The notes beneath the pieces are model-generated. The model did not search any database, was not told where the DNA came from, and saw only the letters and a list, made by a program, of their open reading frames with translations. The translations under genes and the position numbers were made by a program. Shown in pieces: positions 1 to 64,000 of a stretch of DNA of 64,000 nucleotides. This DNA is from a virus, in the IMG/VR virus record IMGVR_UViG_3300008266_007780, positions 28,433-92,432 of that record. One strand, 5' to 3'. The stretch's first letter is position 1. Every line of letters starts with the position of its first letter.

Positions 1-1
1 A

Positions 2-238
2 GAGAGAGGAACTGAACTTGAAGATCTTTATCAGAAGTACTATAACCTTACTAAGGATGAGGAACAAGCTACTAAACTTGCAATTATAGATTATAATAAG
101 TCTACAGGAAGTGCTACAAATAGCATGTACCCAGCTGAAGCTATGATGGCACTTTATGATAATAGAAAAGAAGGTGGTGACACAGCAGGAGGTGTTTATG
201 TAATGGGTAGCAATGTTTTCCCATTCATGTTCTACTAA
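2..238 (+). CDS. C-terminal part of an upstream unknown gene
   Basis: An open frame enters from the left edge and runs about 78 codons to a TAA at 236-238. The readable end is hydrophilic, then has a Gly-rich stretch and ends in the aromatic tail FPFMFY. It lies 60 nt upstream of the next gene on the same strand, so it probably belongs to the same late operon. No domain is recognisable from this piece. Given the giant virion genes that follow, a structural protein is a reasonable inference, nothing more. Confidence 0.7.
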   Translation, partial: ERGTELEDLYQKYYNLTKDEEQATKLAIIDYNKSTGSATNSMYPAEAMMALYDNRKEGGDTAGGVYVMGSNVFPFMFY

Positions 239-298
239 ACTTAATAAGTTTAGTAAACTTTTAAAATTTTAATAGTTTTACAAAAGAGATAAAAAACT

Positions 299-3200
299 AT
301 GGCTACGTATTTACAAGGTGTCGAAGATTACATACCCCAGTTTCAACCATTTGATCCTGACTTAAATTTTTATGCTAATGTTCTTCAGACAAAGCAAACT
401 CAGTATGACAGTAACTGGAAAGCATTAAATAAGATTTATGGTCAATACTTCTATTCTGATCTTTCACGTGAAAATAACATTGCAAAAAAAGATGAATTAA
501 TAAAACAAATTGATTTTAATCTACGTAGAATATCAGGGCTAGATTTATCTCTTGAACAAAATGTAGAACAAGCTCTTCAAGTCTTCAAGCCATTTTATGA
601 AGATCAGTTTCTGATGAAAGATATGGCTTGGACTAAAAACTACATTAATAATAGAACAGGTGCTTTAAATCTTAAGAACTCTAAAGATGAAAAGAACCGT
701 GAAATGTACTGGGATACTGGAGTACGTGCTATGGATTATATGCGTGAAGAATTTAGATCAGTATCTGATGATGAGTCATTAAGATTTCAAAATGTAGAAT
801 ACACCCCATATAAAAACATAAACAAGCTTTATATGGATCTTGCTAAGGCTTCTGGAATTCAAGCAGAAACCCCTAGTTGGTCTGAGGACGGTAGGTACAA
901 AATAATTACAAAGAACGGTAAACAAATAATAGAGCCACTTACATACTTGTTTAAAGCTCATGCTTCAAATGATCCACAGTTACAAGATATCTATAGAACA
1001 CAAGCTTATGTAAATAGAAAAGATTATGTAACTCAGAATGCTTCAAGATTTGAAGGAGACCTAGTAGCTGCAGAAAGAGCGTATCTTACTGAGCAATATG
1101 GTACTATTCAAAACTATGTAAACCAGAATAAAGCTGAGAGTTCTCAAGAAAAGGTTGTTAATGATACCAACAAAAGGGAAGCAGTACAGGCCATAGAGTC
1201 AGGTAATGGCACAATGTTTACAGAAGAGTATCTTAGAAGACTAGAAGAAGCTTCAGGTCCAATTGATGCAACTGATGCATATAATACTCAGCTTCAAGAA
1301 ACAATGTCTGATGGTAACTCAACATCTACCACAAATAGTTATACTCCAGAACAAGCAGAAGAGTTAGATATACTTAGATCTAAAGTAGATGCTGGTACTG
1401 CAGCAATGTTAATGAATCAAGATATAGCAGAAGCAGCTTATGTATATTCATTTAAAGATTACAAAGTATCAGTAGAAGCAGATCCTTATGCCCTTGAAAG
1501 TTTTAGGCAGTCAAATAGGGAGAAGCTTGTTGAGATGAAAAGAAAAGCAGATGAAAAAAATCTTGCTGTTGAGTATGGTTTAAAAACTAATTACTATGTG
1601 ATTGACAATGTAACAGGTGCAATTAAAGTCAATCCTAAGTATGATCAGACACTAGTAAAAGTAGATGCAGGTTCTGGTGCAACGACTGAACCATTTAGTA
1701 TGCAGGAACAAAATGAAGACTTTATTCAAGAAGCTGGAGAAGAATACGGTGAGTCTTGGGTCAAAAGTATGAGTGGTTTACTTTCTGCATATCAAAGAGG
1801 AAATAATGTATCAAACGGTCAACTCTCAGGTATACTTGGAGAAGGAATGATGAACTATGGCCGTTTGTCAACTGATGATATGTTAAGTCAACATATCTCA
1901 GCAGGTATGGCATTAAAAAGAGCAACTCAACCTTGGACAGAAGGATTTTTATCTAGAGCATCAAGAACTGTTGCTAATCCTGTAGCTGCACTTAAGGAGA
2001 TGGCAGAGAGTCCAGCTAAATTTTTACAGGATAAAAACTTTGATCAACTTAAAAAGGTTAAAGATGGTGTAGATAGATTCATGTATGAAAGAGTTGCTGT
2101 TGGTGATCAAACAGCATTAAATTATTTTGGTATTGTTGGTCAGGCAAATGGACAACTTGTCTTTAATCCAGATTTACCTGAAACTAAAATGAATGTCAAT
2201 TTTGATAGGTATCTTCTTAGTAAGAGAGCTTATCAATTAGCGTCAGATAAAAATACTGAAATATTTGAAAAGGAATTTCAAGATAGTGAAAGTAATCAGT
2301 TTGCAAAAGTATTCTGGAACGATGGTCAAGTATTGGATGAAGAAACTTTTATTAAAAAAGCAAAAGACCAATTATTATCACAAGATTTAGTTGAAGGAAG
2401 AATTGGTGAACTAAAAGATCTTGATTATTTAACAGGCTATCAAGGAGATCGTAGCAGTAAAAGAATTCAACAAAAATATCCACTTTCTGCTAAGCAACAG
2501 AAAGAGTTTGATGCATTTATTACAAGAGTTAGGAATAGCAAAGAAGGGAAGTATATTTTTAATGATGCATCAAGAAGAGATAGACTTATTAGAAACTGGT
2601 ATGCAAAAGAATTTAATTTAGATCCAACTTCTGGTAGAAAAAGATCTGGATATCAAACTGAAGAAGAACTAAGTACTTTGTATAAACAATATAAAGAAAA
2701 GTTGATATCTCTTACTGTATCTAACAAACTTGTATCTGTTACTGATTCTATTAATGATATTAAATCTGAAGGTGGTAAGTTTGCAATTACTTCTCAAAAC
2801 TCAGGAAGATTTGTAAATCTTAATGCAAACGGTACACCAGGTTATAATGCATTTGTTCAGTTTGCAAGTGGTGACATGCAAAAGCTTTCTAAATCACAGT
2901 ATGAATTCTCATTTGATGGAAACAATGTAACAGGATTTGATAATGATGAATTAGAAAGTCCTGATGCAAGAAGAAACATAGGAATGCAGGTTCTTTCACT
3001 CTATACTAACTTATTAAATAAAGGAGAAAAATTTCAAGACCCTGAACTTTATCAAGGACAGATTGGAAAAGAAGATAGAAATAAAGGAGTAATGGTTTTT
3101 TATCCAAAGCTTGACGCACTTCAATCACTTATTGGAACTGACAAAAAACCAGGTATGATAACCCAAGAGCAAGCTAACCGTATGGTACAGAATGGTATTG

Positions 3201-3316
3201 CAATTGCTGCTCCAAGAAGTATATGGAAAAATGAATTGTTTACAAATGCTAAAATTGGAGGACTAGAGGCAATTTTAAATATGAGGATCCGTATAGTGGT
3301 GGATTCCAAATTATAA
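299..3316 (+). CDS. Large putative virion protein, zero-frame part (1005 aa)
   Basis: Long mostly hydrophilic protein, rich in Asn, Lys, Glu and Tyr, with no signal peptide, membrane segment or motif that I recognise. It opens the series of giant genes and is probably a virion or ejected protein by position. The last 12 or so residues of this frame (after LEAILN) look random, while the -1 frame continues with good coding character to 3585. The natural product is therefore probably ~1095 codons, made either by -1 frameshifting at TTTAAAT (3274-3280) or from an intact gene damaged by a 1-nt deletion here. The start ATG at 299 follows an AT-rich leader without a Shine-Dalgarno sequence. Confidence 0.85.
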   Translation: MATYLQGVEDYIPQFQPFDPDLNFYANVLQTKQTQYDSNWKALNKIYGQYFYSDLSRENNIAKKDELIKQIDFNLRRISGLDLSLEQNVEQALQVFKPFYEDQFLMKDMAWTKNYINNRTGALNLKNSKDEKNREMYWDTGVRAMDYMREEFRSVSDDESLRFQNVEYTPYKNINKLYMDLAKASGIQAETPSWSEDGRYKIITKNGKQIIEPLTYLFKAHASNDPQLQDIYRTQAYVNRKDYVTQNASRFEGDLVAAERAYLTEQYGTIQNYVNQNKAESSQEKVVNDTNKREAVQAIESGNGTMFTEEYLRRLEEASGPIDATDAYNTQLQETMSDGNSTSTTNSYTPEQAEELDILRSKVDAGTAAMLMNQDIAEAAYVYSFKDYKVSVEADPYALESFRQSNREKLVEMKRKADEKNLAVEYGLKTNYYVIDNVTGAIKVNPKYDQTLVKVDAGSGATTEPFSMQEQNEDFIQEAGEEYGESWVKSMSGLLSAYQRGNNVSNGQLSGILGEGMMNYGRLSTDDMLSQHISAGMALKRATQPWTEGFLSRASRTVANPVAALKEMAESPAKFLQDKNFDQLKKVKDGVDRFMYERVAVGDQTALNYFGIVGQANGQLVFNPDLPETKMNVNFDRYLLSKRAYQLASDKNTEIFEKEFQDSESNQFAKVFWNDGQVLDEETFIKKAKDQLLSQDLVEGRIGELKDLDYLTGYQGDRSSKRIQQKYPLSAKQQKEFDAFITRVRNSKEGKYIFNDASRRDRLIRNWYAKEFNLDPTSGRKRSGYQTEEELSTLYKQYKEKLISLTVSNKLVSVTDSINDIKSEGGKFAITSQNSGRFVNLNANGTPGYNAFVQFASGDMQKLSKSQYEFSFDGNNVTGFDNDELESPDARRNIGMQVLSLYTNLLNKGEKFQDPELYQGQIGKEDRNKGVMVFYPKLDALQSLIGTDKKPGMITQEQANRMVQNGIAIAAPRSIWKNELFTNAKIGGLEAILNMRIRIVVDSKL
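3274..3307 (+). promoter_or_regulatory. Candidate -1 frameshift signal
   Basis: The zero-frame codons ATT TTA AAT contain the heptamer T TTA AAT (3274-3280), which fits X XXY YYZ for tandem -1 slippage. Four nt later GGATCC (3285-3290) can pair with GGATTCC (3301-3307) as a 6-bp stem with one bulged U and a 10-nt loop. The zero frame ends at 3316 and the -1 frame is open to 3585. A deleted A in the preceding A run would give the same pattern. Confidence 0.45.
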
Positions 3317-3585
3317 AAGATAATACAGCTTCAACAGGATATAGAGTTCTCCTTACTACTAAACAAATAAATGATTTTACAGGTAAAATGGTAACTGAAA
3401 CAAGAGTTATGCCTGAAGTAAACTTTGGGAAAAATTTGGACATGACTTATCTTATGCTTCGTAATCAATTTGCTAAACAGTCAAGTATTAATATAAGTGA
3501 TTACAAACTTGCTGTAGAAGGAATACGTCAACAAAAAGAAATGGAAGCATATAGAGCTAATCAACCGTTAACACTTAAAAGATAA
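3274..3585 (+). CDS. Minus-1-frame continuation of the 299-3316 gene
   Basis: From 3274 the -1 frame reads NFKYEDPYSGGFQIIKD and continues without a stop through ~100 codons to TAA at 3583-3585. Composition matches the upstream protein, and the frame stays open well before the first ATG at 3388, so an independent 65-aa gene starting at 3388 is less likely. It ends 2 nt before the ATG of the next giant gene. I read it as the C-terminal segment of the preceding protein. Whether it is reached by programmed frameshifting or the frame was broken by an indel cannot be decided from one sequence. Confidence 0.75.
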   Translation, partial: FKYEDPYSGGFQIIKDNTASTGYRVLLTTKQINDFTGKMVTETRVMPEVNFGKNLDMTYLMLRNQFAKQSSINISDYKLAVEGIRQQKEMEAYRANQPLTLKR

Positions 3586-3587
3586 TC

Positions 3588-6500
3588 ATGGTAGATCAGA
3601 ATATAAATCCAGAAGAGTTTAATGGAGCATTAGGTCCTTTTGATTCAGGTACAACTGATATTAAATCATTCCTACCTTTTCAAGGTAACATGCCCACATA
3701 TGAACCTATTAATACTCCTTCTCCAGTGCAAAGAGTTAATCCAAATTCTAATTTGGATAACTCAATGTATCCGGTTAAAGATAGTATTACCGGTTTACCA
3801 CCTTACACAGATCAAGTTCCAAGAGTAGGGAAAATGACAGCTGAGCAAAAGGCTAATGCTTTTTTTAATTATACATACAATCAATTAAATAACTATCAAG
3901 ATAACGATGCTTATGCTAAAATACAATCATATGACCCCTCAGCTAACGGGGCTCATAGAGCAAGGTATTTAGCATATGGACAAAAAACATTTGATAAGGT
4001 AGGGTTCAATCCTCTTATTAATAATGAAGCACTCTTTAATGCAAATACAAGTATACTAGATGATTTTAGTAGAATGTTTACTACATCATTCTTTCCTTTG
4101 TTTGGTAGAGGTATTATTGCTAATCCTAAGAGTTACGCAGGTCTTTTTACTGGTGACTTTGGACAAGATATTGCAGAAGCCGCAGCATATGAAGAAGCCA
4201 ATGCTATTGGTTATTCATCAAAAGGAGGTGTAGGTGCCTTTCTTAATAATACACTAAATAGTTTTGCCTATACAGCAGGTATCTTAGTGGAAGCTGCCGC
4301 AGAAGAAGCACTTATAGGAGCAGCTATAGGTTCTAGAGGTGGTGTTGGTGGCGCAGGAGTAGGTGCTGGTGTAGGTGCTGGAGCTGGTTTATTGAAGGGT
4401 TTATTTCAAATACCAAAAGCACTATACAGTATGTCAAAGAATGGTGCAAAAATAATGGCCAATCTTAAAAATCTAGATAATGTAAATGAAGCAAGAACTG
4501 CATTTAATGCTTCTGCAAAAGTAGTAGGTGATTTCTTAAATCCTTTTGATAATACAATTAAAGCTCTTAGAGGAGGAGATAATATTTTAGAGAATGCTAA
4601 CAATATTGGTAAACTAGCAAGAGCTAAAAATACATTTGCTGGATTCTATCTTGATGTAAGAAATATGAACATGGCTTTATCTGAAGCTAGACTTGAAGGA
4701 GGATTTGTTGAAAATAATACATACAAGCAACTATATGATGAGTACTATTCTAAGTTTGGTGTAGCACCAGATACAGAGAAGCAAAAAGAATTTAGACAAA
4801 CAGCAAAACAAGCCGGTGCCGATGCAGTATTGTATAATAGCTTTTTAATATTTGGAAGTAATAAACTGGTGATGCCTTCACTAATGAAGGGTACTCTAAT
4901 GAAGAGAATGACTAATTATAGTGAGGATATTTTAAATCTTGACAACAAAGCTAAAGTTATTCTTACTAAAGAAGGTTTTAAAGCTGTTGAAGTTAATCTT
5001 AAAAATTCTTTAAAGGCATTAAAGAATCCTGTTACATATGGTAGATCTGCAGCTGCTTATTTTAAAGCAAACATAACTGAAGGTCTTCAGGAAAACTTTC
5101 AAAATGTAATTGCTGATTACACTCAAAAAAGATATACTGAGGCTTTTTATGAGCCTGCCAAGATGACTTTTGACTATAAAAAAGGTCTACTCAAAGATGC
5201 AATGCTAAGTCAAATAAGTCCTGAAGGATTTGAAACATTTGCTTCTGGATTTGTAATGGGTGGTTATAGTAAAATTCTTACTGGTGGATATGAACTTCTT
5301 GCTGATAACTATCACAAATTTGTTAAAGATCCAAAAGGATATGACAACTATGTAAAAGGTAGAAAAGAAACAGCAGAGTCTATTGCTAAAAGATTAAATA
5401 AAGTATATCAGAATCCTAAAGATTTCTTTAATAGCCGTTATTTTAATTATGGTCACCAAGTCCTTCTATCTAAAACTCAAGACTCAGAAGATCTAACTCC
5501 AAAAGAAGCAGTTGATGCATTAGATGATAGCTTTATTACTAATCTCACTACTATCCTGAGAACAGGAACAATGCATCACTTTATTGACAACTTTGAAAAG
5601 TTAAAGCAACTTACACCTGAAGAAGTTGAAAAAGAACTTAGCCTTGAAGCAGGTGAAGGACAAAAAGCACTAGATAGAATAGATACTATTATAGCTAGAG
5701 CTAAAAGAATGGATAAAAGATACCAAGCATCTCTTAAGATGCAAAGTGGTATTGATCTAAATAACTTCAAGGAAGGTACTGATGAATATAGAAAAGCTGC
5801 TTTGTTAAATGAAGCCTTTGAGGTATCTAGAGCTAACCTTGTCTTTATGGGGGAAAGCTTTGATAGAAACTTAGAAAGAATACAAACAGTAAGTAATGAA
5901 GTATTAAATCTTGTAAATCAAAGTGATAAGATTGCCGCATCAGATATTATGGCACTCACTTCTACAGATAGACTTACTAATGAATTAAACATTCTTCAAA
6001 CAGAAATAGAATCACTTAAAGGAGTAACCGATCCTTCTGCTGTAAAACAACTTGATAAGGTTACTGAAAAAGTTGAAAAACTCAGAAGAATTCAAACTAG
6101 TCTTTCTGCATTAGATCCTTCAGAGTTTGCAATAACAGTAAGTAATTCTATTTTACAGAACATTGATGAAACTGCTACTGATGAAGAAGTAAAAAAAGCT
6201 ATAGAAGAAAACTTTGCAGAAAAAGCTGCAGAGATGGCAAAAGAAATAGTAGAAGATGTAAAGTCAAGTACTATTGAATATCTTAAAACAATTACTGGAG
6301 GTACAAATGAGTATAATATTCTAATGAATAAACTTTCTTCACAAGAAGGAATTAAATCTATTGATTCATTAGTTAGTTCAATTATTGACTTACAAAAGCT
6401 TGATGCAGAAGCAGCAGCACTTGCATCTGCTGTAACAGCACTTTCAGATCCAGAAGAGTTCTTAGAGCATGTCAACAGAAACTTTAAGTGGATGAGTGAC

Positions 6501-9500
6501 ATGTATAACAACAGATCAGAATACTTTAAAGATGTTGTTAATACAAGTATAGAACAAAAAGAATATAATGACTTACTTCAAAAACTTGCAGACAAAGGTA
6601 TATATGTAGATCTTGATGAATTTGCTGCATGGATAGAAGATAAAAGAAATCTACCTACTCAATTTGAGGATGCGGTAAATAAAAGAATTATAACTCAAGA
6701 TACTCCTTTGTATAGAGAATACCTTGATCTTTTCTTAGAGCTTGCAGATATACAAAAAGAAAAACCTGCCGGTGAAAGAGCAAATGCTGATGAACTTCTC
6801 AAAGGAAGAATAGCTGAGGAAGATGAGAAGATGCAAAAAGAACTTGATGAAGCTAAAAAAATCTATGATCAAGAACTAAAGCAAGAAGTAGGGTATAATG
6901 AAAAAGAAATTGAAGACTTAAAAGAAGTAGCAGTAGATACTTCAGAAGAAGAAAAACAAATTACTGCAATGTCTGAAGCTGCAAAGGCTATTGAAGATTT
7001 ACCACTTTTAACTGAAGAAGATTTAACTACTCAACAAGCTTTTGTTGCAGAAGCTAAAATTAACTTTAATATTACAAATGAAGAGTTTAATAACAAGCTT
7101 GACGAAGTACTTTCTAATCCTGAAAAAATAAAAGCTTCAATCACTTTATCTAAAGCTGATTCAGATACCACACTTTTAAGGACAGATCCTGGAAAACAGT
7201 TTTTAACTTATAGATATGCTATTCCAGAACTTCTAAAAGAAAAAATAGAAGAATTACAATCTAAGGTAGATTCTGCCAAAGAATCAGCTGAAGTAGTTGA
7301 TATTGATGTAGCATCTACTGAAGCTAAGAAAAGATATGATGCAAAAGTTGCTGAGATAACTCAGAAGTATGAAAACATAAAAGCTGACCTGGTAGAAGAA
7401 TACCGTAGACAAGGTGCTAAAGCTACTGATGCTTCAGAAGCAAAAGCTTATGTAAAAGTTTCTATTGATACTCCTTGGGATCAACTTCCTGAAGATCTTA
7501 AAGCAGACTTAGAAAAAATGTTTGAGAAGTATAGAAAGGAAAAATTCAAATCTGAAAAAGATCCTGCAAGATTATCTATACTAAAACAAAACTGGTTAAA
7601 AACTCAAGGCTCATTTATTGAGGCATACAACACTTCAAAAGCAGGAGAAAGAGAAACAGAAGAAGTTCTAGTAGCAGAACCTCCTACTCTTACTTTTAAA
7701 CCAGTAACACCAGAAGAATTAAGAACTAAAAATCTTGAAGAGTTATCTAAGCTCATTAAAGATATGCAGTTTCAGTACTCTTCAAAAACTATAGTTGATG
7801 CAAAAGGAAAAACTAAAACTCTTACTAAAGCACAATTAGAGCAACTTAATAAAGAAATAAGAGCACTACAGGGTTATCTTTCATACCGTAGATCTGTAGC
7901 AGATATTACAACTCCAGAAGCAGAAATAGTTTCTACTATTGAGGCCCTAATTAAAGATGGTTCAGAGAATGTAGAAGTTATTAAAGATAAAAACGGAAGA
8001 ACAATTGGTAGAAGAATCAAGGGTATTGATTATGAAGAAGGAGAATATGCTACTAGAGTAACATCTGAAAAAGAAAGAGTAGTAAAAGCAATTGATCCTA
8101 ACTATAAAGCTTATGTCTACAATGCTTTACGAGAACCTATTGTTACTGATCCAAACACAGGACAGTTGGTAAAAAAACCATCTAAGATTGAGACAATGGT
8201 AAAACGTGTAGAGATACTTAACTACGCAACAGAAGAAGAAAAAGTAAATGCTTTCATTGAACAATTAAAATCAGCTTTTGGTAAAGGTGAAATTCAAAAG
8301 TTTGGTGCACAGTGGAAGTATGACAGACTTAAAGATTATTTCTTAGGTGCTGAACCAAAGGAATTTAATTTTGAAAATGTAAAAGAGATTGTAACAGAAC
8401 TTGCTGACAAAGAATCATCAGAAACAGGCACACTGATTGACTCTTTATCTAGAGACTATCTTGCAGGTAAACCAATTAAGAGACCTTCAACAATGTCTGA
8501 GAAGGCATTTAAAAATCTAAAAGAGGTACTAAATAAGATATTAGACAAAGCAAAAGATGGTAAGCTTACTCTTGTACCTAAAGATATCTTGTTGTATGAT
8601 CCTAACTATGTTTCTGAAGACGGTAAAAAAGGCATCACAGGAGAGATTGACCTTCTACTAGTTGATAGTGATGGTAACTTCTATATTGTTGACTTTAAGA
8701 CTGGTCATTCTGGTGTTTGGAAAAATTTTAATGCTCAACCACAAACTATTGATCTTAGTGAAGCTTATACTTGGTCAATAAAGGATGCACCTAAATTAAC
8801 AGACTTAGATGCCGTTAATTGGGAAGCTTTAGGTTATGAGTCATATGAAGAGTTTAATGCTTCATATGATAATGACATTAAATCAATTAGTGTTCTTTCT
8901 ACAGAAGGTTCAGACAAAAAGGGTATTATCAACGGTACTATTAAAGTTTATTTTGAAAAGGGTGCTGGTAAAAAAGCTGTTAACATAGATGTAGAGTTTA
9001 AAAAACCAACATATGTTTTTACTCCTGAGTTTAGTAGAAGACCAGAGTATGCTACGCAGCTTACTTTCTATAGAAACCTGTTTGCAAACATGACAGGTAT
9101 AATGCCTAAAGAGATTAGAATTCTTCCTATAGAAACTAAGATTAATGAAGAGGCACAGATTGAAAGTCTTCAGTTAGCATCTATTGCAGATCCTGAATCT
9201 GGTTTTATTACTATAGAACCGGTTGACATGGTTAATGAGTTAGTACCTGTTACTTTGGCTCCTTCTGCAAAAAGAGCAAAACCAAAAGCTGATATAGAAG
9301 CTAAGAAAGCTGATATAGAGAAAGAGTTAGAAAAAGTAAAAGAAAGAAAAATAGGAAATACATTTACTTTAGGAAAAGATGTACGAATTATAGTGAATGG
9401 ATTACCTGGTATAATAAAAAAAGGAGAAACCATAACTATAAAAAATGTATCTGCTCCTGGAAAAAGTAAATTAACAGGAGTACTATCAAAAGATGCTCCT

Positions 9501-11387
9501 GACAGAACGCATTATTCTTTTGATGTAACTGGATTTAAAGGTGAAATTATAAATAAACCAGGACAAGCTCCTGTTACACATATGCTTTCAGAACCAGAAT
9601 TATTAGCTAGCATTAATGCTAAATACGATGAGCTAGCTGCTCTAGAAGAAGAAGAGGTTGAAGATCAAAATATATATGAAGAATATGTCCCTGAATCCTA
9701 TGAGATAAAAGATAATGTTGACAAGACTGTTATATACAATGGACAAATCGGAACCTTAGTTTTATTTGCACATGAGGATGGTGACTACGGAGTTGAAACA
9801 GAAGATAGTATCTACCCTATTAATACAACAGAAAAAACAAACATCCTTGAGTTAGGTCTAAATACTATAAGACTTAATCCAGAAATGTTTAATCAGCCTG
9901 TTATTAACGGTAAGGTATATGATATTACAAAGCAATCTGATGATGTATATATAGTCAATGGAGTAGAGTACACTATTGAAAGATATGCAAGAAAAAAAGG
10001 CATTAAGAATCTAAGATACCGTGCTAATGATGCTGAGATAAATAATGTTCAAAAACAAATTGCTGAAGTAGATGCAAAGTATCAACAGCTTCTAGAAAAA
10101 TCTGGACAACTTAGTGATGATGAAAAACTTACTGAAGGTTTACAGTTAGTACAACAACTTGCCGCAATGGAATACAAACTTAATTTCCTAGGTAAGAAAG
10201 TTAATCAACTTGTAGAAGATAACAAAGTTGTAATATCTAAGAATCAAGATTTAATTAACGCTATTCAGTCATTACCAGAATCTTTTGCTAATTCTAATAC
10301 TCCTGAAGAAGAGGAGGAGGATCTAGATGATATCAAAAACAAATCAGACAATTCTGCTGCTATCCAAGATATGTATGATATCATGGCAGAAAGCATGCCT
10401 GCTAATTTTGATAAGTTAATTACAGACATTAATTCTCTTACTAAGCAAGATTTAGATAGTTTTGCAAACTATGTAAACTCAATTATTCCTAAATTAGAGC
10501 AATTAAAATCAGAGTATGAAGGTAAGGACAGACTTACTACTAATATCACTAATGAGATAGATGTATTAGGTCAGCTTCTTAACTTTATTACCAGTATAAA
10601 AACTAATAAAGATGGCAGAGTCAGAAAAGTCCAAACAGCCGCAGTCCAAAGAGAACAAGCAAGGTTACAACAAGATGTTGATGAATCTGCTGTACAGGAG
10701 CCTGAGCCCGGCAAAGCAGCAAGAGTTTCTCAACAACAAGCTAAACAAAAAAGAAGAAGACAAGTAAATAGTGATTTGCTTCAGCCAATGATCTACTCTT
10801 TAATAGTTCAACCTACTATAGTAGAAGCAGAACCTACAGAAGAGCAAGTCATTGACTTAGAAGAAATCAATACTCTCTTTGAAAATGCTACTGCTGAAAC
10901 ACTTGATGATATATACATTGATCTTATACAAAAGCTATCAAAAGGAGAAATTAACTTGCCAAATTCAAATTATATAGATAAATTATATAAGGACAAGGTA
11001 AAAGAGTTTTCTACAACAGTCTCTGCTAAAACAGTACAAAAAGGAGACATACTTGTAAGAAAGAATGATAATAAGATATTTACAGTAACAGACATAGTAG
11101 ATGAAGGTGTTGAGGTAACAAATGAATCTACAAATGAAAAAATGTTTATATCTAACAAAGACTTAAAGAACAAGTATTTGAAACATTATATGGAAGGAAT
11201 AAAAGAAGAGGAAGTTTTGGATGAAGTGTTTGATGAATCAGATGAATCAGCTTCTGAAGAAACCGTAGAGTCTCTGGAAGATGCCATAAATGACCCTGAT
11301 GAAGTTCAATCAATAGTAGATAAACTAAGTCAGCTCTCTAAAGAAGAGAGAAGAAGCAGACTTAGAAAAAATAGTAAATGTGATTAA
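3588..11387 (+). CDS. Giant virion-associated protein with embedded PD-(D/E)XK nuclease core (2599 aa)
   Basis: First of three giant proteins preceding the replication block. Residues ~235-275 form an Ala/Gly-rich apolar stretch that could insert into a membrane. Much of residues 650-1500 and 2020-2350 is Glu/Lys-rich and likely helical or coiled coil. At residues 1688-1704 a GEID...DFKTG pair gives the D...(D/E)xK signature of PD-(D/E)XK nucleases, supported by the QLTFYRN helix at ~1824, as in RecB/Cas4-type nucleases. In crAss-like phages, proteins in this position are inferred to be packaged and injected with the virion RNA polymerase. Nuclease activity in the virion or host cell is inferred. 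The C-terminus is acidic, then basic, ending KNSKCD. The next gene starts 11 nt on. Confidence 0.85.
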   Translation: MVDQNINPEEFNGALGPFDSGTTDIKSFLPFQGNMPTYEPINTPSPVQRVNPNSNLDNSMYPVKDSITGLPPYTDQVPRVGKMTAEQKANAFFNYTYNQLNNYQDNDAYAKIQSYDPSANGAHRARYLAYGQKTFDKVGFNPLINNEALFNANTSILDDFSRMFTTSFFPLFGRGIIANPKSYAGLFTGDFGQDIAEAAAYEEANAIGYSSKGGVGAFLNNTLNSFAYTAGILVEAAAEEALIGAAIGSRGGVGGAGVGAGVGAGAGLLKGLFQIPKALYSMSKNGAKIMANLKNLDNVNEARTAFNASAKVVGDFLNPFDNTIKALRGGDNILENANNIGKLARAKNTFAGFYLDVRNMNMALSEARLEGGFVENNTYKQLYDEYYSKFGVAPDTEKQKEFRQTAKQAGADAVLYNSFLIFGSNKLVMPSLMKGTLMKRMTNYSEDILNLDNKAKVILTKEGFKAVEVNLKNSLKALKNPVTYGRSAAAYFKANITEGLQENFQNVIADYTQKRYTEAFYEPAKMTFDYKKGLLKDAMLSQISPEGFETFASGFVMGGYSKILTGGYELLADNYHKFVKDPKGYDNYVKGRKETAESIAKRLNKVYQNPKDFFNSRYFNYGHQVLLSKTQDSEDLTPKEAVDALDDSFITNLTTILRTGTMHHFIDNFEKLKQLTPEEVEKELSLEAGEGQKALDRIDTIIARAKRMDKRYQASLKMQSGIDLNNFKEGTDEYRKAALLNEAFEVSRANLVFMGESFDRNLERIQTVSNEVLNLVNQSDKIAASDIMALTSTDRLTNELNILQTEIESLKGVTDPSAVKQLDKVTEKVEKLRRIQTSLSALDPSEFAITVSNSILQNIDETATDEEVKKAIEENFAEKAAEMAKEIVEDVKSSTIEYLKTITGGTNEYNILMNKLSSQEGIKSIDSLVSSIIDLQKLDAEAAALASAVTALSDPEEFLEHVNRNFKWMSDMYNNRSEYFKDVVNTSIEQKEYNDLLQKLADKGIYVDLDEFAAWIEDKRNLPTQFEDAVNKRIITQDTPLYREYLDLFLELADIQKEKPAGERANADELLKGRIAEEDEKMQKELDEAKKIYDQELKQEVGYNEKEIEDLKEVAVDTSEEEKQITAMSEAAKAIEDLPLLTEEDLTTQQAFVAEAKINFNITNEEFNNKLDEVLSNPEKIKASITLSKADSDTTLLRTDPGKQFLTYRYAIPELLKEKIEELQSKVDSAKESAEVVDIDVASTEAKKRYDAKVAEITQKYENIKADLVEEYRRQGAKATDASEAKAYVKVSIDTPWDQLPEDLKADLEKMFEKYRKEKFKSEKDPARLSILKQNWLKTQGSFIEAYNTSKAGERETEEVLVAEPPTLTFKPVTPEELRTKNLEELSKLIKDMQFQYSSKTIVDAKGKTKTLTKAQLEQLNKEIRALQGYLSYRRSVADITTPEAEIVSTIEALIKDGSENVEVIKDKNGRTIGRRIKGIDYEEGEYATRVTSEKERVVKAIDPNYKAYVYNALREPIVTDPNTGQLVKKPSKIETMVKRVEILNYATEEEKVNAFIEQLKSAFGKGEIQKFGAQWKYDRLKDYFLGAEPKEFNFENVKEIVTELADKESSETGTLIDSLSRDYLAGKPIKRPSTMSEKAFKNLKEVLNKILDKAKDGKLTLVPKDILLYDPNYVSEDGKKGITGEIDLLLVDSDGNFYIVDFKTGHSGVWKNFNAQPQTIDLSEAYTWSIKDAPKLTDLDAVNWEALGYESYEEFNASYDNDIKSISVLSTEGSDKKGIINGTIKVYFEKGAGKKAVNIDVEFKKPTYVFTPEFSRRPEYATQLTFYRNLFANMTGIMPKEIRILPIETKINEEAQIESLQLASIADPESGFITIEPVDMVNELVPVTLAPSAKRAKPKADIEAKKADIEKELEKVKERKIGNTFTLGKDVRIIVNGLPGIIKKGETITIKNVSAPGKSKLTGVLSKDAPDRTHYSFDVTGFKGEIINKPGQAPVTHMLSEPELLASINAKYDELAALEEEEVEDQNIYEEYVPESYEIKDNVDKTVIYNGQIGTLVLFAHEDGDYGVETEDSIYPINTTEKTNILELGLNTIRLNPEMFNQPVINGKVYDITKQSDDVYIVNGVEYTIERYARKKGIKNLRYRANDAEINNVQKQIAEVDAKYQQLLEKSGQLSDDEKLTEGLQLVQQLAAMEYKLNFLGKKVNQLVEDNKVVISKNQDLINAIQSLPESFANSNTPEEEEEDLDDIKNKSDNSAAIQDMYDIMAESMPANFDKLITDINSLTKQDLDSFANYVNSIIPKLEQLKSEYEGKDRLTTNITNEIDVLGQLLNFITSIKTNKDGRVRKVQTAAVQREQARLQQDVDESAVQEPEPGKAARVSQQQAKQKRRRQVNSDLLQPMIYSLIVQPTIVEAEPTEEQVIDLEEINTLFENATAETLDDIYIDLIQKLSKGEINLPNSNYIDKLYKDKVKEFSTTVSAKTVQKGDILVRKNDNKIFTVTDIVDEGVEVTNESTNEKMFISNKDLKNKYLKHYMEGIKEEEVLDEVFDESDESASEETVESLEDAINDPDEVQSIVDKLSQLSKEERRSRLRKNSKCD

Positions 11388-11398
11388 TATATATTAAG

Positions 11399-14300
11399 AT
11401 GACTTGTGGACCATTAACCAAAGATCAGATATTAGACTTATACGCAGATATCAAAATAGAAATCACTGATAGAATCAAGAACCCCAAGTTAGGGGTTTTT
11501 GACATTGATTCATATATCAAAGATTTGTATAATGATCTTGTAGATCCTACTGATCCTGATAGTACATCCAGGGCTCTTATATATGTTCAACAAGTTCCAA
11601 GTCTATTAGAAAAACTTATAGCAAATGAGAGAGATATAAAGGCTCACTTTTTCAAGTCTGATGCTAATCTCATTACTAAGATTTCTAAGCTTGCATTTGA
11701 TTTTACAGATCTTTCAAGTGGTCTTAATGCTGTGGCTAGATATGTAAAAAAAAGTAAGATTAAGCCGGAGTACATTACAGCAGCTGTAATGAATATGAAT
11801 GAAACTAAAGGTGAGCTACCTGTATTAATGTATGATGATGAAAAGGGTGCAGAACTTTTAAAGTGGTCAGCAAATAATAAAAGACTAAAACCAATATCAG
11901 CATTTGTTGGTACGGGACAGGAGTATTATCCTGTGAACCCTGTAGGATTAACACCTGAAGAAAGAAATGCACTTAGAGATCCTGATAAGGCTTTGTTTTA
12001 TAAAGTTACAGAAGAAATTGTACTAGCTACTAAAAACAAACTAAGAGATGGAGATGCTCCTGTATATAGAGGAACTCCGGTGACATTTAGACTTCTTCCT
12101 TCAAGTTCTATTCCTGATGAGCAATTAACAAATGAGGTAAAAGAAAAACTTATATCTAACCCAATTGATAAAGCATCAGGAAAGACATTTAAAATTCTTC
12201 ATAAAGAAGGTGTTGTTTTAGCTCTTGCTGATGCTGAGTCTGGTGAATTTCTTTACTTTAATGAATCAGGAGATGTAGTAGATGCAACTGAACCAGGAGC
12301 AAGACTAGTGTACCAATCAATGAGAAAAGTACAGAAGTCAGATGAAGGTAAATTGTTGCTGTCTAATAATCTTAACTATGTATATACTCTTGTAAGTCCT
12401 AAAGAAATAGCAGAGAGTAGAAAGAAACGTGCAGAAGCTCAAGGTATAGAATTTACTAAAAAAGATTATGATAACATTATAGCATATGAAGATGCAAGAA
12501 TTAAAAGAGAAGTAAACACTCTTTATAATTTAAGGAACTTTATATTAAAAAATCCTGATCAAGAAATACTGTTACCTATTGATGGAGGATCTTTTGGTTA
12601 TATAGGAAATGTTTCAGCTGGTGTCCTTCTTTCTAATACTACTATTAAACCTGAAGATATTAAAGAACTAGATGTTGAAGTTGTAGATGATGCTGGTTTA
12701 GTATATTTCTTTGCTAATAATGGTGAGACTAAGATCTATCTTCAGAGATCTAATATGCCCCAAGAGGTTATCAACAAACTTGCTGATGTTCTTACAACAA
12801 CAGCAACTCTTCCTGGTGGTAAACAATTAACACCAGATGAAAGAGCAACCTATGCAAGAACTCTTCTTGGCCCAACTCCTAAATTAAAAGGTTATACTGT
12901 AACTCCTATAGAAGTAAAAGCAGAAATAGTTGATGGTGTTTCAGTTCTATCTATTGTTATTAATGGTGTTCCTGTTGACCCAACTGAAGAAGGGGCAAAA
13001 GACTTTATTATTGATGCACTTAGTACACAAATCAAAGGAGATAAAGGTGCAGTTTATGCGGCACCATTAAACTACTCTAAGGATAGTTTAAATCAAACAT
13101 TTATTGATTATGAAATTGAAGATGGGAAGATAAAAGAAGTAGAGTTAAACTACTTTGAATTTATTACTCCTTACTTAAGGGTTATATACAATCCTGAAAG
13201 TGCAGACTTTGTAAAAGGTTCTAATGCATATCTTTCATTTTCAGTTCCAGATGATGTTCTAGAGAGAATTGGTATTATAACAAAAGATGAGTCTGCACCT
13301 ATTGCTAAAACAATAAAAGACGCTGAAGAAGCAGAGATTGATCTTGAAGATGTTAATGATGATAAGTTAGAAAAGACATTTGGAAATATTACCATTAATC
13401 AAAATACAAGACCAGGTTATGCATCCGCACAAGAAGAAGCAATAGGTAAAGCTTCTGCAGTAATTACATTCTCTGAGAATTTTGATACGGCAACACAGAC
13501 TCTTATTAAGAACCAAGCAGATGAAGCTGCTAAAGAATATGGTGGACAACCTATTCAGAAAAGAAATAACCGGTATAGTGTCAGTGACGTTGCTCTTTTG
13601 AACAATGTTATTAGAACAGTTAATAACTCTACAGGAACATTATTTATTAGTGGAGATAGTTTATCTGAGATGAAAACATCATCTCAAAAAACTGTAGATA
13701 ATTTTATGTATGAAACACTTCAAAAAATTCTTGAGCATCCTGAATTAAAAGTTGACATAAGTAAAGTTATTACAACAGGTCAAACTGGTGTATCTGAAGC
13801 AGTTGCAAAAGCTGCAGATAGACTTGGTATCCCAGTAGAGATTGTTGCCCCTAAAAGCTTTATGTATAGAACTTCATTTAAAGACAAAAAAACTAAAAAG
13901 TTCCTTACTAGAGATGTCTCAAATGAAAAGCTTTTCAAACAAAGATTTGGATTAAAGACAGGTAAACCTAAAACTGAAAAACAAGAGTTGTCTACAGAAG
14001 ATATGGTTAGACTTTCTGTTACACCTATTGATGGTTTAGATGCAGGTAAAAAGACCCAAGAGATTCTAGATAAGATTAATGATAAGCTTGGTGACCTGGA
14101 AAGATCAAAGTCAGTTAAAAGATTTATTGATAGTGTATTCATAACTAAAAGAGATCAACAAAAGGCACTTGACTGGTATAATAATGAAAGTGGGCTTAAG
14201 TCCGTTATACCTCTAGAAAGAATTACAGCTATTGTAAACTCTAATGCATTTGCTAAATGGAATCTTAATGGTATTACACTTTTTGAAGGAGACGGTGGTA

Positions 14301-17300
14301 CACCTGTAGATATTTACCACGAAGCATGGCATGGTTTCTCACAGTTATATCTTACTCTAGATGAAAAGGTAGACTTGTATGAGGCCGTTGCACAAAGACC
14401 AAAGTGGCAAAAGAAAACTTATCCAAATAAGATTGATCTTTATAGAGAGATAGAGGAAGAACTTGCAGAGGACTTCAGATCATTTATGGTATTTAAAAAG
14501 AAGTTCCCAGGAGTAATTGGTAGAATATTTGAAAAGATTGCCAGAGCTCTTAGAGTGTTCTTTTCTAAAGTAACTAAAAGAGATTTTCTTAAGCCTAGAG
14601 ATATTGCAAAGGTACGTGAGTACTATGATGTACTCTATAAAGGAGAAATACTTAACCTTGCACCTAGCCAAGACAATGCACTCTTTGTAAATGAGGATCT
14701 GTATAGAGCTAAACCTGCTACACCTTCATTAGTAAAAAGTGAGAAGAATGAATCTTTACCGTTTACATCAGAAGAAACTGAGAAGCTCAAGCTTGCTATG
14801 GATAACCTGATGGCTTCAGTATTCATGCAATATAATGAGAGTAAAAATACCTCAGCTGGTGTAGCAAAAATTCTTCAGAGTACAAAAAATAGAAAGGGTG
14901 TTTATGGTATCATTAAAGATAAACTTGAGTTAAAAGCAACTGAGCTATCTAAGTTTATGGATGAATACCAAGAGACAGTTATTAAAAATGTATCTGCTGA
15001 GGAACCAGACTTTGAAAAAGAAGCTCTTCTTCAAGAACAAGTTGATAAGTATCAGCTTCTCCAAAAAGCTCTGGCTAACTTTGGAGATATTGAAGCTTCA
15101 GTAGATGGTAAACAAAAATCTGGTCTTGTTGCTTTCCACATGGAAAATACAAGATTCAATATTATCAAGAATGCATATCTTGAGATGGCAGAAGATCCAA
15201 CAGCAACAGGAGAAACAACAAAGTTGCTAGAGGCAAACCTTGGTAACATCAAGTCATCAAAGGAAATTGCTAATGAAGATACCTGGATGGTCATATCAAG
15301 TATTTTTAAACCAGAACTAGATGCTGACGGAAACTATATTACAAAAAAAGATCAGAATGGTGTTGACTCAGTAGTATATGAGAAAGACTTCTTTGGGTTT
15401 GATGCACTTCAGTCACAAGATATAATATGGAATAAACTTGCCAGAACACTACAAGCATCTCTTACTCCACTGGATATCTGGAATAAACTCAAGGAATACG
15501 AAGAGAACTATCCTGAATTTATACAGCTTCAGAAACTTCTACCAAATCCACTTAATGATGAGATGGATATTAAGGAGTTTAATACTGAAACTAAATTTTG
15601 GCAAGACTTTAAAAAACCAAGGATACCTTATTTACAGCTTACAATTACTAAAGAAACTAAAGATAGAGAACAAGGTCCTATGTTTAGTTCACTTGTAGGA
15701 GATGTGACCTTTGATGTATTTAAAGTATTTACAAGCTGGGATTTTAACTTCAAGACATTTGAAGAAGATACTAATAGATTTATTACTAAAGATAGACTAT
15801 CAAGAAATAGACTAGATGTAGAACTAGTTATATCTGAATTCTCAGATAATAATGGGAAGTTTGATACTACTAAAAGCCTAGACTTTTTGTATGCACTAGG
15901 TATTATACTAGATAGCACAAGTGTTGAGATACGTGCAATTACAAGTAAGAAAGCTTTTGCCGGTCAGTATGGACTTGATATTATGTTTGAAGCCTTAAAA
16001 CTTGTAAACAAAGGTCTTCAGTCTTCAGATGAAGCAAAAGTAAATGCTGCTATAGAATTTACTGTAAATCCATTAAAGGTTTTATCAGAAGGTCTTTCAG
16101 AAAACCTTGGTGGAACCAAGCTTGGTAATTATGAAGTTTCAGGAAGACTTAAGTTACTTGCAGAACTTCAGAACAGATATTCTAATGAGTTCTCTAACTT
16201 TAGTGTACAGAGTCCAGAAAAAAACAGAGTTTGGGAACACTTCCTTGATAGCACATTAACAAGACAAGTTGCGGCCATTAATGCTGTAGATGATTTTAGA
16301 ATTTTATCTGATGAGAGATTTGATATAAAAAAGGAGTTCAAACATATGAGATGGATGAATGACAGCAACAATCCTCATATTAAATACTCTGTTATTTTAA
16401 ATTCTATTTTCTTCTTAGATAAGAAAACTGCAGGTGCAGATTATGGTAAGAAAAGAAGTCTAAGAACTACAAGAGAAGGGGAAGATAAAAACTCTATCAT
16501 TCTTAAGAATATTGCAGGAACTCAGATAGTTGATAAAGACAGAAATATGTCTGATGGTATCAACACAAGTTCTGCAGATGCAGCTACTAAATTCTTGCAA
16601 GAAATGAATACTGTGCTTATGCAAGGTATGCAGGAGTTTATGCGTCATGCATCTAAACAGATGGCACAGGGTATACGTGCAGAAAAACTTAATACATATC
16701 CAGGTAAAAAGCAAGATTACCTATATGTAGATATAGATGACTTTAAGCCTGCTAAAATGGGCAAAGGTCAAGATAAGGCCTTTGATATTATACTTGGTTT
16801 CATTTCAGGGGAACATGAAAGAATCCAAAGATTTAATTCAGATATAAAAAAGTATTCTAAATGGAAAGGTTACAACAGAAAGGTAAGAAAGAAAGATGGG
16901 TCAATAGTAATGGCTGGTCAAGTATTTACTGCATTTGATGATGTACTTTCTGAAGATACTAAAAATCAACTTTATAAAATTAAGGGTGACTTAAAACAAA
17001 CAGCACTTGCAGATGATGACCTTTATAATCTAATAAAGAAAGATGTAGATAACTACTTTAATAAACTTAGTGAAAAGAACCTAAGAAACCTTGAAAGTAT
17101 AAGATATGTAGACCCTGCATTGTATGATCTTGCAGCTCAGTCTAATATGACACAAAAACAAGTTGATAAAGTTCTTACAACAGCATACACATATAACTCT
17201 TGGATTCATAATTATGAGACTATAATTCTTGCTTATGGTGATCTTGCACAGTATGATCATGCTAAAGAAGAATTCCATAAAAGAAATGCAGGTTTAACAT

Positions 17301-20300
17301 CTCCTGGAAAAGGATTTAGAGCAGATCAAAGAGCAAGACAATTTATACAAAACACATTAAGTTTTGACTATGCTAAATCTAAGAACTACCAGGTAAGACC
17401 TTATGATGGAACGTTACATACTGCAATTCTTAGAGAGAAAAAAGTTGATTCTATTTATGCTCCAGAGTATAGAGAAGAACTGATAAAAGATTTTCTTCTT
17501 AGGTATAAGGACAACAAGACAATGTCCAAAGAACAAAAGAAGAAAAAAGCAGAAGAAGCTGCTGATATTGCTTTAGGAGAATACTTTGGTATGAAAGAAG
17601 CAGATGGTCAAGGACACATTACTTTTGAAGCCTATAGAATGCTTAAGTATCTTGAGGGTAACTGGTCAGATCCACAAGAGAAACTTTACCAAGAAATTGT
17701 TGAAGGTAAAGAAATCTCAGTAGCAGATGTAATAGAATACTTCCCTCCATACAAGCTTCAGTATTTTGGAAACATACAGACTACAGGTTTGTCACTCACA
17801 TCTTTTCATAAGTTCTCTCTTGCTCCTCTTATTCCTACTGTAACTGGTGCATCTAAACTTTCTCAGTTGCATGATAAGATGATGAAAGATCAGATTGAGT
17901 ATGTTGTATATGATTCAGGATCAAAGATTGGGCATATTAATGCTAGTGATAATCCAAAAGAATATGGTGACCAAATGTTTGATGCTGATGGTAATATAAT
18001 ACCGGATGCTAATTTCACTAAGAACATAATCTTTGCAGAATATCTCAAGAACCAGACAGAGATTAATAGCTCTTATAAAGAAAAGTCTATATTCTCAACT
18101 CAGATGCGTAAGCTTGTACTTGAAGGACTTTATGAAAAGGGTGTTATACAAAGTACAAAAGAAGATGAGATAACTGTACCAGCCGTACTCAATTATCTAA
18201 AACATGTAGATGAGTATAGTGAGGTTTTAAAGAATGAGCTCCTTAATGAAATTGGTTATAAAAAAGAGATTGTTGATGGTAAGGAAGTCTTCAAACCAAT
18301 TGATGCTAATAGTATTTCTAGACTAGTTGGTTTAATTAAGGATGAGCTTTCTAAAGATGACACTCTTGGAGAACATTTATTAGGACAGTTTATTAATGTA
18401 TATAAGACAACTGGTGAACTTGTTCATGATCTTTCGTTACATCCAGAAGCATCTAAGATTGAAAAGCTAGTACTGTCTCTTGTTAACAAAAGACTTATTA
18501 AACAAAAGGTTAACGGTGAACCACTAGTACAGGTATCAGCCTCTATGTATGAAGGTTTATTTGGCAGTCCTATTTCTGGTCTTAAAAAAGCAACTAATGC
18601 AGATATTAAAAAGTTTGTAGGATCAAACTTCTTACCTACTTATCATAAAAAAATTATTGATTTTGACACTAGGTATGAAAATAGAAGTGTTGATGATTTA
18701 AAAAGTTTCCTTGCAGCCAAAAAAAGAATACAAGAAGAGCAATCAGCATACTGGACAGATAGACATAAACAATCTCTTAGATATGAAATTCAATATTTAG
18801 AAGATAAAATAGCTGGTAGGAAACCAAAAAATTCAAAGATTATAGATGATACTACAGCAGCTATGAAAGTCATGGTTGCTCTTCAAGGTAACTTTGAACA
18901 CCTGCTTAATTTAAAGCATACTGATGGTAACAGAATTGGTACTATAGAACGTCTTAATGAAGTTATTAAAGATGACAATTGGTTAGATACAGATAACCAT
19001 AGAAAGTCTATTACAATGGTTGGTGTACGTATTCCAGTACAGGGTCTTAACTCTATGGAATTTATGGAAGTTTATCACTTCCTTCCACCAGAAGCTGGTA
19101 ATATTATTGTACCTCCTTCAGAAATTGTAGCTAAGTCAGGAGCTGACTTTGATATTGATAAGTTGACTACATATATGCCAAACATACAGGCAGATGGTCA
19201 ATATATCACAAGAAAGTATGAAACCGAAGATTTCTATAAGAGACTAGAAACAACAAAAGATTTTGAAAAACAGCTTTTATTTGATGAACAAAAGGCAGCA
19301 CTTCAGAATGAACTTATTAATGACTTAAGGAGTATTCTTGAGTTACCTCAAAACTATGCATCACTTGTTACACCGAATGGTACTTACTTACTCAAAGATA
19401 TTGCAGATGAGTTGTCAAAGTATGTTGCTGACTTTAATATCCATGAAAACATTTCTTCTGATGAATTTAATTATGATGAATCAGGTAAGAAGAAAGTGAT
19501 TAGTCCTACTAGGGTGCTTGAAGCTGGTTATAACTTGTACAAACATGAATCAAATGTAATCGGTAAAAAGACACTTGGTTTAGGTGCAGTTGAAAATACA
19601 TTCAATGTATTATTCAATGCTATTGGAGCCTACATGCCTGCTACTTACTTACATTCTGATGATGAGATGGAAAGAAGTATGGATTTACTTCTTAGGCATA
19701 ATAAGTTAATTAATAAAGCTGGAGAAGAAGTCATATCTCTTTCTAATAGATATGATGTAGATAACATAAATAAAATTGCTGATGTCTTTTCTCAGGCAAT
19801 GAACGGTTGGGTAGACGTTGAAAAGGATGCATGGATCTTCTTTATTCAGGGTAACTATGAAATTGCATCAACTCTTTTATATCTTATTAAAACTGGTGTA
19901 CCTGCAGAAGATGCAATTTACTTTGTTTCTCACCCGTTAATTAGAGAATATGTAAAAGAACAAAGACTTTCTAATAGTACTTTTGCTGAAGCACTAGGTG
20001 TTGCAACTAAACAAAATATGATTAAGAGTGAGGCAGCAAACCGAGTTCTTAAAAGACATTTTGGTGCAGGTGTCAAATCAAAAAGATATTATTACGAGAG
20101 AAAAAAGCTAAGTGAAAAACTTGATAATGTAACCTTTGATAAATCTAAAATGCTTGGGCTTATAAAAGCTGGTGCAAAAACAGAAGAAGGTGGATACACT
20201 AATCCTGGCATACTTGCTTCAGATTTATCTAAGTTAGCATTCTTGCACTTCCTTGAAATAGAACAGCAGATCACAGGTATTAAAAGACTTAAGATTGAAC

Positions 20301-22231
20301 TAAATCCAGATGTAACTATTAGAACTAACTTCTCTGAAGTAGAACAATCTGAGGCTGCACAAGAAAACTTAGAGTTTAACTCAAAGATAGCTCAGGAAGT
20401 AAGAGAAAAACTTAAGAATGAGTCAGTAACTAGTTCATTTGATAATAATGAATTGGCTCTAAGTATGATTAGACCAATCATGAAACTAAGATATCACCCA
20501 GCAATTTCAGAGTGGATCAAAGTTAATAGTGAGGACTTTAAGTCTTATGTAAATAAGTCACTTCCTTTTGCTGATGTAGCAACTGCAGTAGATGTATTTA
20601 GAAATGACTTTGTATCTTTTATATTCCAGGATGCATTAAAGAACTTTGCAATTACTGATTCTTACAAAAGTATTGCTGCTTCTACTACTATACCTACTAA
20701 ACAAGTAACAAAGCTTACTAGAGGTGCCTTTGTAGCAGAAAATGAATCCAGACAACCTACATTATACATGGATGTGCCAGCACTGAGAACTCAGTTTAAG
20801 TACAAGATGTATGACAAAGACTCTGGTTATGAGAATGATTATGAAGATCTTGATCTATATCCTGTTAGCTCTTTACACTTTAAATCATTCAGACAAACAG
20901 ATGAGGCTACATACTTTGCATTTGTAGCAGAAAGAGAATACTTAAGATACATTACTTCAAAAGCTGATATTCAAGAAACCGCAGAGTATAATGATGCTTT
21001 AAAGGATATTAAAGCAGAGAATCCTAAGTTTCCAAAAGAAAAGGTAAGTAAACTTGCATATGAAAAGGTTCTTGCAATGAGAGCTTTGGACAACACATTT
21101 AATTATTACAAGTTATTTAAAGATCCACAAGAAGCATTTGCGGCTAAGATGGGTAATCTTTTGAATAAACCTTACATGAAAAAGTTAAAACTTAACTATG
21201 AGGTACTTCAAAAGATAACTCCGGAAGTACTAGGAGATAATGCAATGTTTAATATCTACATTAATGAGAAGGATTATACATCTGCAAAAGCTGACTTGTA
21301 CTACAAGAACTTAAAAGATCTTGCTAATCCTAATGTTATTAAAGTAACAGATCCATTGGAGAATGAAAGAATAAGCACATTATTTAATATGCTCCCAATG
21401 ATTGCATTGCTTCAAACCGGTTTTAATAAAACTAAATTAAACTTTACAAATGTTGTTGACATTGATATGTTCTTAGCATTAGTTGAAGATAAGATGCCAG
21501 AAGTAATGAGTATACTTGAAGACAGTGATAAAGTAGGAAAATTCATGTCCAAGTTCTTTGACATGTACATCAATCAAAACAACTACAAAAATCAGTTCAG
21601 GACAACTCTTAAGAATTACTATATGATAAATGGTATTTCTGAATATACTGAAGTTGAGGATACACCAACTAGAAAGGGATTGAAAGAAACTTTAGATCCA
21701 AACATGTTTACTTATAATCAAGCAGACAATAGTCCTAAGCATTATCAAACTCTTACTAAAGACAATCCTGATGTAGTCTTTGTTTATAACATCACTCAAA
21801 AGGAAGTAGACAATCCTAACATAGCTTTCAAAGGAAACTCACGTATTGAACCTTATGCAAAAAATATGGGTGTTGCCTTTGTTACAAGTTTTGATGTGGC
21901 AGGTGATAACTTTGTAGGAGTTAGTCCTAAAGACTATCCTGATATTATGGCAGAGATGGAAAAAACAATTGCTGAACTTGTAGAACTTCGCAAGAGTAAT
22001 CTTTTAATAGCATTTCCATCTGAAGGATTTGGAGATGTAGACCTTATGCCTCAACAATTATTCGTATATTTATCTAAGAGGTTGTATGAGGAGTTTAATT
22101 ATGTTAATCCTGGTTCAACTCAATATGATGAAATGCTAGAAGTTATAGAACAAATGGAAGGTATTTCAGATAGAATGGTAGATGAATTGTTAATGGATAA
22201 GGATGAAGATCCGTTTAAATGTACTGAGTAA
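11399..22231 (+). CDS. Virion RNA polymerase, giant polyvalent protein (3610 aa)
   Basis: Residues 2583-2587 are DFDID within SGADFDIDKLTTYMP, the metal-binding catalytic motif of the double-psi beta-barrel RNA polymerase carried in crAss-like virions (described for Cellulophaga phage phi14:2). The enzyme would be injected with the DNA to transcribe early phage genes. Two further domains precede it. Residues ~745-850 contain ITTGQTGVSEAV and GIPVEIVAPKS, resembling the SLOG/putative molybdenum-carrier Rossmann fold. Residues 974-978 are HEAWH, followed ~50 residues on by EIEEELAEDF, as in gluzincin metallopeptidases. The rest is unassigned. Its TAA overlaps the next ATG by one base, so translation of the two is probably coupled. 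Confidence 0.9.
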   Translation: MTCGPLTKDQILDLYADIKIEITDRIKNPKLGVFDIDSYIKDLYNDLVDPTDPDSTSRALIYVQQVPSLLEKLIANERDIKAHFFKSDANLITKISKLAFDFTDLSSGLNAVARYVKKSKIKPEYITAAVMNMNETKGELPVLMYDDEKGAELLKWSANNKRLKPISAFVGTGQEYYPVNPVGLTPEERNALRDPDKALFYKVTEEIVLATKNKLRDGDAPVYRGTPVTFRLLPSSSIPDEQLTNEVKEKLISNPIDKASGKTFKILHKEGVVLALADAESGEFLYFNESGDVVDATEPGARLVYQSMRKVQKSDEGKLLLSNNLNYVYTLVSPKEIAESRKKRAEAQGIEFTKKDYDNIIAYEDARIKREVNTLYNLRNFILKNPDQEILLPIDGGSFGYIGNVSAGVLLSNTTIKPEDIKELDVEVVDDAGLVYFFANNGETKIYLQRSNMPQEVINKLADVLTTTATLPGGKQLTPDERATYARTLLGPTPKLKGYTVTPIEVKAEIVDGVSVLSIVINGVPVDPTEEGAKDFIIDALSTQIKGDKGAVYAAPLNYSKDSLNQTFIDYEIEDGKIKEVELNYFEFITPYLRVIYNPESADFVKGSNAYLSFSVPDDVLERIGIITKDESAPIAKTIKDAEEAEIDLEDVNDDKLEKTFGNITINQNTRPGYASAQEEAIGKASAVITFSENFDTATQTLIKNQADEAAKEYGGQPIQKRNNRYSVSDVALLNNVIRTVNNSTGTLFISGDSLSEMKTSSQKTVDNFMYETLQKILEHPELKVDISKVITTGQTGVSEAVAKAADRLGIPVEIVAPKSFMYRTSFKDKKTKKFLTRDVSNEKLFKQRFGLKTGKPKTEKQELSTEDMVRLSVTPIDGLDAGKKTQEILDKINDKLGDLERSKSVKRFIDSVFITKRDQQKALDWYNNESGLKSVIPLERITAIVNSNAFAKWNLNGITLFEGDGGTPVDIYHEAWHGFSQLYLTLDEKVDLYEAVAQRPKWQKKTYPNKIDLYREIEEELAEDFRSFMVFKKKFPGVIGRIFEKIARALRVFFSKVTKRDFLKPRDIAKVREYYDVLYKGEILNLAPSQDNALFVNEDLYRAKPATPSLVKSEKNESLPFTSEETEKLKLAMDNLMASVFMQYNESKNTSAGVAKILQSTKNRKGVYGIIKDKLELKATELSKFMDEYQETVIKNVSAEEPDFEKEALLQEQVDKYQLLQKALANFGDIEASVDGKQKSGLVAFHMENTRFNIIKNAYLEMAEDPTATGETTKLLEANLGNIKSSKEIANEDTWMVISSIFKPELDADGNYITKKDQNGVDSVVYEKDFFGFDALQSQDIIWNKLARTLQASLTPLDIWNKLKEYEENYPEFIQLQKLLPNPLNDEMDIKEFNTETKFWQDFKKPRIPYLQLTITKETKDREQGPMFSSLVGDVTFDVFKVFTSWDFNFKTFEEDTNRFITKDRLSRNRLDVELVISEFSDNNGKFDTTKSLDFLYALGIILDSTSVEIRAITSKKAFAGQYGLDIMFEALKLVNKGLQSSDEAKVNAAIEFTVNPLKVLSEGLSENLGGTKLGNYEVSGRLKLLAELQNRYSNEFSNFSVQSPEKNRVWEHFLDSTLTRQVAAINAVDDFRILSDERFDIKKEFKHMRWMNDSNNPHIKYSVILNSIFFLDKKTAGADYGKKRSLRTTREGEDKNSIILKNIAGTQIVDKDRNMSDGINTSSADAATKFLQEMNTVLMQGMQEFMRHASKQMAQGIRAEKLNTYPGKKQDYLYVDIDDFKPAKMGKGQDKAFDIILGFISGEHERIQRFNSDIKKYSKWKGYNRKVRKKDGSIVMAGQVFTAFDDVLSEDTKNQLYKIKGDLKQTALADDDLYNLIKKDVDNYFNKLSEKNLRNLESIRYVDPALYDLAAQSNMTQKQVDKVLTTAYTYNSWIHNYETIILAYGDLAQYDHAKEEFHKRNAGLTSPGKGFRADQRARQFIQNTLSFDYAKSKNYQVRPYDGTLHTAILREKKVDSIYAPEYREELIKDFLLRYKDNKTMSKEQKKKKAEEAADIALGEYFGMKEADGQGHITFEAYRMLKYLEGNWSDPQEKLYQEIVEGKEISVADVIEYFPPYKLQYFGNIQTTGLSLTSFHKFSLAPLIPTVTGASKLSQLHDKMMKDQIEYVVYDSGSKIGHINASDNPKEYGDQMFDADGNIIPDANFTKNIIFAEYLKNQTEINSSYKEKSIFSTQMRKLVLEGLYEKGVIQSTKEDEITVPAVLNYLKHVDEYSEVLKNELLNEIGYKKEIVDGKEVFKPIDANSISRLVGLIKDELSKDDTLGEHLLGQFINVYKTTGELVHDLSLHPEASKIEKLVLSLVNKRLIKQKVNGEPLVQVSASMYEGLFGSPISGLKKATNADIKKFVGSNFLPTYHKKIIDFDTRYENRSVDDLKSFLAAKKRIQEEQSAYWTDRHKQSLRYEIQYLEDKIAGRKPKNSKIIDDTTAAMKVMVALQGNFEHLLNLKHTDGNRIGTIERLNEVIKDDNWLDTDNHRKSITMVGVRIPVQGLNSMEFMEVYHFLPPEAGNIIVPPSEIVAKSGADFDIDKLTTYMPNIQADGQYITRKYETEDFYKRLETTKDFEKQLLFDEQKAALQNELINDLRSILELPQNYASLVTPNGTYLLKDIADELSKYVADFNIHENISSDEFNYDESGKKKVISPTRVLEAGYNLYKHESNVIGKKTLGLGAVENTFNVLFNAIGAYMPATYLHSDDEMERSMDLLLRHNKLINKAGEEVISLSNRYDVDNINKIADVFSQAMNGWVDVEKDAWIFFIQGNYEIASTLLYLIKTGVPAEDAIYFVSHPLIREYVKEQRLSNSTFAEALGVATKQNMIKSEAANRVLKRHFGAGVKSKRYYYERKKLSEKLDNVTFDKSKMLGLIKAGAKTEEGGYTNPGILASDLSKLAFLHFLEIEQQITGIKRLKIELNPDVTIRTNFSEVEQSEAAQENLEFNSKIAQEVREKLKNESVTSSFDNNELALSMIRPIMKLRYHPAISEWIKVNSEDFKSYVNKSLPFADVATAVDVFRNDFVSFIFQDALKNFAITDSYKSIAASTTIPTKQVTKLTRGAFVAENESRQPTLYMDVPALRTQFKYKMYDKDSGYENDYEDLDLYPVSSLHFKSFRQTDEATYFAFVAEREYLRYITSKADIQETAEYNDALKDIKAENPKFPKEKVSKLAYEKVLAMRALDNTFNYYKLFKDPQEAFAAKMGNLLNKPYMKKLKLNYEVLQKITPEVLGDNAMFNIYINEKDYTSAKADLYYKNLKDLANPNVIKVTDPLENERISTLFNMLPMIALLQTGFNKTKLNFTNVVDIDMFLALVEDKMPEVMSILEDSDKVGKFMSKFFDMYINQNNYKNQFRTTLKNYYMINGISEYTEVEDTPTRKGLKETLDPNMFTYNQADNSPKHYQTLTKDNPDVVFVYNITQKEVDNPNIAFKGNSRIEPYAKNMGVAFVTSFDVAGDNFVGVSPKDYPDIMAEMEKTIAELVELRKSNLLIAFPSEGFGDVDLMPQQLFVYLSKRLYEEFNYVNPGSTQYDEMLEVIEQMEGISDRMVDELLMDKDEDPFKCTE

Positions 22232-22617
22232 TGGCTTGTAACAGTAGAGAAAACACTATAAAGTGGTTTGTAAATAAAAACATACTTTCAGCGACAAGAG
22301 AAATATTAGACTTGAATAAGTTTAATATGGCCAATGTTGTATTTACTGAAAGAGCTATTAATGAGTATGGACTCAATACACAGGGGAATCTTCTTTTTAC
22401 AATATCTGAATCTGAAACTGTTGCAGAATATACAAAAGAAAGAACTCTAAGAAAAAGAGTTAAAAGAGCAGATGCTAATATTGTTCTTTTTGACAATCTA
22501 GATAAACTAATTGAAGCTAAAGAAACTAGAGAAGCAAATCAAAGACCTGATGCTATAAATGAACTCCTGAACAATACTCTGCATATCTTGATACTATATT
22601 TCCTGATAGTCAAGTAA
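22231..22617 (+). CDS. N-terminal frame of the third giant protein
   Basis: The ATG at 22231 overlaps the TAA of the RNA polymerase gene. About 110 codons of good coding character follow, to RPDAINE near 22563, after which this frame becomes random and stops at 22617. The frame that continues the protein (TPEQYSAYLDTIFPDS, from 22563) is offset by -1 and runs into the 2025-aa reading frame. I read the two as one gene of ~2,200 codons with an apparent 1-nt deletion around 22560-22566, for example an A lost from AATGAAACTCC. No slippery heptamer is visible at the junction. Confidence 0.7.
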   Translation: MACNSRENTIKWFVNKNILSATREILDLNKFNMANVVFTERAINEYGLNTQGNLLFTISESETVAEYTKERTLRKRVKRADANIVLFDNLDKLIEAKETREANQRPDAINELLNNTLHILILYFLIVK

Positions 22618-25600
22618 AAGATATTGTTTATCATGACACTGATAACAAAAATATAACTCAAGAAGGGTTTCTTAAAGAAAGAATAAATCAAGGTGATGGT
22701 TTATTTTTAGGTGATGGTTTTTATTTTTATTTCAGACCAACTCTTAATTTAGAAGAACTAAGAGCTGAATTTCTTGAGTATAAAAATGATATATTGACAG
22801 ATGACAGTTATTCAAATTGGGAAGAGCGTGACTATACAGAAGAACAATGGGAAAAGGAATGGGCAGAATATAAAAGAAAAGAACGTGCATACAGTAGGTC
22901 AAGAAATTATACTATACCTACTATAGTCAATGCAAAAAAAATCTTTGAAAAATACGGTGAGGATTACAATACAGTAGCAAATAAGCTTAAAGAAGAAGAT
23001 CCAAAATTTCAAGTGTCTAATTACTTTGATGTTGTTGCAAAAATGACTGGCATTGATTCAAACACATTAGATAAAAATACCAGAAGAAAATATTGGGAAA
23101 TTGCTAATAATAAACAAATCACTGTAAAATCTATTTCAGATATTTTGCAAGAAAAATTTGGATATGATTCTGTTACTAACATACTTAATGTCAAAGAAAT
23201 TTTAATATTTGAACCAGAACAAATTCACATATTAGGTTCTAAACAAGATATAGAAGGATTTAAACAGTTTATTTCTGGTACTCCTATGTTCATGAAAACT
23301 CCAGAAGTGGATTACTCATTTTATAGAGAACCTGAATTTAAAATAGTTTCAGTAGAAGATGCTATAACTAAGCTTAAAGAAAATCAGTCTGAAGAAATAG
23401 CCCAGGCTATGGCAGAAAGATTAAAAGTAGGTCTTGGTATAAGTTACCAGATTGTTGATAGAGATACTGCAGTTAAAATACTTGAGGATGCACCTATTAA
23501 GTATAATGGTGAACCGGCATTCTATTATGGTAACACAGCATATTTTGTACGTGGGAACTTTAATCTTAATAGTGTTTTACACGAATTTGCTCACCCACTT
23601 ATAGCCGCTATCAGAAGAGACAATTCTGAGTTGTTTAATAACTTATATGATCAAGTAAAGTTTACACCTGAAGGGCAAGAGATAATTGAAAAAGTTAAAA
23701 GACTTTATCCTGAACTAAAAGAGGGAAGTAATCTCTTTAAGGAAGAAGTAATTGTACATGCTTTACAGAAAAGTGCATATAATAATATCAATAAACAAGT
23801 TGAGTCTAAAGGCTTTGAAGGCTTCATTAGAAATCTACTCTATTCAATAAAGCAGATCTTAAGAAAACTATTTGGACAAAAGATTAAAGTATCTGATATT
23901 AATGCTAATACTACATTAGAGGAGCTTGCTGAAAAGATGGTAAACAGTGATGTCTTTGACTTAGCTGCTATACCTACAGAAAAAGACTATCTTATGTTCT
24001 TAAAGGCAGAAAAAGATAGGATTAACAAACTAGATAATACTGCAAAAGAAATTGCTAAGAATATCTCTGCAGATGCAATGATGAAGACAATCAATCTTTT
24101 CTATTCTAATGTTAATGCTTCTCTGCAATCTAAAAGAAAACTTAAAAGAAGTTCACCTGAGTATAAGATGCTTGAAAAAGCTATCTTAAAGGAAGGGACA
24201 AATGAATTACTTCCTAGTATCAGTACTAGTTTAGTAGGTTATCAGACAGTAACCAAAACAGGTAAAAGAACAAGAGAACAAGTAATAGATGATGCATTAG
24301 TATCTGAACAGGAAAGAATAGAATATCTTACCCGGCAATCTATAAATGTTGTACATAGCTTCAATACTATTAACAATATAGTAGATAATATTGTAAAAGA
24401 TTTATATGAGTTAAAGTCAAATAAAAATCTAGGGTCACGTTCAGTAATGACATTAGTAGGTATATATAACAACCTACTGGCCGGTTGGCAAGATTTGATG
24501 TACAACACAGATCAAATTATGGTAAAGGATTTTGCTATGGCAACTAATAATCCTTTCTCACAAATGCTTTCTCAGATTAATACTAATATTTCCCGGGGAA
24601 ATACTTTACTTAAAGAGATCTATAAAGAGTCTTCTGTAAAATTCTATAAAGAATATACAGGATACATGCATGACTTTGTTAAAAATCAACTTAAGTCAAA
24701 ACTACTAACATCCCTTAAAAAAATAAAAGATCCGTTGTCAGATGAAGAAATAGAAGAGTTCTATAATAAAATCATTGATGATAATCTTAGACAAGATGAT
24801 ATGAATGCTCTAGTTGCTAGAGGAGCTAATAAACAATTTGTTCAAGAGTTCATTACTGACTATAACAACTTTAAGGTTGATGAAGGTAAAATACGAGATC
24901 TCCTTGAAGGTAAGGTAGAAGACGTAAACTGGTTTAACAGATTCTTAGAAGCATACACATCAAGTAATGACCCTATAGTAGGTGGTCTTGCTGTATATCT
25001 TCAAGATCTAAGAACTGATGCTATGAATGAAGCATTGCAACAGTCTGAAAGATTTAGAGCAAGACTAGAAAAAGCATTAGAAAAAGTAGGTTTTAACAAG
25101 CTAGCAACACGTCAACTTCTTAAGCTTACAACATTTGAAGATACTGTAGGTATATTTAATGATCAAGGAGAGCTTGTAGAAAGACTTGTACATACTCTTC
25201 AGAATGAATTTAAAGGATATAGATTTGATCTTAAGAACCTAGATAATAACTATCAAAAGGCTAGAGAAACTGGTGATACAATAAAGATAGCTGAAGCAGC
25301 TAAAGAGCTTAGAAAGTTCAACATGGATTACATGTGGAATAAGTATTTACCTGAAGTATATGAAGCTGATGAATTATTTGAATCTGAGATTGGTAAACTA
25401 GCCTGGTTAGATAGACAAACTGTACTTGATAAGTTTAGAACAGAAACAAGAAAGTATGCTGATGAATTAGAGAGATTTGAAAAGTATTCTACTTCTCAGG
25501 CTCTTTGGAGAGAGTACGAGAAACTCTTTGAACTTACATATGCCGATGGTAGTCCTAAAGTTGATGATCCGGCTAATGGAGTATATGATTTATCTAAAGC

Positions 25601-28600
25601 ATTACTTCTTAGAGAGTACAGAGAAAAGAATAAAAAGTACAGAACATTTATTCCTAAAGAAGGCTCACTTCAGAATGCATATAATCAGTTCATTGATCTC
25701 TTGACATCTCAAAATATTGTAAGGGGTGATAAAGAATTTGAGGATAAAATAAAACAGTGGGAGAAACAAAATCTTAGAGTAGCTTATGCTCAGGAATACT
25801 ATGATTCTAAGCGTGAAGATATAACAAGACTTAGAGAACTACAGGCTAAAGAAAATCTATCTATGGCATCTGACTTTGATATGAGTGGTGCTTATGAAGA
25901 AATATTTGACTTGTTGAATGGATTCAGGGATGAGCAAAATCAACCTATTCCTTCTGAATTAGGACCAGATAGATTAAAAAGAATCAAAGAACTTCAGGAA
26001 CAAATCATTGAGTTCAAAGATAACTACAACAGAAACATTGGTCTTACTGATGAACAGTTAACAGAGTTTGATAACTATCAAGCTAGAATTGATGCCGGCC
26101 AAGAGCTTTCTAGTATAGAAAAGAAAAGATACATTTCTCTACTTGAAAAACAAGGTCAAGGTTTATCTCTTACTGAAAGAAAAGAGATGAATGATATCTA
26201 CAAAAGATTAGGTGAGTTAAGTAGTAAAGTGCCTACTGAATACTATATTGATACTCTAAACTACTACTTAACTAAACTTGGTCAACCTGAAGTTACTCCT
26301 GAAAATGTAGATGAGTTTATTAACTCAGCTGAGTTTGCAGAATTAGTTTATAGTGATGATAAATTTGGTAAGTGGTTTGTAAACAATCACGTAGAGGTAG
26401 AAAAATTTATAAATGGTAAACCTACATTAGTTAGAGAAAGACTAATGGCTTATAGCATTTCAATTCCTTCTGATCCAGATCAAATTATTAAAACTACAGT
26501 AGTTGATAACACAACTGGTAAAGAGGTAACCTTTAATGGTATTCCAAATGCTAGGCATTCTAAGTATGTAGTAAGAAATGAATACCGTACTATTCCTATT
26601 GGTGAAGATTGGGAAAATTACATTGGTATTTATAAAGACCCTGCTGGTAACTGGTTACCAAGAAAGTATGAGCCAGGTAAAAAGAATAGTGCTGCTGATG
26701 ATAAGTACATCAATAAAGAATATGCACAGTTAAAGAATACACCACAGTTTGAATTAATTGAGCTACTAAAAGAGTTCTCACTTGATATTCAAAAAAACTT
26801 ACCTCTTTCTTCAAGAGTAGGCTATGATATGCCTAGGTTCTTTATTGATAATAGTCTTGAAGTCTTACAAGGAACAAATATGGCTGAGAAAATTTCTCAG
26901 ATTAAAGGTTCATTTAAAGCATGGATAGATGACAACTTCCGCTCAAGTAATGAAGCTGAATTTGAAAGAAGCCATAACTTTAACCCTAATCAGATATTTG
27001 TAAACACAGATTTGTTAGGTGAAGAAATTGCTTATGTTCCAATCCGTGGTACGTATAACATGGAGATTGAAAAGGTTTCACCTGATATTATTAGAAATTT
27101 CTTTAGGTATCAAATGTCTGGTATCTTACAAACAAAGCTTATTGAATCTGCAGCTCTCATAGAAGGTATCTTAGAAACATTAGATGACCCTTCTAATGCA
27201 CCTAAAGATCCAAGAAAGGTAAGCAGACAAAAATTCAAAGTAGAAGGTATTCTTGAGGCTGTATCTAAGTCACGCGGTGAAGTCTACAATAGAAGAGAGC
27301 AAGTAAGATCTCTTGTAATGAGAGAACTCTACGGAAGGAATGTAGTAGGTATTGAGGAAAGTAACCCGTGGCTATTTAAGCTTACCAACTTTATGCAAAG
27401 AACAGCAGGGATGGCAACACTTGCTGTAAACATACCTTCAGATTTAAAGAACAGATATGGTCAGATAGTACAAAATGTTATAGAGGCAAGTGGTGGTCAG
27501 TTTGTAAACTTAAAAACACTTGCACTTGGTAAAGTTTGGGCTACTAAAGCTATCACAGAGTGGTCAGCAAAAGGTATCTATACTACCGGCCAACAGAGTC
27601 TTACAGTACAACTTATACAACAGTTTGATCCTTCTTTTAAAACTGAAGATCAGTACGGTATGTCAGTTGGAAGAAGTATGATTAAAGACTTAGTAGATGG
27701 CTCCTGGATGTATGACTTTAGAAAGTTTGGTGAATTTGAAGCTGCTCTTCAGTTATTTGGAGGGTTTATGCATCATAAGTACATTGATCAGACGTTAAGT
27801 GATGGTACTGTAATTCCAATAAGATATATTGATGCATGGGAACTTGATGAAGATGGTGTAATGACACTTAAAAAAGGTATTGATCCAGAATGGGGTAATC
27901 GTCAGGTTTACCATACTTATATCCAAGGTGAAACACTTGAGCAGATTGCAAATAAATATTACATTACAGTTGAAGATCTTAAAGCTAAGAATGAAATTAA
28001 AGATGTAAAAGATCTTGAGACAGGTACTGAATTGGTTATTGCCAAGGGTGTTAAGTTTAAGAGATTTAAAAATCAGTTTCAGACTGTCTCTAGACAATTG
28101 TATGGTAACTATGACCAGTTTGGGCAACCAGAAGGTAATATGTACTTAGCATATAGAATGTTCTTCTTTATGAGAAAGTGGGCAACTACAGGTTTTGTAA
28201 AGAGATTCGGAATGTCTACTAAAAAAGGTAACTGGGGTGGTAAGAGATATGACTGGGGACTTGGGCAACCAACAAGAGGATACTATATTACTTCATTTAT
28301 TGCAGGCTATAAGCTTATCAAGTCTTGGGGTAACTATTATAATTACATGGATGAACAAGATAAAGCAGATGTTAGAAGAATGGTAAGTGAAGGCTTTACT
28401 ACACTGTTCCTTGCACTTGCTGCTTTATTAATCTTTGCATATGATGATGATGATGAAGACAGATTTGAAAAAATGAGAGAGGCATCAGGGCCTTTGTTTA
28501 CTCCTGATTTCAAACTGAGAGGTTATATGACTAATCATATGCTCTTTTTATTACTTGGAGTTCAACAAGAAACTTCAACATATATGCCAATACCAGGATT

Positions 28601-28871
28601 AGGTCTTGATGAATACTCTAAGTTTATGAGTGTCACAAGTCCAGCATTTAACTCAACTATAAAGATTTACATGAAAATCTTTGAAGACATAGTTAACATG
28701 ATAATCATGAATGATAGTGCATACTATAAGAGAGATGTTGGACCATACTCATGGCAAGATGAAGGTTCTGCAAAAATTATAACTCATACACTCAATGCAT
28801 TCGGATTCTCTGGAAAAACTGGTGATCCAGAAACACTCATTGAGAATATGGAGAAATATAGTAGGATTTAA
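22563..28871 (+). CDS. Third giant virion-associated protein (zincin, LysM-like repeat)
   Basis: The frame is open from 22563; an in-frame TTG at 22794 gives a 2025-aa product, but coding character begins earlier, so the true start is at 22231 after frame correction. The restored first part reads VKDIVYHDTD then GDGLFLGDGFYF, resembling an ADP-ribosyltransferase core. Residues 263-267 (counted from 22794) are HEFAH, with EEVIVHAL ~55 residues on, a zincin signature. Residues ~1706-1752 match a LysM repeat (GETLEQIANKYYITVEDLKA, then ETGTELVI). Near the C-terminus an apolar segment (TTLFLALAALLIFAY) precedes a DDDDED run. Cell-wall passage during injection would suit LysM and zincin, but this is inference. 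Confidence 0.85.
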   Translation, partial: TPEQYSAYLDTIFPDSQVKDIVYHDTDNKNITQEGFLKERINQGDGLFLGDGFYFYFRPTLNLEELRAEFLEYKNDILTDDSYSNWEERDYTEEQWEKEWAEYKRKERAYSRSRNYTIPTIVNAKKIFEKYGEDYNTVANKLKEEDPKFQVSNYFDVVAKMTGIDSNTLDKNTRRKYWEIANNKQITVKSISDILQEKFGYDSVTNILNVKEILIFEPEQIHILGSKQDIEGFKQFISGTPMFMKTPEVDYSFYREPEFKIVSVEDAITKLKENQSEEIAQAMAERLKVGLGISYQIVDRDTAVKILEDAPIKYNGEPAFYYGNTAYFVRGNFNLNSVLHEFAHPLIAAIRRDNSELFNNLYDQVKFTPEGQEIIEKVKRLYPELKEGSNLFKEEVIVHALQKSAYNNINKQVESKGFEGFIRNLLYSIKQILRKLFGQKIKVSDINANTTLEELAEKMVNSDVFDLAAIPTEKDYLMFLKAEKDRINKLDNTAKEIAKNISADAMMKTINLFYSNVNASLQSKRKLKRSSPEYKMLEKAILKEGTNELLPSISTSLVGYQTVTKTGKRTREQVIDDALVSEQERIEYLTRQSINVVHSFNTINNIVDNIVKDLYELKSNKNLGSRSVMTLVGIYNNLLAGWQDLMYNTDQIMVKDFAMATNNPFSQMLSQINTNISRGNTLLKEIYKESSVKFYKEYTGYMHDFVKNQLKSKLLTSLKKIKDPLSDEEIEEFYNKIIDDNLRQDDMNALVARGANKQFVQEFITDYNNFKVDEGKIRDLLEGKVEDVNWFNRFLEAYTSSNDPIVGGLAVYLQDLRTDAMNEALQQSERFRARLEKALEKVGFNKLATRQLLKLTTFEDTVGIFNDQGELVERLVHTLQNEFKGYRFDLKNLDNNYQKARETGDTIKIAEAAKELRKFNMDYMWNKYLPEVYEADELFESEIGKLAWLDRQTVLDKFRTETRKYADELERFEKYSTSQALWREYEKLFELTYADGSPKVDDPANGVYDLSKALLLREYREKNKKYRTFIPKEGSLQNAYNQFIDLLTSQNIVRGDKEFEDKIKQWEKQNLRVAYAQEYYDSKREDITRLRELQAKENLSMASDFDMSGAYEEIFDLLNGFRDEQNQPIPSELGPDRLKRIKELQEQIIEFKDNYNRNIGLTDEQLTEFDNYQARIDAGQELSSIEKKRYISLLEKQGQGLSLTERKEMNDIYKRLGELSSKVPTEYYIDTLNYYLTKLGQPEVTPENVDEFINSAEFAELVYSDDKFGKWFVNNHVEVEKFINGKPTLVRERLMAYSISIPSDPDQIIKTTVVDNTTGKEVTFNGIPNARHSKYVVRNEYRTIPIGEDWENYIGIYKDPAGNWLPRKYEPGKKNSAADDKYINKEYAQLKNTPQFELIELLKEFSLDIQKNLPLSSRVGYDMPRFFIDNSLEVLQGTNMAEKISQIKGSFKAWIDDNFRSSNEAEFERSHNFNPNQIFVNTDLLGEEIAYVPIRGTYNMEIEKVSPDIIRNFFRYQMSGILQTKLIESAALIEGILETLDDPSNAPKDPRKVSRQKFKVEGILEAVSKSRGEVYNRREQVRSLVMRELYGRNVVGIEESNPWLFKLTNFMQRTAGMATLAVNIPSDLKNRYGQIVQNVIEASGGQFVNLKTLALGKVWATKAITEWSAKGIYTTGQQSLTVQLIQQFDPSFKTEDQYGMSVGRSMIKDLVDGSWMYDFRKFGEFEAALQLFGGFMHHKYIDQTLSDGTVIPIRYIDAWELDEDGVMTLKKGIDPEWGNRQVYHTYIQGETLEQIANKYYITVEDLKAKNEIKDVKDLETGTELVIAKGVKFKRFKNQFQTVSRQLYGNYDQFGQPEGNMYLAYRMFFFMRKWATTGFVKRFGMSTKKGNWGGKRYDWGLGQPTRGYYITSFIAGYKLIKSWGNYYNYMDEQDKADVRRMVSEGFTTLFLALAALLIFAYDDDDEDRFEKMREASGPLFTPDFKLRGYMTNHMLFLLLGVQQETSTYMPIPGLGLDEYSKFMSVTSPAFNSTIKIYMKIFEDIVNMIIMNDSAYYKRDVGPYSWQDEGSAKIITHTLNAFGFSGKTGDPETLIENMEKYSRI

Positions 28872-28878
28872 AAAAAAG

Positions 28879-28906
28879 AAAGGGAGAGTCCTAAGACTCC
28901 CCCTTT
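28879..28906. terminator. Bidirectional terminator between convergent blocks
   Basis: AAAGGGAGAGTC (28879-28890) pairs with GACTCCCCCTTT (28895-28906) around a 4-nt loop. The single mismatch is A/C on the + strand and becomes U/G on the - strand. A/T runs on both sides give U tracts in both directions. It sits between two converging stop codons. Confidence 0.8.
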
Positions 28907-28909
28907 TCT

Positions 28910-30079
28910 TTACAAAAACAAATCATTATCTGGATTCTCATCTAAGTCAAAGCTTAGATCAAAATCATCATTCTTATTCTCTACAACTACTGCAACTTTA
29001 GTAGATTCATTGAGGTTGATAGTATCAAATGATACTCTCTCCTCTTCCTCAAAGATTTCATATTCTTCAGGAGTAGGTTCTAGAGATGGAACATTCCATA
29101 CTAGTTCTTCAGCTTCAGCCTCAAACTTCTCAGATATTGCCTCAGTTAACTCTTCTGTAAATGTTACATCTACCACTTGAGCTTCAAATGTATTACCTTG
29201 AATATCAGTATATTGAACTGTCTCACTTAAAGTAACACTTGAAGGTTCTTCTTCTACTTCAGCAATCTGATCTAACAGGTTAGTCTGATTAGGAATCACA
29301 TAGAGTGGATCAATAGCTGGTGCACTAAGCTCTTCATCTTGTGTAAGATCCGGTGCTGTTGCAGTAAGATCAAACTCATTACTAATTACCCAGTGTAGCA
29401 TTCTTTGGTCTTCCATCCAAGTTCTTGGGTGAGACTGCTGTAATGCTACAGTTACGTGGTTATAGAATGCCCAGAGAGTATCTTTACCACCATTGTAGAA
29501 ATAACTAGGCTTATCCATTTGTTGACGGATAATACTAGCCTGCTCAGTAGTAAGAATCTCATACTCTGCAAACAGAACACCAAGCAACTCAGCTTGTTTT
29601 CTTGTACTCAGAGTAATAGTCTTCATTACTTCTTTATCAGCAACTAACTGATTATAATACATAGTAGCATTAACAATCTGACTTTGCATACTTGCAATCA
29701 CATCTGCATCTGCTGTACCCGTATGCTTTCTAGCATAGCTACCAAGTTCACCGGCAAGCATTACAGTTTGATTAGAATTTACATAACCACCTGTTGCACA
29801 CTTAAATCTTATTTGCTTGTTATAACTGTTTGTCCATGCAAACATGACATTCATCTCAGGATCAGTACCATACTGCAACCTGTATATACCTTGAGCAATC
29901 TGCCCATCAATTGAAGACCTATACTCTTCATTTAGAATACCAAACCCTTGATTAGCTAGTTCTTGATTAGCATAATCAATAATAGACTTGTGAGAAATTA
30001 CAGTGTAACTCTGCCCATGTACAGGCAGAGGAACATTCTCCAGATAATTTCTGGTTACATCTTTAATTTTTCTTGGCAT
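28910..30079 (-). CDS. DUF932-like phage/plasmid protein (389 aa)
   Basis: Residues ~80-115 (FAWTNSYNKQIRFKCATGGYV, then NSNQTV) resemble the NSYD...CxNG core of the DUF932 phage/plasmid-like family, whose biochemical role is unknown. The last ~110 residues are strongly acidic and low-complexity, ending DLDENPDNDLFL, a tail reminiscent of acidic protein-docking tails. It is the 3'-most gene of the minus block and ends at the shared terminator. Only 2 nt separate it from the DNA polymerase gene upstream, so it is co-transcribed with replication genes. Family assignment is moderate; the function is not known. Confidence 0.8.
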   Translation of the reverse strand: MPRKIKDVTRNYLENVPLPVHGQSYTVISHKSIIDYANQELANQGFGILNEEYRSSIDGQIAQGIYRLQYGTDPEMNVMFAWTNSYNKQIRFKCATGGYVNSNQTVMLAGELGSYARKHTGTADADVIASMQSQIVNATMYYNQLVADKEVMKTITLSTRKQAELLGVLFAEYEILTTEQASIIRQQMDKPSYFYNGGKDTLWAFYNHVTVALQQSHPRTWMEDQRMLHWVISNEFDLTATAPDLTQDEELSAPAIDPLYVIPNQTNLLDQIAEVEEEPSSVTLSETVQYTDIQGNTFEAQVVDVTFTEELTEAISEKFEAEAEELVWNVPSLEPTPEEYEIFEEEERVSFDTINLNESTKVAVVVENKNDDFDLSFDLDENPDNDLFL

Positions 30080-30081
30080 AA

Positions 30082-31983
30082 TTAAAATAGTGTTAATTGA
30101 TTTTTGTTGGGCTCAAGGTTCTTTATCTCCTTGTACACCCTTGTTAGATAATAATCATAGTTAATATCATATTCTTCAAAAGGTTTATCTTCAAAGTCTA
30201 TGAAAAGTTTCTGTAGCCATTTACCGGCCTCTACTTGTGTTTGCCTATTGTCTAGATAGTTTAACTTAACTATCTTACTACCCTTGTTTGAAACGTAATA
30301 TCTTATTGTGTTTTGTAAATCTTTAGTAGTATGATTTCTATCTTTGACAAACTCTTCTATAAACTTCCAATCACCCTTTATCTTTTTGCCACCGCAATAA
30401 TCATATATGTTTCTGTTTGTCTTAATGTAATCCTCCGGCTTAATACCGTGTACAAAATAGTTGAAGATAGCCTTAGCAATTACAGCAAAGCTTTTGTTCT
30501 TGTGTAGGGCCAGATTCTCAAACTCAAATCTACCCTTACACTTAGCAGAACCAGACTCAGTAACAGCAATATAGTTATTTACATCACCTAAGATTATTTT
30601 ACTATATGTGTCATGCTCCAATTGTAAGTTTGTAATCTTCTCCCACTCTGTGCATATCTCATAATACTTATCCTGATATTCTCTTGGGATCATAGTCTCA
30701 AGACCATCAGTATTCTGCATTAGAGGGATAGAGCCAGGGATACCTTCTGCAATCATCTCATACAACATAGCCAGAGTTAACTGACCATTAATTGTAATTC
30801 TCATTGTAAACTCAGGATCATATAGAAAACTATTCTCATCATTACTCAAACCATAAGTTGAGTTAAGTATGATCTTATAGACATAGTTTCTAATGTCCTT
30901 CTTTGGTATCTTCTTTCTCTCCTCAAAGAACCACTCATACTGTTCACAGAATTCTTTCTTTGGAAGATGTGCCGGTGACCAGTTATTTCTAATAGCCAGG
31001 TTAGGATAGAAACTAGTAACATCACTAGTCATAATTATCATATCCTGATTAGACTCATAGACTTTACTTGTCCGTGCACCGTGAATACCACCAAGACCAA
31101 AATCAGTTTTTACTCCTTTGTATTGTATAGAATATTTGAAGCCACCTTTTGTTTCTTTTGTGTCAATCTCTACTTCTTTAAATTTACTTAGTAGCTTCTG
31201 AAATGTTGCTGTCTTAAACTTAATACAGTCTAGGATAATATCTTTTACAATAATCTTGTCCCGTCTTGTTCTCAGACCTTTTAAATCATACTTCTTTGCA
31301 TTGAGTTTCTTACTCAAGAAATGTAAGAATAACTCCTTTGAAATCTTAGGCTCAGATGCACTGAATAGGTTGATGTTATACTCATCAGTCAGTTGTTTCC
31401 TGAGAGCAATTTGATCTTTACTAAGGAAAGCAATCTTCTTAGTGGAGCTCACATCATTCTTACAATACTTGATTATCTCTTCTATCTGATCAAGAGACTT
31501 AATCTTAGTACTGTGATGGATAGGCATATCAACTATGTTCTCCCAATCCATTGTGAACTGAATCCACTTTAGTGAACTTCTCTTAGCTGGATTATCCCAA
31601 TGATTAAGTTTGAATACATCTACCTGGTTAATCTGGAGATCCTTTGGACTAAACTCCAACCATTCACCGGTATCTTGTTTCTGTATAATACTTTGGGCTT
31701 TACCATATAACCACTCAGCAATCTCACATCCACCCATCTCACGCAACTGGTCAGAGTTTCTGAGAATATACTCAGTAATCTGACTGTCAAACCCGAGACC
31801 ATTAAAGGACACATGCCATTCACCAAGGGTGACATTCCTCTCAAGAAACTCAATCAATGCATCAATATCATTCTGAAGATCATGTACTACAAATACTTCA
31901 GTGTGTGTACTTTTTATATCCTCAAATACTGCTACGAAACAATTACTGAGAGTCTCGTAATCCATGACATAGTGTGTCTTCAT
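30082..31983 (-). CDS. Family B DNA polymerase with 3'-5' exonuclease (633 aa)
   Basis: Replicative polymerase candidate. Exonuclease motifs are DYE (D8, E10), NGLGFD (61-66) and YCKND (173-177). A GLGGIHG stretch (297-302) resembles the YxGG linker motif. Polymerase motif A is DVTSFYP (321-327), motif B is K370 with NSTYG (374-378), and motif C is QNTDG (423-427). In motif C the first Asp of the usual DTD is Asn; the second, catalytic Asp (D426) is kept. At 633 residues it is compact for the family. Some crAss-like phages carry PolB and others PolA, so this places the phage in a PolB lineage. A terminator-like hairpin lies just upstream, so the gene may have its own promoter. Confidence 0.93.
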   Translation of the reverse strand: MKTHYVMDYETLSNCFVAVFEDIKSTHTEVFVVHDLQNDIDALIEFLERNVTLGEWHVSFNGLGFDSQITEYILRNSDQLREMGGCEIAEWLYGKAQSIIQKQDTGEWLEFSPKDLQINQVDVFKLNHWDNPAKRSSLKWIQFTMDWENIVDMPIHHSTKIKSLDQIEEIIKYCKNDVSSTKKIAFLSKDQIALRKQLTDEYNINLFSASEPKISKELFLHFLSKKLNAKKYDLKGLRTRRDKIIVKDIILDCIKFKTATFQKLLSKFKEVEIDTKETKGGFKYSIQYKGVKTDFGLGGIHGARTSKVYESNQDMIIMTSDVTSFYPNLAIRNNWSPAHLPKKEFCEQYEWFFEERKKIPKKDIRNYVYKIILNSTYGLSNDENSFLYDPEFTMRITINGQLTLAMLYEMIAEGIPGSIPLMQNTDGLETMIPREYQDKYYEICTEWEKITNLQLEHDTYSKIILGDVNNYIAVTESGSAKCKGRFEFENLALHKNKSFAVIAKAIFNYFVHGIKPEDYIKTNRNIYDYCGGKKIKGDWKFIEEFVKDRNHTTKDLQNTIRYYVSNKGSKIVKLNYLDNRQTQVEAGKWLQKLFIDFEDKPFEEYDINYDYYLTRVYKEIKNLEPNKNQLTLF

Positions 31984-32005
31984 TTGTAATGTGTTTAGAT
32001 AAGAA

Positions 32006-32030
32006 AAGGGAGTAGTTACCCACTCCCCCT
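32006..32030 (-). terminator. Terminator of the 32052-32426 gene
   Basis: GGGAGTAG (32008-32015) pairs with CCACTCCC (32020-32027). The one A/C mismatch becomes a U/G pair when read on the - strand, and a CCCTTTTCTT tract follows there, as expected for the minus-strand gene ending at 32052. Confidence 0.65.
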
Positions 32031-32051
32031 TCTATCTGTTTTCAACAGGGT

Positions 32052-32426
32052 TTACTTTACTTCTAAATACTTCTTGTAATCAAACTTGTCTTTGTTAATA
32101 GCAAACAAGTCTACCAAAGCATTAATAGCATCTTTGTCTTCAATGTAAAACTCTTGAAAAGTTTCAATAGTCTTACGTTCTTCCTTCACAGTTCTACCAT
32201 TAGGTCTCTTAGTCTTTAGTGGAGCAGGATCACCATTGTCATCAAGCTTAGGCAGCATGTGCAATGTAGTCTTTACTACTTTACTAATGATTACAAACAC
32301 CTTGGTAGAAGGATCAAAGATACATTCTACATAAGGACAGTCTTCTGTTACTGGGAGCATTCTGAAAGTTTCTCCGTCATTCCAGGAAGACTTTACAAGA
32401 AGCATGTTACCTCCAATTGGATTCAT
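32052..32426 (-). CDS. Conserved-looking unknown protein (124 aa)
   Basis: I do not recognise this protein. It is soluble, with an N-terminal beta-rich half (FVIISKVVKTTLHML) and a charged, helical C-terminal half. It has its own downstream terminator and an AAAACCAACAAAA leader similar to leaders before other replication genes, which suggests it is strongly expressed by itself. Its place between PolB and nuclease genes suggests a replication-linked role. A small DNA-binding protein is possible, but no motif shows this. Confidence 0.75.
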   Translation of the reverse strand: MNPIGGNMLLVKSSWNDGETFRMLPVTEDCPYVECIFDPSTKVFVIISKVVKTTLHMLPKLDDNGDPAPLKTKRPNGRTVKEERKTIETFQEFYIEDKDAINALVDLFAINKDKFDYKKYLEVK

Positions 32427-32454
32427 TTTTGTTGGTTTTTAATTGTTTGACAAA

Positions 32455-33021
32455 TTAACCTAGAATTTTTTTGTTTTCCAAATCTAATACTTGTGCGACT
32501 AAGTTTTCTTTTTCTAGGTCTGGAGGAGTACATAATTCTCCAACATCTCTTAAAATTTGTTCATCAACAGCTAGTAGTGTTGAATAAAGGCTGAAGTACT
32601 TATTTGGAAAGAGGAAACTTTCCAAATAAGGATAGCTTCCGCTATGCTTATCAAAATGGTTTAAGATTCTGCGCCTTAAATCACTGTCCATTTTGCTGTA
32701 TTTACCATTAATAAAATACTTCCAATCAGATTCTATGTCAGAAAAATCAAATGCTAGTAGCAGTTCATTGTCTTGTAATTCTATATAATCAGATAATCTC
32801 TTATGATTAATTAGAAACTTTGCTTCAAACTGCTTGTATTCTGAATCAGATCTTTTTGTGTAAACACATATTAATTTCATATCCTCGGGAGTGATAGCAT
32901 TATTCCAACTCAGATAACACTGTTTTGGAGCTGCTGCACTACCTCTTTTTAAACCAAGGAGCGGATATAAGAACACCTTGGACTTTTGAAAATAATCTTT
33001 ATAAAGCGCATCTATTGCCAT
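32455..33021 (-). CDS. Unknown replication-block protein (188 aa)
   Basis: Unrecognised soluble protein. It starts MAIDALYKDYFQKSKVFLYP and has an aromatic, acidic middle (LAFDFSDIESDWKYFINGKY) and a helical C-terminus. It lies 5 nt downstream of the PD-(D/E)XK nuclease gene and 28 nt upstream of the next gene, so it belongs to the nuclease operon. No catalytic motif, zinc site or membrane segment is visible. Confidence 0.75.
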   Translation of the reverse strand: MAIDALYKDYFQKSKVFLYPLLGLKRGSAAAPKQCYLSWNNAITPEDMKLICVYTKRSDSEYKQFEAKFLINHKRLSDYIELQDNELLLAFDFSDIESDWKYFINGKYSKMDSDLRRRILNHFDKHSGSYPYLESFLFPNKYFSLYSTLLAVDEQILRDVGELCTPPDLEKENLVAQVLDLENKKILG

Positions 33022-33026
33022 AAAAT

Positions 33027-34040
33027 TTAGAGTTTTACATTACCTACTGCTAGCTCATAGGGCAAGGTGTAATCTCTACTCTTGTAATGATACTCTAACT
33101 GTGTAAGAATATCATAGAAATTATCATACCACTTAGCCAGTGTTTCTTCAGACACTTGGAAAGGATAGACTTGGTTATACTTATCAATAACAATAAACGT
33201 AATTACAATCTTCCATTCTTCAGAGTCTGTTTTGTTTTTTATGAATTCATTATAAGCTAAAATTGAATAGATCACTGCTTGAATATCATAACGATAATAA
33301 TCAACTGAGTTTGGGAAATCCTGAATTGCTTTGTTAGTTGTCTTTAAGTCATTAATAAATAAAGTTTTGATGTTTTCATCTACAACAACATTGTCAAGGA
33401 TACCCTTGTAACCAAAATCATATTTGTCAGAATCAGACATCAATGGTAACTCCTTGAACACTGTGACATTCTGAGAGTTATCATGATCCAATTGAAGTAA
33501 AGCTTTAACCTTGTCATTGTTTCTGAGAACCTCAACTGATGTTTCTGCCTGTTGTTTTACTGCAGGGTCAATTACAGTTTTAGTATCTCTGATCTTTAAG
33601 AAATCAAAATATTCTTTGTTGTTGTCAGTGAGAATCTTCTCTACTCTTTGAGCATCAGTCTTGAGTGATTGATAAAGATTATTTGTGAGTAGCTGATTGA
33701 GTATCTCTTGCGGGAAGTCTTCCAAAGATAATGAATTATTATTCATTGGAACATAATGATTATTAAAAATATGATCAATAATCACCTTGTTACTTTCTGT
33801 TGGAATCTTACCCGGTAACATTACAAAGTAATCATCAAACTTATTTGGTTCAAACAGAAGACAGTGCAGTGCCCTACCCGCAATCAGGTGGGCATCTGTC
33901 TTATCTTCTTTCTGTTTCAGTATATAGTGACTATAAAAAGCTTGTGGTGAATACATAAGCTTGTTTATGCTACTATAACTGAAATAAAATTTCTCAGAAT
34001 AGAATCTTTCTAATTCCTCATTCAATATGCTCAGGCTCAT
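33027..34040 (-). CDS. PD-(D/E)XK exonuclease, RecB/Cas4-like (337 aa)
   Basis: Residues 54-65 (AGRALHCLLFEP) match the GxxxHxxxxxP helix of RecB/Cas4-type nucleases. Residues ~225-245 (GYKGILDNVVVDE then INDLKTT) supply the D...DxK catalytic pair, followed by the Y..DIQAVIYS helix. Such enzymes resect double-stranded DNA and act with recombinases in phage recombination. Here a Sak4-like ATPase and a candidate SSB are encoded in the same block. The 3' end of the upstream gene overlaps its start by 23 nt. Confidence 0.85.
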   Translation of the reverse strand: MSLSILNEELERFYSEKFYFSYSSINKLMYSPQAFYSHYILKQKEDKTDAHLIAGRALHCLLFEPNKFDDYFVMLPGKIPTESNKVIIDHIFNNHYVPMNNNSLSLEDFPQEILNQLLTNNLYQSLKTDAQRVEKILTDNNKEYFDFLKIRDTKTVIDPAVKQQAETSVEVLRNNDKVKALLQLDHDNSQNVTVFKELPLMSDSDKYDFGYKGILDNVVVDENIKTLFINDLKTTNKAIQDFPNSVDYYRYDIQAVIYSILAYNEFIKNKTDSEEWKIVITFIVIDKYNQVYPFQVSEETLAKWYDNFYDILTQLEYHYKSRDYTLPYELAVGNVKL

Positions 34041-35076
34041 TTTTTGCCTCCTTTTGTTTTAAATATTCCATTACTGACTCATCAAAGGTGATCTTAGCAA
34101 CCTTAAGGAATTTTGTGTTTCCTCCATACTCAATGTCTGATTTGTACTGTTCAAGAATTCTGCGACCTGCTTCTTTAGTAAAAACATCCTTATCTAACTG
34201 AATTTGAATTACATCATCTATCCTCATACTACAATATGTAGTACTAGTGAATCCCATATAAGAACACAAAGACTTAAAGTTTACATGATTTCTTGTTTTC
34301 TGATCTGATATTCTATTAGAATATTTCTCAAATAGAAAAGATAGATACAGTAAACTCTCATTATAGTTACAGTTAGCCATGATCTCCATTGCAAGAGTCC
34401 AGTTATCTTTATCTGAACTTGTAAACATTTCAGTAAGAGTCTGGTACATTGCTTCATCAATAGTAGTAGAGTCTTCTCCGTTTACAATACTGATTAAAGA
34501 TGCCTCATCATAAATATCATTTTTTGCAATATGCTCATACAAGTCTTCATAGTCTTTATTTATATAAGTAAAGCCTACAGAATATCTAGAATAATTTTCA
34601 GTATCATAATGATAATGCTTTAGTATGTTATGAAGATCAGAACCACCAATAACTATATCTTCTTTATAGTTATTTAGAATTTCCATAATCTCCTTGTATC
34701 TAGACTCTCCTATATCTACACTTCTTTGTTCAATCAGATCTTTTACTATTTCAGTTTTAGCATAATGATACCATCTTCTATCAGACAGTGCATTTATAGT
34801 TTTGATGCCTGTAATAATCTTAGTTGCATCAGATATGTCACGTACTGTTTTAGATTTAGTACTAGCATAGAGATCTTTTAGTTTTATTCTTGGAATAGTT
34901 ACTCCAGGCAGAAAATAAAACTTCTCATTCTGTCCAATACTAATATCTTTGTGTACAGTAATAAATTCAGACAAATCTTTTTCATTGTGATCATCCATAT
35001 ATCCTAATACAAAGGATAAGTCTTTAATTTCCAGCGGACTGTAATTATTAAAATTTATATGAAGATATCTTTTCAT
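34018..35076 (-). CDS. Unknown protein (352 aa)
   Basis: Not recognised. It is soluble and mainly helical, with many Asp/Tyr/Ile residues (MKRYLHINFNNYSPLEIKD at the start) and a Lys/Glu-rich C-terminus ending EPEHIE. It sits between the PD-(D/E)XK nuclease and the MoxR ATPase and overlaps the nuclease start by 23 nt, so the two are translationally linked. It ends in TGA. No nucleotide-binding or metal motif is visible. Confidence 0.8.
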   Translation of the reverse strand: MKRYLHINFNNYSPLEIKDLSFVLGYMDDHNEKDLSEFITVHKDISIGQNEKFYFLPGVTIPRIKLKDLYASTKSKTVRDISDATKIITGIKTINALSDRRWYHYAKTEIVKDLIEQRSVDIGESRYKEIMEILNNYKEDIVIGGSDLHNILKHYHYDTENYSRYSVGFTYINKDYEDLYEHIAKNDIYDEASLISIVNGEDSTTIDEAMYQTLTEMFTSSDKDNWTLAMEIMANCNYNESLLYLSFLFEKYSNRISDQKTRNHVNFKSLCSYMGFTSTTYCSMRIDDVIQIQLDKDVFTKEAGRRILEQYKSDIEYGGNTKFLKVAKITFDESVMEYLKQKEAKNEPEHIE

Positions 35077-35090
35077 AATAAAGGAAATTA

Positions 35091-35112
35091 AGGGCAGCTA
35101 TATCACTGCCCT
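35091..35112 (-). terminator. Terminator after the MoxR ATPase gene
   Basis: AGGGCAG (35091-35097) and CTGCCCT (35106-35112) form a perfect 7-bp stem with an 8-nt loop. On the minus strand the stem is followed by TTAATTTCC. It lies 58 nt downstream of the MoxR gene stop. Confidence 0.6.
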
Positions 35113-35170
35113 ATTATTGTTTAAATATAGGTAGGTGTTCCGTTAAGGGGGGAACTGATGTAATCCTGAT

Positions 35171-36346
35171 TTACCTGACTGCCATCTTGACTACCGCGTT
35201 GTCCATCATGAGCTTACTAAACTTAACTTTGTTACCATTGACTATCTCTTTGACCATATAATATCTAAGGTCATCAGTAAATGAGTCACAGTCTGTAGTC
35301 AGTTTTACCAATCTCTTAATCATTGCATCTGGCACACTATTGTTTTCTGCATGATGTAGACAATAGTTGATAACACGAGTAGTAATCACACTAGACAAAT
35401 CTGCCCGGAAGTCATCTCCCTTACCAACTGCACTTGTCAAAGCACCAATTACATACTGCTCATTAGGATTATTTATGATCTCCTGTGGTGGTATAATCTT
35501 ATCCAACTTGTTATTAATAAACATAGTGAATAGACTAGCTACCTCATCACCAACAGAACCCTCACCAATCATTTGAATCAACGGCAAGCTTTCTTCAAAC
35601 TTTTGAATAGAACTAATTGAGTTAAAGAAAGTAGTAATTGATCTTGGGTTAACAGACTTACCAATAACCTCTGGATTCATCAACATAAAGTTGATACATC
35701 TACCATCTATGCCTGCAGATTCTGCCCACTTAGCCCATACGTTTACATCAAAGTCTACCTCAACAGAAATAAATCTGGTCTTCTGAGCTACGTCAAGACT
35801 AGTAACATTATAGTCACCATTGTCTGGATTGGTAGTCAGAACAATATGCCAGTTCTTTGGTAACTTCCAAGAGATATACTCTTGTCTGTCAATTAATTCC
35901 ATAGTAGCTTGCATAAATCTATGATCTGCACGAGTATAGTCATCAAGAATCAAGAAACCACCTTCACCCTGTCCCTGAATCCACTCAGGAGAAGCATGAG
36001 ACATTCTGCTTTGACTTGTAGGTCTAAATCCACCTTTGATATAAGTATCAAGCAAACTCTCTTGTATCCATTTCTTAGCTCCATCTTTGTTCTCAACCTC
36101 AAACTCTTTGAACGGAAAACCAACCAAATCACCTAACTCCTCAATCTGACTTAGATTAAGTTTAATTACAGCCATGTCAAGCTCTTTTGCAAGTTGCAGG
36201 ATAGAAGAAGTCTTACCAAGACCTGCCTCACCCTCAATATTAACAGCTACAGGAACTTTACCCTGAGCTTGAATAAACTGGTTGTTAACAACCATGTGAT
36301 TTATAAAATTTTTCAGTTCATCAATGTTTAATTTTACTTGAGCCAT
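35171..36346 (-). CDS. MoxR-type AAA+ ATPase (391 aa)
   Basis: Walker A is GEAGLGKTS (residues ~34-42). Walker B is GGFLILDDYTRAD (~130-142), followed by the MELIDRQEY segment typical of the MoxR clade. Sensor 1 is VLTTNPDNGD (~168-177). MoxR ATPases usually act as chaperones that load or remodel partners with von Willebrand A domains. The next gene upstream encodes exactly such a partner, 11 nt away. The start follows the leader AAAAACAAACAAA. What this pair acts on in the infected cell is unknown. Confidence 0.9.
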   Translation of the reverse strand: MAQVKLNIDELKNFINHMVVNNQFIQAQGKVPVAVNIEGEAGLGKTSSILQLAKELDMAVIKLNLSQIEELGDLVGFPFKEFEVENKDGAKKWIQESLLDTYIKGGFRPTSQSRMSHASPEWIQGQGEGGFLILDDYTRADHRFMQATMELIDRQEYISWKLPKNWHIVLTTNPDNGDYNVTSLDVAQKTRFISVEVDFDVNVWAKWAESAGIDGRCINFMLMNPEVIGKSVNPRSITTFFNSISSIQKFEESLPLIQMIGEGSVGDEVASLFTMFINNKLDKIIPPQEIINNPNEQYVIGALTSAVGKGDDFRADLSSVITTRVINYCLHHAENNSVPDAMIKRLVKLTTDCDSFTDDLRYYMVKEIVNGNKVKFSKLMMDNAVVKMAVR

Positions 36347-36357
36347 TTTGTTTGTTT

Positions 36358-37587
36358 TTAAAGTTCTAACTTAATTACTTTGCCAGGAAGGCTATTATTC
36401 ATACTTGATCTTTCAGACAGAACCCATAACACTGGATTCTTTGGTTTTACACTAGCACCACATTCACCATCAGTAAAATAAATAAGGCTTGTATACTTTC
36501 TAAGATTTGCATTATAATACTCTAATACTGGGTCAAACTCAGTACCACCACGACCATGTACTTTTATCTCATCTTTACCATTGTATGGTTCTATAGATCT
36601 AATAACAGTATCACATTGGATAATAGTAATATCAACTCCGGTCTTATGGATGTGTTGCATCTCATTCATAAACTCTTGAAGTTCATCATTACTCACTGAC
36701 CCAGAAGTATCTATACCAAGAAGCATATGCTGTTTCATCTTAATCTTAAGACCTGGATTATCAGAATATCTCCTGTTCTCCTTTCTGCGTATCTTCTTAG
36801 TAAACACCTTTGTGCTATTTCCAGTAAACCTTCTAATATATCCACGCCAGTCAAACTTAGGTGGAATTATTTGATTTGCTTTAATTAGAAAGTCTTCAAT
36901 ATGACCAGGTACATTACCCCTTTTCTTAGCAGTTTGTTCTGCAACTTCATTAAGTAGAGTAGCTAACTGCTTTTCAATAAGCTTTTGCTCTGCTTCTGGT
37001 AAGTTTTCAAACTCCTCCCAAGTACCATGATTAGGCATGTTTACTTCCTTATCACCCATAGGCCCTCCAGATATTACAACAGTAATTGCACCAGCTTCCA
37101 TAGCATCACATAACTTATCAAAGTTAGAGTCACCTGAGCTACCGTTCTGTTGCTTTTGCTGTTGAGCTTTCTTCAGCTCATCATAATAATACCTAGTACC
37201 TGCTTTTCTCTGTAAATTCAAATCAGGATAATCATCTATATTAATACCACCTTCAGGAAGAAACTCGTCATCAATATATTGATTGATCTCCATATCCATT
37301 GCAATGTTTGCCATTCTCTTATCCTGAAACTCAAAGAATTTACTCAAATGAAAATATGCAATATGCAATAACTCATGTTTCAGAAGACCCAGTCTGTGAT
37401 TATCAGAAAGATCTGTCCAAAAGTCTTCATTAATAGTAAGCTGATAGTTGATACCATTCTTACTAACACCGGCTGTGGGAACTCTTTTATCCCACACCTT
37501 ATTTAGCATAATAAGAAAGAACCCATAGAATGGCTCTTTCCACATCAAGTCTTTACTTGCCTTTGCAAGTGTTGCTGCTTTACTCAT
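36358..37587 (-). CDS. VWA-domain protein with HELLH metallopeptidase-like region (409 aa)
   Basis: The N-terminal part contains KHELLHIAYFH (residues ~70-80), an HExxH site as in the DUF2201 putative metallopeptidase domain. The C-terminal part contains LLGIDTSGSVS (~293-303), the DxSxS metal site (MIDAS) of von Willebrand A domains, then a Thr (IIQCDTVIR) and YFTDGECG for the remaining MIDAS positions. This architecture is known next to MoxR ATPases. The gene overlaps the upstream 131-aa gene by 4 nt (ATGA). Role in phage replication or host interaction is not known. Confidence 0.88.
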   Translation of the reverse strand: MSKAATLAKASKDLMWKEPFYGFFLIMLNKVWDKRVPTAGVSKNGINYQLTINEDFWTDLSDNHRLGLLKHELLHIAYFHLSKFFEFQDKRMANIAMDMEINQYIDDEFLPEGGINIDDYPDLNLQRKAGTRYYYDELKKAQQQKQQNGSSGDSNFDKLCDAMEAGAITVVISGGPMGDKEVNMPNHGTWEEFENLPEAEQKLIEKQLATLLNEVAEQTAKKRGNVPGHIEDFLIKANQIIPPKFDWRGYIRRFTGNSTKVFTKKIRRKENRRYSDNPGLKIKMKQHMLLGIDTSGSVSNDELQEFMNEMQHIHKTGVDITIIQCDTVIRSIEPYNGKDEIKVHGRGGTEFDPVLEYYNANLRKYTSLIYFTDGECGASVKPKNPVLWVLSERSSMNNSLPGKVIKLEL

Positions 37588-37979
37588 TGTTCTTTGAGTT
37601 TAATATCAATAACCATTTTGTCTGTAGGGTAACCCATACTCTCAAGCATTCTTGTAAGTTCTCCAACATGTCTGTTTAGAGTTAGCTCAATTGCATCCTT
37701 ACTAGTTTTCAAATCTATCATAATTTGAATTGCTCTTGCATAAGTTAAGGGTCTCTCAATATTTATATGCTTCTTAAGTACAGCAGTTGCCTTGGGAGCA
37801 TTTGTCTTCCACTGGTCAATAGTATACTTAGAAAACTTATAGAAGTAAATCAGATATCCAACATTGTCACTACTAAATTTAAAAGCCTCAATTGCAGCAA
37901 AACCTATTGTTGCATTCTCCTGATCTGTAGACAGCAACATAGTCATTACATTCTCAGCTTCTTCTTTGCTTATTTTCAT
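37584..37979 (-). CDS. Unknown small helical protein (131 aa)
   Basis: Unrecognised soluble, probably all-helical protein (MKISKEEAENVMTMLLSTD). It overlaps the VWA gene by 4 nt on one side and the DUF6915-like gene by 1 nt on the other, so it is translated with the MoxR/VWA pair and may be its accessory. No motif supports a function. Confidence 0.75.
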   Translation of the reverse strand: MKISKEEAENVMTMLLSTDQENATIGFAAIEAFKFSSDNVGYLIYFYKFSKYTIDQWKTNAPKATAVLKKHINIERPLTYARAIQIMIDLKTSKDAIELTLNRHVGELTRMLESMGYPTDKMVIDIKLKEQ

Positions 37980-38320
37980 CAGTCTTCAATTTTAATTGTT
38001 CTAATCATCCACTCCTTTGGACTGTTAATGTTATCAATCCATTCTTTTGCACTAGGAATATATCCAAAGCAATCCTCCTTTACATGTTGTTCACCTATGT
38101 ATCTGGTATATACTGTTTTACCTATAGAGTTAATAAAGCTAACTCCAAAAAGTCTTTCCAATTCAAATATACCTTCACTGTGATGCCTAAACATTCTATG
38201 CATGCTATTTCCTAACCAAGCTTTAGTAGCATCAAACCATTCATGATACTTTAAATACTCTTCAGGTTCTCCACCCCATTTCCGGGCACTAGATTTAGCA
38301 TGTTCATACGGATGTGCCAT
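37979..38320 (-). CDS. DUF6915-like protein (113 aa)
   Basis: The pattern MAHPYEHAKSSARKWGG, then HEWFDATKAW, MFRHHSEGIF and RYIGEQHVKEDCFGYIP, recalls the DUF6915 family found in phages and bacteria. Its many conserved His residues (HxxHxxG, GEQHV) suggest a metal or nucleotide site, but no activity is established. The start overlaps the stop of the 54-aa gene by 1 nt. Confidence 0.75.
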   Translation of the reverse strand: MAHPYEHAKSSARKWGGEPEEYLKYHEWFDATKAWLGNSMHRMFRHHSEGIFELERLFGVSFINSIGKTVYTRYIGEQHVKEDCFGYIPSAKEWIDNINSPKEWMIRTIKIED

Positions 38321-38484
38321 TATAAAGAACTTATTTTTTCAAGTGCGTCTTCTTTTGCCTGTTGATAACCTTCAGCATGTGCATCCTCTATTAAGTCTTC
38401 AGCATATTCAATTATCTCTTGCTTTAATTCATCTGTCAGAGTTTGAGTATCCAAATTCTCTAACCAAAATCTAAAATCATCCAT
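38320..38484 (-). CDS. Small acidic helical protein (54 aa)
   Basis: Starts MDDFRFWLENLDTQ and ends ALEKISSL. It is strongly acidic and predicted as one or two helices. The ATG at 38484 lies inside the 3' end of the upstream gene (8-nt overlap), and its TAA overlaps the downstream ATG by 1 nt, so it fits the tight packing of real genes here. No function can be assigned. Confidence 0.65.
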   Translation of the reverse strand: MDDFRFWLENLDTQTLTDELKQEIIEYAEDLIEDAHAEGYQQAKEDALEKISSL

Positions 38485-38884
38485 TAGTTTTTTCTGTTAG
38501 TTTACCTTCATGAATATGATCAATAACATTATTTACTCGTATACTATTGTTTATTCTATAGTCACCAGAGGGAATATGTATTACTACATAACCAAAACCA
38601 CCTTCTTCATTCCACCAGTCTTCTATATTATCTAACAAAGTTCTATATGCATAATTCTCTAACTGTGCATATAAAGATGAATCAAGTTTTTGTAAATCAT
38701 TATTGTAATCAATACCATGATCGTACATCTCTTCTAATGTATCAAGATCATCAATCATTTTTTCTGTATATGTAATTTGTTCTATTTGCCCAGAGTCTCC
38801 TCCGCCATCATATGATATAAATATTCCACCAATACCCTTATTGGCCAACTCAACTAAGAGGCCTGTTACTTCTATTTCTGTCAT
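38477..38884 (-). CDS. DUF6878-like protein (135 aa)
   Basis: The segment IGGIFISYDGGGDSGQIEQI is typical of a small phage/bacterial family (DUF6878-like) with an SYDGGGDSG loop. The rest is acidic, and WWNEEGGFGYVVI forms a likely beta edge. No enzymatic role is known to me. It is 2 nt downstream of the GIY-YIG gene. Confidence 0.75.
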   Translation of the reverse strand: MTEIEVTGLLVELANKGIGGIFISYDGGGDSGQIEQITYTEKMIDDLDTLEEMYDHGIDYNNDLQKLDSSLYAQLENYAYRTLLDNIEDWWNEEGGFGYVVIHIPSGDYRINNSIRVNNVIDHIHEGKLTEKTNG

Positions 38885-38886
38885 AA

Positions 38887-39312
38887 TTACTTTGTTTTGT
38901 AAAACCTACCTAAGATGTTACTATTCAAGTATTCATCCTTCTCAAGAACCTCATACATAAATTGATACTTAGTCTCTTGATATGTTAGCTCAGTTTTTGA
39001 GTTACATATACGGAGAATCTCTCTTTTAACTACTCCTCCAGACTTTGCAAATTCTTTAAGAGTCTTGTTACTGCTATAGTAATTTATAAAGTCAGGCTTT
39101 AATTCATGCCTATACTTCTTGAGTCTCTTATCAGTAACCATAGCCAGAGCTTTTTTACCCAACGGCTTCTTGATATTAGCAAAGAAGTTTTTCTTTCCTA
39201 TGTAAGCAACAGATTTCTTATCTATTATGGCTGTCATAATATAAATAAACCCTACTGCTCCTTCAGGAATATCCTGTATTGTAAACTCTTTACCTTCAAA
39301 TATCCAACTCAT
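38887..39312 (-). CDS. GIY-YIG-like endonuclease (141 aa)
   Basis: Residues 20-42 read GFIYIMTAI...AYIGKKNF, the paired GIY/YIG strands of this nuclease family; a downstream Arg (KREILRI) and a Glu (YQETKYQ) can complete the site. Short phage members are either homing enzymes or DNA-processing nucleases. As it stands within a co-translated operon (4-nt overlap with the primase), a role in DNA processing seems likelier than a recent homing insertion. Confidence 0.75.
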   Translation of the reverse strand: MSWIFEGKEFTIQDIPEGAVGFIYIMTAIIDKKSVAYIGKKNFFANIKKPLGKKALAMVTDKRLKKYRHELKPDFINYYSSNKTLKEFAKSGGVVKREILRICNSKTELTYQETKYQFMYEVLEKDEYLNSNILGRFYKTK

Positions 39313-40289
39313 TTCTTAAGTGCATTAGTTAATAATCCATGTAGTTTTTCTTTTACCTTTTGTATACCAAAATCTTTTACAGAGTCAGATAAGTCCTTGG
39401 ACATATCCAGCACTATATAGCTAAGTCCATATCTCTCCTGATACTTTTGAGCAGCAGCAATACCGGCTTCATCATTATCAAACAGGACACATACTCCACC
39501 ATACTTCTTCTTAAAAGACTTAATATACTGTTCTGGAATCATAGTATTCTCACTGTCTGGTGCAACAGACTCTGCATTTTTGTATCCAAGTTTAGCAAAG
39601 GCCATTAAATCTTTTAGTGAGGATGTAATAATCAAGAACTCTTTCTCATACGTCAACTGATCCAGACCCTGGATATAGTTTTGTACTTTGATAAATTTCT
39701 TGTTTGGATTGTTAGGAAGATAGATCTTGTATAGAGTACCATCATTTCTAAAGTAACCATAGATATGATTACCTCTAAATGTTATCTCAGATACTTTACC
39801 ATCTTCTTCTTTCTGCATTGTAAAATATGAAAGCCCGGAGACATTATATTTCTCAAGTAAATCAGAATTAAGTTTAAACTTCATCCAAAACTTACCGTCA
39901 ACATTTGTCCAGTGTCTCATTTCATAATCACTTACCCTATACTTTGATTGAATCTTGTATTCATTCACAGAACAATAGTTATTGTCCTTCAGAAACCTTT
40001 CATAATCAGAACATATCTTGTTGATTGCCGTAGCATAAGTTATATTAAAGAGTTCACTGACTAGTGTTACCTTGTTACCTTGTTTGCCTGATGAGAAGTC
40101 TTTGAACTTATACTCATTATTTTCGGCTTTAAAGTAAACAAACATTGATGGTGTTTTCTCTGTCTTAAATACAGAGTGAATCTTTACATCTTGACCTGTC
40201 AGTTTCTCACTTAATGAAAGATAATATTCAAATACCCATTCTGCTGGGACATCATTAATACTCCCAATAATATTTTTTGTAGAAATCAT
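39309..40289 (-). CDS. DnaG-like TOPRIM primase (326 aa)
   Basis: The C-terminal half carries the TOPRIM core: FLIITSSLKDLMAF (~residues 218-231, a Ser replacing the usual Glu) and VCVLFDNDEAG (~270-280, the DxD metal motif). The N-terminal ~90 residues keep the layout of a CHC2 zinc-ribbon (KTEKTPSMFVYF, then YKFKDFSSGKQGNKVTLV), but the zinc-binding Cys residues are missing. It probably primes replication with the DnaB-type helicase of the same block. The missing zinc site means template recognition may differ from bacterial DnaG. Confidence 0.88.
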   Translation of the reverse strand: MISTKNIIGSINDVPAEWVFEYYLSLSEKLTGQDVKIHSVFKTEKTPSMFVYFKAENNEYKFKDFSSGKQGNKVTLVSELFNITYATAINKICSDYERFLKDNNYCSVNEYKIQSKYRVSDYEMRHWTNVDGKFWMKFKLNSDLLEKYNVSGLSYFTMQKEEDGKVSEITFRGNHIYGYFRNDGTLYKIYLPNNPNKKFIKVQNYIQGLDQLTYEKEFLIITSSLKDLMAFAKLGYKNAESVAPDSENTMIPEQYIKSFKKKYGGVCVLFDNDEAGIAAAQKYQERYGLSYIVLDMSKDLSDSVKDFGIQKVKEKLHGLLTNALKK

Positions 40290-40309
40290 AACAGCAAGTT
40301 TAATAATAA

Positions 40310-40335
40310 AGGGGGAGCTATTTCTAACTCCCCCT
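40310..40335 (-). terminator. Terminator after the candidate SSB gene
   Basis: GGGGGAG (40311-40317) and CTCCCCC (40328-40334) form a perfect 7-bp stem, extendable by one A-T pair, with a 10-nt loop. On the minus strand it is followed by TTTATTATTA. It lies 7 nt beyond the stop of the candidate SSB gene, which suggests that gene is expressed at a high independent level. Confidence 0.75.
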
Positions 40336-40341
40336 CAACTA

Positions 40342-41019
40342 TTAGTCAAGAGAGAAGTCAGAGGCAACTCTAGGTGGTACATCCATATCATCACCAAATG
40401 ATTCTACAGGACGTACTTCCATTTTCTTAAGGTGTTCAGTCTCATCATATTGAAGAACTTTACCACCTTTAGGAGCAAAGGCATATCCATCTTTGGACCC
40501 TTTTGGTAACCACATATCGTAATTTGTGTAGCCACCTTTGCCTTCATACTCTTTACCTGCTACACACATCTCCAGATACTTATCCTTAAATGGTGCAGTA
40601 CTATTAAACGCTGCAACAAACTCTTCAATAGAGTCATGCTTGTTATCTTGGCTCAAGAACCAGTCATTAATATCCAAAGACTTACACAAGTTCTGTAAGA
40701 AGATTAGGATAGACCTATCTCTTTGAATCTTAATACCGGATTTAGTTTCACCGTCAGCATATGCATACTGAGATGCTTTCACCCTACCTATTTGACCTGC
40801 ATAGTGACCCTTGCTTTCATCATCTTTGTCAATCATGAAACCTTCAAAACCATCAATAGGTTCAGTTTCTACATTAATCATCACATGATATGCATTTGCA
40901 ATGAATTTGAATTCCTCAAGTGCTACACTATTAATCTTTAGTGTATGATTTCCTGGTGCAATTGTCTTAGGTAGTCCACCGCCACCTTCCTTTACTAGGT
41001 CTGTTGTGCTTAAAGCCAT
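40342..41019 (-). CDS. Candidate single-stranded DNA-binding protein (225 aa)
   Basis: No family signature is certain. It has an N-terminal beta-rich region (IAPGNHTLKINSVALEEF, AYHVMINVETEPI), a central aromatic region and an acidic tail that ends DDMDVPPRVASDFSLD, like the acidic docking tips of SSB proteins. It lies directly downstream of the Sak4-like ATPase, has its own terminator and a AAAAACAAACAAG leader, all consistent with an abundant replication protein. SSB identity is an inference from layout and neighbours. Confidence 0.7.
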   Translation of the reverse strand: MALSTTDLVKEGGGGLPKTIAPGNHTLKINSVALEEFKFIANAYHVMINVETEPIDGFEGFMIDKDDESKGHYAGQIGRVKASQYAYADGETKSGIKIQRDRSILIFLQNLCKSLDINDWFLSQDNKHDSIEEFVAAFNSTAPFKDKYLEMCVAGKEYEGKGGYTNYDMWLPKGSKDGYAFAPKGGKVLQYDETEHLKKMEVRPVESFGDDMDVPPRVASDFSLD

Positions 41020-41037
41020 CTTGTTTGTTTTTAATTA

Positions 41038-41787
41038 TTAATCTACGAATACTTTGTCCCAGTAAGTCTTATACTCACCGGTCTCATCAATTTCAGAAAC
41101 CACAATTTCTTGATTTCTCAAATGCTCTGGTCTTGCACCACAAGAGATATCATCATTAGTCTTGAAACTAAGGATATTCTTATCTCCCTTTCTATACAAG
41201 TAACCAATAGCATCAGAGTTAGAAGTTGTTATTCTCTTTAACTTACCTGTCAGATCTAGGTCAAGTGCATTAAATGTACCACCTGCCTTTTCTAACTGAG
41301 TGTCTTTTACGTGACCAACAAAGATCACATAAGGAGCCCAAGTTAGAATGTAATCAATCACCTTAGTGAAGGCTTGTCTTGTCCAATAATAACCAGCACC
41401 TTCAGGTAGGCCAAGAATAGTTCCATACTTTTCTTTACCACCACCTGGATTAAACCAGTTCTTACCCATTGGACTCTTAGAATAAAGCACTTCAGCATAA
41501 GGTACTACCATCTCTTCCAATGCAGTGATTGTATCTACTGCAATGTACTTGTATGGATTGCCTGCTTCTTTGATAGCTTTTCCAATTTCTCTGATTTCTT
41601 CAAAGCTACTGGCCTCTACCTTCATAGAGTTAAGATACTTAGTACCTCCTTCTAAGTCTAAGATTAGACAGTTGTCAAGAGTGCTCAACAAACTTGTCTT
41701 ACCTATTTTAGGCTTAGAAAAGATAATTAGATTCTTAGGGCTCTTATGAGTAGGAGCTTGCTTTGTTGTTGGCAATACTATTCCCAT
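41038..41787 (-). CDS. Sak4-like RecA-fold ATPase (249 aa)
   Basis: NLIIFSKPKIGKTSLL (residues ~19-34) is a Walker A motif in the form used by Sak4/AAA_24 phage single-strand annealing ATPases, and CLILDLEGGTKY (~40-51) follows in the usual place. YIAVDTITALEE (~80-91) is Walker B. Such proteins promote strand annealing with an SSB. The next gene downstream is the candidate SSB, which agrees. It has 3 nt spacing from the upstream 176-aa gene. Confidence 0.88.
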   Translation of the reverse strand: MGIVLPTTKQAPTHKSPKNLIIFSKPKIGKTSLLSTLDNCLILDLEGGTKYLNSMKVEASSFEEIREIGKAIKEAGNPYKYIAVDTITALEEMVVPYAEVLYSKSPMGKNWFNPGGGKEKYGTILGLPEGAGYYWTRQAFTKVIDYILTWAPYVIFVGHVKDTQLEKAGGTFNALDLDLTGKLKRITTSNSDAIGYLYRKGDKNILSFKTNDDISCGARPEHLRNQEIVVSEIDETGEYKTYWDKVFVD

Positions 41788-41790
41788 AAC

Positions 41791-42321
41791 TTAAGATTTG
41801 ATAATTTCATTTAACCATGCTTTCTGACTCACTGGTTTCTTTAACAAGATTGCAGCAAGATCTCTAATAGTCAATTGACTGATAGGAGAATCAGAATCTG
41901 GATCCATTATCTCTTCAAAGTCAGGAAACACACCTGTCTCTGTAGCATCCTGTGGTTCAAACTCAATCTTAACAAGTTCTGATACAGGAATCAAATACCT
42001 AAATTGACCTGTTGCGGTCACTTCAGTTTTGTCATACTCTTCTTCATAGTGAGGATTATGCCTCCACTTGTAAAGAGTTCTGTTTGGGTCTTCAGGTTCA
42101 AGTTCAATACTTGTAAACTCCGTGTAAATGTCCTTACCTTTCTTGATCTCACTTGGAAAGAAACCAATATGTTGTTCACTCTTTCCTTTAGGAACATAAG
42201 CACACTTGGGAATAAACAAAGGACTGTCTTCCTGAATGAGATTAAACTTCCACTCATGGTGTTTAATCAGCTCTTCAGTTTTCTCATACCTGTTGATTGT
42301 ACTTTTAGTTGATAAACTCAT
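41791..42321 (-). CDS. Unknown replication-block protein (176 aa)
   Basis: Unrecognised soluble protein, starting MSLSTKSTINRYEKTEELIK. It has a Pro/Glu-rich central segment and a C-terminal helix ending AWLNEIIKS. It lies between the DnaB-like helicase (8 nt) and the Sak4-like ATPase (3 nt), so it is co-expressed with the recombination and replication genes. No catalytic motif is visible. Confidence 0.75.
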   Translation of the reverse strand: MSLSTKSTINRYEKTEELIKHHEWKFNLIQEDSPLFIPKCAYVPKGKSEQHIGFFPSEIKKGKDIYTEFTSIELEPEDPNRTLYKWRHNPHYEEEYDKTEVTATGQFRYLIPVSELVKIEFEPQDATETGVFPDFEEIMDPDSDSPISQLTIRDLAAILLKKPVSQKAWLNEIIKS

Positions 42322-42329
42322 AATTTACA

Positions 42330-43337
42330 TTATTTAGTTGTTAGTCTTTTCTCCTGTTGAGGAGGTGTAATCATCTCTACAATTTTCATTTTCTCAAATT
42401 CAGCTTTAAAGAAACTTAGTCTTGTATCACCATTTCTACATTTTAGAAAGTGTAATACTAAAACCCGGTCATCCTCAATCACATACCTATCAGGGCCATA
42501 AAACCTAATCTTCTGTTTAGCAGGTCTATTGATACCTATAACAGTATCAGCATGCTGTAACAGAGCATCTGCCCCAAATAAATCAGATTCAAGTATGTAA
42601 TTACCATATTTACCCTCTTCATTTCTCTCAGGGTTATCTATATTTCTATTGAGCTGACTCAGCACAACAAAAGCTATAGGATAAACTCTTTTGAGGTGTG
42701 TAAGCATCTCACCAAGATTGTTAAGCATATCATGCTTATCTTTCTCATAAGGTGCTTTCTTAAACAATAAAGAGTGATCTATAGTAATCAACACTTTTGG
42801 AAAAATCATATTGCCTGTAGAATCATACGTTGCGTGTTCCATCATATACTCCCCTATAATCTCCTTGAATTCAGCTATTGTACAAGGTGTCTCTACTATA
42901 TCTATGGGATATTTAACTTTGGACTTTGCATAATCATAACATCTTTGTAAATCAGTATCACTTAGCTTACCATCAGCACTACATAAGTACTTATATGACC
43001 TACCTATGACACTGGAGTATTCCCTGATTGCAGAACTTCTTGCAAGCATCTCAAACTGAAACTGCAAGACTCTGAAATTTTCCCCTGGATTCAGAACAAA
43101 TGATTCCCTTACAATTTGCTCAGCAATCAATGTCTTACCACTTGCAGGTCTTCCTCCAATAACAGTAATAGTATTCCATTCAATACCATCTGTCATAGCA
43201 TCATTAAACTTTGGCCAAGGTGTCTTGAGGCTTCTGATATTACCCTGCATTCTACCTTGCAGATATCTAAGTGACTCTTGAAAACCCTCCCTCTGACTAC
43301 TCCATCTTTTCTTTGGAGTCTTGTTTACATTACTCAT
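42330..43337 (-). CDS. DnaB-like replicative helicase, SF4 (335 aa)
   Basis: Walker A is GGRPASGKT (residues ~62-70). Walker B is VLITIDHSLLF (~188-198), followed by the VVLSQLNRNID (~230-240) motif of the RecA/DnaB fold. HADTVIGINRP supplies a late motif. The N-terminal primase-interaction domain of bacterial DnaB is essentially absent (only ~45 residues precede the ATPase domain). It probably unwinds the fork together with the TOPRIM primase and PolB. Confidence 0.92.
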   Translation of the reverse strand: MSNVNKTPKKRWSSQREGFQESLRYLQGRMQGNIRSLKTPWPKFNDAMTDGIEWNTITVIGGRPASGKTLIAEQIVRESFVLNPGENFRVLQFQFEMLARSSAIREYSSVIGRSYKYLCSADGKLSDTDLQRCYDYAKSKVKYPIDIVETPCTIAEFKEIIGEYMMEHATYDSTGNMIFPKVLITIDHSLLFKKAPYEKDKHDMLNNLGEMLTHLKRVYPIAFVVLSQLNRNIDNPERNEEGKYGNYILESDLFGADALLQHADTVIGINRPAKQKIRFYGPDRYVIEDDRVLVLHFLKCRNGDTRLSFFKAEFEKMKIVEMITPPQQEKRLTTK

Positions 43338-43515
43338 CTATTACTTGTGTTTGTTCTTCTCTCTTTGCGTAGTTATAGAGAAGATGTAACACTGTAATTA
43401 CTAATTCTATTCCCAGATATTGCCAGATAGACAGGGGTACAATAACAAGGTTAATAACTGTATAACCAATGATTGTTCCTATTACAGCAATACTGAGAAG
43501 TCTAAAACTTCTCAT
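43330..43515 (-). CDS. Small membrane protein (61 aa)
   Basis: Two apolar stretches (LLSIAVIGTIIGYTVINLVI and WQYLGIELVITVLHLL) suggest a two-pass membrane protein with a charged C-terminus (KREEQTQVIDE). It overlaps the helicase gene by 8 nt and the upstream gene by 4 nt, so the start is well fixed. Its function is unknown. Confidence 0.7.
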   Translation of the reverse strand: MRSFRLLSIAVIGTIIGYTVINLVIVPLSIWQYLGIELVITVLHLLYNYAKREEQTQVIDE

Positions 43516-44105
43516 ACTACTCTCTCACTAAAATGTGTTTCTGTGTAATCCCCGCCACCATTCTGATATACTTCACAATAGTTTGCTAGTTCAGATTCAA
43601 ATGATTTTTCTGCGGAGTTTTGTTTTCTGATAAAGTACTGTGATGTCCTCATGTACTTATATCCCTGCCTTTCATATTCATCTACATACATTTTTGTTGC
43701 ATTAATCACCGTCTCCCAATCATAATTGTGATTCTCAAAGAACCACCTAAAATTATTCTCTAAATTCTTCTTGTCAGTCCTAGCATATTTGCCAGATGGA
43801 AGTTTAAATTTAGGAAAAATTTCTAAATATTCATCAATTCTTTTGTCAAAATCTTCACCCATAATAGCAGAAGATGTTTTCTTCTTACTGTTTTTGAAGA
43901 ATGACTCTAACTCCTGTACTAAGACAAATGCTCTACCAGATAATTTACCATCTTCTAATAACCATCCATCATTAGTTAACCGCATATATTCTACGGTCAG
44001 GTTAAGATTAAACAAAGGACACATGTTATGCTTCTTACACCACAACAAATAAAGTTGATTAGGAGTAAGATCATTCTTAAGCAGTTTGTTAAAGATATCT
44101 ACCAT
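43512..44105 (-). CDS. Possible helicase loader/replication initiator (197 aa)
   Basis: The N-terminal ~60 residues (LTPNQLYLLWCKKHN, then EYMRLTNDGWLLEDGKLS) look like a winged helix. A helical region with WFFENHNYDWETVINATKMY follows, resembling the second half of DnaD/phage replisome organisers. Encoded just upstream of the DnaB-like helicase, it could load that helicase. The identification rests on overall pattern and context only. It overlaps ung by 7 nt. Confidence 0.7.
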   Translation of the reverse strand: MVDIFNKLLKNDLTPNQLYLLWCKKHNMCPLFNLNLTVEYMRLTNDGWLLEDGKLSGRAFVLVQELESFFKNSKKKTSSAIMGEDFDKRIDEYLEIFPKFKLPSGKYARTDKKNLENNFRWFFENHNYDWETVINATKMYVDEYERQGYKYMRTSQYFIRKQNSAEKSFESELANYCEVYQNGGGDYTETHFSERVV

Positions 44106-44812
44106 TCTATGTCAAATTTATAGTTTCTCTTTACTATCTCAGATGTCTGTTGAAAAACATTTTTACAATCCCATTCTTTTAAGTTGTTGTAACTTGCTGA
44201 AGCAGGGTGTGTTACATTGAACTTATAGTTGTTATCATTAACACAGTCTGACCACTCTTCTGCTTTTTTACCCATATAGATATACACAAGGCCTGGGTTA
44301 TTCCAAGATAACCAATCAAACACATAGGCTAAGAAAGGTCTCCATATAAGATAATGTTGACCTACCTTACCTACATTAGTTGTCAAAGCAGTATTAAGTA
44401 ACAACACACCTTGGTTAGCCCATCTTGTTAGATTTTTATCTCTGCATGCAGTTACACCGTTGTAAACAGTTCTGTTTATTGCATCAAACATATACTCTAA
44501 ACTTGGTTGCATATCATCAGTGTCTTTAAGACTAAATGCTATCCCATCAGCATGACCTAACCCTGGGTATGGATCCTGACCTACTACAACTACTTTTAAC
44601 TGATCATAGGGACACTCTTCAAATGCTCTAAACCAGTTCTTCATAGTAGGAGTAAATCTTTTACCATCTTGGGTTTGCTTTACTAACTGACTAACAATAG
44701 TCTCAAATTCTTTACTGTAGATAAATGTTCTTAGTACTCTTCCCCATCCTGATGGTTCTAGCTTAGCATGTATTTTGTCTTTTATTTCTTCAATATCAAG
44801 TTTGTAACTCAT
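44099..44812 (-). CDS. ung: Uracil-DNA glycosylase, family 1 (237 aa)
   Basis: VVVVGQDPYPGLGHADGIAFS (residues ~74-94) carries the water-activating GQDPYP motif, and VLLLNTALTT (~135-144) the substrate pocket. VTHPASASYNN (~214-224) corresponds to the HPSPLS motif in a variant form but keeps the catalytic His. It removes uracil from DNA. It ends in TAG, evidence that TAG is a stop in this phage. A + strand gene starts only 18 nt beyond its ATG. Confidence 0.93.
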   Translation of the reverse strand: MSYKLDIEEIKDKIHAKLEPSGWGRVLRTFIYSKEFETIVSQLVKQTQDGKRFTPTMKNWFRAFEECPYDQLKVVVVGQDPYPGLGHADGIAFSLKDTDDMQPSLEYMFDAINRTVYNGVTACRDKNLTRWANQGVLLLNTALTTNVGKVGQHYLIWRPFLAYVFDWLSWNNPGLVYIYMGKKAEEWSDCVNDNNYKFNVTHPASASYNNLKEWDCKNVFQQTSEIVKRNYKFDIEW

Positions 44813-44830
44813 AATTTTTATATTTGTGTT

Positions 44831-45145
44831 ATGGCAATTAAAGTAAAAGAACTTAAGAATGATGCACTTGTTGAAGTTAAAGTCAACAAGAGCTTTTATT
44901 TAATGGTAAAAGCTTTGTCTTACCATCTCTTTCAAACAATCAAAGATGATTCTGAAAGAGAAGAATCTCTAAAGAAAATTATGACTGGTAAGTATGAGGA
45001 TATGAATGACTTTGAAAGATCATTCTATACTACAACACTTTTACTAGCAGAAATAGAGAGACAAGCTCAGCAAAATAATCTTTATGATGAAAAAGAAATT
45101 CTTGAACCTGGTGATGAAGGTTATGTAGCACCTACCCAAGAATAA
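44831..45145 (+). CDS. Lone plus-strand gene in the minus block, unknown (104 aa)
   Basis: MAIKVKELKNDALVEVKVNK... followed by a helical, acidic protein ending EGYVAPTQE. The frame is open further upstream, but this ATG is chosen because coding character begins there and the upstream bases are the divergent spacer of ung. A TATATTTG sequence at 44819-44826 matches the Bacteroidetes -7 box (TAnnTTTG); the TTTG at 44801 is too near for a normal -33 box. It converges on the next gene with a 14-nt overlap. The function is unknown. Confidence 0.8.
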   Translation: MAIKVKELKNDALVEVKVNKSFYLMVKALSYHLFQTIKDDSEREESLKKIMTGKYEDMNDFERSFYTTTLLLAEIERQAQQNNLYDEKEILEPGDEGYVAPTQE

Positions 45146-45518
45146 TATTGTACTTACTAGCTAACTCATTTAATGCTTCTATAGCAAGAGTAAGCTCCAT
45201 AGTACTACAATCACCAAAGGATTTGCACATAGCTTTCTTTGTGCCATCATCATATATCTCATAACAAAGCCCGGCTTTCTCTTTGATAATAAGTTTCATA
45301 TCATCAAAGCTAAAACCTAATTCACCTGCAAGCTCTCTGATACTTGCATGTATTTTAGCAATCTGGGCAGCACTACCCTTCTTACCTTTTTTACAAATAA
45401 ATATTTCTACTTCTTCTCCTTCCTGTATCTTTTCTAAGAAGAGATTATACAAGAGCATATCTTTCTTATTAGAATAACCCAGCTTGGAGTTTTTCTTCAC
45501 TAAAGTTCCTGAAAACAT
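45132..45518 (-). CDS. Unknown protein, possibly NinB-like (128 aa)
   Basis: The layout KKGSAAQIAKIHASIRELAG, a central basic/aromatic part, then STMELTLAIEALNELASKY, resembles small phage recombination proteins such as NinB, but the match is only in general shape. It converges with the + strand gene and shares 14 nt at the 3' ends, so the two transcripts are partly antisense. Confidence 0.7.
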   Translation of the reverse strand: MFSGTLVKKNSKLGYSNKKDMLLYNLFLEKIQEGEEVEIFICKKGKKGSAAQIAKIHASIRELAGELGFSFDDMKLIIKEKAGLCYEIYDDGTKKAMCKSFGDCSTMELTLAIEALNELASKYNIILG

Positions 45519-45523
45519 AAGGA

Positions 45524-45781
45524 TTACATTTTATTCTTAGCCCACTTCTTATAGAGTAGAATTAGAGTTTGTATATCTTCTATATCTCTAATACATATCT
45601 CCAAGTCATAGCAGTAAACTACCCAATTCTTTTCACCGGCTTCATCACTAGCATTAGATGTCAAATCAAGAGCAGGTTCAAGATTAAGTGTATAGTAATA
45701 GTAATCACTTTGATCACCACTCTCTTCTACAAGAACATCAACTCTCTCAAATCCTTCTTCTATAAGTTCTTCTTCTCTCAT
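45524..45781 (-). CDS. Unknown acidic protein (85 aa)
   Basis: MREEELIEEGFERVDVLVEESG... A small acidic alpha/beta protein with the stretch SDYYYYTLNLEPALDL. Spacing is 5 nt downstream and 3 nt upstream. The start 'EEGFERVDV' recalls other small proteins of this block (EEGYERVYD in the 48485-48775 gene). No function is known. Confidence 0.7.
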   Translation of the reverse strand: MREEELIEEGFERVDVLVEESGDQSDYYYYTLNLEPALDLTSNASDEAGEKNWVVYCYDLEICIRDIEDIQTLILLYKKWAKNKM

Positions 45782-45784
45782 GAT

Positions 45785-46246
45785 TTATCTTTTATTAATT
45801 GGGTAATTCTTTACTACTTTATCAGAATAATTCATTACCAAATCTACAAACTCTTTTGATACATCTGTCTTATTCCATTTACCGTGAAGTTTAATTCTTT
45901 CTTCACGTTGTTTGTCAATGACAAGAAGAGCCATGTAGTAGTTATCCTCATCCTGAGACTCAAGCATAGATTCAATATTCTTCCCTTCATCTTCCTTGAG
46001 TATATTTAAAGATACTAATAAATTGATCTCAAAGATTAGAATGAAGGGTTTAAATTGATCTTGCTTTGTACCTTTTCTATACATCCACCATAAGTAATTT
46101 AGATTCTTACCAACAGGGGTTGTATCAACTAAGGTCATTTCAAAGTGTTCTTCTATAATTTTCTTTACCAAACTCTTTCTTTTACTTAGAGTTGCTTTGG
46201 ATATTTTTTTATCAATATCCCAATCACCACCTATACTAATTGCCAT
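45785..46246 (-). CDS. Unknown protein (153 aa)
   Basis: Soluble protein MAISIGGDWDIDKKISKATL..., basic then acidic, with a hydrophobic centre (FILIFEINLLVSLNIL). It directly abuts the radical SAM gene (1 nt). Nothing recognisable. Confidence 0.7.
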   Translation of the reverse strand: MAISIGGDWDIDKKISKATLSKRKSLVKKIIEEHFEMTLVDTTPVGKNLNYLWWMYRKGTKQDQFKPFILIFEINLLVSLNILKEDEGKNIESMLESQDEDNYYMALLVIDKQREERIKLHGKWNKTDVSKEFVDLVMNYSDKVVKNYPINKR

Positions 46247-46247
46247 A

Positions 46248-47117
46248 TCAGAAAATATATCTTATTGTGTTCCAAGGTATAATCTGGTCATGTAGCTCAG
46301 TAAACTGTTTAATATACTCAGCTTTTAGATCATGTTTATACCTGATATTCTTACCACCATACTCAGATATTTTACTCTCTTGTATTTCTGGTTTCCATAA
46401 TAGCTCCTCACCTGGTAGATTATGCTCTAGATTGTACAAATGTTTCTGTTCATTGTGTGTTAAGAAGATTACTTCAGCTTTGACATCATTAGTATCCCAG
46501 GCAAAAACATTTGCTCTTGCACTAACTGCATCAAACAAATCCCTGTAACTTTCTAACCAAAAAGCTTTTACAATGACAGGACTAAAATTAAGATGAACTT
46601 CATAGCCAGCATCAATAAACATATCAAGGGCTTCAATTCTTTCAAACGTAGAAGAAGTATTTGGTTCAAGTATTCTTCTATAATGTTCAGGCATAAGACT
46701 AAATCTAATTCTGATTTTACCTTCAGGATTAAACTTAAGTAAATCCTTATTTACATACTTAGTAGCAAATGAACCCATAGCAAGTGGATGATCTCTAAAG
46801 AATGCAAAGATCTTTTCCCATTCATGATATTTAGCATGCAGAGCAAAGTCTTCATTACAAGAAATATCATAAGTTACATACTCTCCCGTCTGATTTGGTT
46901 TCTCTACATCTGCAAAGTATGCATGTGAATTAATCTCCGTCAGGATATCCATAGTATTAGTTGCTATGCTTAATCCTTCCGGTTTGTGTCTCTTCATGTA
47001 ACAATAAGTACAGTTATAAAGACACCCGTGGCCAAAGCTTGGACTAATAAAGTCCGTACTACGGCCACTGGGTCTTATAACCATTGACTTTCTCTTAACC
47101 TTTGAAACTACTGCCAT
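46248..47117 (-). CDS. Radical SAM protein, spore photoproduct lyase-like (289 aa)
   Basis: GHGCLYNCTYCYMKRH (residues ~29-44) contains the CxxxCxxC motif for the [4Fe-4S] cluster that cleaves S-adenosylmethionine. IRIRFSLMPEHYRRILEPNT and AGYEVHLNFSPVIV match the core of the SPL subfamily. SPL itself repairs UV lesions in DNA, but many family members have unknown substrates, so DNA repair is inference. The start overlaps the 68-aa gene by 23 nt. Confidence 0.88.
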   Translation of the reverse strand: MAVVSKVKRKSMVIRPSGRSTDFISPSFGHGCLYNCTYCYMKRHKPEGLSIATNTMDILTEINSHAYFADVEKPNQTGEYVTYDISCNEDFALHAKYHEWEKIFAFFRDHPLAMGSFATKYVNKDLLKFNPEGKIRIRFSLMPEHYRRILEPNTSSTFERIEALDMFIDAGYEVHLNFSPVIVKAFWLESYRDLFDAVSARANVFAWDTNDVKAEVIFLTHNEQKHLYNLEHNLPGEELLWKPEIQESKISEYGGKNIRYKHDLKAEYIKQFTELHDQIIPWNTIRYIF

Positions 47118-47301
47118 CTCCCTTCTGAGGTGATATAACTAATCCATCTTGTATAACCTTATCCAAGATCTGTGTGTGTTGCGTAATAATAGTAGCATCT
47201 ACACCACCGGCAGCAACCTGCTTTACAATAGCTGTCTCAATATCATTTTCTGGAATAAGCACAATCTTAACTGTACCATTCATTAAAATCTCTACTCTCA
47301 T
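47095..47301 (-). CDS. Unknown small protein (68 aa)
   Basis: MRVEILMNGTVKIVLIPENDIE..., a small beta/alpha protein. It overlaps its neighbours by 23 nt (radical SAM) and 4 nt (secreted protein), which supports it as a translated member of the operon. No motif. Confidence 0.7.
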   Translation of the reverse strand: MRVEILMNGTVKIVLIPENDIETAIVKQVAAGGVDATIITQHTQILDKVIQDGLVISPQKGDGSSFKG

Positions 47302-47714
47302 AGTCTTTCAAGTATTGCTGTTAAGTTCTTATCTGACAAATAAAAGTATGATCCACTGGTGTAAATCATTACAGTTCCTAATGTCTTTCTTAGACTAATA
47401 TCTTTATTGTCTAATTCAACATTATACTCTTTATCTTCTGCTATTACTTGTTTGCAAAGTTCAAAGAACTGCCTAGTAGTTGTTGAATCACCGATGCTGA
47501 TGTAATCAATATCAGTAATTGCTGTATACTGAGCATTCTTGTAATAAATTGTGTAGCTTTCTACATCTTCAAGTTTAAACCTTACAAGTTTAGGTACTGG
47601 GTTTAACTTACTAAGTTGCCAAATAACAGTGTCTTTAGCTGCTTCTTTTACAACCAACTGTGCAGTTACATTAAATGTAACCAATGTCAATAAAACAAAT
47701 ACTAACTTTTTCAT
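47298..47714 (-). CDS. Predicted secreted/periplasmic protein (138 aa)
   Basis: MKKLVFVLLTLVTFNVTAQ is a classical signal peptide with likely cleavage after the Ala/Gln, as common in Bacteroidetes. The mature ~118 residues are beta-rich and acidic (YTIYYKNAQYTAITDIDYIS). A phage protein exported during infection could act on the envelope or in superinfection control; that is inference. No lipobox Cys is present. Confidence 0.75.
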   Translation of the reverse strand: MKKLVFVLLTLVTFNVTAQLVVKEAAKDTVIWQLSKLNPVPKLVRFKLEDVESYTIYYKNAQYTAITDIDYISIGDSTTTRQFFELCKQVIAEDKEYNVELDNKDISLRKTLGTVMIYTSGSYFYLSDKNLTAILERL

Positions 47715-47720
47715 AACTAA

Positions 47721-47810
47721 TCAATTAAACATTAAAAAACCAATTGCAATTCCCGCGAATATGCCTACTACAGTACCAATTGTGTACCATTTCTCATTAA
47801 AATCATTCAT
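47721..47810 (-). CDS. Single-pass membrane micropeptide (29 aa)
   Basis: MNDFNEKWYTIGTVVGIFAG then IAIGFLMFN and TGA. One Gly-rich transmembrane helix after a 7-residue polar N-terminus. It begins inside the 3' end of the upstream gene (8-nt overlap), typical of this cluster. Function unknown. Confidence 0.55.
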   Translation of the reverse strand: MNDFNEKWYTIGTVVGIFAGIAIGFLMFN

Positions 47811-47970
47811 CTTTATACATTTTATTATCCCAAAACGCATCACACTTACCTTCCTCATCAGGTTTAAAGTAACTATAGGATTGTAATCCTGGAGAAGGTG
47901 TAGCTGTGTATCTATAACACTTTTCTTTTAGAGGACATTCCTCATTTTCACATTTACTTATATCTGGCAT
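47803..47970 (-). CDS. Small Cys-containing protein (55 aa)
   Basis: MPDISKCENEECPLKEKCYRY..., with Cys pattern C-x4-C-x5-C and a fourth Cys near GKCDAFW; probably a small zinc-binding protein. Its ATG is preceded by the 19-nt sequence TTTAAATCAGAATAAGATG, which also precedes two further genes upstream. Function unknown. Confidence 0.65.
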   Translation of the reverse strand: MPDISKCENEECPLKEKCYRYTATPSPGLQSYSYFKPDEEGKCDAFWDNKMYKDE

Positions 47971-47981
47971 CTTATTCTGAT

Positions 47982-48152
47982 TTAAAAGTAATTACGTATA
48001 ATCAAATCTATTGCTGCTAACACAAGAGGAAATGTAAACACAGGCAATGCTATCCTTATCCACAATGGTATATCCTTTTGAGTTATACCAATTACTACTG
48101 CGGCCATAAATGCAATAAATATGCATGTGGCATTAATGATTACTATTGACAT
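47982..48152 (-). CDS. Small two-pass membrane protein (56 aa)
   Basis: MSIVIINATCIFIAFMAAVV then GITQKDIPLWIRIALP and TFPLVLAAID: two membrane helices joined by a short charged loop, ending IIRNYF. The sequence at 49261-49432 is a clear paralogue, sharing IPxWIRIxLP and TFPLVLA, but is frameshifted. It has the repeated TTTAAATCAGAATAAG leader. Function unknown. Confidence 0.65.
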   Translation of the reverse strand: MSIVIINATCIFIAFMAAVVIGITQKDIPLWIRIALPVFTFPLVLAAIDLIIRNYF

Positions 48153-48163
48153 CTTATTCTGAT

Positions 48164-48262
48164 TTAAAAAAATGAATCACTCACCTGATTAGGATCCTTG
48201 TGTAAACACTGTGTGGCATCATCAGTATAGCCTAACACCCGATTGCTGTTCTTGTGAATCAT
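48164..48262 (-). CDS. Short hypothetical peptide (32 aa)
   Basis: MIHKNSNRVLGYTDDATQCL then HKDPNQVSDSFF and TAA. Retained because it fills the space between two better-supported genes and its ATG carries the same leader. Coding evidence is modest at this length. Confidence 0.45.
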   Translation of the reverse strand: MIHKNSNRVLGYTDDATQCLHKDPNQVSDSFF

Positions 48263-48263
48263 C

Positions 48264-48362
48264 TTATTCTGATTTAAAGTAATTATATCTTTCCTCAACC
48301 CATTCTCTATTCTGAGCCATAGGTTCTAATTCATCAATAATAAAGTCACCAAAATCTAACAT
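48264..48362 (-). CDS. Short acidic peptide (32 aa)
   Basis: MLDFGDFIIDELEPMAQNRE then WVEERYNYFKSE and TAA. Its final codons (FKSE-stop) lie within the TTTAAATCAGAATAAG leader repeat of the next gene, so this may be the copy from which the other leaders were duplicated. Function unknown. Confidence 0.5.
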   Translation of the reverse strand: MLDFGDFIIDELEPMAQNREWVEERYNYFKSE

Positions 48363-48483
48363 CTGCTCTTTCTGTATCAAAGTCTTTTAGTTTTTCAAGG
48401 TCTTTTTTCCATTGAATTAAATTTTGTTTAAACCCAATCCACATGACAAATCCACCTATTGCAAATCCTAATATAAATCCCAT
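48346..48483 (-). CDS. Single-pass membrane protein (45 aa)
   Basis: MGFILGFAIGGFVMWIGFKQ forms an N-terminal membrane helix; a basic/acidic helix (LIQWKKDLEKLKDFDTERAD) follows, a layout like small phage membrane anchors. The 3' end overlaps the next gene by 17 nt. Confidence 0.55.
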   Translation of the reverse strand: MGFILGFAIGGFVMWIGFKQNLIQWKKDLEKLKDFDTERADVRFW

Positions 48484-48484
48484 A

Positions 48485-48775
48485 CTACTTCTTTTTAAAT
48501 TGTTGTATCCAAAGATTAAACTCACCTTCTGTAGGATTATCTAACTGACCTTTACAGTAAGCATTGTATGCAATAGTTCTTATCTCATCATAAGTGTACA
48601 TCCTTTCAGCTTGCCGTTTAGCACCTAATTTAAAAGAAGTGAAATCAAATTCAGTATAATCAATTGAGTCATATACTCTTTCATATCCTTCTTCAAGTGT
48701 TTCTTCAACAATAGGGTCAATACCAGCTATGTATTTAGACCTATCAAACTCTTGTTTATGTTCTTCTTGTTTCAT
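48485..48775 (-). CDS. Unknown acidic protein (96 aa)
   Basis: Mostly helical and charged, starting MKQEEHKQEFDRSKYIAGID, with YDEIRTIAYNAYCKGQLDNP and FNLWIQQFKKK at the end. The C-terminal pattern resembles short phage proteins of unknown role. Spacing of 1 nt on each side. Confidence 0.7.
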   Translation of the reverse strand: MKQEEHKQEFDRSKYIAGIDPIVEETLEEGYERVYDSIDYTEFDFTSFKLGAKRQAERMYTYDEIRTIAYNAYCKGQLDNPTEGEFNLWIQQFKKK

Positions 48776-48776
48776 A

Positions 48777-48914
48777 TCAAATCTTTTTAGTTAATATAAG
48801 GCATCCTTCTGAGTCAAGTTTTGGCACTGATTTATAAGTTGTAATCTTATCTCCACTACCCTTAACTCCCTTTACTGCACCAATCACTTTTGTTTTATCA
48901 ACAACTTTTTTCAT
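48777..48914 (-). CDS. Small basic protein (45 aa)
   Basis: MKKVVDKTKVIGAVKGVKGS..., Lys-rich with a beta-forming C-terminus (CLILTKKI). It overlaps the stop of the 112-aa gene by 4 nt and ends 1 nt before the next ATG. It is plausible by spacing, with no recognised function. Confidence 0.55.
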   Translation of the reverse strand: MKKVVDKTKVIGAVKGVKGSGDKITTYKSVPKLDSEGCLILTKKI

Positions 48915-49249
48915 CCAAAAGAAAGCTCATATATTGACATTATGTTCATAATATAAGCCATATCTCCTTTACTAAACACCTTGTCTTTATTCAACTCCAT
49001 TGCTTTGTTGAATCCTAATATGAAAGTATTTCTCATTTGATGTTGAGGGTGAAGCATATTGGAAGATTCTTTTTCAAAAATTGAATCTGCCAACTTCTCA
49101 ACATCAACTACTCCAAATATCTCATCACAGTTTTGTTTGGATAGTTTCTGTTTGTAATCTTCAGTAGATGCAAAGGTTACTCTCTTACCATCTTCATCAA
49201 TTTTATACAAGTCATAGTAGTCTTTTTCTTTAATCAGTTTTGCTTTCAT
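48911..49249 (-). CDS. Unknown protein (112 aa)
   Basis: MKAKLIKEKDYYDLYKIDED..., an N-terminal beta hairpin and then helices; FILGFNKAMELNKDKVFS resembles a segment common in small phage proteins. Its leader CTTTAAATTAGAGTAAGATG is a diverged copy of the leader found before the genes near 48 kb. Function unknown. Confidence 0.7.
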   Translation of the reverse strand: MKAKLIKEKDYYDLYKIDEDGKRVTFASTEDYKQKLSKQNCDEIFGVVDVEKLADSIFEKESSNMLHPQHQMRNTFILGFNKAMELNKDKVFSKGDMAYIMNIMSIYELSFG

Positions 49250-49260
49250 CTTACTCTAAT

Positions 49261-49432
49261 TTAAAGGTTTCTATAAATTGAATCTAATACTGCAAGAACC
49301 AAAGGAAATGTAAGCAATGGCAGAATAATTCTTATCCATATTGGTATATACTTTTCAGTAAATGCAATTACTATACATGAAATAAATAGTATTACTACTG
49401 ATAATACTGCAATTATGTGAAATACAATCATT
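49261..49432 (-). pseudogene. Frameshifted paralogue of the 47982-48152 membrane protein
   Basis: From ATG at 49432 the frame reads MIVFHIIAVLSVVILFI and then leaves the homologous frame at the AAAA run 49380-49383. With one base less there, it would continue SCIVIAFTEKYIPIWIRI, then LPLLTFPLVLAVLD to TAA at 49261. The intact paralogue has 57 codons (171 nt); this stretch is 172 nt. It is either a true 1-nt insertion or a consensus error in a short homopolymer. Confidence 0.6.
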
Positions 49433-49453
49433 TTCTTTGATTTTAAAAGTTTG

Positions 49454-49601
49454 TGCCTCCAGTGGGAATTGAACCCACCTATCAGATTACTCTAGGTTAC
49501 AGCATCTTTTTTCAAATCTCTACCGTCATAGAGTATGCTTGTTACATATTTCTATCTGAACCACTCACTGCTTCAGTTGCGACCCTAACAGCTATGGAGG
49601 C
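49454..49601 (-). tRNA. tRNA-like element of 148 nt with perfect acceptor and T arms
   Basis: Read on the minus strand, GCCTCCA (49601-49595) pairs perfectly with TGGAGGC (49461-49455), followed by a discriminator A; CCA is not encoded. Directly inside the 3' strand is a canonical T arm: GTGGG, loop TTCAATT, CCCAC. The 5' strand is followed by TA as in positions 8-9. The middle (~100 nt) does not fold as a normal cloverleaf: helices AGCAT/ATGCT enclosing CTCTA/TAGAG, and TCAGAT/ATCTGA, are possible. The insert may be an intron, or this may be a tRNA relic or another tRNA-like RNA. No anticodon can be assigned. Confidence 0.5.
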
Positions 49602-49609
49602 TTAAGTTT

Positions 49610-49807
49610 TTATTTTCTTGAATCTAAGTAATCTATAATAAACCCTACAGCAACAATTAGATTCATTCCAATTGAAGCTAAGATTTCATAAATATCTTCA
49701 TAGATATTAGTGGATAAATGAATATGACCCACCATCCAAAATGGTATGGACAAGTTTTGACTTATCCACACCACTAAGTATTTGAAAAAGTTAATCACCT
49801 CTTTCAT
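49610..49807 (-). CDS. Small two-pass membrane protein (65 aa)
   Basis: MKEVINFFKYLVVWISQNLS..., with a second apolar helix near the C-terminus (GMNLIVAVGFIIDYL). It is the gene just upstream of the tRNA-like element on this strand. Function unknown. Confidence 0.65.
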   Translation of the reverse strand: MKEVINFFKYLVVWISQNLSIPFWMVGHIHLSTNIYEDIYEILASIGMNLIVAVGFIIDYLDSRK

Positions 49808-49833
49808 TATTCACTCTCTGTATACAAATTGCT

Positions 49834-50049
49834 TTAGTTCTCACCATTGCTTTGCTTACAATCTCCATTCTGATCAGGTTCTCCAACACTGTTCTCCTTC
49901 TGGGACTGCAGATTTTTTTGATGTTCTTGCCATTCAGCATTTTCTATTTCCTTTTTGCGTAAGTATTCAGTTAAACTAAAGTTTTCTGGAAGTAGCCCAT
50001 TCTCTTGAACTACTTCCATGTAAATATCTTTCATTCTTCCCATGTCCAA
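49834..50049 (-). CDS. Small hydrophilic protein (71 aa)
   Basis: MDMGRMKDIYMEVVQENGLL..., helical and then low-complexity Gln/Asn/Glu-rich at the C-terminus. An alternative start is the Met at residue 6. It overlaps the next gene upstream by 19 nt. Function unknown. Confidence 0.65.
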   Translation of the reverse strand: MDMGRMKDIYMEVVQENGLLPENFSLTEYLRKKEIENAEWQEHQKNLQSQKENSVGEPDQNGDCKQSNGEN

Positions 50050-50375
50050 AGTTTTGTTGATGTGTCCTTCTTTGCAATAAGCTTTTCTTCTCCAGTCAAA
50101 TCTTCAAGTTTATACACCGGCATAGATAATTTTTCATCACTATAATAAGCTTCATTCTTATGACCTATTACAGCAGGAGGTGAATAGTCAGGTAAACAAT
50201 ACTTATCATGCAGTATCTCTGCCCAATTATGCGGTATATTAAACTCTCTGACAATTGTTGCTGGCTTATACCCAATCCTAACACAACACTTTATTCTTTC
50301 TAGTTTAGATTCTGGTATAGAGTTTAATACTCTTGTAATATAACCCTTACCATACTTAGTTTTTACTTTTGGCAT
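50031..50375 (-). CDS. Possible small DNA-binding protein (114 aa)
   Basis: I prefer the ATG at 50375 (MPKVKTKYGKGYITRVLNSI) over one 7 codons upstream (50396), because coding character begins there. The segment RIGYKPATIVREFNIPHNWA looks like a helix-turn-helix. The rest is acidic. The 3' end of the upstream membrane gene overlaps its start. A regulatory role is inferred from the possible HTH only. Confidence 0.6.
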   Translation of the reverse strand: MPKVKTKYGKGYITRVLNSIPESKLERIKCCVRIGYKPATIVREFNIPHNWAEILHDKYCLPDYSPPAVIGHKNEAYYSDEKLSMPVYKLEDLTGEEKLIAKKDTSTKLWTWEE

Positions 50376-50562
50376 CTTCAATGTCCATATATCCAATTAC
50401 AATACCCAACGGAAATATTGCAATACCTACTCCGCGTATTACTTCTGTTTTCAGGGGTACATCAAAATCACATTGACTAAACTTATACAGGTTGGCAAAC
50501 CATCCGTAGATACAAAGTACCCAGATAGCAAATCCAATCCATGCTGGCATTGATGTTTTCAT
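50356..50562 (-). CDS. Small two-pass membrane protein (68 aa)
   Basis: MKTSMPAWIGFAIWVLCIYGW then FANLYKFSQCDFDVPLKTEV and a second apolar helix (GVGIAIFPLGIVIGYMDI). It starts 18 nt downstream of the 89-aa gene. Function unknown. Confidence 0.65.
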   Translation of the reverse strand: MKTSMPAWIGFAIWVLCIYGWFANLYKFSQCDFDVPLKTEVIRGVGIAIFPLGIVIGYMDIEDAKSKN

Positions 50563-50580
50563 ACATTAAATTTTAAAGGT

Positions 50581-50850
50581 TTAAACTTGTTCCATTTCAA
50601 ACACTTCTTCCTTAGATAAAGCTTCAGCTAATTCAGTTGGTTTAAATCTATTAGCATCAAAGTACTCATATGGAAAGCAAGACTGGTCTAATTCTATTTC
50701 TTTTAGTTTTAGACCAATCTTGTTCTTCTGAATACTTAAATGGGACGCACCTATTACTGTATAGATTTGACCTTTTCTTATCCACTTCTCTTGAGGAATC
50801 TGTTTTGGTTTTCTTGAGTCATCAATACATATCACCTGCATACTCTTCAA
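50581..50850 (-). CDS. Unknown protein (89 aa)
   Basis: MKSMQVICIDDSRKPKQIPQ..., with a beta-barrel-like pattern WIRKGQIYTVIGAS...GLKLKEIELD, seen in small phage proteins of unknown role, then a helical C-terminus. It overlaps the next gene upstream by 29 nt. Confidence 0.7.
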   Translation of the reverse strand: MKSMQVICIDDSRKPKQIPQEKWIRKGQIYTVIGASHLSIQKNKIGLKLKEIELDQSCFPYEYFDANRFKPTELAEALSKEEVFEMEQV

Positions 50851-51076
50851 TTTCTACTTTAAGTTCTAATTGACTAAGATTAGCATGCATTTCAAGTATG
50901 TCTACTATATTGCCTGACTTGATATTACATTTACCTACATTGTGTGCTATCAATGCACACTGTTCAGCCTGGTCTCTTTCATGGTTACAATACCTTATAA
51001 GCAAGGCCATGACATAGAGAAAATCATTTTCTGAGTCATTGTATAAAACCAGCTGATGTGTCTTTTCCAAAACCAT
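50822..51076 (-). CDS. Unknown protein (84 aa)
   Basis: MVLEKTHQLVLYNDSENDFL..., helical, with HNVGKCNIKSGNIVDILEMH in the middle. The layout (VLYNDSENDFLYV near the start, conserved Cys/His residues) recalls adaptor proteins of the ClpS type, but the match is too weak to name it so. It starts 35 nt downstream of the SF2 helicase. Confidence 0.65.
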   Translation of the reverse strand: MVLEKTHQLVLYNDSENDFLYVMALLIRYCNHERDQAEQCALIAHNVGKCNIKSGNIVDILEMHANLSQLELKVEIEEYAGDMY

Positions 51077-51111
51077 ATTGTTTCAGTTAAATTAATAAAA
51101 AATCATGTACC

Positions 51112-52206
51112 TCAAAGTTTGATGTTAAAATCTTTCCAGGTGACTTTGTTTTGATCATACCCTTCAAGAGCTTCCTTAACCCATGCTTCATCTACAGTAT
51201 CCATGTAACATAGTATATGAACTACTGCTGTGTCATTAGGATTAAGTCTCAACAATCTACCAATTCTCTGGGCAGACTTTCTCTCATTACCATAGGCATG
51301 CATGATAATACCTTGCTTTAGTTCTGGGATGTTAACACCCTCATTCAACTGCATTACTGCAGCCAACTTAAGTATCTCACCTCTCTTAAACTTATTTAAG
51401 TTTTCTAAAGACTTAGAGTTATTACTATGATAACTATGTTCACAGAGTCTATCTGCTTGCTCCTGAGTATTAGCAAAGATAATACACTTGGTTTTAATAC
51501 TGTCAGAAAGAAGCTTTGCATACTTCTCTTTGCTTGGATAAGCCATAAGAGCTTTCATACGCATAATTCTTGCTATCTGCAGTCCTTTGCCACTAGCACC
51601 GGATATCCTATTAGACCAATAAGAATAGTTAGCCTGTTCTGTAGTCATAAAACCACCTGATTTGGTATCTACCTTAACATCTTTTGCTGTACCTAATTTG
51701 AGCTGGTGTACAATGATCTTATAGTCATTTAAGATATTATCCTCAATTGCATCATCAATAAAGTAATTGTAGACAATAGGACAAAACTCATTGACCATTA
51801 CACCTTTCTCAGAATGGCTTCTCTTTGGAGGAGTACCTGACAAACCTAATATCTTACCACTATAGTTCTCTAAGAACTCTCTATGAGAATCCAATAGACT
51901 ATGACACTCATCAAGATAGAGTAAATCATAATCTGCAGGATCATGTTTATTTAGACTTAAATAAGTGGTAAAAGTAACCTGGCTTAACAGCCTGTCTTTC
52001 TTAAACTTATGTGCTTGCACTTGCCATTCAGATAGAATACTTCTGGTTGGACCAACTACAAGAACATTTTTAAGAGGTGTACAATGTTGTTCAATATGTT
52101 TTAGGCCAACAAGGGTCTTACCGACCCCTGTGCCCAAACCCAAACCACATCTATGTCTACCTTCAGTAGCTTTCAATGCTTGTTCTTGTATCTCGTCTCT
52201 TGTCAT
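51112..52206 (-). CDS. SF2 DEAD/DEAH-box helicase (364 aa)
   Basis: Motif I is GLGTGVGKT (residues ~22-30). Motif II is YDLLYLDECHSL (~93-104), motif III is LGLSGTPPK (~120-128), and motif VI is AQRIGRLLR (~316-324). The protein is a short two-domain helicase without extra domains, of the type used in phage recombination or annealing (UvsW-like). It overlaps the ParB-like gene by 4 nt, so the two are co-translated. Confidence 0.92.
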   Translation of the reverse strand: MTRDEIQEQALKATEGRHRCGLGLGTGVGKTLVGLKHIEQHCTPLKNVLVVGPTRSILSEWQVQAHKFKKDRLLSQVTFTTYLSLNKHDPADYDLLYLDECHSLLDSHREFLENYSGKILGLSGTPPKRSHSEKGVMVNEFCPIVYNYFIDDAIEDNILNDYKIIVHQLKLGTAKDVKVDTKSGGFMTTEQANYSYWSNRISGASGKGLQIARIMRMKALMAYPSKEKYAKLLSDSIKTKCIIFANTQEQADRLCEHSYHSNNSKSLENLNKFKRGEILKLAAVMQLNEGVNIPELKQGIIMHAYGNERKSAQRIGRLLRLNPNDTAVVHILCYMDTVDEAWVKEALEGYDQNKVTWKDFNIKL

Positions 52207-52973
52207 TTTGGTAAATTGAAAATTCTTTTTCTTATATAAGCTCCACTTTCTTCTGAATTAGCAATAAGCTTTACAGTTTTGATGTGCTTATCAAGATTTG
52301 CCATTACTTTTTGATGACTGTATGTACTGTAAGCTTGTAAAAAAGCATGAAGAAACTGAAATTTAACAGGTCTGTCTACATTACCAATCTTTATAAAGAT
52401 CTCATTAAATGCTTTACACATTTGCTCAGCTTGTGGATTAGTAATAATAAAGTTACCTGTTTTAATGATGGATGTATTATGTCTAATTGCAATGTTATTG
52501 ATAGCTATCATTGCAAGCATAGTAACTTCAATATCATACATATTCTTCCACTTAAATAACTTCATGTAATCAGGACGAATCATTTTCCATGCATTGATAA
52601 AATCCATCATGTCCCATGACTTACTTGAATTATTCATATAGGCCATAATCTCAATTAATTCTTCTTCAGACTGAACAGATCTTTCAATATAAGGAATAGG
52701 TAAACCCTCTCTTTCAAGAGCAGTAGCTAAGTGTTGACCATCAATAATATAAGTCTTCATTGTACCCTCTATTAGATTTGTAGTAGTAGTAATAACAGTT
52801 CTAACTACTCCAATTTTCCTCATACTTGCAATCATTTTCTGTACATGTTTACTATCTATTGCTCTATTCATTGGCAATACAGCAAACTTTGAGTAATCAT
52901 TTGCATACTTAATTTTAAGTTCTTTTCCAATCATTTCCATAATCATAATTTTTAAGTTGTTAGATTTTCTCAT
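52203..52973 (-). CDS. ParB/sulfiredoxin-fold protein (256 aa)
   Basis: Residues ~35-95 (SKHVQKMIASMRKIGVVRTV, then YIIDGQHLATALEREG) match the ParB N-terminal nuclease-like fold, with DGQH in the place of the usual DGxxR box. The C-terminal part is helical. In phages such proteins bind or nick DNA or modify partners with NTPs; CTP-switch partition function is not implied. The start overlaps the 59-aa gene by 14 nt. Confidence 0.85.
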   Translation of the reverse strand: MRKSNNLKIMIMEMIGKELKIKYANDYSKFAVLPMNRAIDSKHVQKMIASMRKIGVVRTVITTTTNLIEGTMKTYIIDGQHLATALEREGLPIPYIERSVQSEEELIEIMAYMNNSSKSWDMMDFINAWKMIRPDYMKLFKWKNMYDIEVTMLAMIAINNIAIRHNTSIIKTGNFIITNPQAEQMCKAFNEIFIKIGNVDRPVKFQFLHAFLQAYSTYSHQKVMANLDKHIKTVKLIANSEESGAYIRKRIFNLPK

Positions 52974-53139
52974 TCTTAATCAATAGACTGTTTGCATACA
53001 GTGTGTTCTTAAATGCAGCAATAGCAAGCTTCCCAGCTTCAATTTTACCACTCTTATTGAATGTGTCATATGCCTTGTTGCCAATTTGTTCTGACTTATC
53101 AGCAACATCCTTAATCTGTTTTGTGTTTACTTTGCTCAT
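52960..53139 (-). CDS. Small unknown protein (59 aa)
   Basis: MSKVNTKQIKDVADKSEQIG..., basic and helical, ending LLIKNEKI. Overlaps both neighbours (14 nt and 29 nt), as expected for a member of this dense operon. Function unknown. Confidence 0.6.
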   Translation of the reverse strand: MSKVNTKQIKDVADKSEQIGNKAYDTFNKSGKIEAGKLAIAAFKNTLYANSLLIKNEKI

Positions 53140-53869
53140 ACTCTATTTGTTTAATTGTTCTTATTAACTCTAACTGTTTTCTCTTAACTTCAATTAACTC
53201 AGGGGTTATTTGTTGAACATTTAACTTGTGATTCCCAGCAATACGTTGTTTTATATAAACATCACCAAGTGCAGTTCTTTGTTTTTTGGAGTAAACCTTT
53301 TGATTAACTGTGTATTTGTCTTTGTATTTCTCAAGGGTTACCTTAAGTGCTGCTTTGTACACTTCGGGATTTCTAACTTTATCTATTTTAAGATTTAACC
53401 TTATATTGTTTTTCTTAGATAAAATTTGAAGTTCTTCAGTAGGATAAACCACTTTACAACTTTTATATCCATATGTACAAGTCTTACACTTTGCACTCTT
53501 GTGATTAACTGCTGAAACTATATACAGTTCATTTTTATCACAAAGTTTAACACCACATTGTTTACATTCTTTTGGTTCCACATAAGGAATCTTGACAGCT
53601 TCTTTTTTAGGCTTAATAATTCTTTTATAGTAACTTTTACCATGTAGCATTTTAGCTTGTTTAGCAGCAAACTTTTCTAACTCTGGAGTTGCATACGTAT
53701 AAACACAGAACTTAGCTTTTCTTGAACAGTGGTTACATGTACTTTTAAGAAAGTAAACTCCAGTATCTTTATCATATGTAGATAACCTACTATTTCTCTC
53801 AATTAGTTCTACACCGCACTTTTTACAGTTTGTGTGATTCCTTACTATTTTTTTAATCATATACATCAT
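53111..53869 (-). CDS. Protein with two zinc-ribbon motifs (252 aa)
   Basis: Two similar CxxC pairs are present: NCKKCGVEL...STCNHCSRKAK (residues ~14-53), and ECKQCGVKL...AKCKTCTYGYK (~105-140), i.e. tandem four-Cys zinc ribbons with near-identical surroundings, suggesting internal duplication. The C-terminal half is very basic. Nucleic-acid binding is a reasonable inference. It overlaps the HNH gene by 4 nt and may work with it. Confidence 0.75.
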   Translation of the reverse strand: MMYMIKKIVRNHTNCKKCGVELIERNSRLSTYDKDTGVYFLKSTCNHCSRKAKFCVYTYATPELEKFAAKQAKMLHGKSYYKRIIKPKKEAVKIPYVEPKECKQCGVKLCDKNELYIVSAVNHKSAKCKTCTYGYKSCKVVYPTEELQILSKKNNIRLNLKIDKVRNPEVYKAALKVTLEKYKDKYTVNQKVYSKKQRTALGDVYIKQRIAGNHKLNVQQITPELIEVKRKQLELIRTIKQIEYEQSKHKTD

Positions 53870-54264
53870 TTTAAATAACCTAATTCTCTAGCCTGTTCTG
53901 GATGTTCATGCACCCAATTGTGACAATTCCTACAGACTGCTAACCACGTACTTTGTATAAGGTAATACACATTTCTGTTGGCACCGGCATATGTATGATG
54001 CACGTCTGTGGCATGCATCATACAACCGGTTACCTTCACCTCACACAAAGTATGTTCAGTCATGAATCTCTCTCTTAGTTTGAGATATTCATCATCTAGT
54101 TTTTTACGTTTAGAAGAGACCTTGGGGATAAGTGTTGGTTTCTGTGAAGGGTCTTTGCTTTTGTGGCAACTCCAGCATGTCTTACAGTAAGGTTCCCCAA
54201 GGTGTCTCTTCCAAATATATTGCTCAGTATTACATCCCGAGCACAGCTTTTTCTTTGCTTGCAT
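53866..54264 (-). CDS. HNH endonuclease (132 aa)
   Basis: An N-terminal zinc ribbon (CSGCNTEQY...YCKTCWSC) is followed by the HNH core: CEVKVTGCMMHATDVHHTYA, with the catalytic HH, then WLAVCRNCHNWVHEHP, giving the Asn/His of the motif and its zinc Cys residues. It is a free-standing phage HNH nuclease; it could be a DNA-processing enzyme or a homing nuclease. It overlaps the neighbouring genes at both ends (4 and 35 nt). Confidence 0.88.
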   Translation of the reverse strand: MQAKKKLCSGCNTEQYIWKRHLGEPYCKTCWSCHKSKDPSQKPTLIPKVSSKRKKLDDEYLKLRERFMTEHTLCEVKVTGCMMHATDVHHTYAGANRNVYYLIQSTWLAVCRNCHNWVHEHPEQARELGYLK

Positions 54265-54769
54265 TTCTTAATCTTGGCAATTGATTAGGATCTGTAGAGA
54301 TCTCCATAAAGTTCTTTGGTAGAACACCTTCTTGAATAAAGATACAAATAATATCATCTTTTGTGATGTTTAAATCTTTAAAGTTTAGGGTATTCTTGAA
54401 CTTATCATCAGTCTCACTATTGTTAGTAAAGAACTGAGCAATTGGAGACTCTGGAAATAATCTATTGAACAACAGATTTGTGATTTGATTTGTCAATTTC
54501 TGTTTGTGGAGGTTAATTACCTGTTGTCCTCTTAGATATACTCTTTCAATCCTCTTCTTCTTTTTACTACACATAGTAGTAAGCTCTTGTTGTGTGAGGG
54601 CATTAAGTCCATACAAAGCTCTTTTGTATAGATAGTTTTGATACGAAGTATATTTATCAATTTCATACTCCATTGTGAGTTTCTTAGGCATTAACTGATA
54701 CTCTTCAAGTTTACCTGTGTACTCAAATCTGTCTTTTCTTTTGTTTAACTTTTCCATATTGATATACAT
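54230..54769 (-). CDS. Unknown basic protein (179 aa)
   Basis: MYINMEKLNKRKDRFEYTGK..., a Lys/Arg-rich helical protein with CSKKKKRIERVYLRGQQVIN in the middle and an acidic/hydrophobic C-terminal third. Possible nucleic-acid binding by composition only. It overlaps the HNH gene by 35 nt. A strong terminator lies between it and the 157-aa gene upstream. Confidence 0.75.
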   Translation of the reverse strand: MYINMEKLNKRKDRFEYTGKLEEYQLMPKKLTMEYEIDKYTSYQNYLYKRALYGLNALTQQELTTMCSKKKKRIERVYLRGQQVINLHKQKLTNQITNLLFNRLFPESPIAQFFTNNSETDDKFKNTLNFKDLNITKDDIICIFIQEGVLPKNFMEISTDPNQLPRLRNASKEKAVLGM

Positions 54770-54790
54770 TTAATAATTACAATAAAAAAA

Positions 54791-54819
54791 AGAGAAAGTG
54801 GACGAAGTCCACTCTCTCT
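54791..54819 (-). terminator. Strong terminator after the 157-aa gene
   Basis: AGAGAAAGTGGAC (54791-54803) pairs with GTCCACTCTCTCT (54807-54819) over 13 positions. The only A/C mismatch on the + strand becomes U/G on the - strand, and the stem is followed there by eight T (TTTTTTTT). It is the best intrinsic terminator in the window. Confidence 0.9.
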
Positions 54820-54835
54820 TCTACCTAATCAGGTA

Positions 54836-55309
54836 TTAATTACCTAATTCATCAAAGTTTGTATTTGCTTTGATAGCAGCAGACTTATTTGCATAAGCAG
54901 CTCTCAGCTGATCTACATTGTCATGCTTGATCAATGTATCTTCTGCATTTACTGATGCTGAGTATACAGTTTTGCGGTAAATTGGAGCACCTGCTACAGT
55001 ACAAACAATACCTGTTTCACCTGCAATTTTCAGGTCACGCTCAGGATTCTTCTTATTAAATGCTTCAAGAGACTCAATAATAGAAATTTTACCTGGAAGT
55101 TCCTGACCATTGTAGAATCCAAGAGACTGAAGTGTTTCAACTTCACCTTGCAATAGTGTAGAAATTGTTTTAGGTTTAACAAAACCATTGTCATCAATCA
55201 TTACACGTGTTTGCTCTAAACGAATGTAACCGTAAATTGGGTTGTTTTCTGAAACATTAACAACTGCACCTGATGTAGCATCTGCTACTACTTTAACTGA
55301 AGAGTTCAT
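54836..55309 (-). CDS. Conserved-looking unknown protein, probably highly expressed (157 aa)
   Basis: MNSSVKVVADATSGAVVNVS..., a compact beta-rich protein of more balanced composition than its neighbours, with YGYIRLEQTRVMIDDNGF and SLEAFNKKNPERDLKIAGET. It has its own 100-nt-plus upstream spacer and the strong terminator described, so it is probably a separate, highly expressed transcript. A DNA-binding or decoy-type protein is possible. I cannot assign a family. Confidence 0.8.
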   Translation of the reverse strand: MNSSVKVVADATSGAVVNVSENNPIYGYIRLEQTRVMIDDNGFVKPKTISTLLQGEVETLQSLGFYNGQELPGKISIIESLEAFNKKNPERDLKIAGETGIVCTVAGAPIYRKTVYSASVNAEDTLIKHDNVDQLRAAYANKSAAIKANTNFDELGN

Positions 55310-55429
55310 AGCTCTAAATTTTGATTAATAAATAAATGAATTGACTTTTTGAGTAGGAAATTACTATATCAACAATTACTCAAGTTGTTTGATAAGTGGT
55401 AGTATTGTATATCGCGAGTAACAATACTA

Positions 55430-55699
55430 TTATTCAAGTGGATCCGATAAATCTATAATGTCATCAAATGGTATATCATCTGAAGGCATATTCACAATTT
55501 CATCATCTGACTCTGGTAAACACTCAAAGTCATAGACTTTTTCAGACTCTTTTTTATCCACACAAGAGCCATAGAAGGGATTAAGCACTGATTCACCGTA
55601 GTCTAGAGACATCAAGTACTGTATATCTGCATCAGTGAGATCTAGATATTCTTCTACTGTTAAGTAGACAGTCTTGCCATTCGGTAATTGATAGTACAA
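55430..55699 (-). CDS. Acidic phage protein, YYQLPNGK family (89 aa)
   Basis: I choose the TTG at 55699, giving MYYQLPNGKTVYLTVEEYLD, because this N-terminus recalls a small family widespread in phages and the residues encoded before it are unlike coding sequence. The C-terminus is highly acidic (DDEIVNMPSDDIPFDDIIDL). The function is not known. The 120-nt spacer downstream holds no gene. Confidence 0.7.
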   Translation of the reverse strand: MYYQLPNGKTVYLTVEEYLDLTDADIQYLMSLDYGESVLNPFYGSCVDKKESEKVYDFECLPESDDEIVNMPSDDIPFDDIIDLSDPLE

Positions 55700-55779
55700 T
55701 TTTACAAATAAGAGTAAATATATGCTATTTAAACTTAAGTGTAAATTACAGCACATCTTTGATTGCACTATATAGCTAA

Positions 55780-56205
55780 CTAGTACAAATCAAACTCATC
55801 AGTGGGTATAAAATCCTTTACATCAACAGCAAATTCATTATTCCATGCTTCCCCTGTCTGTTCATCAATTGCTCCTGGGGCAAGTACTCTTAGTGGATAA
55901 TAGTTGTGTAACCCCTGAAAACTTTTTACAGTAACAGGAATATACCCTTGTTGATTAAACATGGAGTCTTTGTACTTATCCTTATCACCAGACCAGCCTT
56001 TATAATTCTCAATAGATATGTATCCATGTGCACCTATTGCTGGTACTTCAGGATACTTAGCACCTAAATGAATTTTAAATAGCCACTCTGTACCAGGATG
56101 TGATGAACCAAGAGTATCACACAGTAAACGTGCAATATCCTCATTCTTTACATGTTTCTTAATTACATTGTATAGATCAGACTCATTAAGACTTATTTGT
56201 ATCAT
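55780..56205 (-). CDS. Unknown protein (141 aa)
   Basis: The ATG at 56205 (MIQISLNESDLYNVIKKHVK) is preferred to one 7 codons upstream that lies inside the next small gene. The centre (GSSHPGTEWLFKIHLGAKYP) and GVGAHGYISIE-like Gly/His residues suggest a small beta-rich enzyme or binding protein; no family is recognised. It overlaps the 36-aa gene by 20 nt. Confidence 0.7.
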   Translation of the reverse strand: MIQISLNESDLYNVIKKHVKNEDIARLLCDTLGSSHPGTEWLFKIHLGAKYPEVPAIGAHGYISIENYKGWSGDKDKYKDSMFNQQGYIPVTVKSFQGLHNYYPLRVLAPGAIDEQTGEAWNNEFAVDVKDFIPTDEFDLY

Positions 56206-56296
56206 CTTTCTCAAAATAGTTAGCAAGTCTTACTACAAGAACAACACCGGCAAAAACTACTGCCAGTGCTGTAAATACTACGATTAATGTTTTCAT
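56186..56296 (-). CDS. Single-pass membrane micropeptide (36 aa)
   Basis: MKTLIVVFTALAVVFAGVVL is an apolar helix, followed by the charged tail RLANYFEKDDTNKS. Overlaps the genes on both sides, consistent with translational coupling. Function unknown. Confidence 0.55.
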   Translation of the reverse strand: MKTLIVVFTALAVVFAGVVLVVRLANYFEKDDTNKS

Positions 56297-56403
56297 TTGG
56301 ATGTCAGTTCTAAAGGTTCAAATACTAATACTCCACGTCTAAACTTGTAGTTAGTGTGTGCTGAAATAGATAAATCTCTCTCATCTACAATATCATCACT
56401 CAT
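56293..56403 (-). CDS. Short hypothetical protein (36 aa)
   Basis: MSDDIVDERDLSISAHTNYK then FRRGVLVFEPLELTSK, ending in a 4-nt ATGA-type overlap with the next ATG, which supports it as a real gene. No function. Confidence 0.5.
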   Translation of the reverse strand: MSDDIVDERDLSISAHTNYKFRRGVLVFEPLELTSK

Positions 56404-56474
56404 ATAACTAACTCCATTGGTTCATAATCAGGCTTTCCAGCAAGTAGCTGGATTAATAAAATCATACTTTTCAT
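56400..56474 (-). CDS. Very short peptide (24 aa)
   Basis: MKSMILLIQLLAGKPDYEPM, then ELVI and TGA overlapping the next ATG by 4 nt. Supported only by that ATGA overlap and its position; coding status is uncertain. Confidence 0.35.
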   Translation of the reverse strand: MKSMILLIQLLAGKPDYEPMELVI

Positions 56475-56485
56475 AATCAGTTGTT

Positions 56486-57262
56486 TTAAAATGGTAATAC
56501 TGCATCATCAGGACAATACAGCTGTTTTGTAACATAGTAGATTTTTCTAAGTCTTTCAGCTTCATCATCAAGATTTGTAAAGTCAATCTTTAAGTTAAGA
56601 GCCTGTGCATATCTAATAGCATCCTCAGTATGATAATAATGACTCTTGCTAATTAAATACTCTATACAGTCATCTTTATCTTTTGCAACAGACAATGCAC
56701 TACCGATATAGCTTAAGCTCACATGAAATATATCAGTTTGAGCTTTCAGTACATATATCATTTTACACAAAGACTTTGGATCTACATTCTTAAATATCAA
56801 TGACCGCTTACACAAGTGCGTAGCATAATCTTCTATTGTGTTTATTTTGTTTTTTGCAACTGCCTTAGCCAAAGAGAGAGTAAAATACTCCTGAAATGAT
56901 CTTGGTAGCTCACACCACCAACCTGTATTCATACGTCCTAAAAAGGATTCTATAATGAATGGATGTGGTGTTTTGCCAAACCAAAATTTCAGGTCTCTGG
57001 TCTTCTTGTCAAAACTAATACCTGAGACACCTGTAGTGATATAAAATAAACTCTTGTTAAACTTGGGTTTAAACTTATCTTCACTCCAATAGATGTGAGT
57101 ATCAGTCTCTATTACTTTATACAAATGAAAGTCAGTAATTCTGTTCTCATAGAATAAGAATCTTTGCTCATCAACTGATTTCTGTAGAAACTCTCTGCTT
57201 CTATCAAAACTATTCTGATGAGCTAAGATAATTACCCTTGATTCTTCTGTGCTCTCTTCCAT
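56486..57262 (-). CDS. Unknown protein (258 aa)
   Basis: MEESTEESRVIILAHQNSFD..., alpha/beta protein with many aromatic residues in its first half (LKFWFGKTPHPFIIESFLGR, then MNTGWWCELP) and a helical second half. No motif I recognise. It overlaps the upstream 74-aa gene by 31 nt. Confidence 0.75.
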   Translation of the reverse strand: MEESTEESRVIILAHQNSFDRSREFLQKSVDEQRFLFYENRITDFHLYKVIETDTHIYWSEDKFKPKFNKSLFYITTGVSGISFDKKTRDLKFWFGKTPHPFIIESFLGRMNTGWWCELPRSFQEYFTLSLAKAVAKNKINTIEDYATHLCKRSLIFKNVDPKSLCKMIYVLKAQTDIFHVSLSYIGSALSVAKDKDDCIEYLISKSHYYHTEDAIRYAQALNLKIDFTNLDDEAERLRKIYYVTKQLYCPDDAVLPF

Positions 57263-57456
57263 TTGCTTTTAGCATTAGAAAGTTCTAATCTTTCTATCTC
57301 TGTTTTCTTGAACACAGACCTGTCAATAAGAACTGGATTAGCATTGATTGCAGACTGTATCTTTGTTCTCTCAACATTGTAAGCATTAGAGCTTTCACTC
57401 TTAGCCATTGCCATACTTGCTACACGAGTAGCAAAGTTTAATTTAAGTTTACTCAT
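57232..57456 (-). CDS. Unknown basic protein (74 aa)
   Basis: MSKLKLNFATRVASMAMAKS..., helical, Ala/Ser/Asn-rich then Lys-rich at the C-terminus (SKWKRAQKNQG). Overlaps 8 nt with the 29-aa basic gene upstream. Function unknown. Confidence 0.65.
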   Translation of the reverse strand: MSKLKLNFATRVASMAMAKSESSNAYNVERTKIQSAINANPVLIDRSVFKKTEIERLELSNAKSKWKRAQKNQG

Positions 57457-57538
57457 CTTTCTTGTGTTTGGTTTTACGTGTATACTTTTTCTTATTCTTC
57501 TGTATGACAGGCCGTGTGGCCTGCCATATCTCCTGCAT
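57449..57538 (-). CDS. Very basic micropeptide (29 aa)
   Basis: MQEIWQATRPVIQKNKKKYT, then RKTKHKKDE. The RPV(I/V)QKNKKxYxRK pattern is one I associate with short basic peptides in many phages, sometimes near recombination genes. It could bind RNA or DNA. It overlaps the next gene by 8 nt. Confidence 0.6.
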   Translation of the reverse strand: MQEIWQATRPVIQKNKKKYTRKTKHKKDE

Positions 57539-57545
57539 AGTTAAT

Positions 57546-57764
57546 TCAACAGTAGTCATCATCTTCTTCATAGTCTCTAACTTGTTCCTCTATAAAGTTA
57601 TCTACAATACCACTGCCACGGTTAATTACCGGTGCTGCATTTTTAGCAATGAGTGTCTCATAATATACAATAATATCTGTGACACTGTACCTTGGAAGAA
57701 TTTTACCATCTAACAGATTAGTAAATCTTTCTCTTGTTTTCTGAAGTGCTTCTGCTTTTCTCAT
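57546..57764 (-). CDS. Unknown protein (72 aa)
   Basis: MRKAEALQKTRERFTNLLDG..., a basic N-terminal helix and an acidic tail (QVRDYEEDDDYC). Its ATG is preceded by CAACTCAA, the leader shared with three further genes of this stretch. Function unknown. Confidence 0.65.
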   Translation of the reverse strand: MRKAEALQKTRERFTNLLDGKILPRYSVTDIIVYYETLIAKNAAPVINRGSGIVDNFIEEQVRDYEEDDDYC

Positions 57765-57775
57765 TTGAGTTGGTT

Positions 57776-57943
57776 TTAAAGTTGAATATCATATTGTTTA
57801 AGATAGCATAGATCATCAATTACTCTTAGTTTAAGAGAATTGATTTTACTCTTACCATCTAGGCAAATCTCTTTTCTAATCTCTTCAAGAGACTGAATAG
57901 AGAACTTCTTAAAGAAGTTATAAAAGTCAATGTAAGTTTTCAT
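57776..57943 (-). CDS. Small helical protein (55 aa)
   Basis: MKTYIDFYNFFKKFSIQSLE..., aromatic/basic, ending YLKQYDIQL. It has the AACTCAAATG leader and lies 11 nt upstream of the 72-aa gene. Function unknown. Confidence 0.6.
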   Translation of the reverse strand: MKTYIDFYNFFKKFSIQSLEEIRKEICLDGKSKINSLKLRVIDDLCYLKQYDIQL

Positions 57944-57999
57944 TTGAGTTAATTTTTAAGTTAAATGAGCACTTTAAACGTCATACTCAGGACAGCAGG

Positions 58000-58857
58000 T
58001 TAAAATGGTAATTCTGTAAATAGATTATCTAATTCTGAATCCCATTGTCTTCCCGCATAAGAATGAATTTCTTTATTTGGGAACAGTCTCTTTGCACACT
58101 CTATAGCAACAGTATCATTATACACACCATAGTCTCCTGATTTATAGTAAAGGATAACATCATTACCTATTACTTTCAACCATCCACCATTAGCAGTAAA
58201 ATATTTGCTGTTACGGTATACTTCACTGATAGAGCTATGAAAGTTCTCTACAAATTGATATGGATCAAAACACATTCTGCAATCTGTTTCATCATCATGG
58301 GCAACTTGTATAATAAACTTGATACCATTGCTATTCTGAAAGTCTGATAAATCAACTGGTGACTTATAGACTTTAGAAGCAATATTTACAAGTTTCTTTC
58401 TTAATCTCTCAGTTTCATCTTGCTTCTCTTGAATTTTAGCATACCATTGTTCAGGAGTTCTTGCAAGATCTTGTCTTCTCATTTCAGCTTCATAAGAATC
58501 TTCAAGATCATCAGTATTGAGAACTGTATTTTCATAGTCTTCTCCTTCTTGTGCAGCAATAGCAGATATATACTCAGAAGCAAGATTCTTTGCTTTGTCT
58601 CTGATATCAATTAAACTTGCCATTGCAGTTATCTTTGCTTCTATCTCCATTGTTTTTTGAAGAGCAAGAGGAGCTACTACTGACATAAACAGTCTTTGTT
58701 CTTCAGCTGTAGACTCTGCCCATCCACCACCTGCAAAACATTTGAAGTCTTCAGATGGTACACTAAATGTTTCATGCTTAGTGCACAGTGTTATTGAGTT
58801 TCTACCATAGGTAACTACAGTAAATAATCCTTGTCTAGATTTTAAGTGAATTTTCAT
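58000..58857 (-). CDS. Unknown protein with internal acidic helical region (285 aa)
   Basis: I choose the ATG at 58857 (MKIHLKSRQGLFTVVTYGRN), which has the shared leader CAACTCAAATG; the open frame upstream to 58962 lacks coding character. Residues ~75-180 are helical and charged, and the C-terminal third has Cys residues (DETDCRMCFDPYQF). No family recognised. Confidence 0.75.
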   Translation of the reverse strand: MKIHLKSRQGLFTVVTYGRNSITLCTKHETFSVPSEDFKCFAGGGWAESTAEEQRLFMSVVAPLALQKTMEIEAKITAMASLIDIRDKAKNLASEYISAIAAQEGEDYENTVLNTDDLEDSYEAEMRRQDLARTPEQWYAKIQEKQDETERLRKKLVNIASKVYKSPVDLSDFQNSNGIKFIIQVAHDDETDCRMCFDPYQFVENFHSSISEVYRNSKYFTANGGWLKVIGNDVILYYKSGDYGVYNDTVAIECAKRLFPNKEIHSYAGRQWDSELDNLFTELPF

Positions 58858-59022
58858 TTGAGTTGATTTTTGAGTTGATAAATAAGAGCCTAAAGTTATT
58901 AGCTCTTCTGGTGCTTCTACTGACCGCGTTATCTGTATAGCCACATAAATGTGTAACAGCACGGCTGCACTTTTGAAAGTTCATAAGGTATGCTTCCCAA
59001 CCACCTGCATCCTAAAGATGCA

Positions 59023-59184
59023 TCAATTTTTTGTAACAATAGAGAGTTCTTGCTCATAAGATTCTTTGAGCATAAGCAAATCACTCTTCTGTAATTTACT
59101 TAATGATTCTTTGTACTCTTTAGGACAAGAACCATTTACTGCTGTTACTAATACAGCAATTTCCAAAATCAAATTTGAAATCAT
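59023..59184 (-). CDS. Small protein with apolar N-terminus (53 aa)
   Basis: MISNLILEIAVLVTAVNGSC, then PKEYKESLSKLQKSDLLMLK. The N-terminal apolar stretch with Cys could be a short membrane anchor. A GCATC/GATGC hairpin (59007-59021) lies just past the stop. Function unknown. Confidence 0.5.
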   Translation of the reverse strand: MISNLILEIAVLVTAVNGSCPKEYKESLSKLQKSDLLMLKESYEQELSIVTKN

Positions 59185-59221
59185 ATATGTGTGTTTAATT
59201 GGTTACTGATTAATACTTTTT

Positions 59222-59306
59222 TGCACTGAGACACAACTAACTACTAGGCAGATAGACAGAATAAATCCTGTGATGACGGCCTCTGTTCATTAGTTGTGTC
59301 AGTGCA
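59222..59306. ncRNA. Structured element A: long-stem candidate RNA
   Basis: TGCACTGA (59222-59229), a GA bulge, and CACAACTAA (59232-59240) pair with TTAGTTGTGTCAGTGCA (59290-59306): 17 bp with one 2-nt bulge. Inside, AGGC (59246-59249) pairs with GCCT (59279-59282), and ACAG with CTGT form a hairpin. It lies in a 311-nt spacer without any gene. Strand is not determined. Confidence 0.6.
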
Positions 59307-59321
59307 TCAAAGATAGATTAG

Positions 59322-59396
59322 TGCTACAGAGGTTATCCACCAATGTAGCATAGGTTAGTGGAACCGTTCCGCTCTAAACTATTTTTACTAACCTAT
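59322..59396. ncRNA. Two consecutive hairpins after element A
   Basis: TGCTACA (59322-59328) pairs with TGTAGCA (59344-59350), and ATAGGTTAGT (59350-59359) pairs with ACTAACCTAT (59387-59396), both perfectly. The second contains an inner GGAA/TTCC helix. They occupy the same gene-free spacer as element A and are directly followed by element B. Confidence 0.5.
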
Positions 59397-59402
59397 TATT
59401 TG

Positions 59403-59511
59403 ACCCCTCTGCACTTAGTTGTGATAACTGGTATTCCAGCATCCCGTATACTCACAGGCTAACTACATGTTAGTATCACAACTGCCTGACCAAGGTCAGA
59501 TTAGTGCATTA
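59403..59511. ncRNA. Structured element B: multi-branched candidate RNA
   Basis: Outer helix TGCAC (59410-59414)/GTGCA (59504-59508); second helix AGTTGTGATA (59417-59426)/TATCACAACT (59474-59483). Hairpins: CTGG/CCAG (59428-59439), CTAAC/GTTAG (59459-59473), and CTGAC/GTCAG (59486-59499). The element overlaps the 3' end of the 59496-59717 gene. It is a paralogue of element C with compensatory changes. U416-G484 (+ sense) is a wobble in B and a C-G pair in C, favouring a + strand transcript. Confidence 0.65.
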
Positions 59512-59717
59512 GGATACAGGCTTTGCACCTGTCTATTGTATTTCAAGAAGTTTTTTTCTGCTATCTCAATTTGATTCTTGAAATAACCTGTTTTGTTACC
59601 CTTTCTTTTATTAAAAATCATCAATGATTCCATCACCATTATATGTTTTCTCAACTTTCTTGTAAGTATAACATACTCTAAAAAGTTTTCTTCAGTTATT
59701 GATTTAATTGTTTTCAT
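59496..59717 (-). CDS. Small basic protein (73 aa)
   Basis: MKTIKSITEENFLEYVILTR..., helical and Lys-rich. Its last codons overlap structured element B, so an RNA fold would form at the gene's 3' end if transcribed on this strand. Function unknown. Confidence 0.6.
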   Translation of the reverse strand: MKTIKSITEENFLEYVILTRKLRKHIMVMESLMIFNKRKGNKTGYFKNQIEIAEKNFLKYNRQVQSLYPNALI

Positions 59718-59730
59718 TTTAAGTTTTAAA

Positions 59731-59925
59731 TTAAGGTTCTGTTACAACATAAGGTTCATTACCTATATATCGTTTTGAGGGAGTATACTCTTCTAACACT
59801 TGTAGTATCGTGAATGATTCATCTCCAATGGAGATATGTGTACTACTCCCTATATATTTAGATAGGTCTTTAGTAGTATAGTAAGAGTACATGTTACCTG
59901 ATTGGGTTTTGATAAGATAGTTCAT
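59731..59925 (-). CDS. Small unknown protein (64 aa)
   Basis: MNYLIKTQSGNMYSYYTTKD..., beta-rich. Its ATG carries the CAACTCAAATG leader common to the genes starting at 57764, 57943 and 58857. Function unknown. Confidence 0.6.
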   Translation of the reverse strand: MNYLIKTQSGNMYSYYTTKDLSKYIGSSTHISIGDESFTILQVLEEYTPSKRYIGNEPYVVTEP

Positions 59926-59963
59926 TTGAGTTGAGTTTTAAGTTTTATTAATCTATTGTTTAT

Positions 59964-60122
59964 ACCCCTCTGCACTCAGTTGTAAGATCACTGTGCAAGT
60001 ACATAAACTCCACCCGTTACGGTTTCACAGTCTACATTCCACTCGTGATGCACAAGTACTCTCTTGGAACTTAAGATGATACTTACAACTGCCTGACCTT
60101 GGGAATCAGGAATGGTGCATTA
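59964..60122. ncRNA. Structured element C: paralogue of element B
   Basis: It shares CCCCTCTGCAC at the start and GTGCATTA at the end with element B. Helices: TGCAC (59971-59975)/GTGCA (60115-60119); CAGTTGTAAG (59977-59986)/CTTACAACTG (60082-60091); TGTGCA (59992-59997)/TGCACA (60049-60054); CCG/CGG (60014-60022); CCTGA (60092-60096)/TCAGG (60106-60110). Helix positions agree with B while the sequences differ in a compensating way. Confidence 0.65.
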
Positions 60123-60126
60123 ATAA

Positions 60127-60205
60127 AACAAAGAGAACTAAAGCCCACGACCTAACCATTGTTGATCTAACAGGCAACCCCATGGTACGAGTTGTTCTCT
60201 TTGTT
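60127..60205. ncRNA. Structured element D: 12-bp stem
   Basis: AACAAAGAGAAC (60127-60138) pairs perfectly with GTTCTCTTTGTT (60194-60205) around a 55-nt inner region. The 394-nt spacer 59926-60319 consists of elements C, D and E with no gene on either strand that I would accept. Confidence 0.5.
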
Positions 60206-60211
60206 ATATGG

Positions 60212-60304
60212 TACTCTCACAAGGTTGCAACCCTTGACATACATCCAACACCGAGGCATCATAAGCCAATTGGTAGTATGTTATCCTGCAATTGGATGAG
60301 AGTA
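60212..60304. ncRNA. Structured element E: multi-helix candidate RNA
   Basis: TACTCTCA (60212-60219)/TGAGAGTA (60297-60304) closes the element. Inside are a CAAGG/CCTTG hairpin, ACATAC/GTATGT, a GGC/GCC hairpin and ATCC/GGAT around TGCAATT. The arrangement is a closed multi-branch, as in B and C. Confidence 0.5.
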
Positions 60305-60319
60305 ATATTGGTAATTAAT

Positions 60320-60448
60320 TTACAGTGTGTACTCTATGCTATAGTACTTACCGTCTTCACTGCGCATGCTGGCAATGATTTCATTTGGGGTGTAATAAGT
60401 AACACCATTTCTTGTATACTCAAAGAGTATTACTTTGTTATCCTCCAT
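60320..60448 (-). CDS. Small unknown protein (42 aa)
   Basis: MEDNKVILFEYTRNGVTYYT, then PNEIIASMRSEDGKYYSIEY and TL. Coding character is good, with a beta-helix-beta look. An open frame on the + strand over the same bases is a shadow. Function unknown. Confidence 0.55.
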   Translation of the reverse strand: MEDNKVILFEYTRNGVTYYTPNEIIASMRSEDGKYYSIEYTL

Positions 60449-60481
60449 GTAATTTATTTTGAGGGTGAATATACTAATGAA

Positions 60482-60561
60482 TGAGTAGTTTTATATCATA
60501 CTCAGGATAATCTCGGGTGGCTATGAGACTACTTAATAAAGTAATACTCATACAAAGAGTA
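60482..60561. ncRNA. Structured element F: two stem-loops
   Basis: TGAGTAGT (60482-60489) pairs with ACTACTTA (60528-60535) if G483-U534 is counted, a wobble only in + sense RNA. TACTC (60545-60549) and GAGTA (60557-60561) make a second hairpin. No gene lies in 60449-60602. Confidence 0.4.
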
Positions 60562-60602
60562 ATCATACATATATGTAATCAGATAAAAGGGTTACGTATT
60601 AA

Positions 60603-60875
60603 TTAAAGATTGTCTATTAGTATTAGACTGTCAAGATCTGAATACTTACCACCATATACTTTGTGGGTATTGTAGTTTTCTATCCAGATACTATCTTCAG
60701 ATACTTCTAAGTAGTATTCTATGTCAATGTTACCACCAACATCAGACCAGTCCTGAGATATATCCGCGGGAGACTCTGTTGCTCTTCTATTAATGTCTCC
60801 TATAGAGAATCCTATAGTAAAGAATACAATAGATAGTAGAACAAATACAGTTGTAATCATATACTCTCTTTTCAT
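60603..60875 (-). CDS. Membrane-anchored small protein (90 aa)
   Basis: MKREYMITTVFVLLSIVFFT... is a single apolar helix after a basic N-terminus, with an acidic, soluble C-terminal domain (SQDWSDVGGNIDIEYYLEVS). Probably anchored in the inner membrane with the domain outside by the positive-inside rule. Function unknown. Confidence 0.65.
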   Translation of the reverse strand: MKREYMITTVFVLLSIVFFTIGFSIGDINRRATESPADISQDWSDVGGNIDIEYYLEVSEDSIWIENYNTHKVYGGKYSDLDSLILIDNL

Positions 60876-60906
60876 ATGTATAGTTTTAATTGATTGCAGT
60901 GTTTTA

Positions 60907-61002
60907 TAGCCATATACTCAGTGAAGAGTGGCTACTTATGTGTGTATTTTGAGCTTTGGTTAAGTAGTATGAGTATAAGGTATGATTGATTCTCAACTAC
61001 TT
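60907..61002. ncRNA. Structured element G: two hairpins
   Basis: TAGCCA (60907-60912)/TGGCTA (60929-60934) with an inner CTC/GAG; then AAGTAGT-A-TGAG (60962-60973)/CTCAACTACTT (60992-61002), 11 bp with one bulged A. Part of the 472-nt gene-free spacer 60876-61347. Confidence 0.5.
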
Positions 61003-61044
61003 AGCCCCTCTTACTTAAAGTAATTATGTATTATTTATACTCAA

Positions 61045-61132
61045 CTTTAGGAATCCAAGAATGTTTTCCAGTGTTTACTGGATACTCACCCCGTAATTTC
61101 CAAGACTTGTTTACCTTTAGGAATCCAAGAAT
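61045..61132. repeat. 18-bp direct repeat around a hairpin
   Basis: CTTTAGGAATCCAAGAAT occurs at 61045-61062 and exactly again at 61115-61132, 70 bp apart. Between the copies lies the perfect hairpin TCCAGT-GTTT-ACTGGA (61067-61082). Candidate binding-site pair or iteron-like element. Confidence 0.65.
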
Positions 61133-61142
61133 AGTATATTGT

Positions 61143-61253
61143 GAATAGTTAATACTTAATACACATGTGCATACGCTGATACAGTTTCAGTGACCAGGGA
61201 GAATATACAATTAACAGTATTCAATGTACATATATCTGCATATCCTGTATCAG
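61143..61253. ncRNA. Structured element H: possible pseudoknot
   Basis: GAATAGTTAAT (61143-61153) pairs with ATTAACAGTATTC (61210-61222, two bases bulged), and CTGATACAG (61176-61184) pairs with CTGTATCAG (61245-61253). The two helices interleave, which is pseudoknot geometry. Remaining bases of this 472-nt spacer carry no gene. Confidence 0.5.
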
Positions 61254-61263
61254 TTTGAGTAGA

Positions 61264-61284
61264 GGGTTGTCCAAATAGGATATG
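61264..61284 (-). promoter_or_regulatory. GGGTTGTCC leader motif, copy 1
   Basis: GGGTTGTCCAAATAGGATATG on the + strand, the reverse complement of a motif seen again at 62476 and 62933. ACACATGTGCAT (61161-61172) lies downstream of it in the minus direction and also recurs after copy 2. Candidate phage promoter or leader element. Confidence 0.45.
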
Positions 61285-61296
61285 AGAAAGACAAAA

Positions 61297-61321
61297 GAGC
61301 AAGGCTTGTGTAGCCCTGCTC
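61297..61321 (-). terminator. Terminator after the 61348-61563 gene
   Basis: GAGCAAGGCT (61297-61306) pairs with AGCCCTGCTC (61312-61321). The A/C mismatch on the + strand becomes U/G on the - strand, and TTTTGTCTTT follows there. Confidence 0.75.
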
Positions 61322-61347
61322 ATGTCTTGTGTAACATAAACTGTAGA

Positions 61348-61563
61348 TTACTCTATAGTAATTGGGGATTGTTTATTATTGTATGGTGAAAGACCTGTGT
61401 AGTCTTGTACCATTATAAGTGTCTTGCCTATGATAGGATTGCTAGTTTCTGATTCTAGCCTGTATCCTAATTTGACTGCATGTACAAATGCTTGTTCAAT
61501 GTTTGTGTAGTCTTGTTCAGTAATGAATAGAACTAATTTTCCTTTTGTAACAAATGGTTTCAT
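61348..61563 (-). CDS. Small unknown protein (71 aa)
   Basis: MKPFVTKGKLVLFITEQDYT..., alpha/beta, with FVHAVKLGYRLESETSNP. The leader CATTACACATTATG belongs to the CTTACACA group found before the first genes of the minus block. It ends at a good terminator. Function unknown. Confidence 0.65.
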   Translation of the reverse strand: MKPFVTKGKLVLFITEQDYTNIEQAFVHAVKLGYRLESETSNPIIGKTLIMVQDYTGLSPYNNKQSPITIE

Positions 61564-61578
61564 AATGTGTAATGTTTG

Positions 61579-61767
61579 TTATATTGTAGGTGGATAACTG
61601 TATTCCCATGACCATGAATAAGTGCCTTCTTCTGTTATAATGTAACGTTTAACCTGAAGACCTTGTGCCTTTCTTTTTAATGCTAAGTAAGGATTACTTG
61701 TGATGTGTTCAATACCATCTTTAGTATATGTGAAGATAGTGTTGTAAATTGAGTACAATGGATTCAT
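61579..61767 (-). CDS. Small unknown protein (62 aa)
   Basis: MNPLYSIYNTIFTYTKDGIE..., aromatic and basic, ending SWSWEYSYPPTI. Leader CTTACACAGCATG. Function unknown. Confidence 0.6.
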   Translation of the reverse strand: MNPLYSIYNTIFTYTKDGIEHITSNPYLALKRKAQGLQVKRYIITEEGTYSWSWEYSYPPTI

Positions 61768-61801
61768 GCTGTGTAAGGTTAAGTGATTGAATTGTTAAAG
61801 A

Positions 61802-61827
61802 ACAGGGCAGGCATGTGCCCACCCTGT
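61802..61827 (-). terminator. Hairpin after the 61850-62389 gene
   Basis: ACAGGG (61802-61807) pairs with CCCTGT (61822-61827), with an inner GGCATGTGCC self-complementary segment. On the minus strand it is followed by TCTTTAAC, a weak U tract; probable terminator. Confidence 0.5.
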
Positions 61828-61849
61828 GTGATCATGTGAAATCCTTGAG

Positions 61850-62389
61850 TTACTCTGCTTCACTCTCTGGATTTACTTTGGCTTTTGCTTTAGGCTTTGG
61901 AGCCTCTGTGTCCTGATCAGTGTCATCATCTACAGAATCAATGTCAATGCTGTTCATTGCCTGTACAGCAGTTGCACTTGGCTTGAGCCCCATAACACTG
62001 TAAGCCTTTGCATTGATGAGAATGTCTTGGATCTTCTCATTCTTAACTCTGTCTAACTGACCAGTAAGACGTGTAAAGCCTGATTCATCCAAACCGTAGT
62101 TATAAGTGCCAGTCTTTGGATTCACTTTGCGTGATCTGTAGAGTGTGCACTCATCTGTAATGCTTGGATAAAGAGTTGAGAAGATAACTGATCCATCATC
62201 ACTGACCGGATTGAATGTTGCTGTTTTGACAGTGTCAATGTACAACTGCAGTTCTTCTTTAGGACCTGAGACAGTATAGAAATGTCTGTGTCCTTCTGGG
62301 CAAACTCCTTTGTCACCACGTGCCAATAATTCGTCTGCTTTGCCTGTTGTGTCTTTTCTTGAGAAAGACCATGTTGCTTTAAGTGCCAT
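61850..62389 (-). CDS. Early protein with acidic/Lys-rich tail (179 aa)
   Basis: The ATG at 62389 (MALKATWSFSRKDTTGKADE) is preferred to the far upstream one at 62500, whose first ~37 codons run through the leader motifs. The body is a soluble alpha/beta protein with Cys residues; the tail is acidic and then PKPKAKAKVNPESEAE. Its leader has CTTACACAAG and, 87 nt upstream, the GGGTTGTCC motif. First or second gene of the minus block, so probably early and highly expressed. A DNA-binding role (SSB-like acidic tail) is possible but unproven. Confidence 0.75.
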   Translation of the reverse strand: MALKATWSFSRKDTTGKADELLARGDKGVCPEGHRHFYTVSGPKEELQLYIDTVKTATFNPVSDDGSVIFSTLYPSITDECTLYRSRKVNPKTGTYNYGLDESGFTRLTGQLDRVKNEKIQDILINAKAYSVMGLKPSATAVQAMNSIDIDSVDDDTDQDTEAPKPKAKAKVNPESEAE

Positions 62390-62475
62390 CTTGTGTAAGT
62401 TTTTAAGATGTGAATAAATAAAGTGAATTACCTGTGAACACATGTGCATTTCTGCTTGTGTCCATGTTAAGTTAA

Positions 62476-62497
62476 GGGTTGTCCAAACAAGGATGTG
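62476..62497 (-). promoter_or_regulatory. GGGTTGTCC leader motif, copy 2
   Basis: GGGTTGTCCAAACAAGGATGTG on the + strand, nearly identical to copy 1; ACACATGTGCAT at 62438-62449 is shared too. It lies 87 nt upstream of the 62389 start in the minus direction. Candidate early promoter. Confidence 0.5.
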
Positions 62498-62548
62498 CAT
62501 AGTCTGCGTAAGAAAGAGAAGTTGTTGTGAAAAAATGTGAAGAAAAAA

Positions 62549-62570
62549 AGAGTAACATTTCTGTTACTCT
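62549..62570 (-). terminator. Terminator after the first minus-block gene
   Basis: AGAGTAACA (62549-62557) and TGTTACTCT (62562-62570) form a perfect 9-bp stem with a 4-nt loop. On the minus strand TTTTTTTC follows. Confidence 0.85.
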
Positions 62571-62576
62571 GTGCAA

Positions 62577-62899
62577 TCATTGAGCAGATTTGAGCTCGGC
62601 AGCAAGCTGTCTTTGCTCAATCTTGCTCTTGATTGGGTCAATATCAGACAAACTGAGTTTGTCATGAGGTTGGCCCGGCTCAGGTGTGAGTGTAAACGTG
62701 GCAAGGTATGTCATACCGCTGACAAGTTTGCATGCCTGAGCATAATTGGTGTGAACTGGCCAATATGTTTTTGGCCGAGTGACACCTTCATAAGTCTCTG
62801 GTGGCATTGCCACATCAGAGGCTTTAATGATGATTTGGTCCCAATTGCCATCCTTGGCATTGTACTGGAACAAAGCTGTGCAAGAAAATTGTTTTTTCA
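62577..62899 (-). CDS. First gene of the minus block, unknown (107 aa)
   Basis: The ATG at 62899 (MKKQFSCTALFQYNAKDGNW) is chosen because it has the CTTATACAAA leader, and the open frame beyond it (to 63050) runs through the GC-rich spacer. Soluble and beta-rich; ends ELKSAQ. It is more GC-rich than the rest of the window. It has its own leader and terminator, so it is probably an early monocistronic transcript. Function unknown. Confidence 0.75.
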
Positions 62900-62932
62900 T
62901 TTTGTATAAGTTTATGTTACAAAATGAGTAAA

Positions 62933-62954
62933 GGGTTGTCTGAACAAGCATGCA
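62933..62954 (-). promoter_or_regulatory. GGGTTGTC leader motif, copy 3
   Basis: GGGTTGTCTGAACAAGCATG on the + strand, a diverged copy of the motif at 61264 and 62476, here 34 nt upstream of the 62899 start. Candidate early promoter element of the minus block. Confidence 0.45.
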
Positions 62955-63017
62955 ATCCAGCATAAGCAAAAACTTTTTGACAAGGGAAAAAAGTTGCATG
63001 CTTTGCTGCAAGATTGC

Positions 63018-63080
63018 TCCCACGTGGTGCAAGTCAAGGGGGGTCCCCACCCTTGCGCGGCAGCCGGGGGGCTTGTGATA
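63018..63080. other. GC-rich divergent spacer, candidate origin or control region
   Basis: Between the first minus gene and the first plus gene, an otherwise AT-rich genome shows CCCACGTGG, then a run of G6 with CCCCACCC, then GCGCGGCAGCC and G6. CAAGGG (63035-63040) can pair with CCCTTG, and AGCC with GGCT. No acceptable gene covers it on either strand. It could be an origin, a divergent promoter region or a DNA-binding site. Confidence 0.5.
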
Positions 63081-63151
63081 TAGGACCCATCACATGCTCT
63101 ACTATAGTATTAAAATTTTACCCTTATAGTATTTTGTTTTATCTTTACCTT

Positions 63152-63565
63152 ATGAAGAAGATTGATATGGGGAAGTTTGTTCTTCTTATAGGAGATGATG
63201 CTACTGAGATCTTTGATTACTATGGTGTCAAAGAGATGCACGGGTTGAACCGTAAAGATGCCCAGGCAGAAGAAGTTGATAAGACTACAGGTAATGGTGT
63301 TTATATATATGGTTGGACTAATTATGATCCCCGGGACAAGAAGCTTACAGCAAAAGCCCCGTATAAACCTTTTCTCTTTCTGAACAAAAAACACTTTACT
63401 GGAAAGTTTACTGATATTACCCTTGTTAATCATGAGGCTATGCATATAGTTATTTTGCTTAATAACTGGGATATCCGGGATAAGGAAGAAGAGACAATAT
63501 CTGAAGCAGAAGATATTACTAATAGGATAGTGAAGATGCTTAAGCTAGATAAATTTACTAAGTGA
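63152..63565 (+). CDS. Small HExxH metal-site protein (137 aa)
   Basis: The ATG at 63152 (MKKIDMGKFVLLIGDDATEI) is chosen because the frame upstream runs through the GC-rich spacer and lacks coding character. NHEAMHIVILLNNWD (~residues 92-106) contains HEAMH, and EEETISEAEDI follows, the layout of a minimal zincin (HExxH ... E). A protease or a metal-binding inhibitor is possible. It is the first gene of the + strand block and overlaps the next gene by 4 nt (GTGA). Confidence 0.75.
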   Translation: MKKIDMGKFVLLIGDDATEIFDYYGVKEMHGLNRKDAQAEEVDKTTGNGVYIYGWTNYDPRDKKLTAKAPYKPFLFLNKKHFTGKFTDITLVNHEAMHIVILLNNWDIRDKEEETISEAEDITNRIVKMLKLDKFTK

Positions 63566-64000
63566 AAGTATACTTTGACCATATCAAAGGCTTTGGTAAA
63601 GTCAGTGATCTAGAGCTTATCATTAACTGTGCCTATGGTATATTAGAACCAAATGAATCTTGTATAGATGCACTAAAGCAAGGATGGATACCATGGGAGG
63701 GCAGATGGTATAATGAGCGTAGCACTAGATTAGATCTGAGTATTTATCAACCCACAAAGACTACAAAAAAATTATCTAAGAAAGTTAATGTTGCTGTAGG
63801 AGATGTATTAGCTCATAAAGAGATGTATGAAGAGCTTTATGAAAAGTACTGTTCTTATCATGGGTTTAAAAGAGATATTAAGTTAGAGTCTTTTAAAGAT
63901 TGTCAGGTTATAGAATACTGGACAGATTACCTAGTAGGGATTAGTTTATATAAACAGTTTGAAACACAGTTTGTAGCATATCAGTTTATATGGGATTATG
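63562..64000 (+). CDS. Partial acyltransferase-like protein (146+ codons)
   Basis: GTG start in a GTGA overlap; the gene runs off the right edge. It reads MKVYFDHIKGFGKVSDLELI..., with QGWIPWEGRWYNERSTRLDL and later YWTDYLVGISLYKQFETQFV. The second part resembles the acyl-CoA N-acyltransferase fold of arginyl/leucyl-transferase (ATE-like) proteins, in which H..GF... and LVG(I/V)S segments occur. Identity is tentative because the C-terminus is missing. Confidence 0.6.
   Translation, partial: MKVYFDHIKGFGKVSDLELIINCAYGILEPNESCIDALKQGWIPWEGRWYNERSTRLDLSIYQPTKTTKKLSKKVNVAVGDVLAHKEMYEELYEKYCSYHGFKRDIKLESFKDCQVIEYWTDYLVGISLYKQFETQFVAYQFIWDY

Follow-up and report, generated by a model that had tools for sequence, protein, structure and literature searches.

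The recurrence of one short sequence directly before several consecutive small genes raises the question of what it does there, and of whether it marks the start of translation, preserves the trace of a duplicated gene or serves as a joint at which genes are exchanged. The locus concerned belongs to a virus record of 92,432 bases, of which bases 28433-92432 were analysed; this whole stretch of 64,000 nucleotides is referred to below as the window.

Leader copies and small genes of the window

Scanning the window for the 19-mer TTTAAATCAGAATAAGATG, hereafter the leader, recovered the three exact copies that the initial annotation had placed before the genes starting at 47970, 48152 and 48262, all of them on the minus strand, together with its diverged copy before the 49249 start. 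Each of these four copies ends at the ATG of a small minus-strand gene, and in each of them the stop codon of the upstream gene lies inside the repeat. A fifth match at 15305 (+) has three mismatches and looks like a chance occurrence; in shuffled sequences the mean number of matches with up to three mismatches was 0.13, and none of the 100 shuffles reached five. The copies and the genes related to them are the following.

Leader copy 1, 47968..47986 (-): exact; before the 55-aa gene starting at 47970; its TTTAA ends the 48152 gene
Leader copy 2, 48150..48168 (-): exact; before the 56-aa gene starting at 48152; its TTTAA ends the 48262 gene
Leader copy 3, 48260..48278 (-): exact; before the 32-aa gene starting at 48262; codes for the FKSE-stop end of the AVEWL remnant
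Leader copy 4, 49247..49265 (-): two mismatches; AGAAACC before the leader, as in an AVEWL-type tail; 112-aa gene at 49249 after it
47803..47970 (-): 55-aa Cys-containing gene; phrog_20586, unknown function
47982..48152 (-): gene of a 56-aa hydrophobic protein, paralogue of the 49431 gene
48164..48262 (-): 32-aa gene (MIHKNS..) between copies 3 and 2; an unrelated 33-aa gene stands instead in contig L126
48264..48373 (-): 3' remnant of an AVEWL-family gene (..KEQMLDFGDF..NYFKSE-stop); 5' part missing by comparison with three near-identical contigs; still matched by the AVEWL profile
48911..49249 (-): 112-aa gene behind leader copy 4
49261..49431 (-): 56-aa paralogue of the 48152 gene
33027..34040 (-): exonuclease VIII-like protein, a putative partner of the annealing protein
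41038..41787 (-): Sak4-like single-strand annealing protein, a candidate recombinase for exchange at short repeats

The upstream stop is of the TTTAA type in copies 1, 2 and 4 and of the AATAA type in copy 3, where the leader does encode, as had been noticed, the FKSE-stop end of the upstream gene. Copies 1 and 3 also have TAATTACTTT in common directly before the leader, save one T, and a CC before the leader is absent from the exact copies 1-3 and present only in copy 4. The paralogues starting at 48152 and 49431 show 54% identity over 50 residues, their DNA 73% over 98 nt. Pfam gave no match for four small proteins, one of them a 40-residue fragment, and PHROGs a single match to a family of unknown function. 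Elsewhere in the window, two giant ORFs of 2599 and 3610 aa occupy positions 3588-22231 (+), an arrangement which we take to be typical of crAss-like phages.

Distribution of the leader and the genes that it joins

The exact 19-mer occurs in at least 120 stretches of IMG/VR, the control composed of the same 16 bases reversed and followed by ATG in none. In a collection of 84,980 genomes, six stretches match the 19-mer, including one from Flavobacterium cheongpyeongense (L132) and one from a Flavobacteriales MAG with an AVEWL-like upstream gene, the remaining ones being labelled as Prevotella, Firmicutes, Acetofilamentum and Diapherotrites MAGs. In a phage collection, a near-identity search with window positions 44000-53000 found no match and a DNA search with the 101-nt leader region five chance-like ones. 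In the cultured group of Flavobacterium elemo phages (68 records), one record was seen to carry an AVEWL gene ending YYNEKFKK-stop, with TAAGAT as stop and spacer before the next ATG, a diverged form of the junction. Owing to the Flavobacterium and Flavobacteriales genome matches and to this elemo phage gene with its diverged junction, the hosts of the leader phages are likely Flavobacterium-like. Among 199 genomes of the genus that the L132 record gives, Flavobacterium, the leader with at most one mismatch is found in 16 and the control in one, a weak signal in which one match is exact and the mismatch destroys the ATG in four; the AVEWL profile matches three of the 199, one convincingly. The genome of L132 itself contains four leader matches at up to two mismatches against three for the control, and thus no excess. 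Its single exact leader, at 4391-4414 of a host chromosome record, is preceded by TAACT as in many phage copies, and the adjoining genes have similar GFY-containing sequences.

Twenty listed contigs of at least 55 kb were available for a comparison of lineages, of which L095, near-identical to the window, was left out. Among the other 19, the DNA polymerase of the window is matched in nine and a second large window protein in 11, and neither of them in eight, including a 224-kb contig with nine leader copies and a 67-kb contig with eight, copies being counted at up to two mismatches. The leader thus apparently spans several phage lineages, a conclusion that is suggested rather than proven because the contigs may be fragments. 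All copies lie on one strand in each of the 19 contigs, several of which hold a single copy. A sub-form in which TAG replaces TAA (TTTAAATCAGAATAGAATG) is exemplified by G211 and G213 and amounts to 24 non-redundant copies. The 16-mer was not found in the papers searched, and no such leader is mentioned in the titles and beginnings of abstracts that were listed.

The junctions were studied in 120 IMG/VR loci plus the window, most loci being chosen by the presence of the leader. With at most one mismatch, they contain 186 copies, which stand for the most part in the form (A/T)AACC-TTTAAATCAGAATAAG-ATG. The 165 downstream proteins of at least 25 aa fall into 88 families, defined as single-linkage similarity groups. 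An upstream protein was available for 173 junctions, 156 of them distinct as the loci are partly redundant; after trimming of the frames to remove the translated leader, the AVEWL profile identifies AVEWL as the commonest upstream family (97 of 173). FKSE is the end of 90 of these 97 proteins and of 101 of the 173 overall. The 87 proteins that follow AVEWL carriers belong to 49 families, and the 76 upstream proteins other than AVEWL to 56. AVEWL proteins also occur downstream of the leader (22 of 165).

The AVEWL family is large and unannotated, with proteins mostly of 60-110 aa that display three conserved blocks separated by variable spacers (e.g., L085, L155-L233). Its consensus reads M(K)QTAVEWL...AKEMEKEQI...YYNETFKSE, and the 3' end of the gene, typically ..YYNETFKSE-stop, carries the leader. 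The predicted structure is helical (mean pLDDT 80.6), the one member searched had no match in Pfam or PHROG, and tandem copies occur in L085. Protein search alone yields at least 456 relatives; from the best 80 of them, 68 AVEWL ORFs were read in 61 of 79 new loci, and as only 19 of these ORFs end in FKSE and 23 have an ATG one base past the stop, the junction is frequent among AVEWL genes without being universal. A second junction form is found in L190, L193 and L226, and similarly in L174, where the ATG that starts a MKAKLTFNLP-type gene overlaps the tail ..ETYESKTNI in a different frame. Several codons are fixed beyond codon usage in all AVEWL blocks, and the fixed FKSE codons alone were consequently dropped as proof of a function of the leader, the other blocks being equally fixed.

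Among 133 distinct exact copies, 92 form coding tails and 41 have no long frame running into AATAA. The 19-mer is preceded by AAACC (53) or TAACC (11) in the former and by TAACC (21) or AAACC (8) in the latter, and of the two positions immediately upstream of the leader, C occupies the one in 85 and the other in 69 of the 92 coding tails, and each of them in 32 of the 41 others. This common CC is counted here as evidence pointing to a shared ancestry of the copies. The suggestion that the FKSE end is the source copy is plausible, considering that AVEWL is the main carrier and that copies 1 and 3 share additional sequence; the direction of copying lies outside that support.

Some of the joined elements are tRNA-like. 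Contig L101 carries between two leaders an element of 79 nt that shows a T arm and an acceptor stem of 7 bp, and L007 and L052 one of 144 nt, the same flanks being present in L068. None of the elements of L101, L007, L052 and L068 is called by ARAGORN at its default settings; that of L101 is recovered in mitochondrial mode, and the L007 and L052 elements in intron mode. We describe these elements as tRNA-like rather than as proven tRNAs. In the window, the 49431 gene is closely preceded by a 147-nt tRNA-like element (49455-49601, minus strand), which again has an acceptor stem of 7 bp and a T arm; the long-tRNA/intron mode of ARAGORN reads it as a Phe tRNA with a 57-nt insert, the elements of L007 and L052 being similar, and default ARAGORN and Rfam at gathering scores report nothing over the whole window.

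Apparent exchange of genes at the junction

The closest relatives of the window, the near-identical contigs L127-L129, are 99.6-100% identical to it in the region of the cluster, two segments of 97 bp and 61 bp excepted. The 97 bp are carried by L127, L128 and L129 and missing from the window at 48373, a loss that leaves its AVEWL gene 5'-truncated; the 61 bp are missing at 48915/48916 by comparison with L127 and L129, which shortens the end of the 49249 gene. Contig L126, which begins inside an AVEWL-type tail, is 95.5% identical to the window over 1167 nt from 48167 downwards. Its different 33-aa gene, located behind an exact leader, replaces the 32-aa gene of copies 3-2, and similarity resumes at the leader, which has one change before its homologue of the 48152 gene. 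In three more divergent relatives, similarity to the 47970 gene likewise starts at the edge of the leader, L141 at 47986, L142 at 47984 and L009 at 47989, with different genes upstream, L009 having been found by the leader and lying outside the 18 loci found with the 47970 protein. Those 18 comprise four from the same or a near phage, two with a recognisable leader (L141 with three mismatches and L142 with two) and 12 with unrelated leaders (L143-L154), which are 40-63% identical except for L154, 76% over only 21 residues. Homologues of the 47970, 48483 and 49249 genes occur both with and without the leader.

Whether similarity between loci tends to end at leaders was quantified by a break fraction, the mean share, among the loci sharing DNA beside a site, of those whose similarity starts at that site. 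For downstream sharing it reaches 0.72 at 111 leader sites against 0.39 at 711 other starts, and for upstream sharing 0.74 at 118 leader sites against 0.37 at 678 other starts. With 334 starts of small genes possessing a close upstream stop, within 1.5 kb, as a matched control, the values are 0.72 vs 0.47 and 0.74 vs 0.46, rising to 0.90 vs 0.55 and 0.86 vs 0.52 for alignments of at most 97% identity and to 0.97 vs 0.61 and 0.95 vs 0.57 for those of at most 90%. Permutation of the sites gave p = 0.0002, the minimum possible with 5000 permutations and a value that is not exact, given that several sites may fall in one locus and that possession of the leader was the criterion for choosing loci. 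In raw counts, similarity starts number about 88 near leaders and 35 near other starts per 100 sites, and similarity ends about 46 and 40, so that the ends are hardly enriched, only shifted in position. Non-coding copies have a lower upstream break fraction (0.59, 33 sites). In these leader-selected loci breaks therefore exceed those at other gene borders, the raw counts being clear only for similarity starts.

The initial annotation had proposed stepwise gene insertion or recombination at the repeat. Exchange is well supported by the swap in L126, by L009, L141 and L142 and by the excess of breaks; as for stepwise insertion in the window, that one swap is the sole case. The same genes behind unrelated leaders, which it had named as the observation contrary to its proposal, do occur at greater distance, in 12 of the 18 loci.

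A proposed portable junction, its rivals and its known counterparts

We consider it rather probable that the 19-mer forms the core of a gene junction that is portable, spreading as DNA between phages whose hosts are probably Flavobacterium-like, and that acts as a stop-start linker, a favourable start and a patch for exchange. The leader, observed directly before the starts of many unrelated small genes, ends upstream frames by its TTTAA and AATAA stops and, in a TAAC sub-type, closes the third frame as well. The fixed adenines and the ATG just past the stop may then provide a good start in a host devoid of Shine-Dalgarno pairing, probably by coupled re-initiation, as base conservation and the literature on F. 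johnsoniae suggest. Homologous recombination could in turn swap whole genes at the leader with their reading frames undamaged, in keeping with the observed pattern, and might be driven by an annealing protein of the phage, for example the Sak4-like protein of the window. Such whole-gene exchange is possible because the same 19-43 bp stand at many gene borders. The main carrier would be the small, fast-varying AVEWL family, whose last codons (YYNETFKSE) supply the upstream half of the junction. Both the enhancement of translation and the mechanism of recombination are what we infer from sequence comparison. The Sak4 protein of phage HK620 is reported to anneal single strands, though poorly in the absence of its SSB (PMC5928155), and we infer that the Sak4-like protein of the window may act at the leader.

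With respect to translation, the leader has adenines at -3, -6, -12 and -13, which are reported to be positive determinants of translation in F. johnsoniae (PMC6847099). In non-exact copies (up to three mismatches, ORF of at least 20 codons), changes concentrate at -1 (54), -16 (29), -2 (28), -15 (22), -7 (11), -9 (9), -10 (7) and -5 (3), with one each at -14, -8, -4 and -3 and none at -13, -12, -11 and -6; the conservation at -13 and -12 has two possible causes, since both adenines are also part of the TAA stop. An ATG stands at leader distance in 185 of 193 exact 14-mers, in loci each chosen for at least one such copy. A general model of start contexts in these loci places the leader only at the 60th percentile. 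Among 1107 starts of ORFs of at least 100 aa, 11 lie within one or two bases of the leader when the position model predicts none, seven further exact leaders having been set aside because the loci were selected for exact copies. A copied element accounts for these 11 starts and the mid-range score better than the tail of a preference. Of 195 leaders, 37% have stops in all three frames within 24 nt, including all 49 TAAC-type copies, against 13% of 1942 other starts, and the third-frame-closing TAA is present in 24 of the 41 non-coding copies against 14 of the 92 coding tails. A stop in the one frame whose extension would lead to fusion with the downstream gene is present in only 38% of leaders but at 70% of other starts, a control figure raised by the way in which those starts had been chosen, namely as the first ATG to follow a stop. 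The stop adjoining the start suggests coupling; in Haloferax and E. coli, strict coupling is reported for 13 of the 14 overlapping gene pairs examined (PMC6728339).

These data bear in different ways on the other explanations. The invariant adenines and the position fixed at the ATG would also be expected of a translation signal only, to which genes converge as to the same start context, exchange being incidental; this is nevertheless unlikely in view of the starts at 1-2 bases from the leader that the position model does not predict, the mid-range score, the upstream CC common to most copies and the copies that precede tRNA-like elements. It is still less likely that the leader is a functionless trace, left in the junction by AVEWL genes that duplicate and decay to their conserved 3' end. 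The predominance of AVEWL tails among the carriers, the codons fixed in all AVEWL blocks and the fact that window copy 3 itself belongs to a truncated AVEWL gene fit such a trace, but imperfect copies keep the positions relevant to translation, the third-frame-closing TAA is concentrated in non-coding copies, and the 76 non-AVEWL upstream proteins would have to be accounted for.

A phage promoter or operator, from which leaderless mRNAs would start at the ATG, appears highly improbable; copies directly before tRNA-like elements would suit it, but the position is locked to the ATG, the core holds upstream stop codons or coding sequence, and a scan around the window copies, limited to sigma-70 types, found 10 promoter-like sequences against 11.0 expected. 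Assembly errors caused by the repeat would be the least credible source of the mosaic joints, and we regard them as extremely unlikely: in 61 whole-contig loci, eight of 80 copies lie within 150 nt of contig ends against 3.33 expected, but the leader arrangement of the window recurs in three near-identical contigs, and a comparable, if diverged, junction follows an AVEWL gene in the cultured group of Flavobacterium phages.

The portable junction recalls several known systems. T4-type mobile regulatory cassettes (Arbiol 2010) are similarly small and intergenic and are thought to mediate shuffling. Cassettes of this kind combine a promoter with a stem-loop, whereas the copies of the window have no more folding potential than shuffled sequence and no excess of sigma-70 promoters. 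The boundary sequences in the nin region of lambdoid phages are likewise short and conserved, lie at gene borders and have been proposed to act as joints for recombination; the host group and the initiation system are different there. The Kozak-like regions of F. johnsoniae share the four adenines and consist of a loose base preference, whereas the leader is a fixed sequence of 16 nt copied as a unit (PMC6847099).

In position and behaviour, the leader is closest to the SAS of cluster K mycobacteriophages, for which a role in translation has been proposed (PMC3203893). Like the leader, SAS is a short, conserved, asymmetric repeat just before the starts of many gene families, mostly in one orientation and in the non-structural half of the genome, sometimes with the upstream stop inside, and one gene family may occur with or without it. 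The leader is not a member by sequence, since SAS is a 13-bp repeat of the GGGATAGGAGCCC type with a Shine-Dalgarno core, to which the leader, devoid of AGGAG, is unrelated (PMC3203893). Moreover, SAS is nearly confined to cluster K, whereas the leader has an apparently wider spread over lineages (PMC3203893), and, unlike SAS, the leader is found at mosaic joints and doubles as the coding 3' end of a single gene family.

A bolder form of the portable junction, which we put forward tentatively and hold to be somewhat unlikely, would make of it a plug-in joint that closes frames and restarts translation, at which annealing recombination exchanges almost any small or tRNA-like gene, AVEWL being the vehicle that keeps the joint uniform across unrelated phages. 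If true, such a joint would work like an integron cassette array without a dedicated integrase. The portable junction itself brings together two questions usually kept apart, namely how starts are marked by phages whose hosts dispense with Shine-Dalgarno sequences and how small genes are exchanged without breakage. The leader is a searchable marker for exchangeable genes in these phages, it points to a large unannotated family, and with it the gain and loss of genes at a defined joint becomes directly testable.
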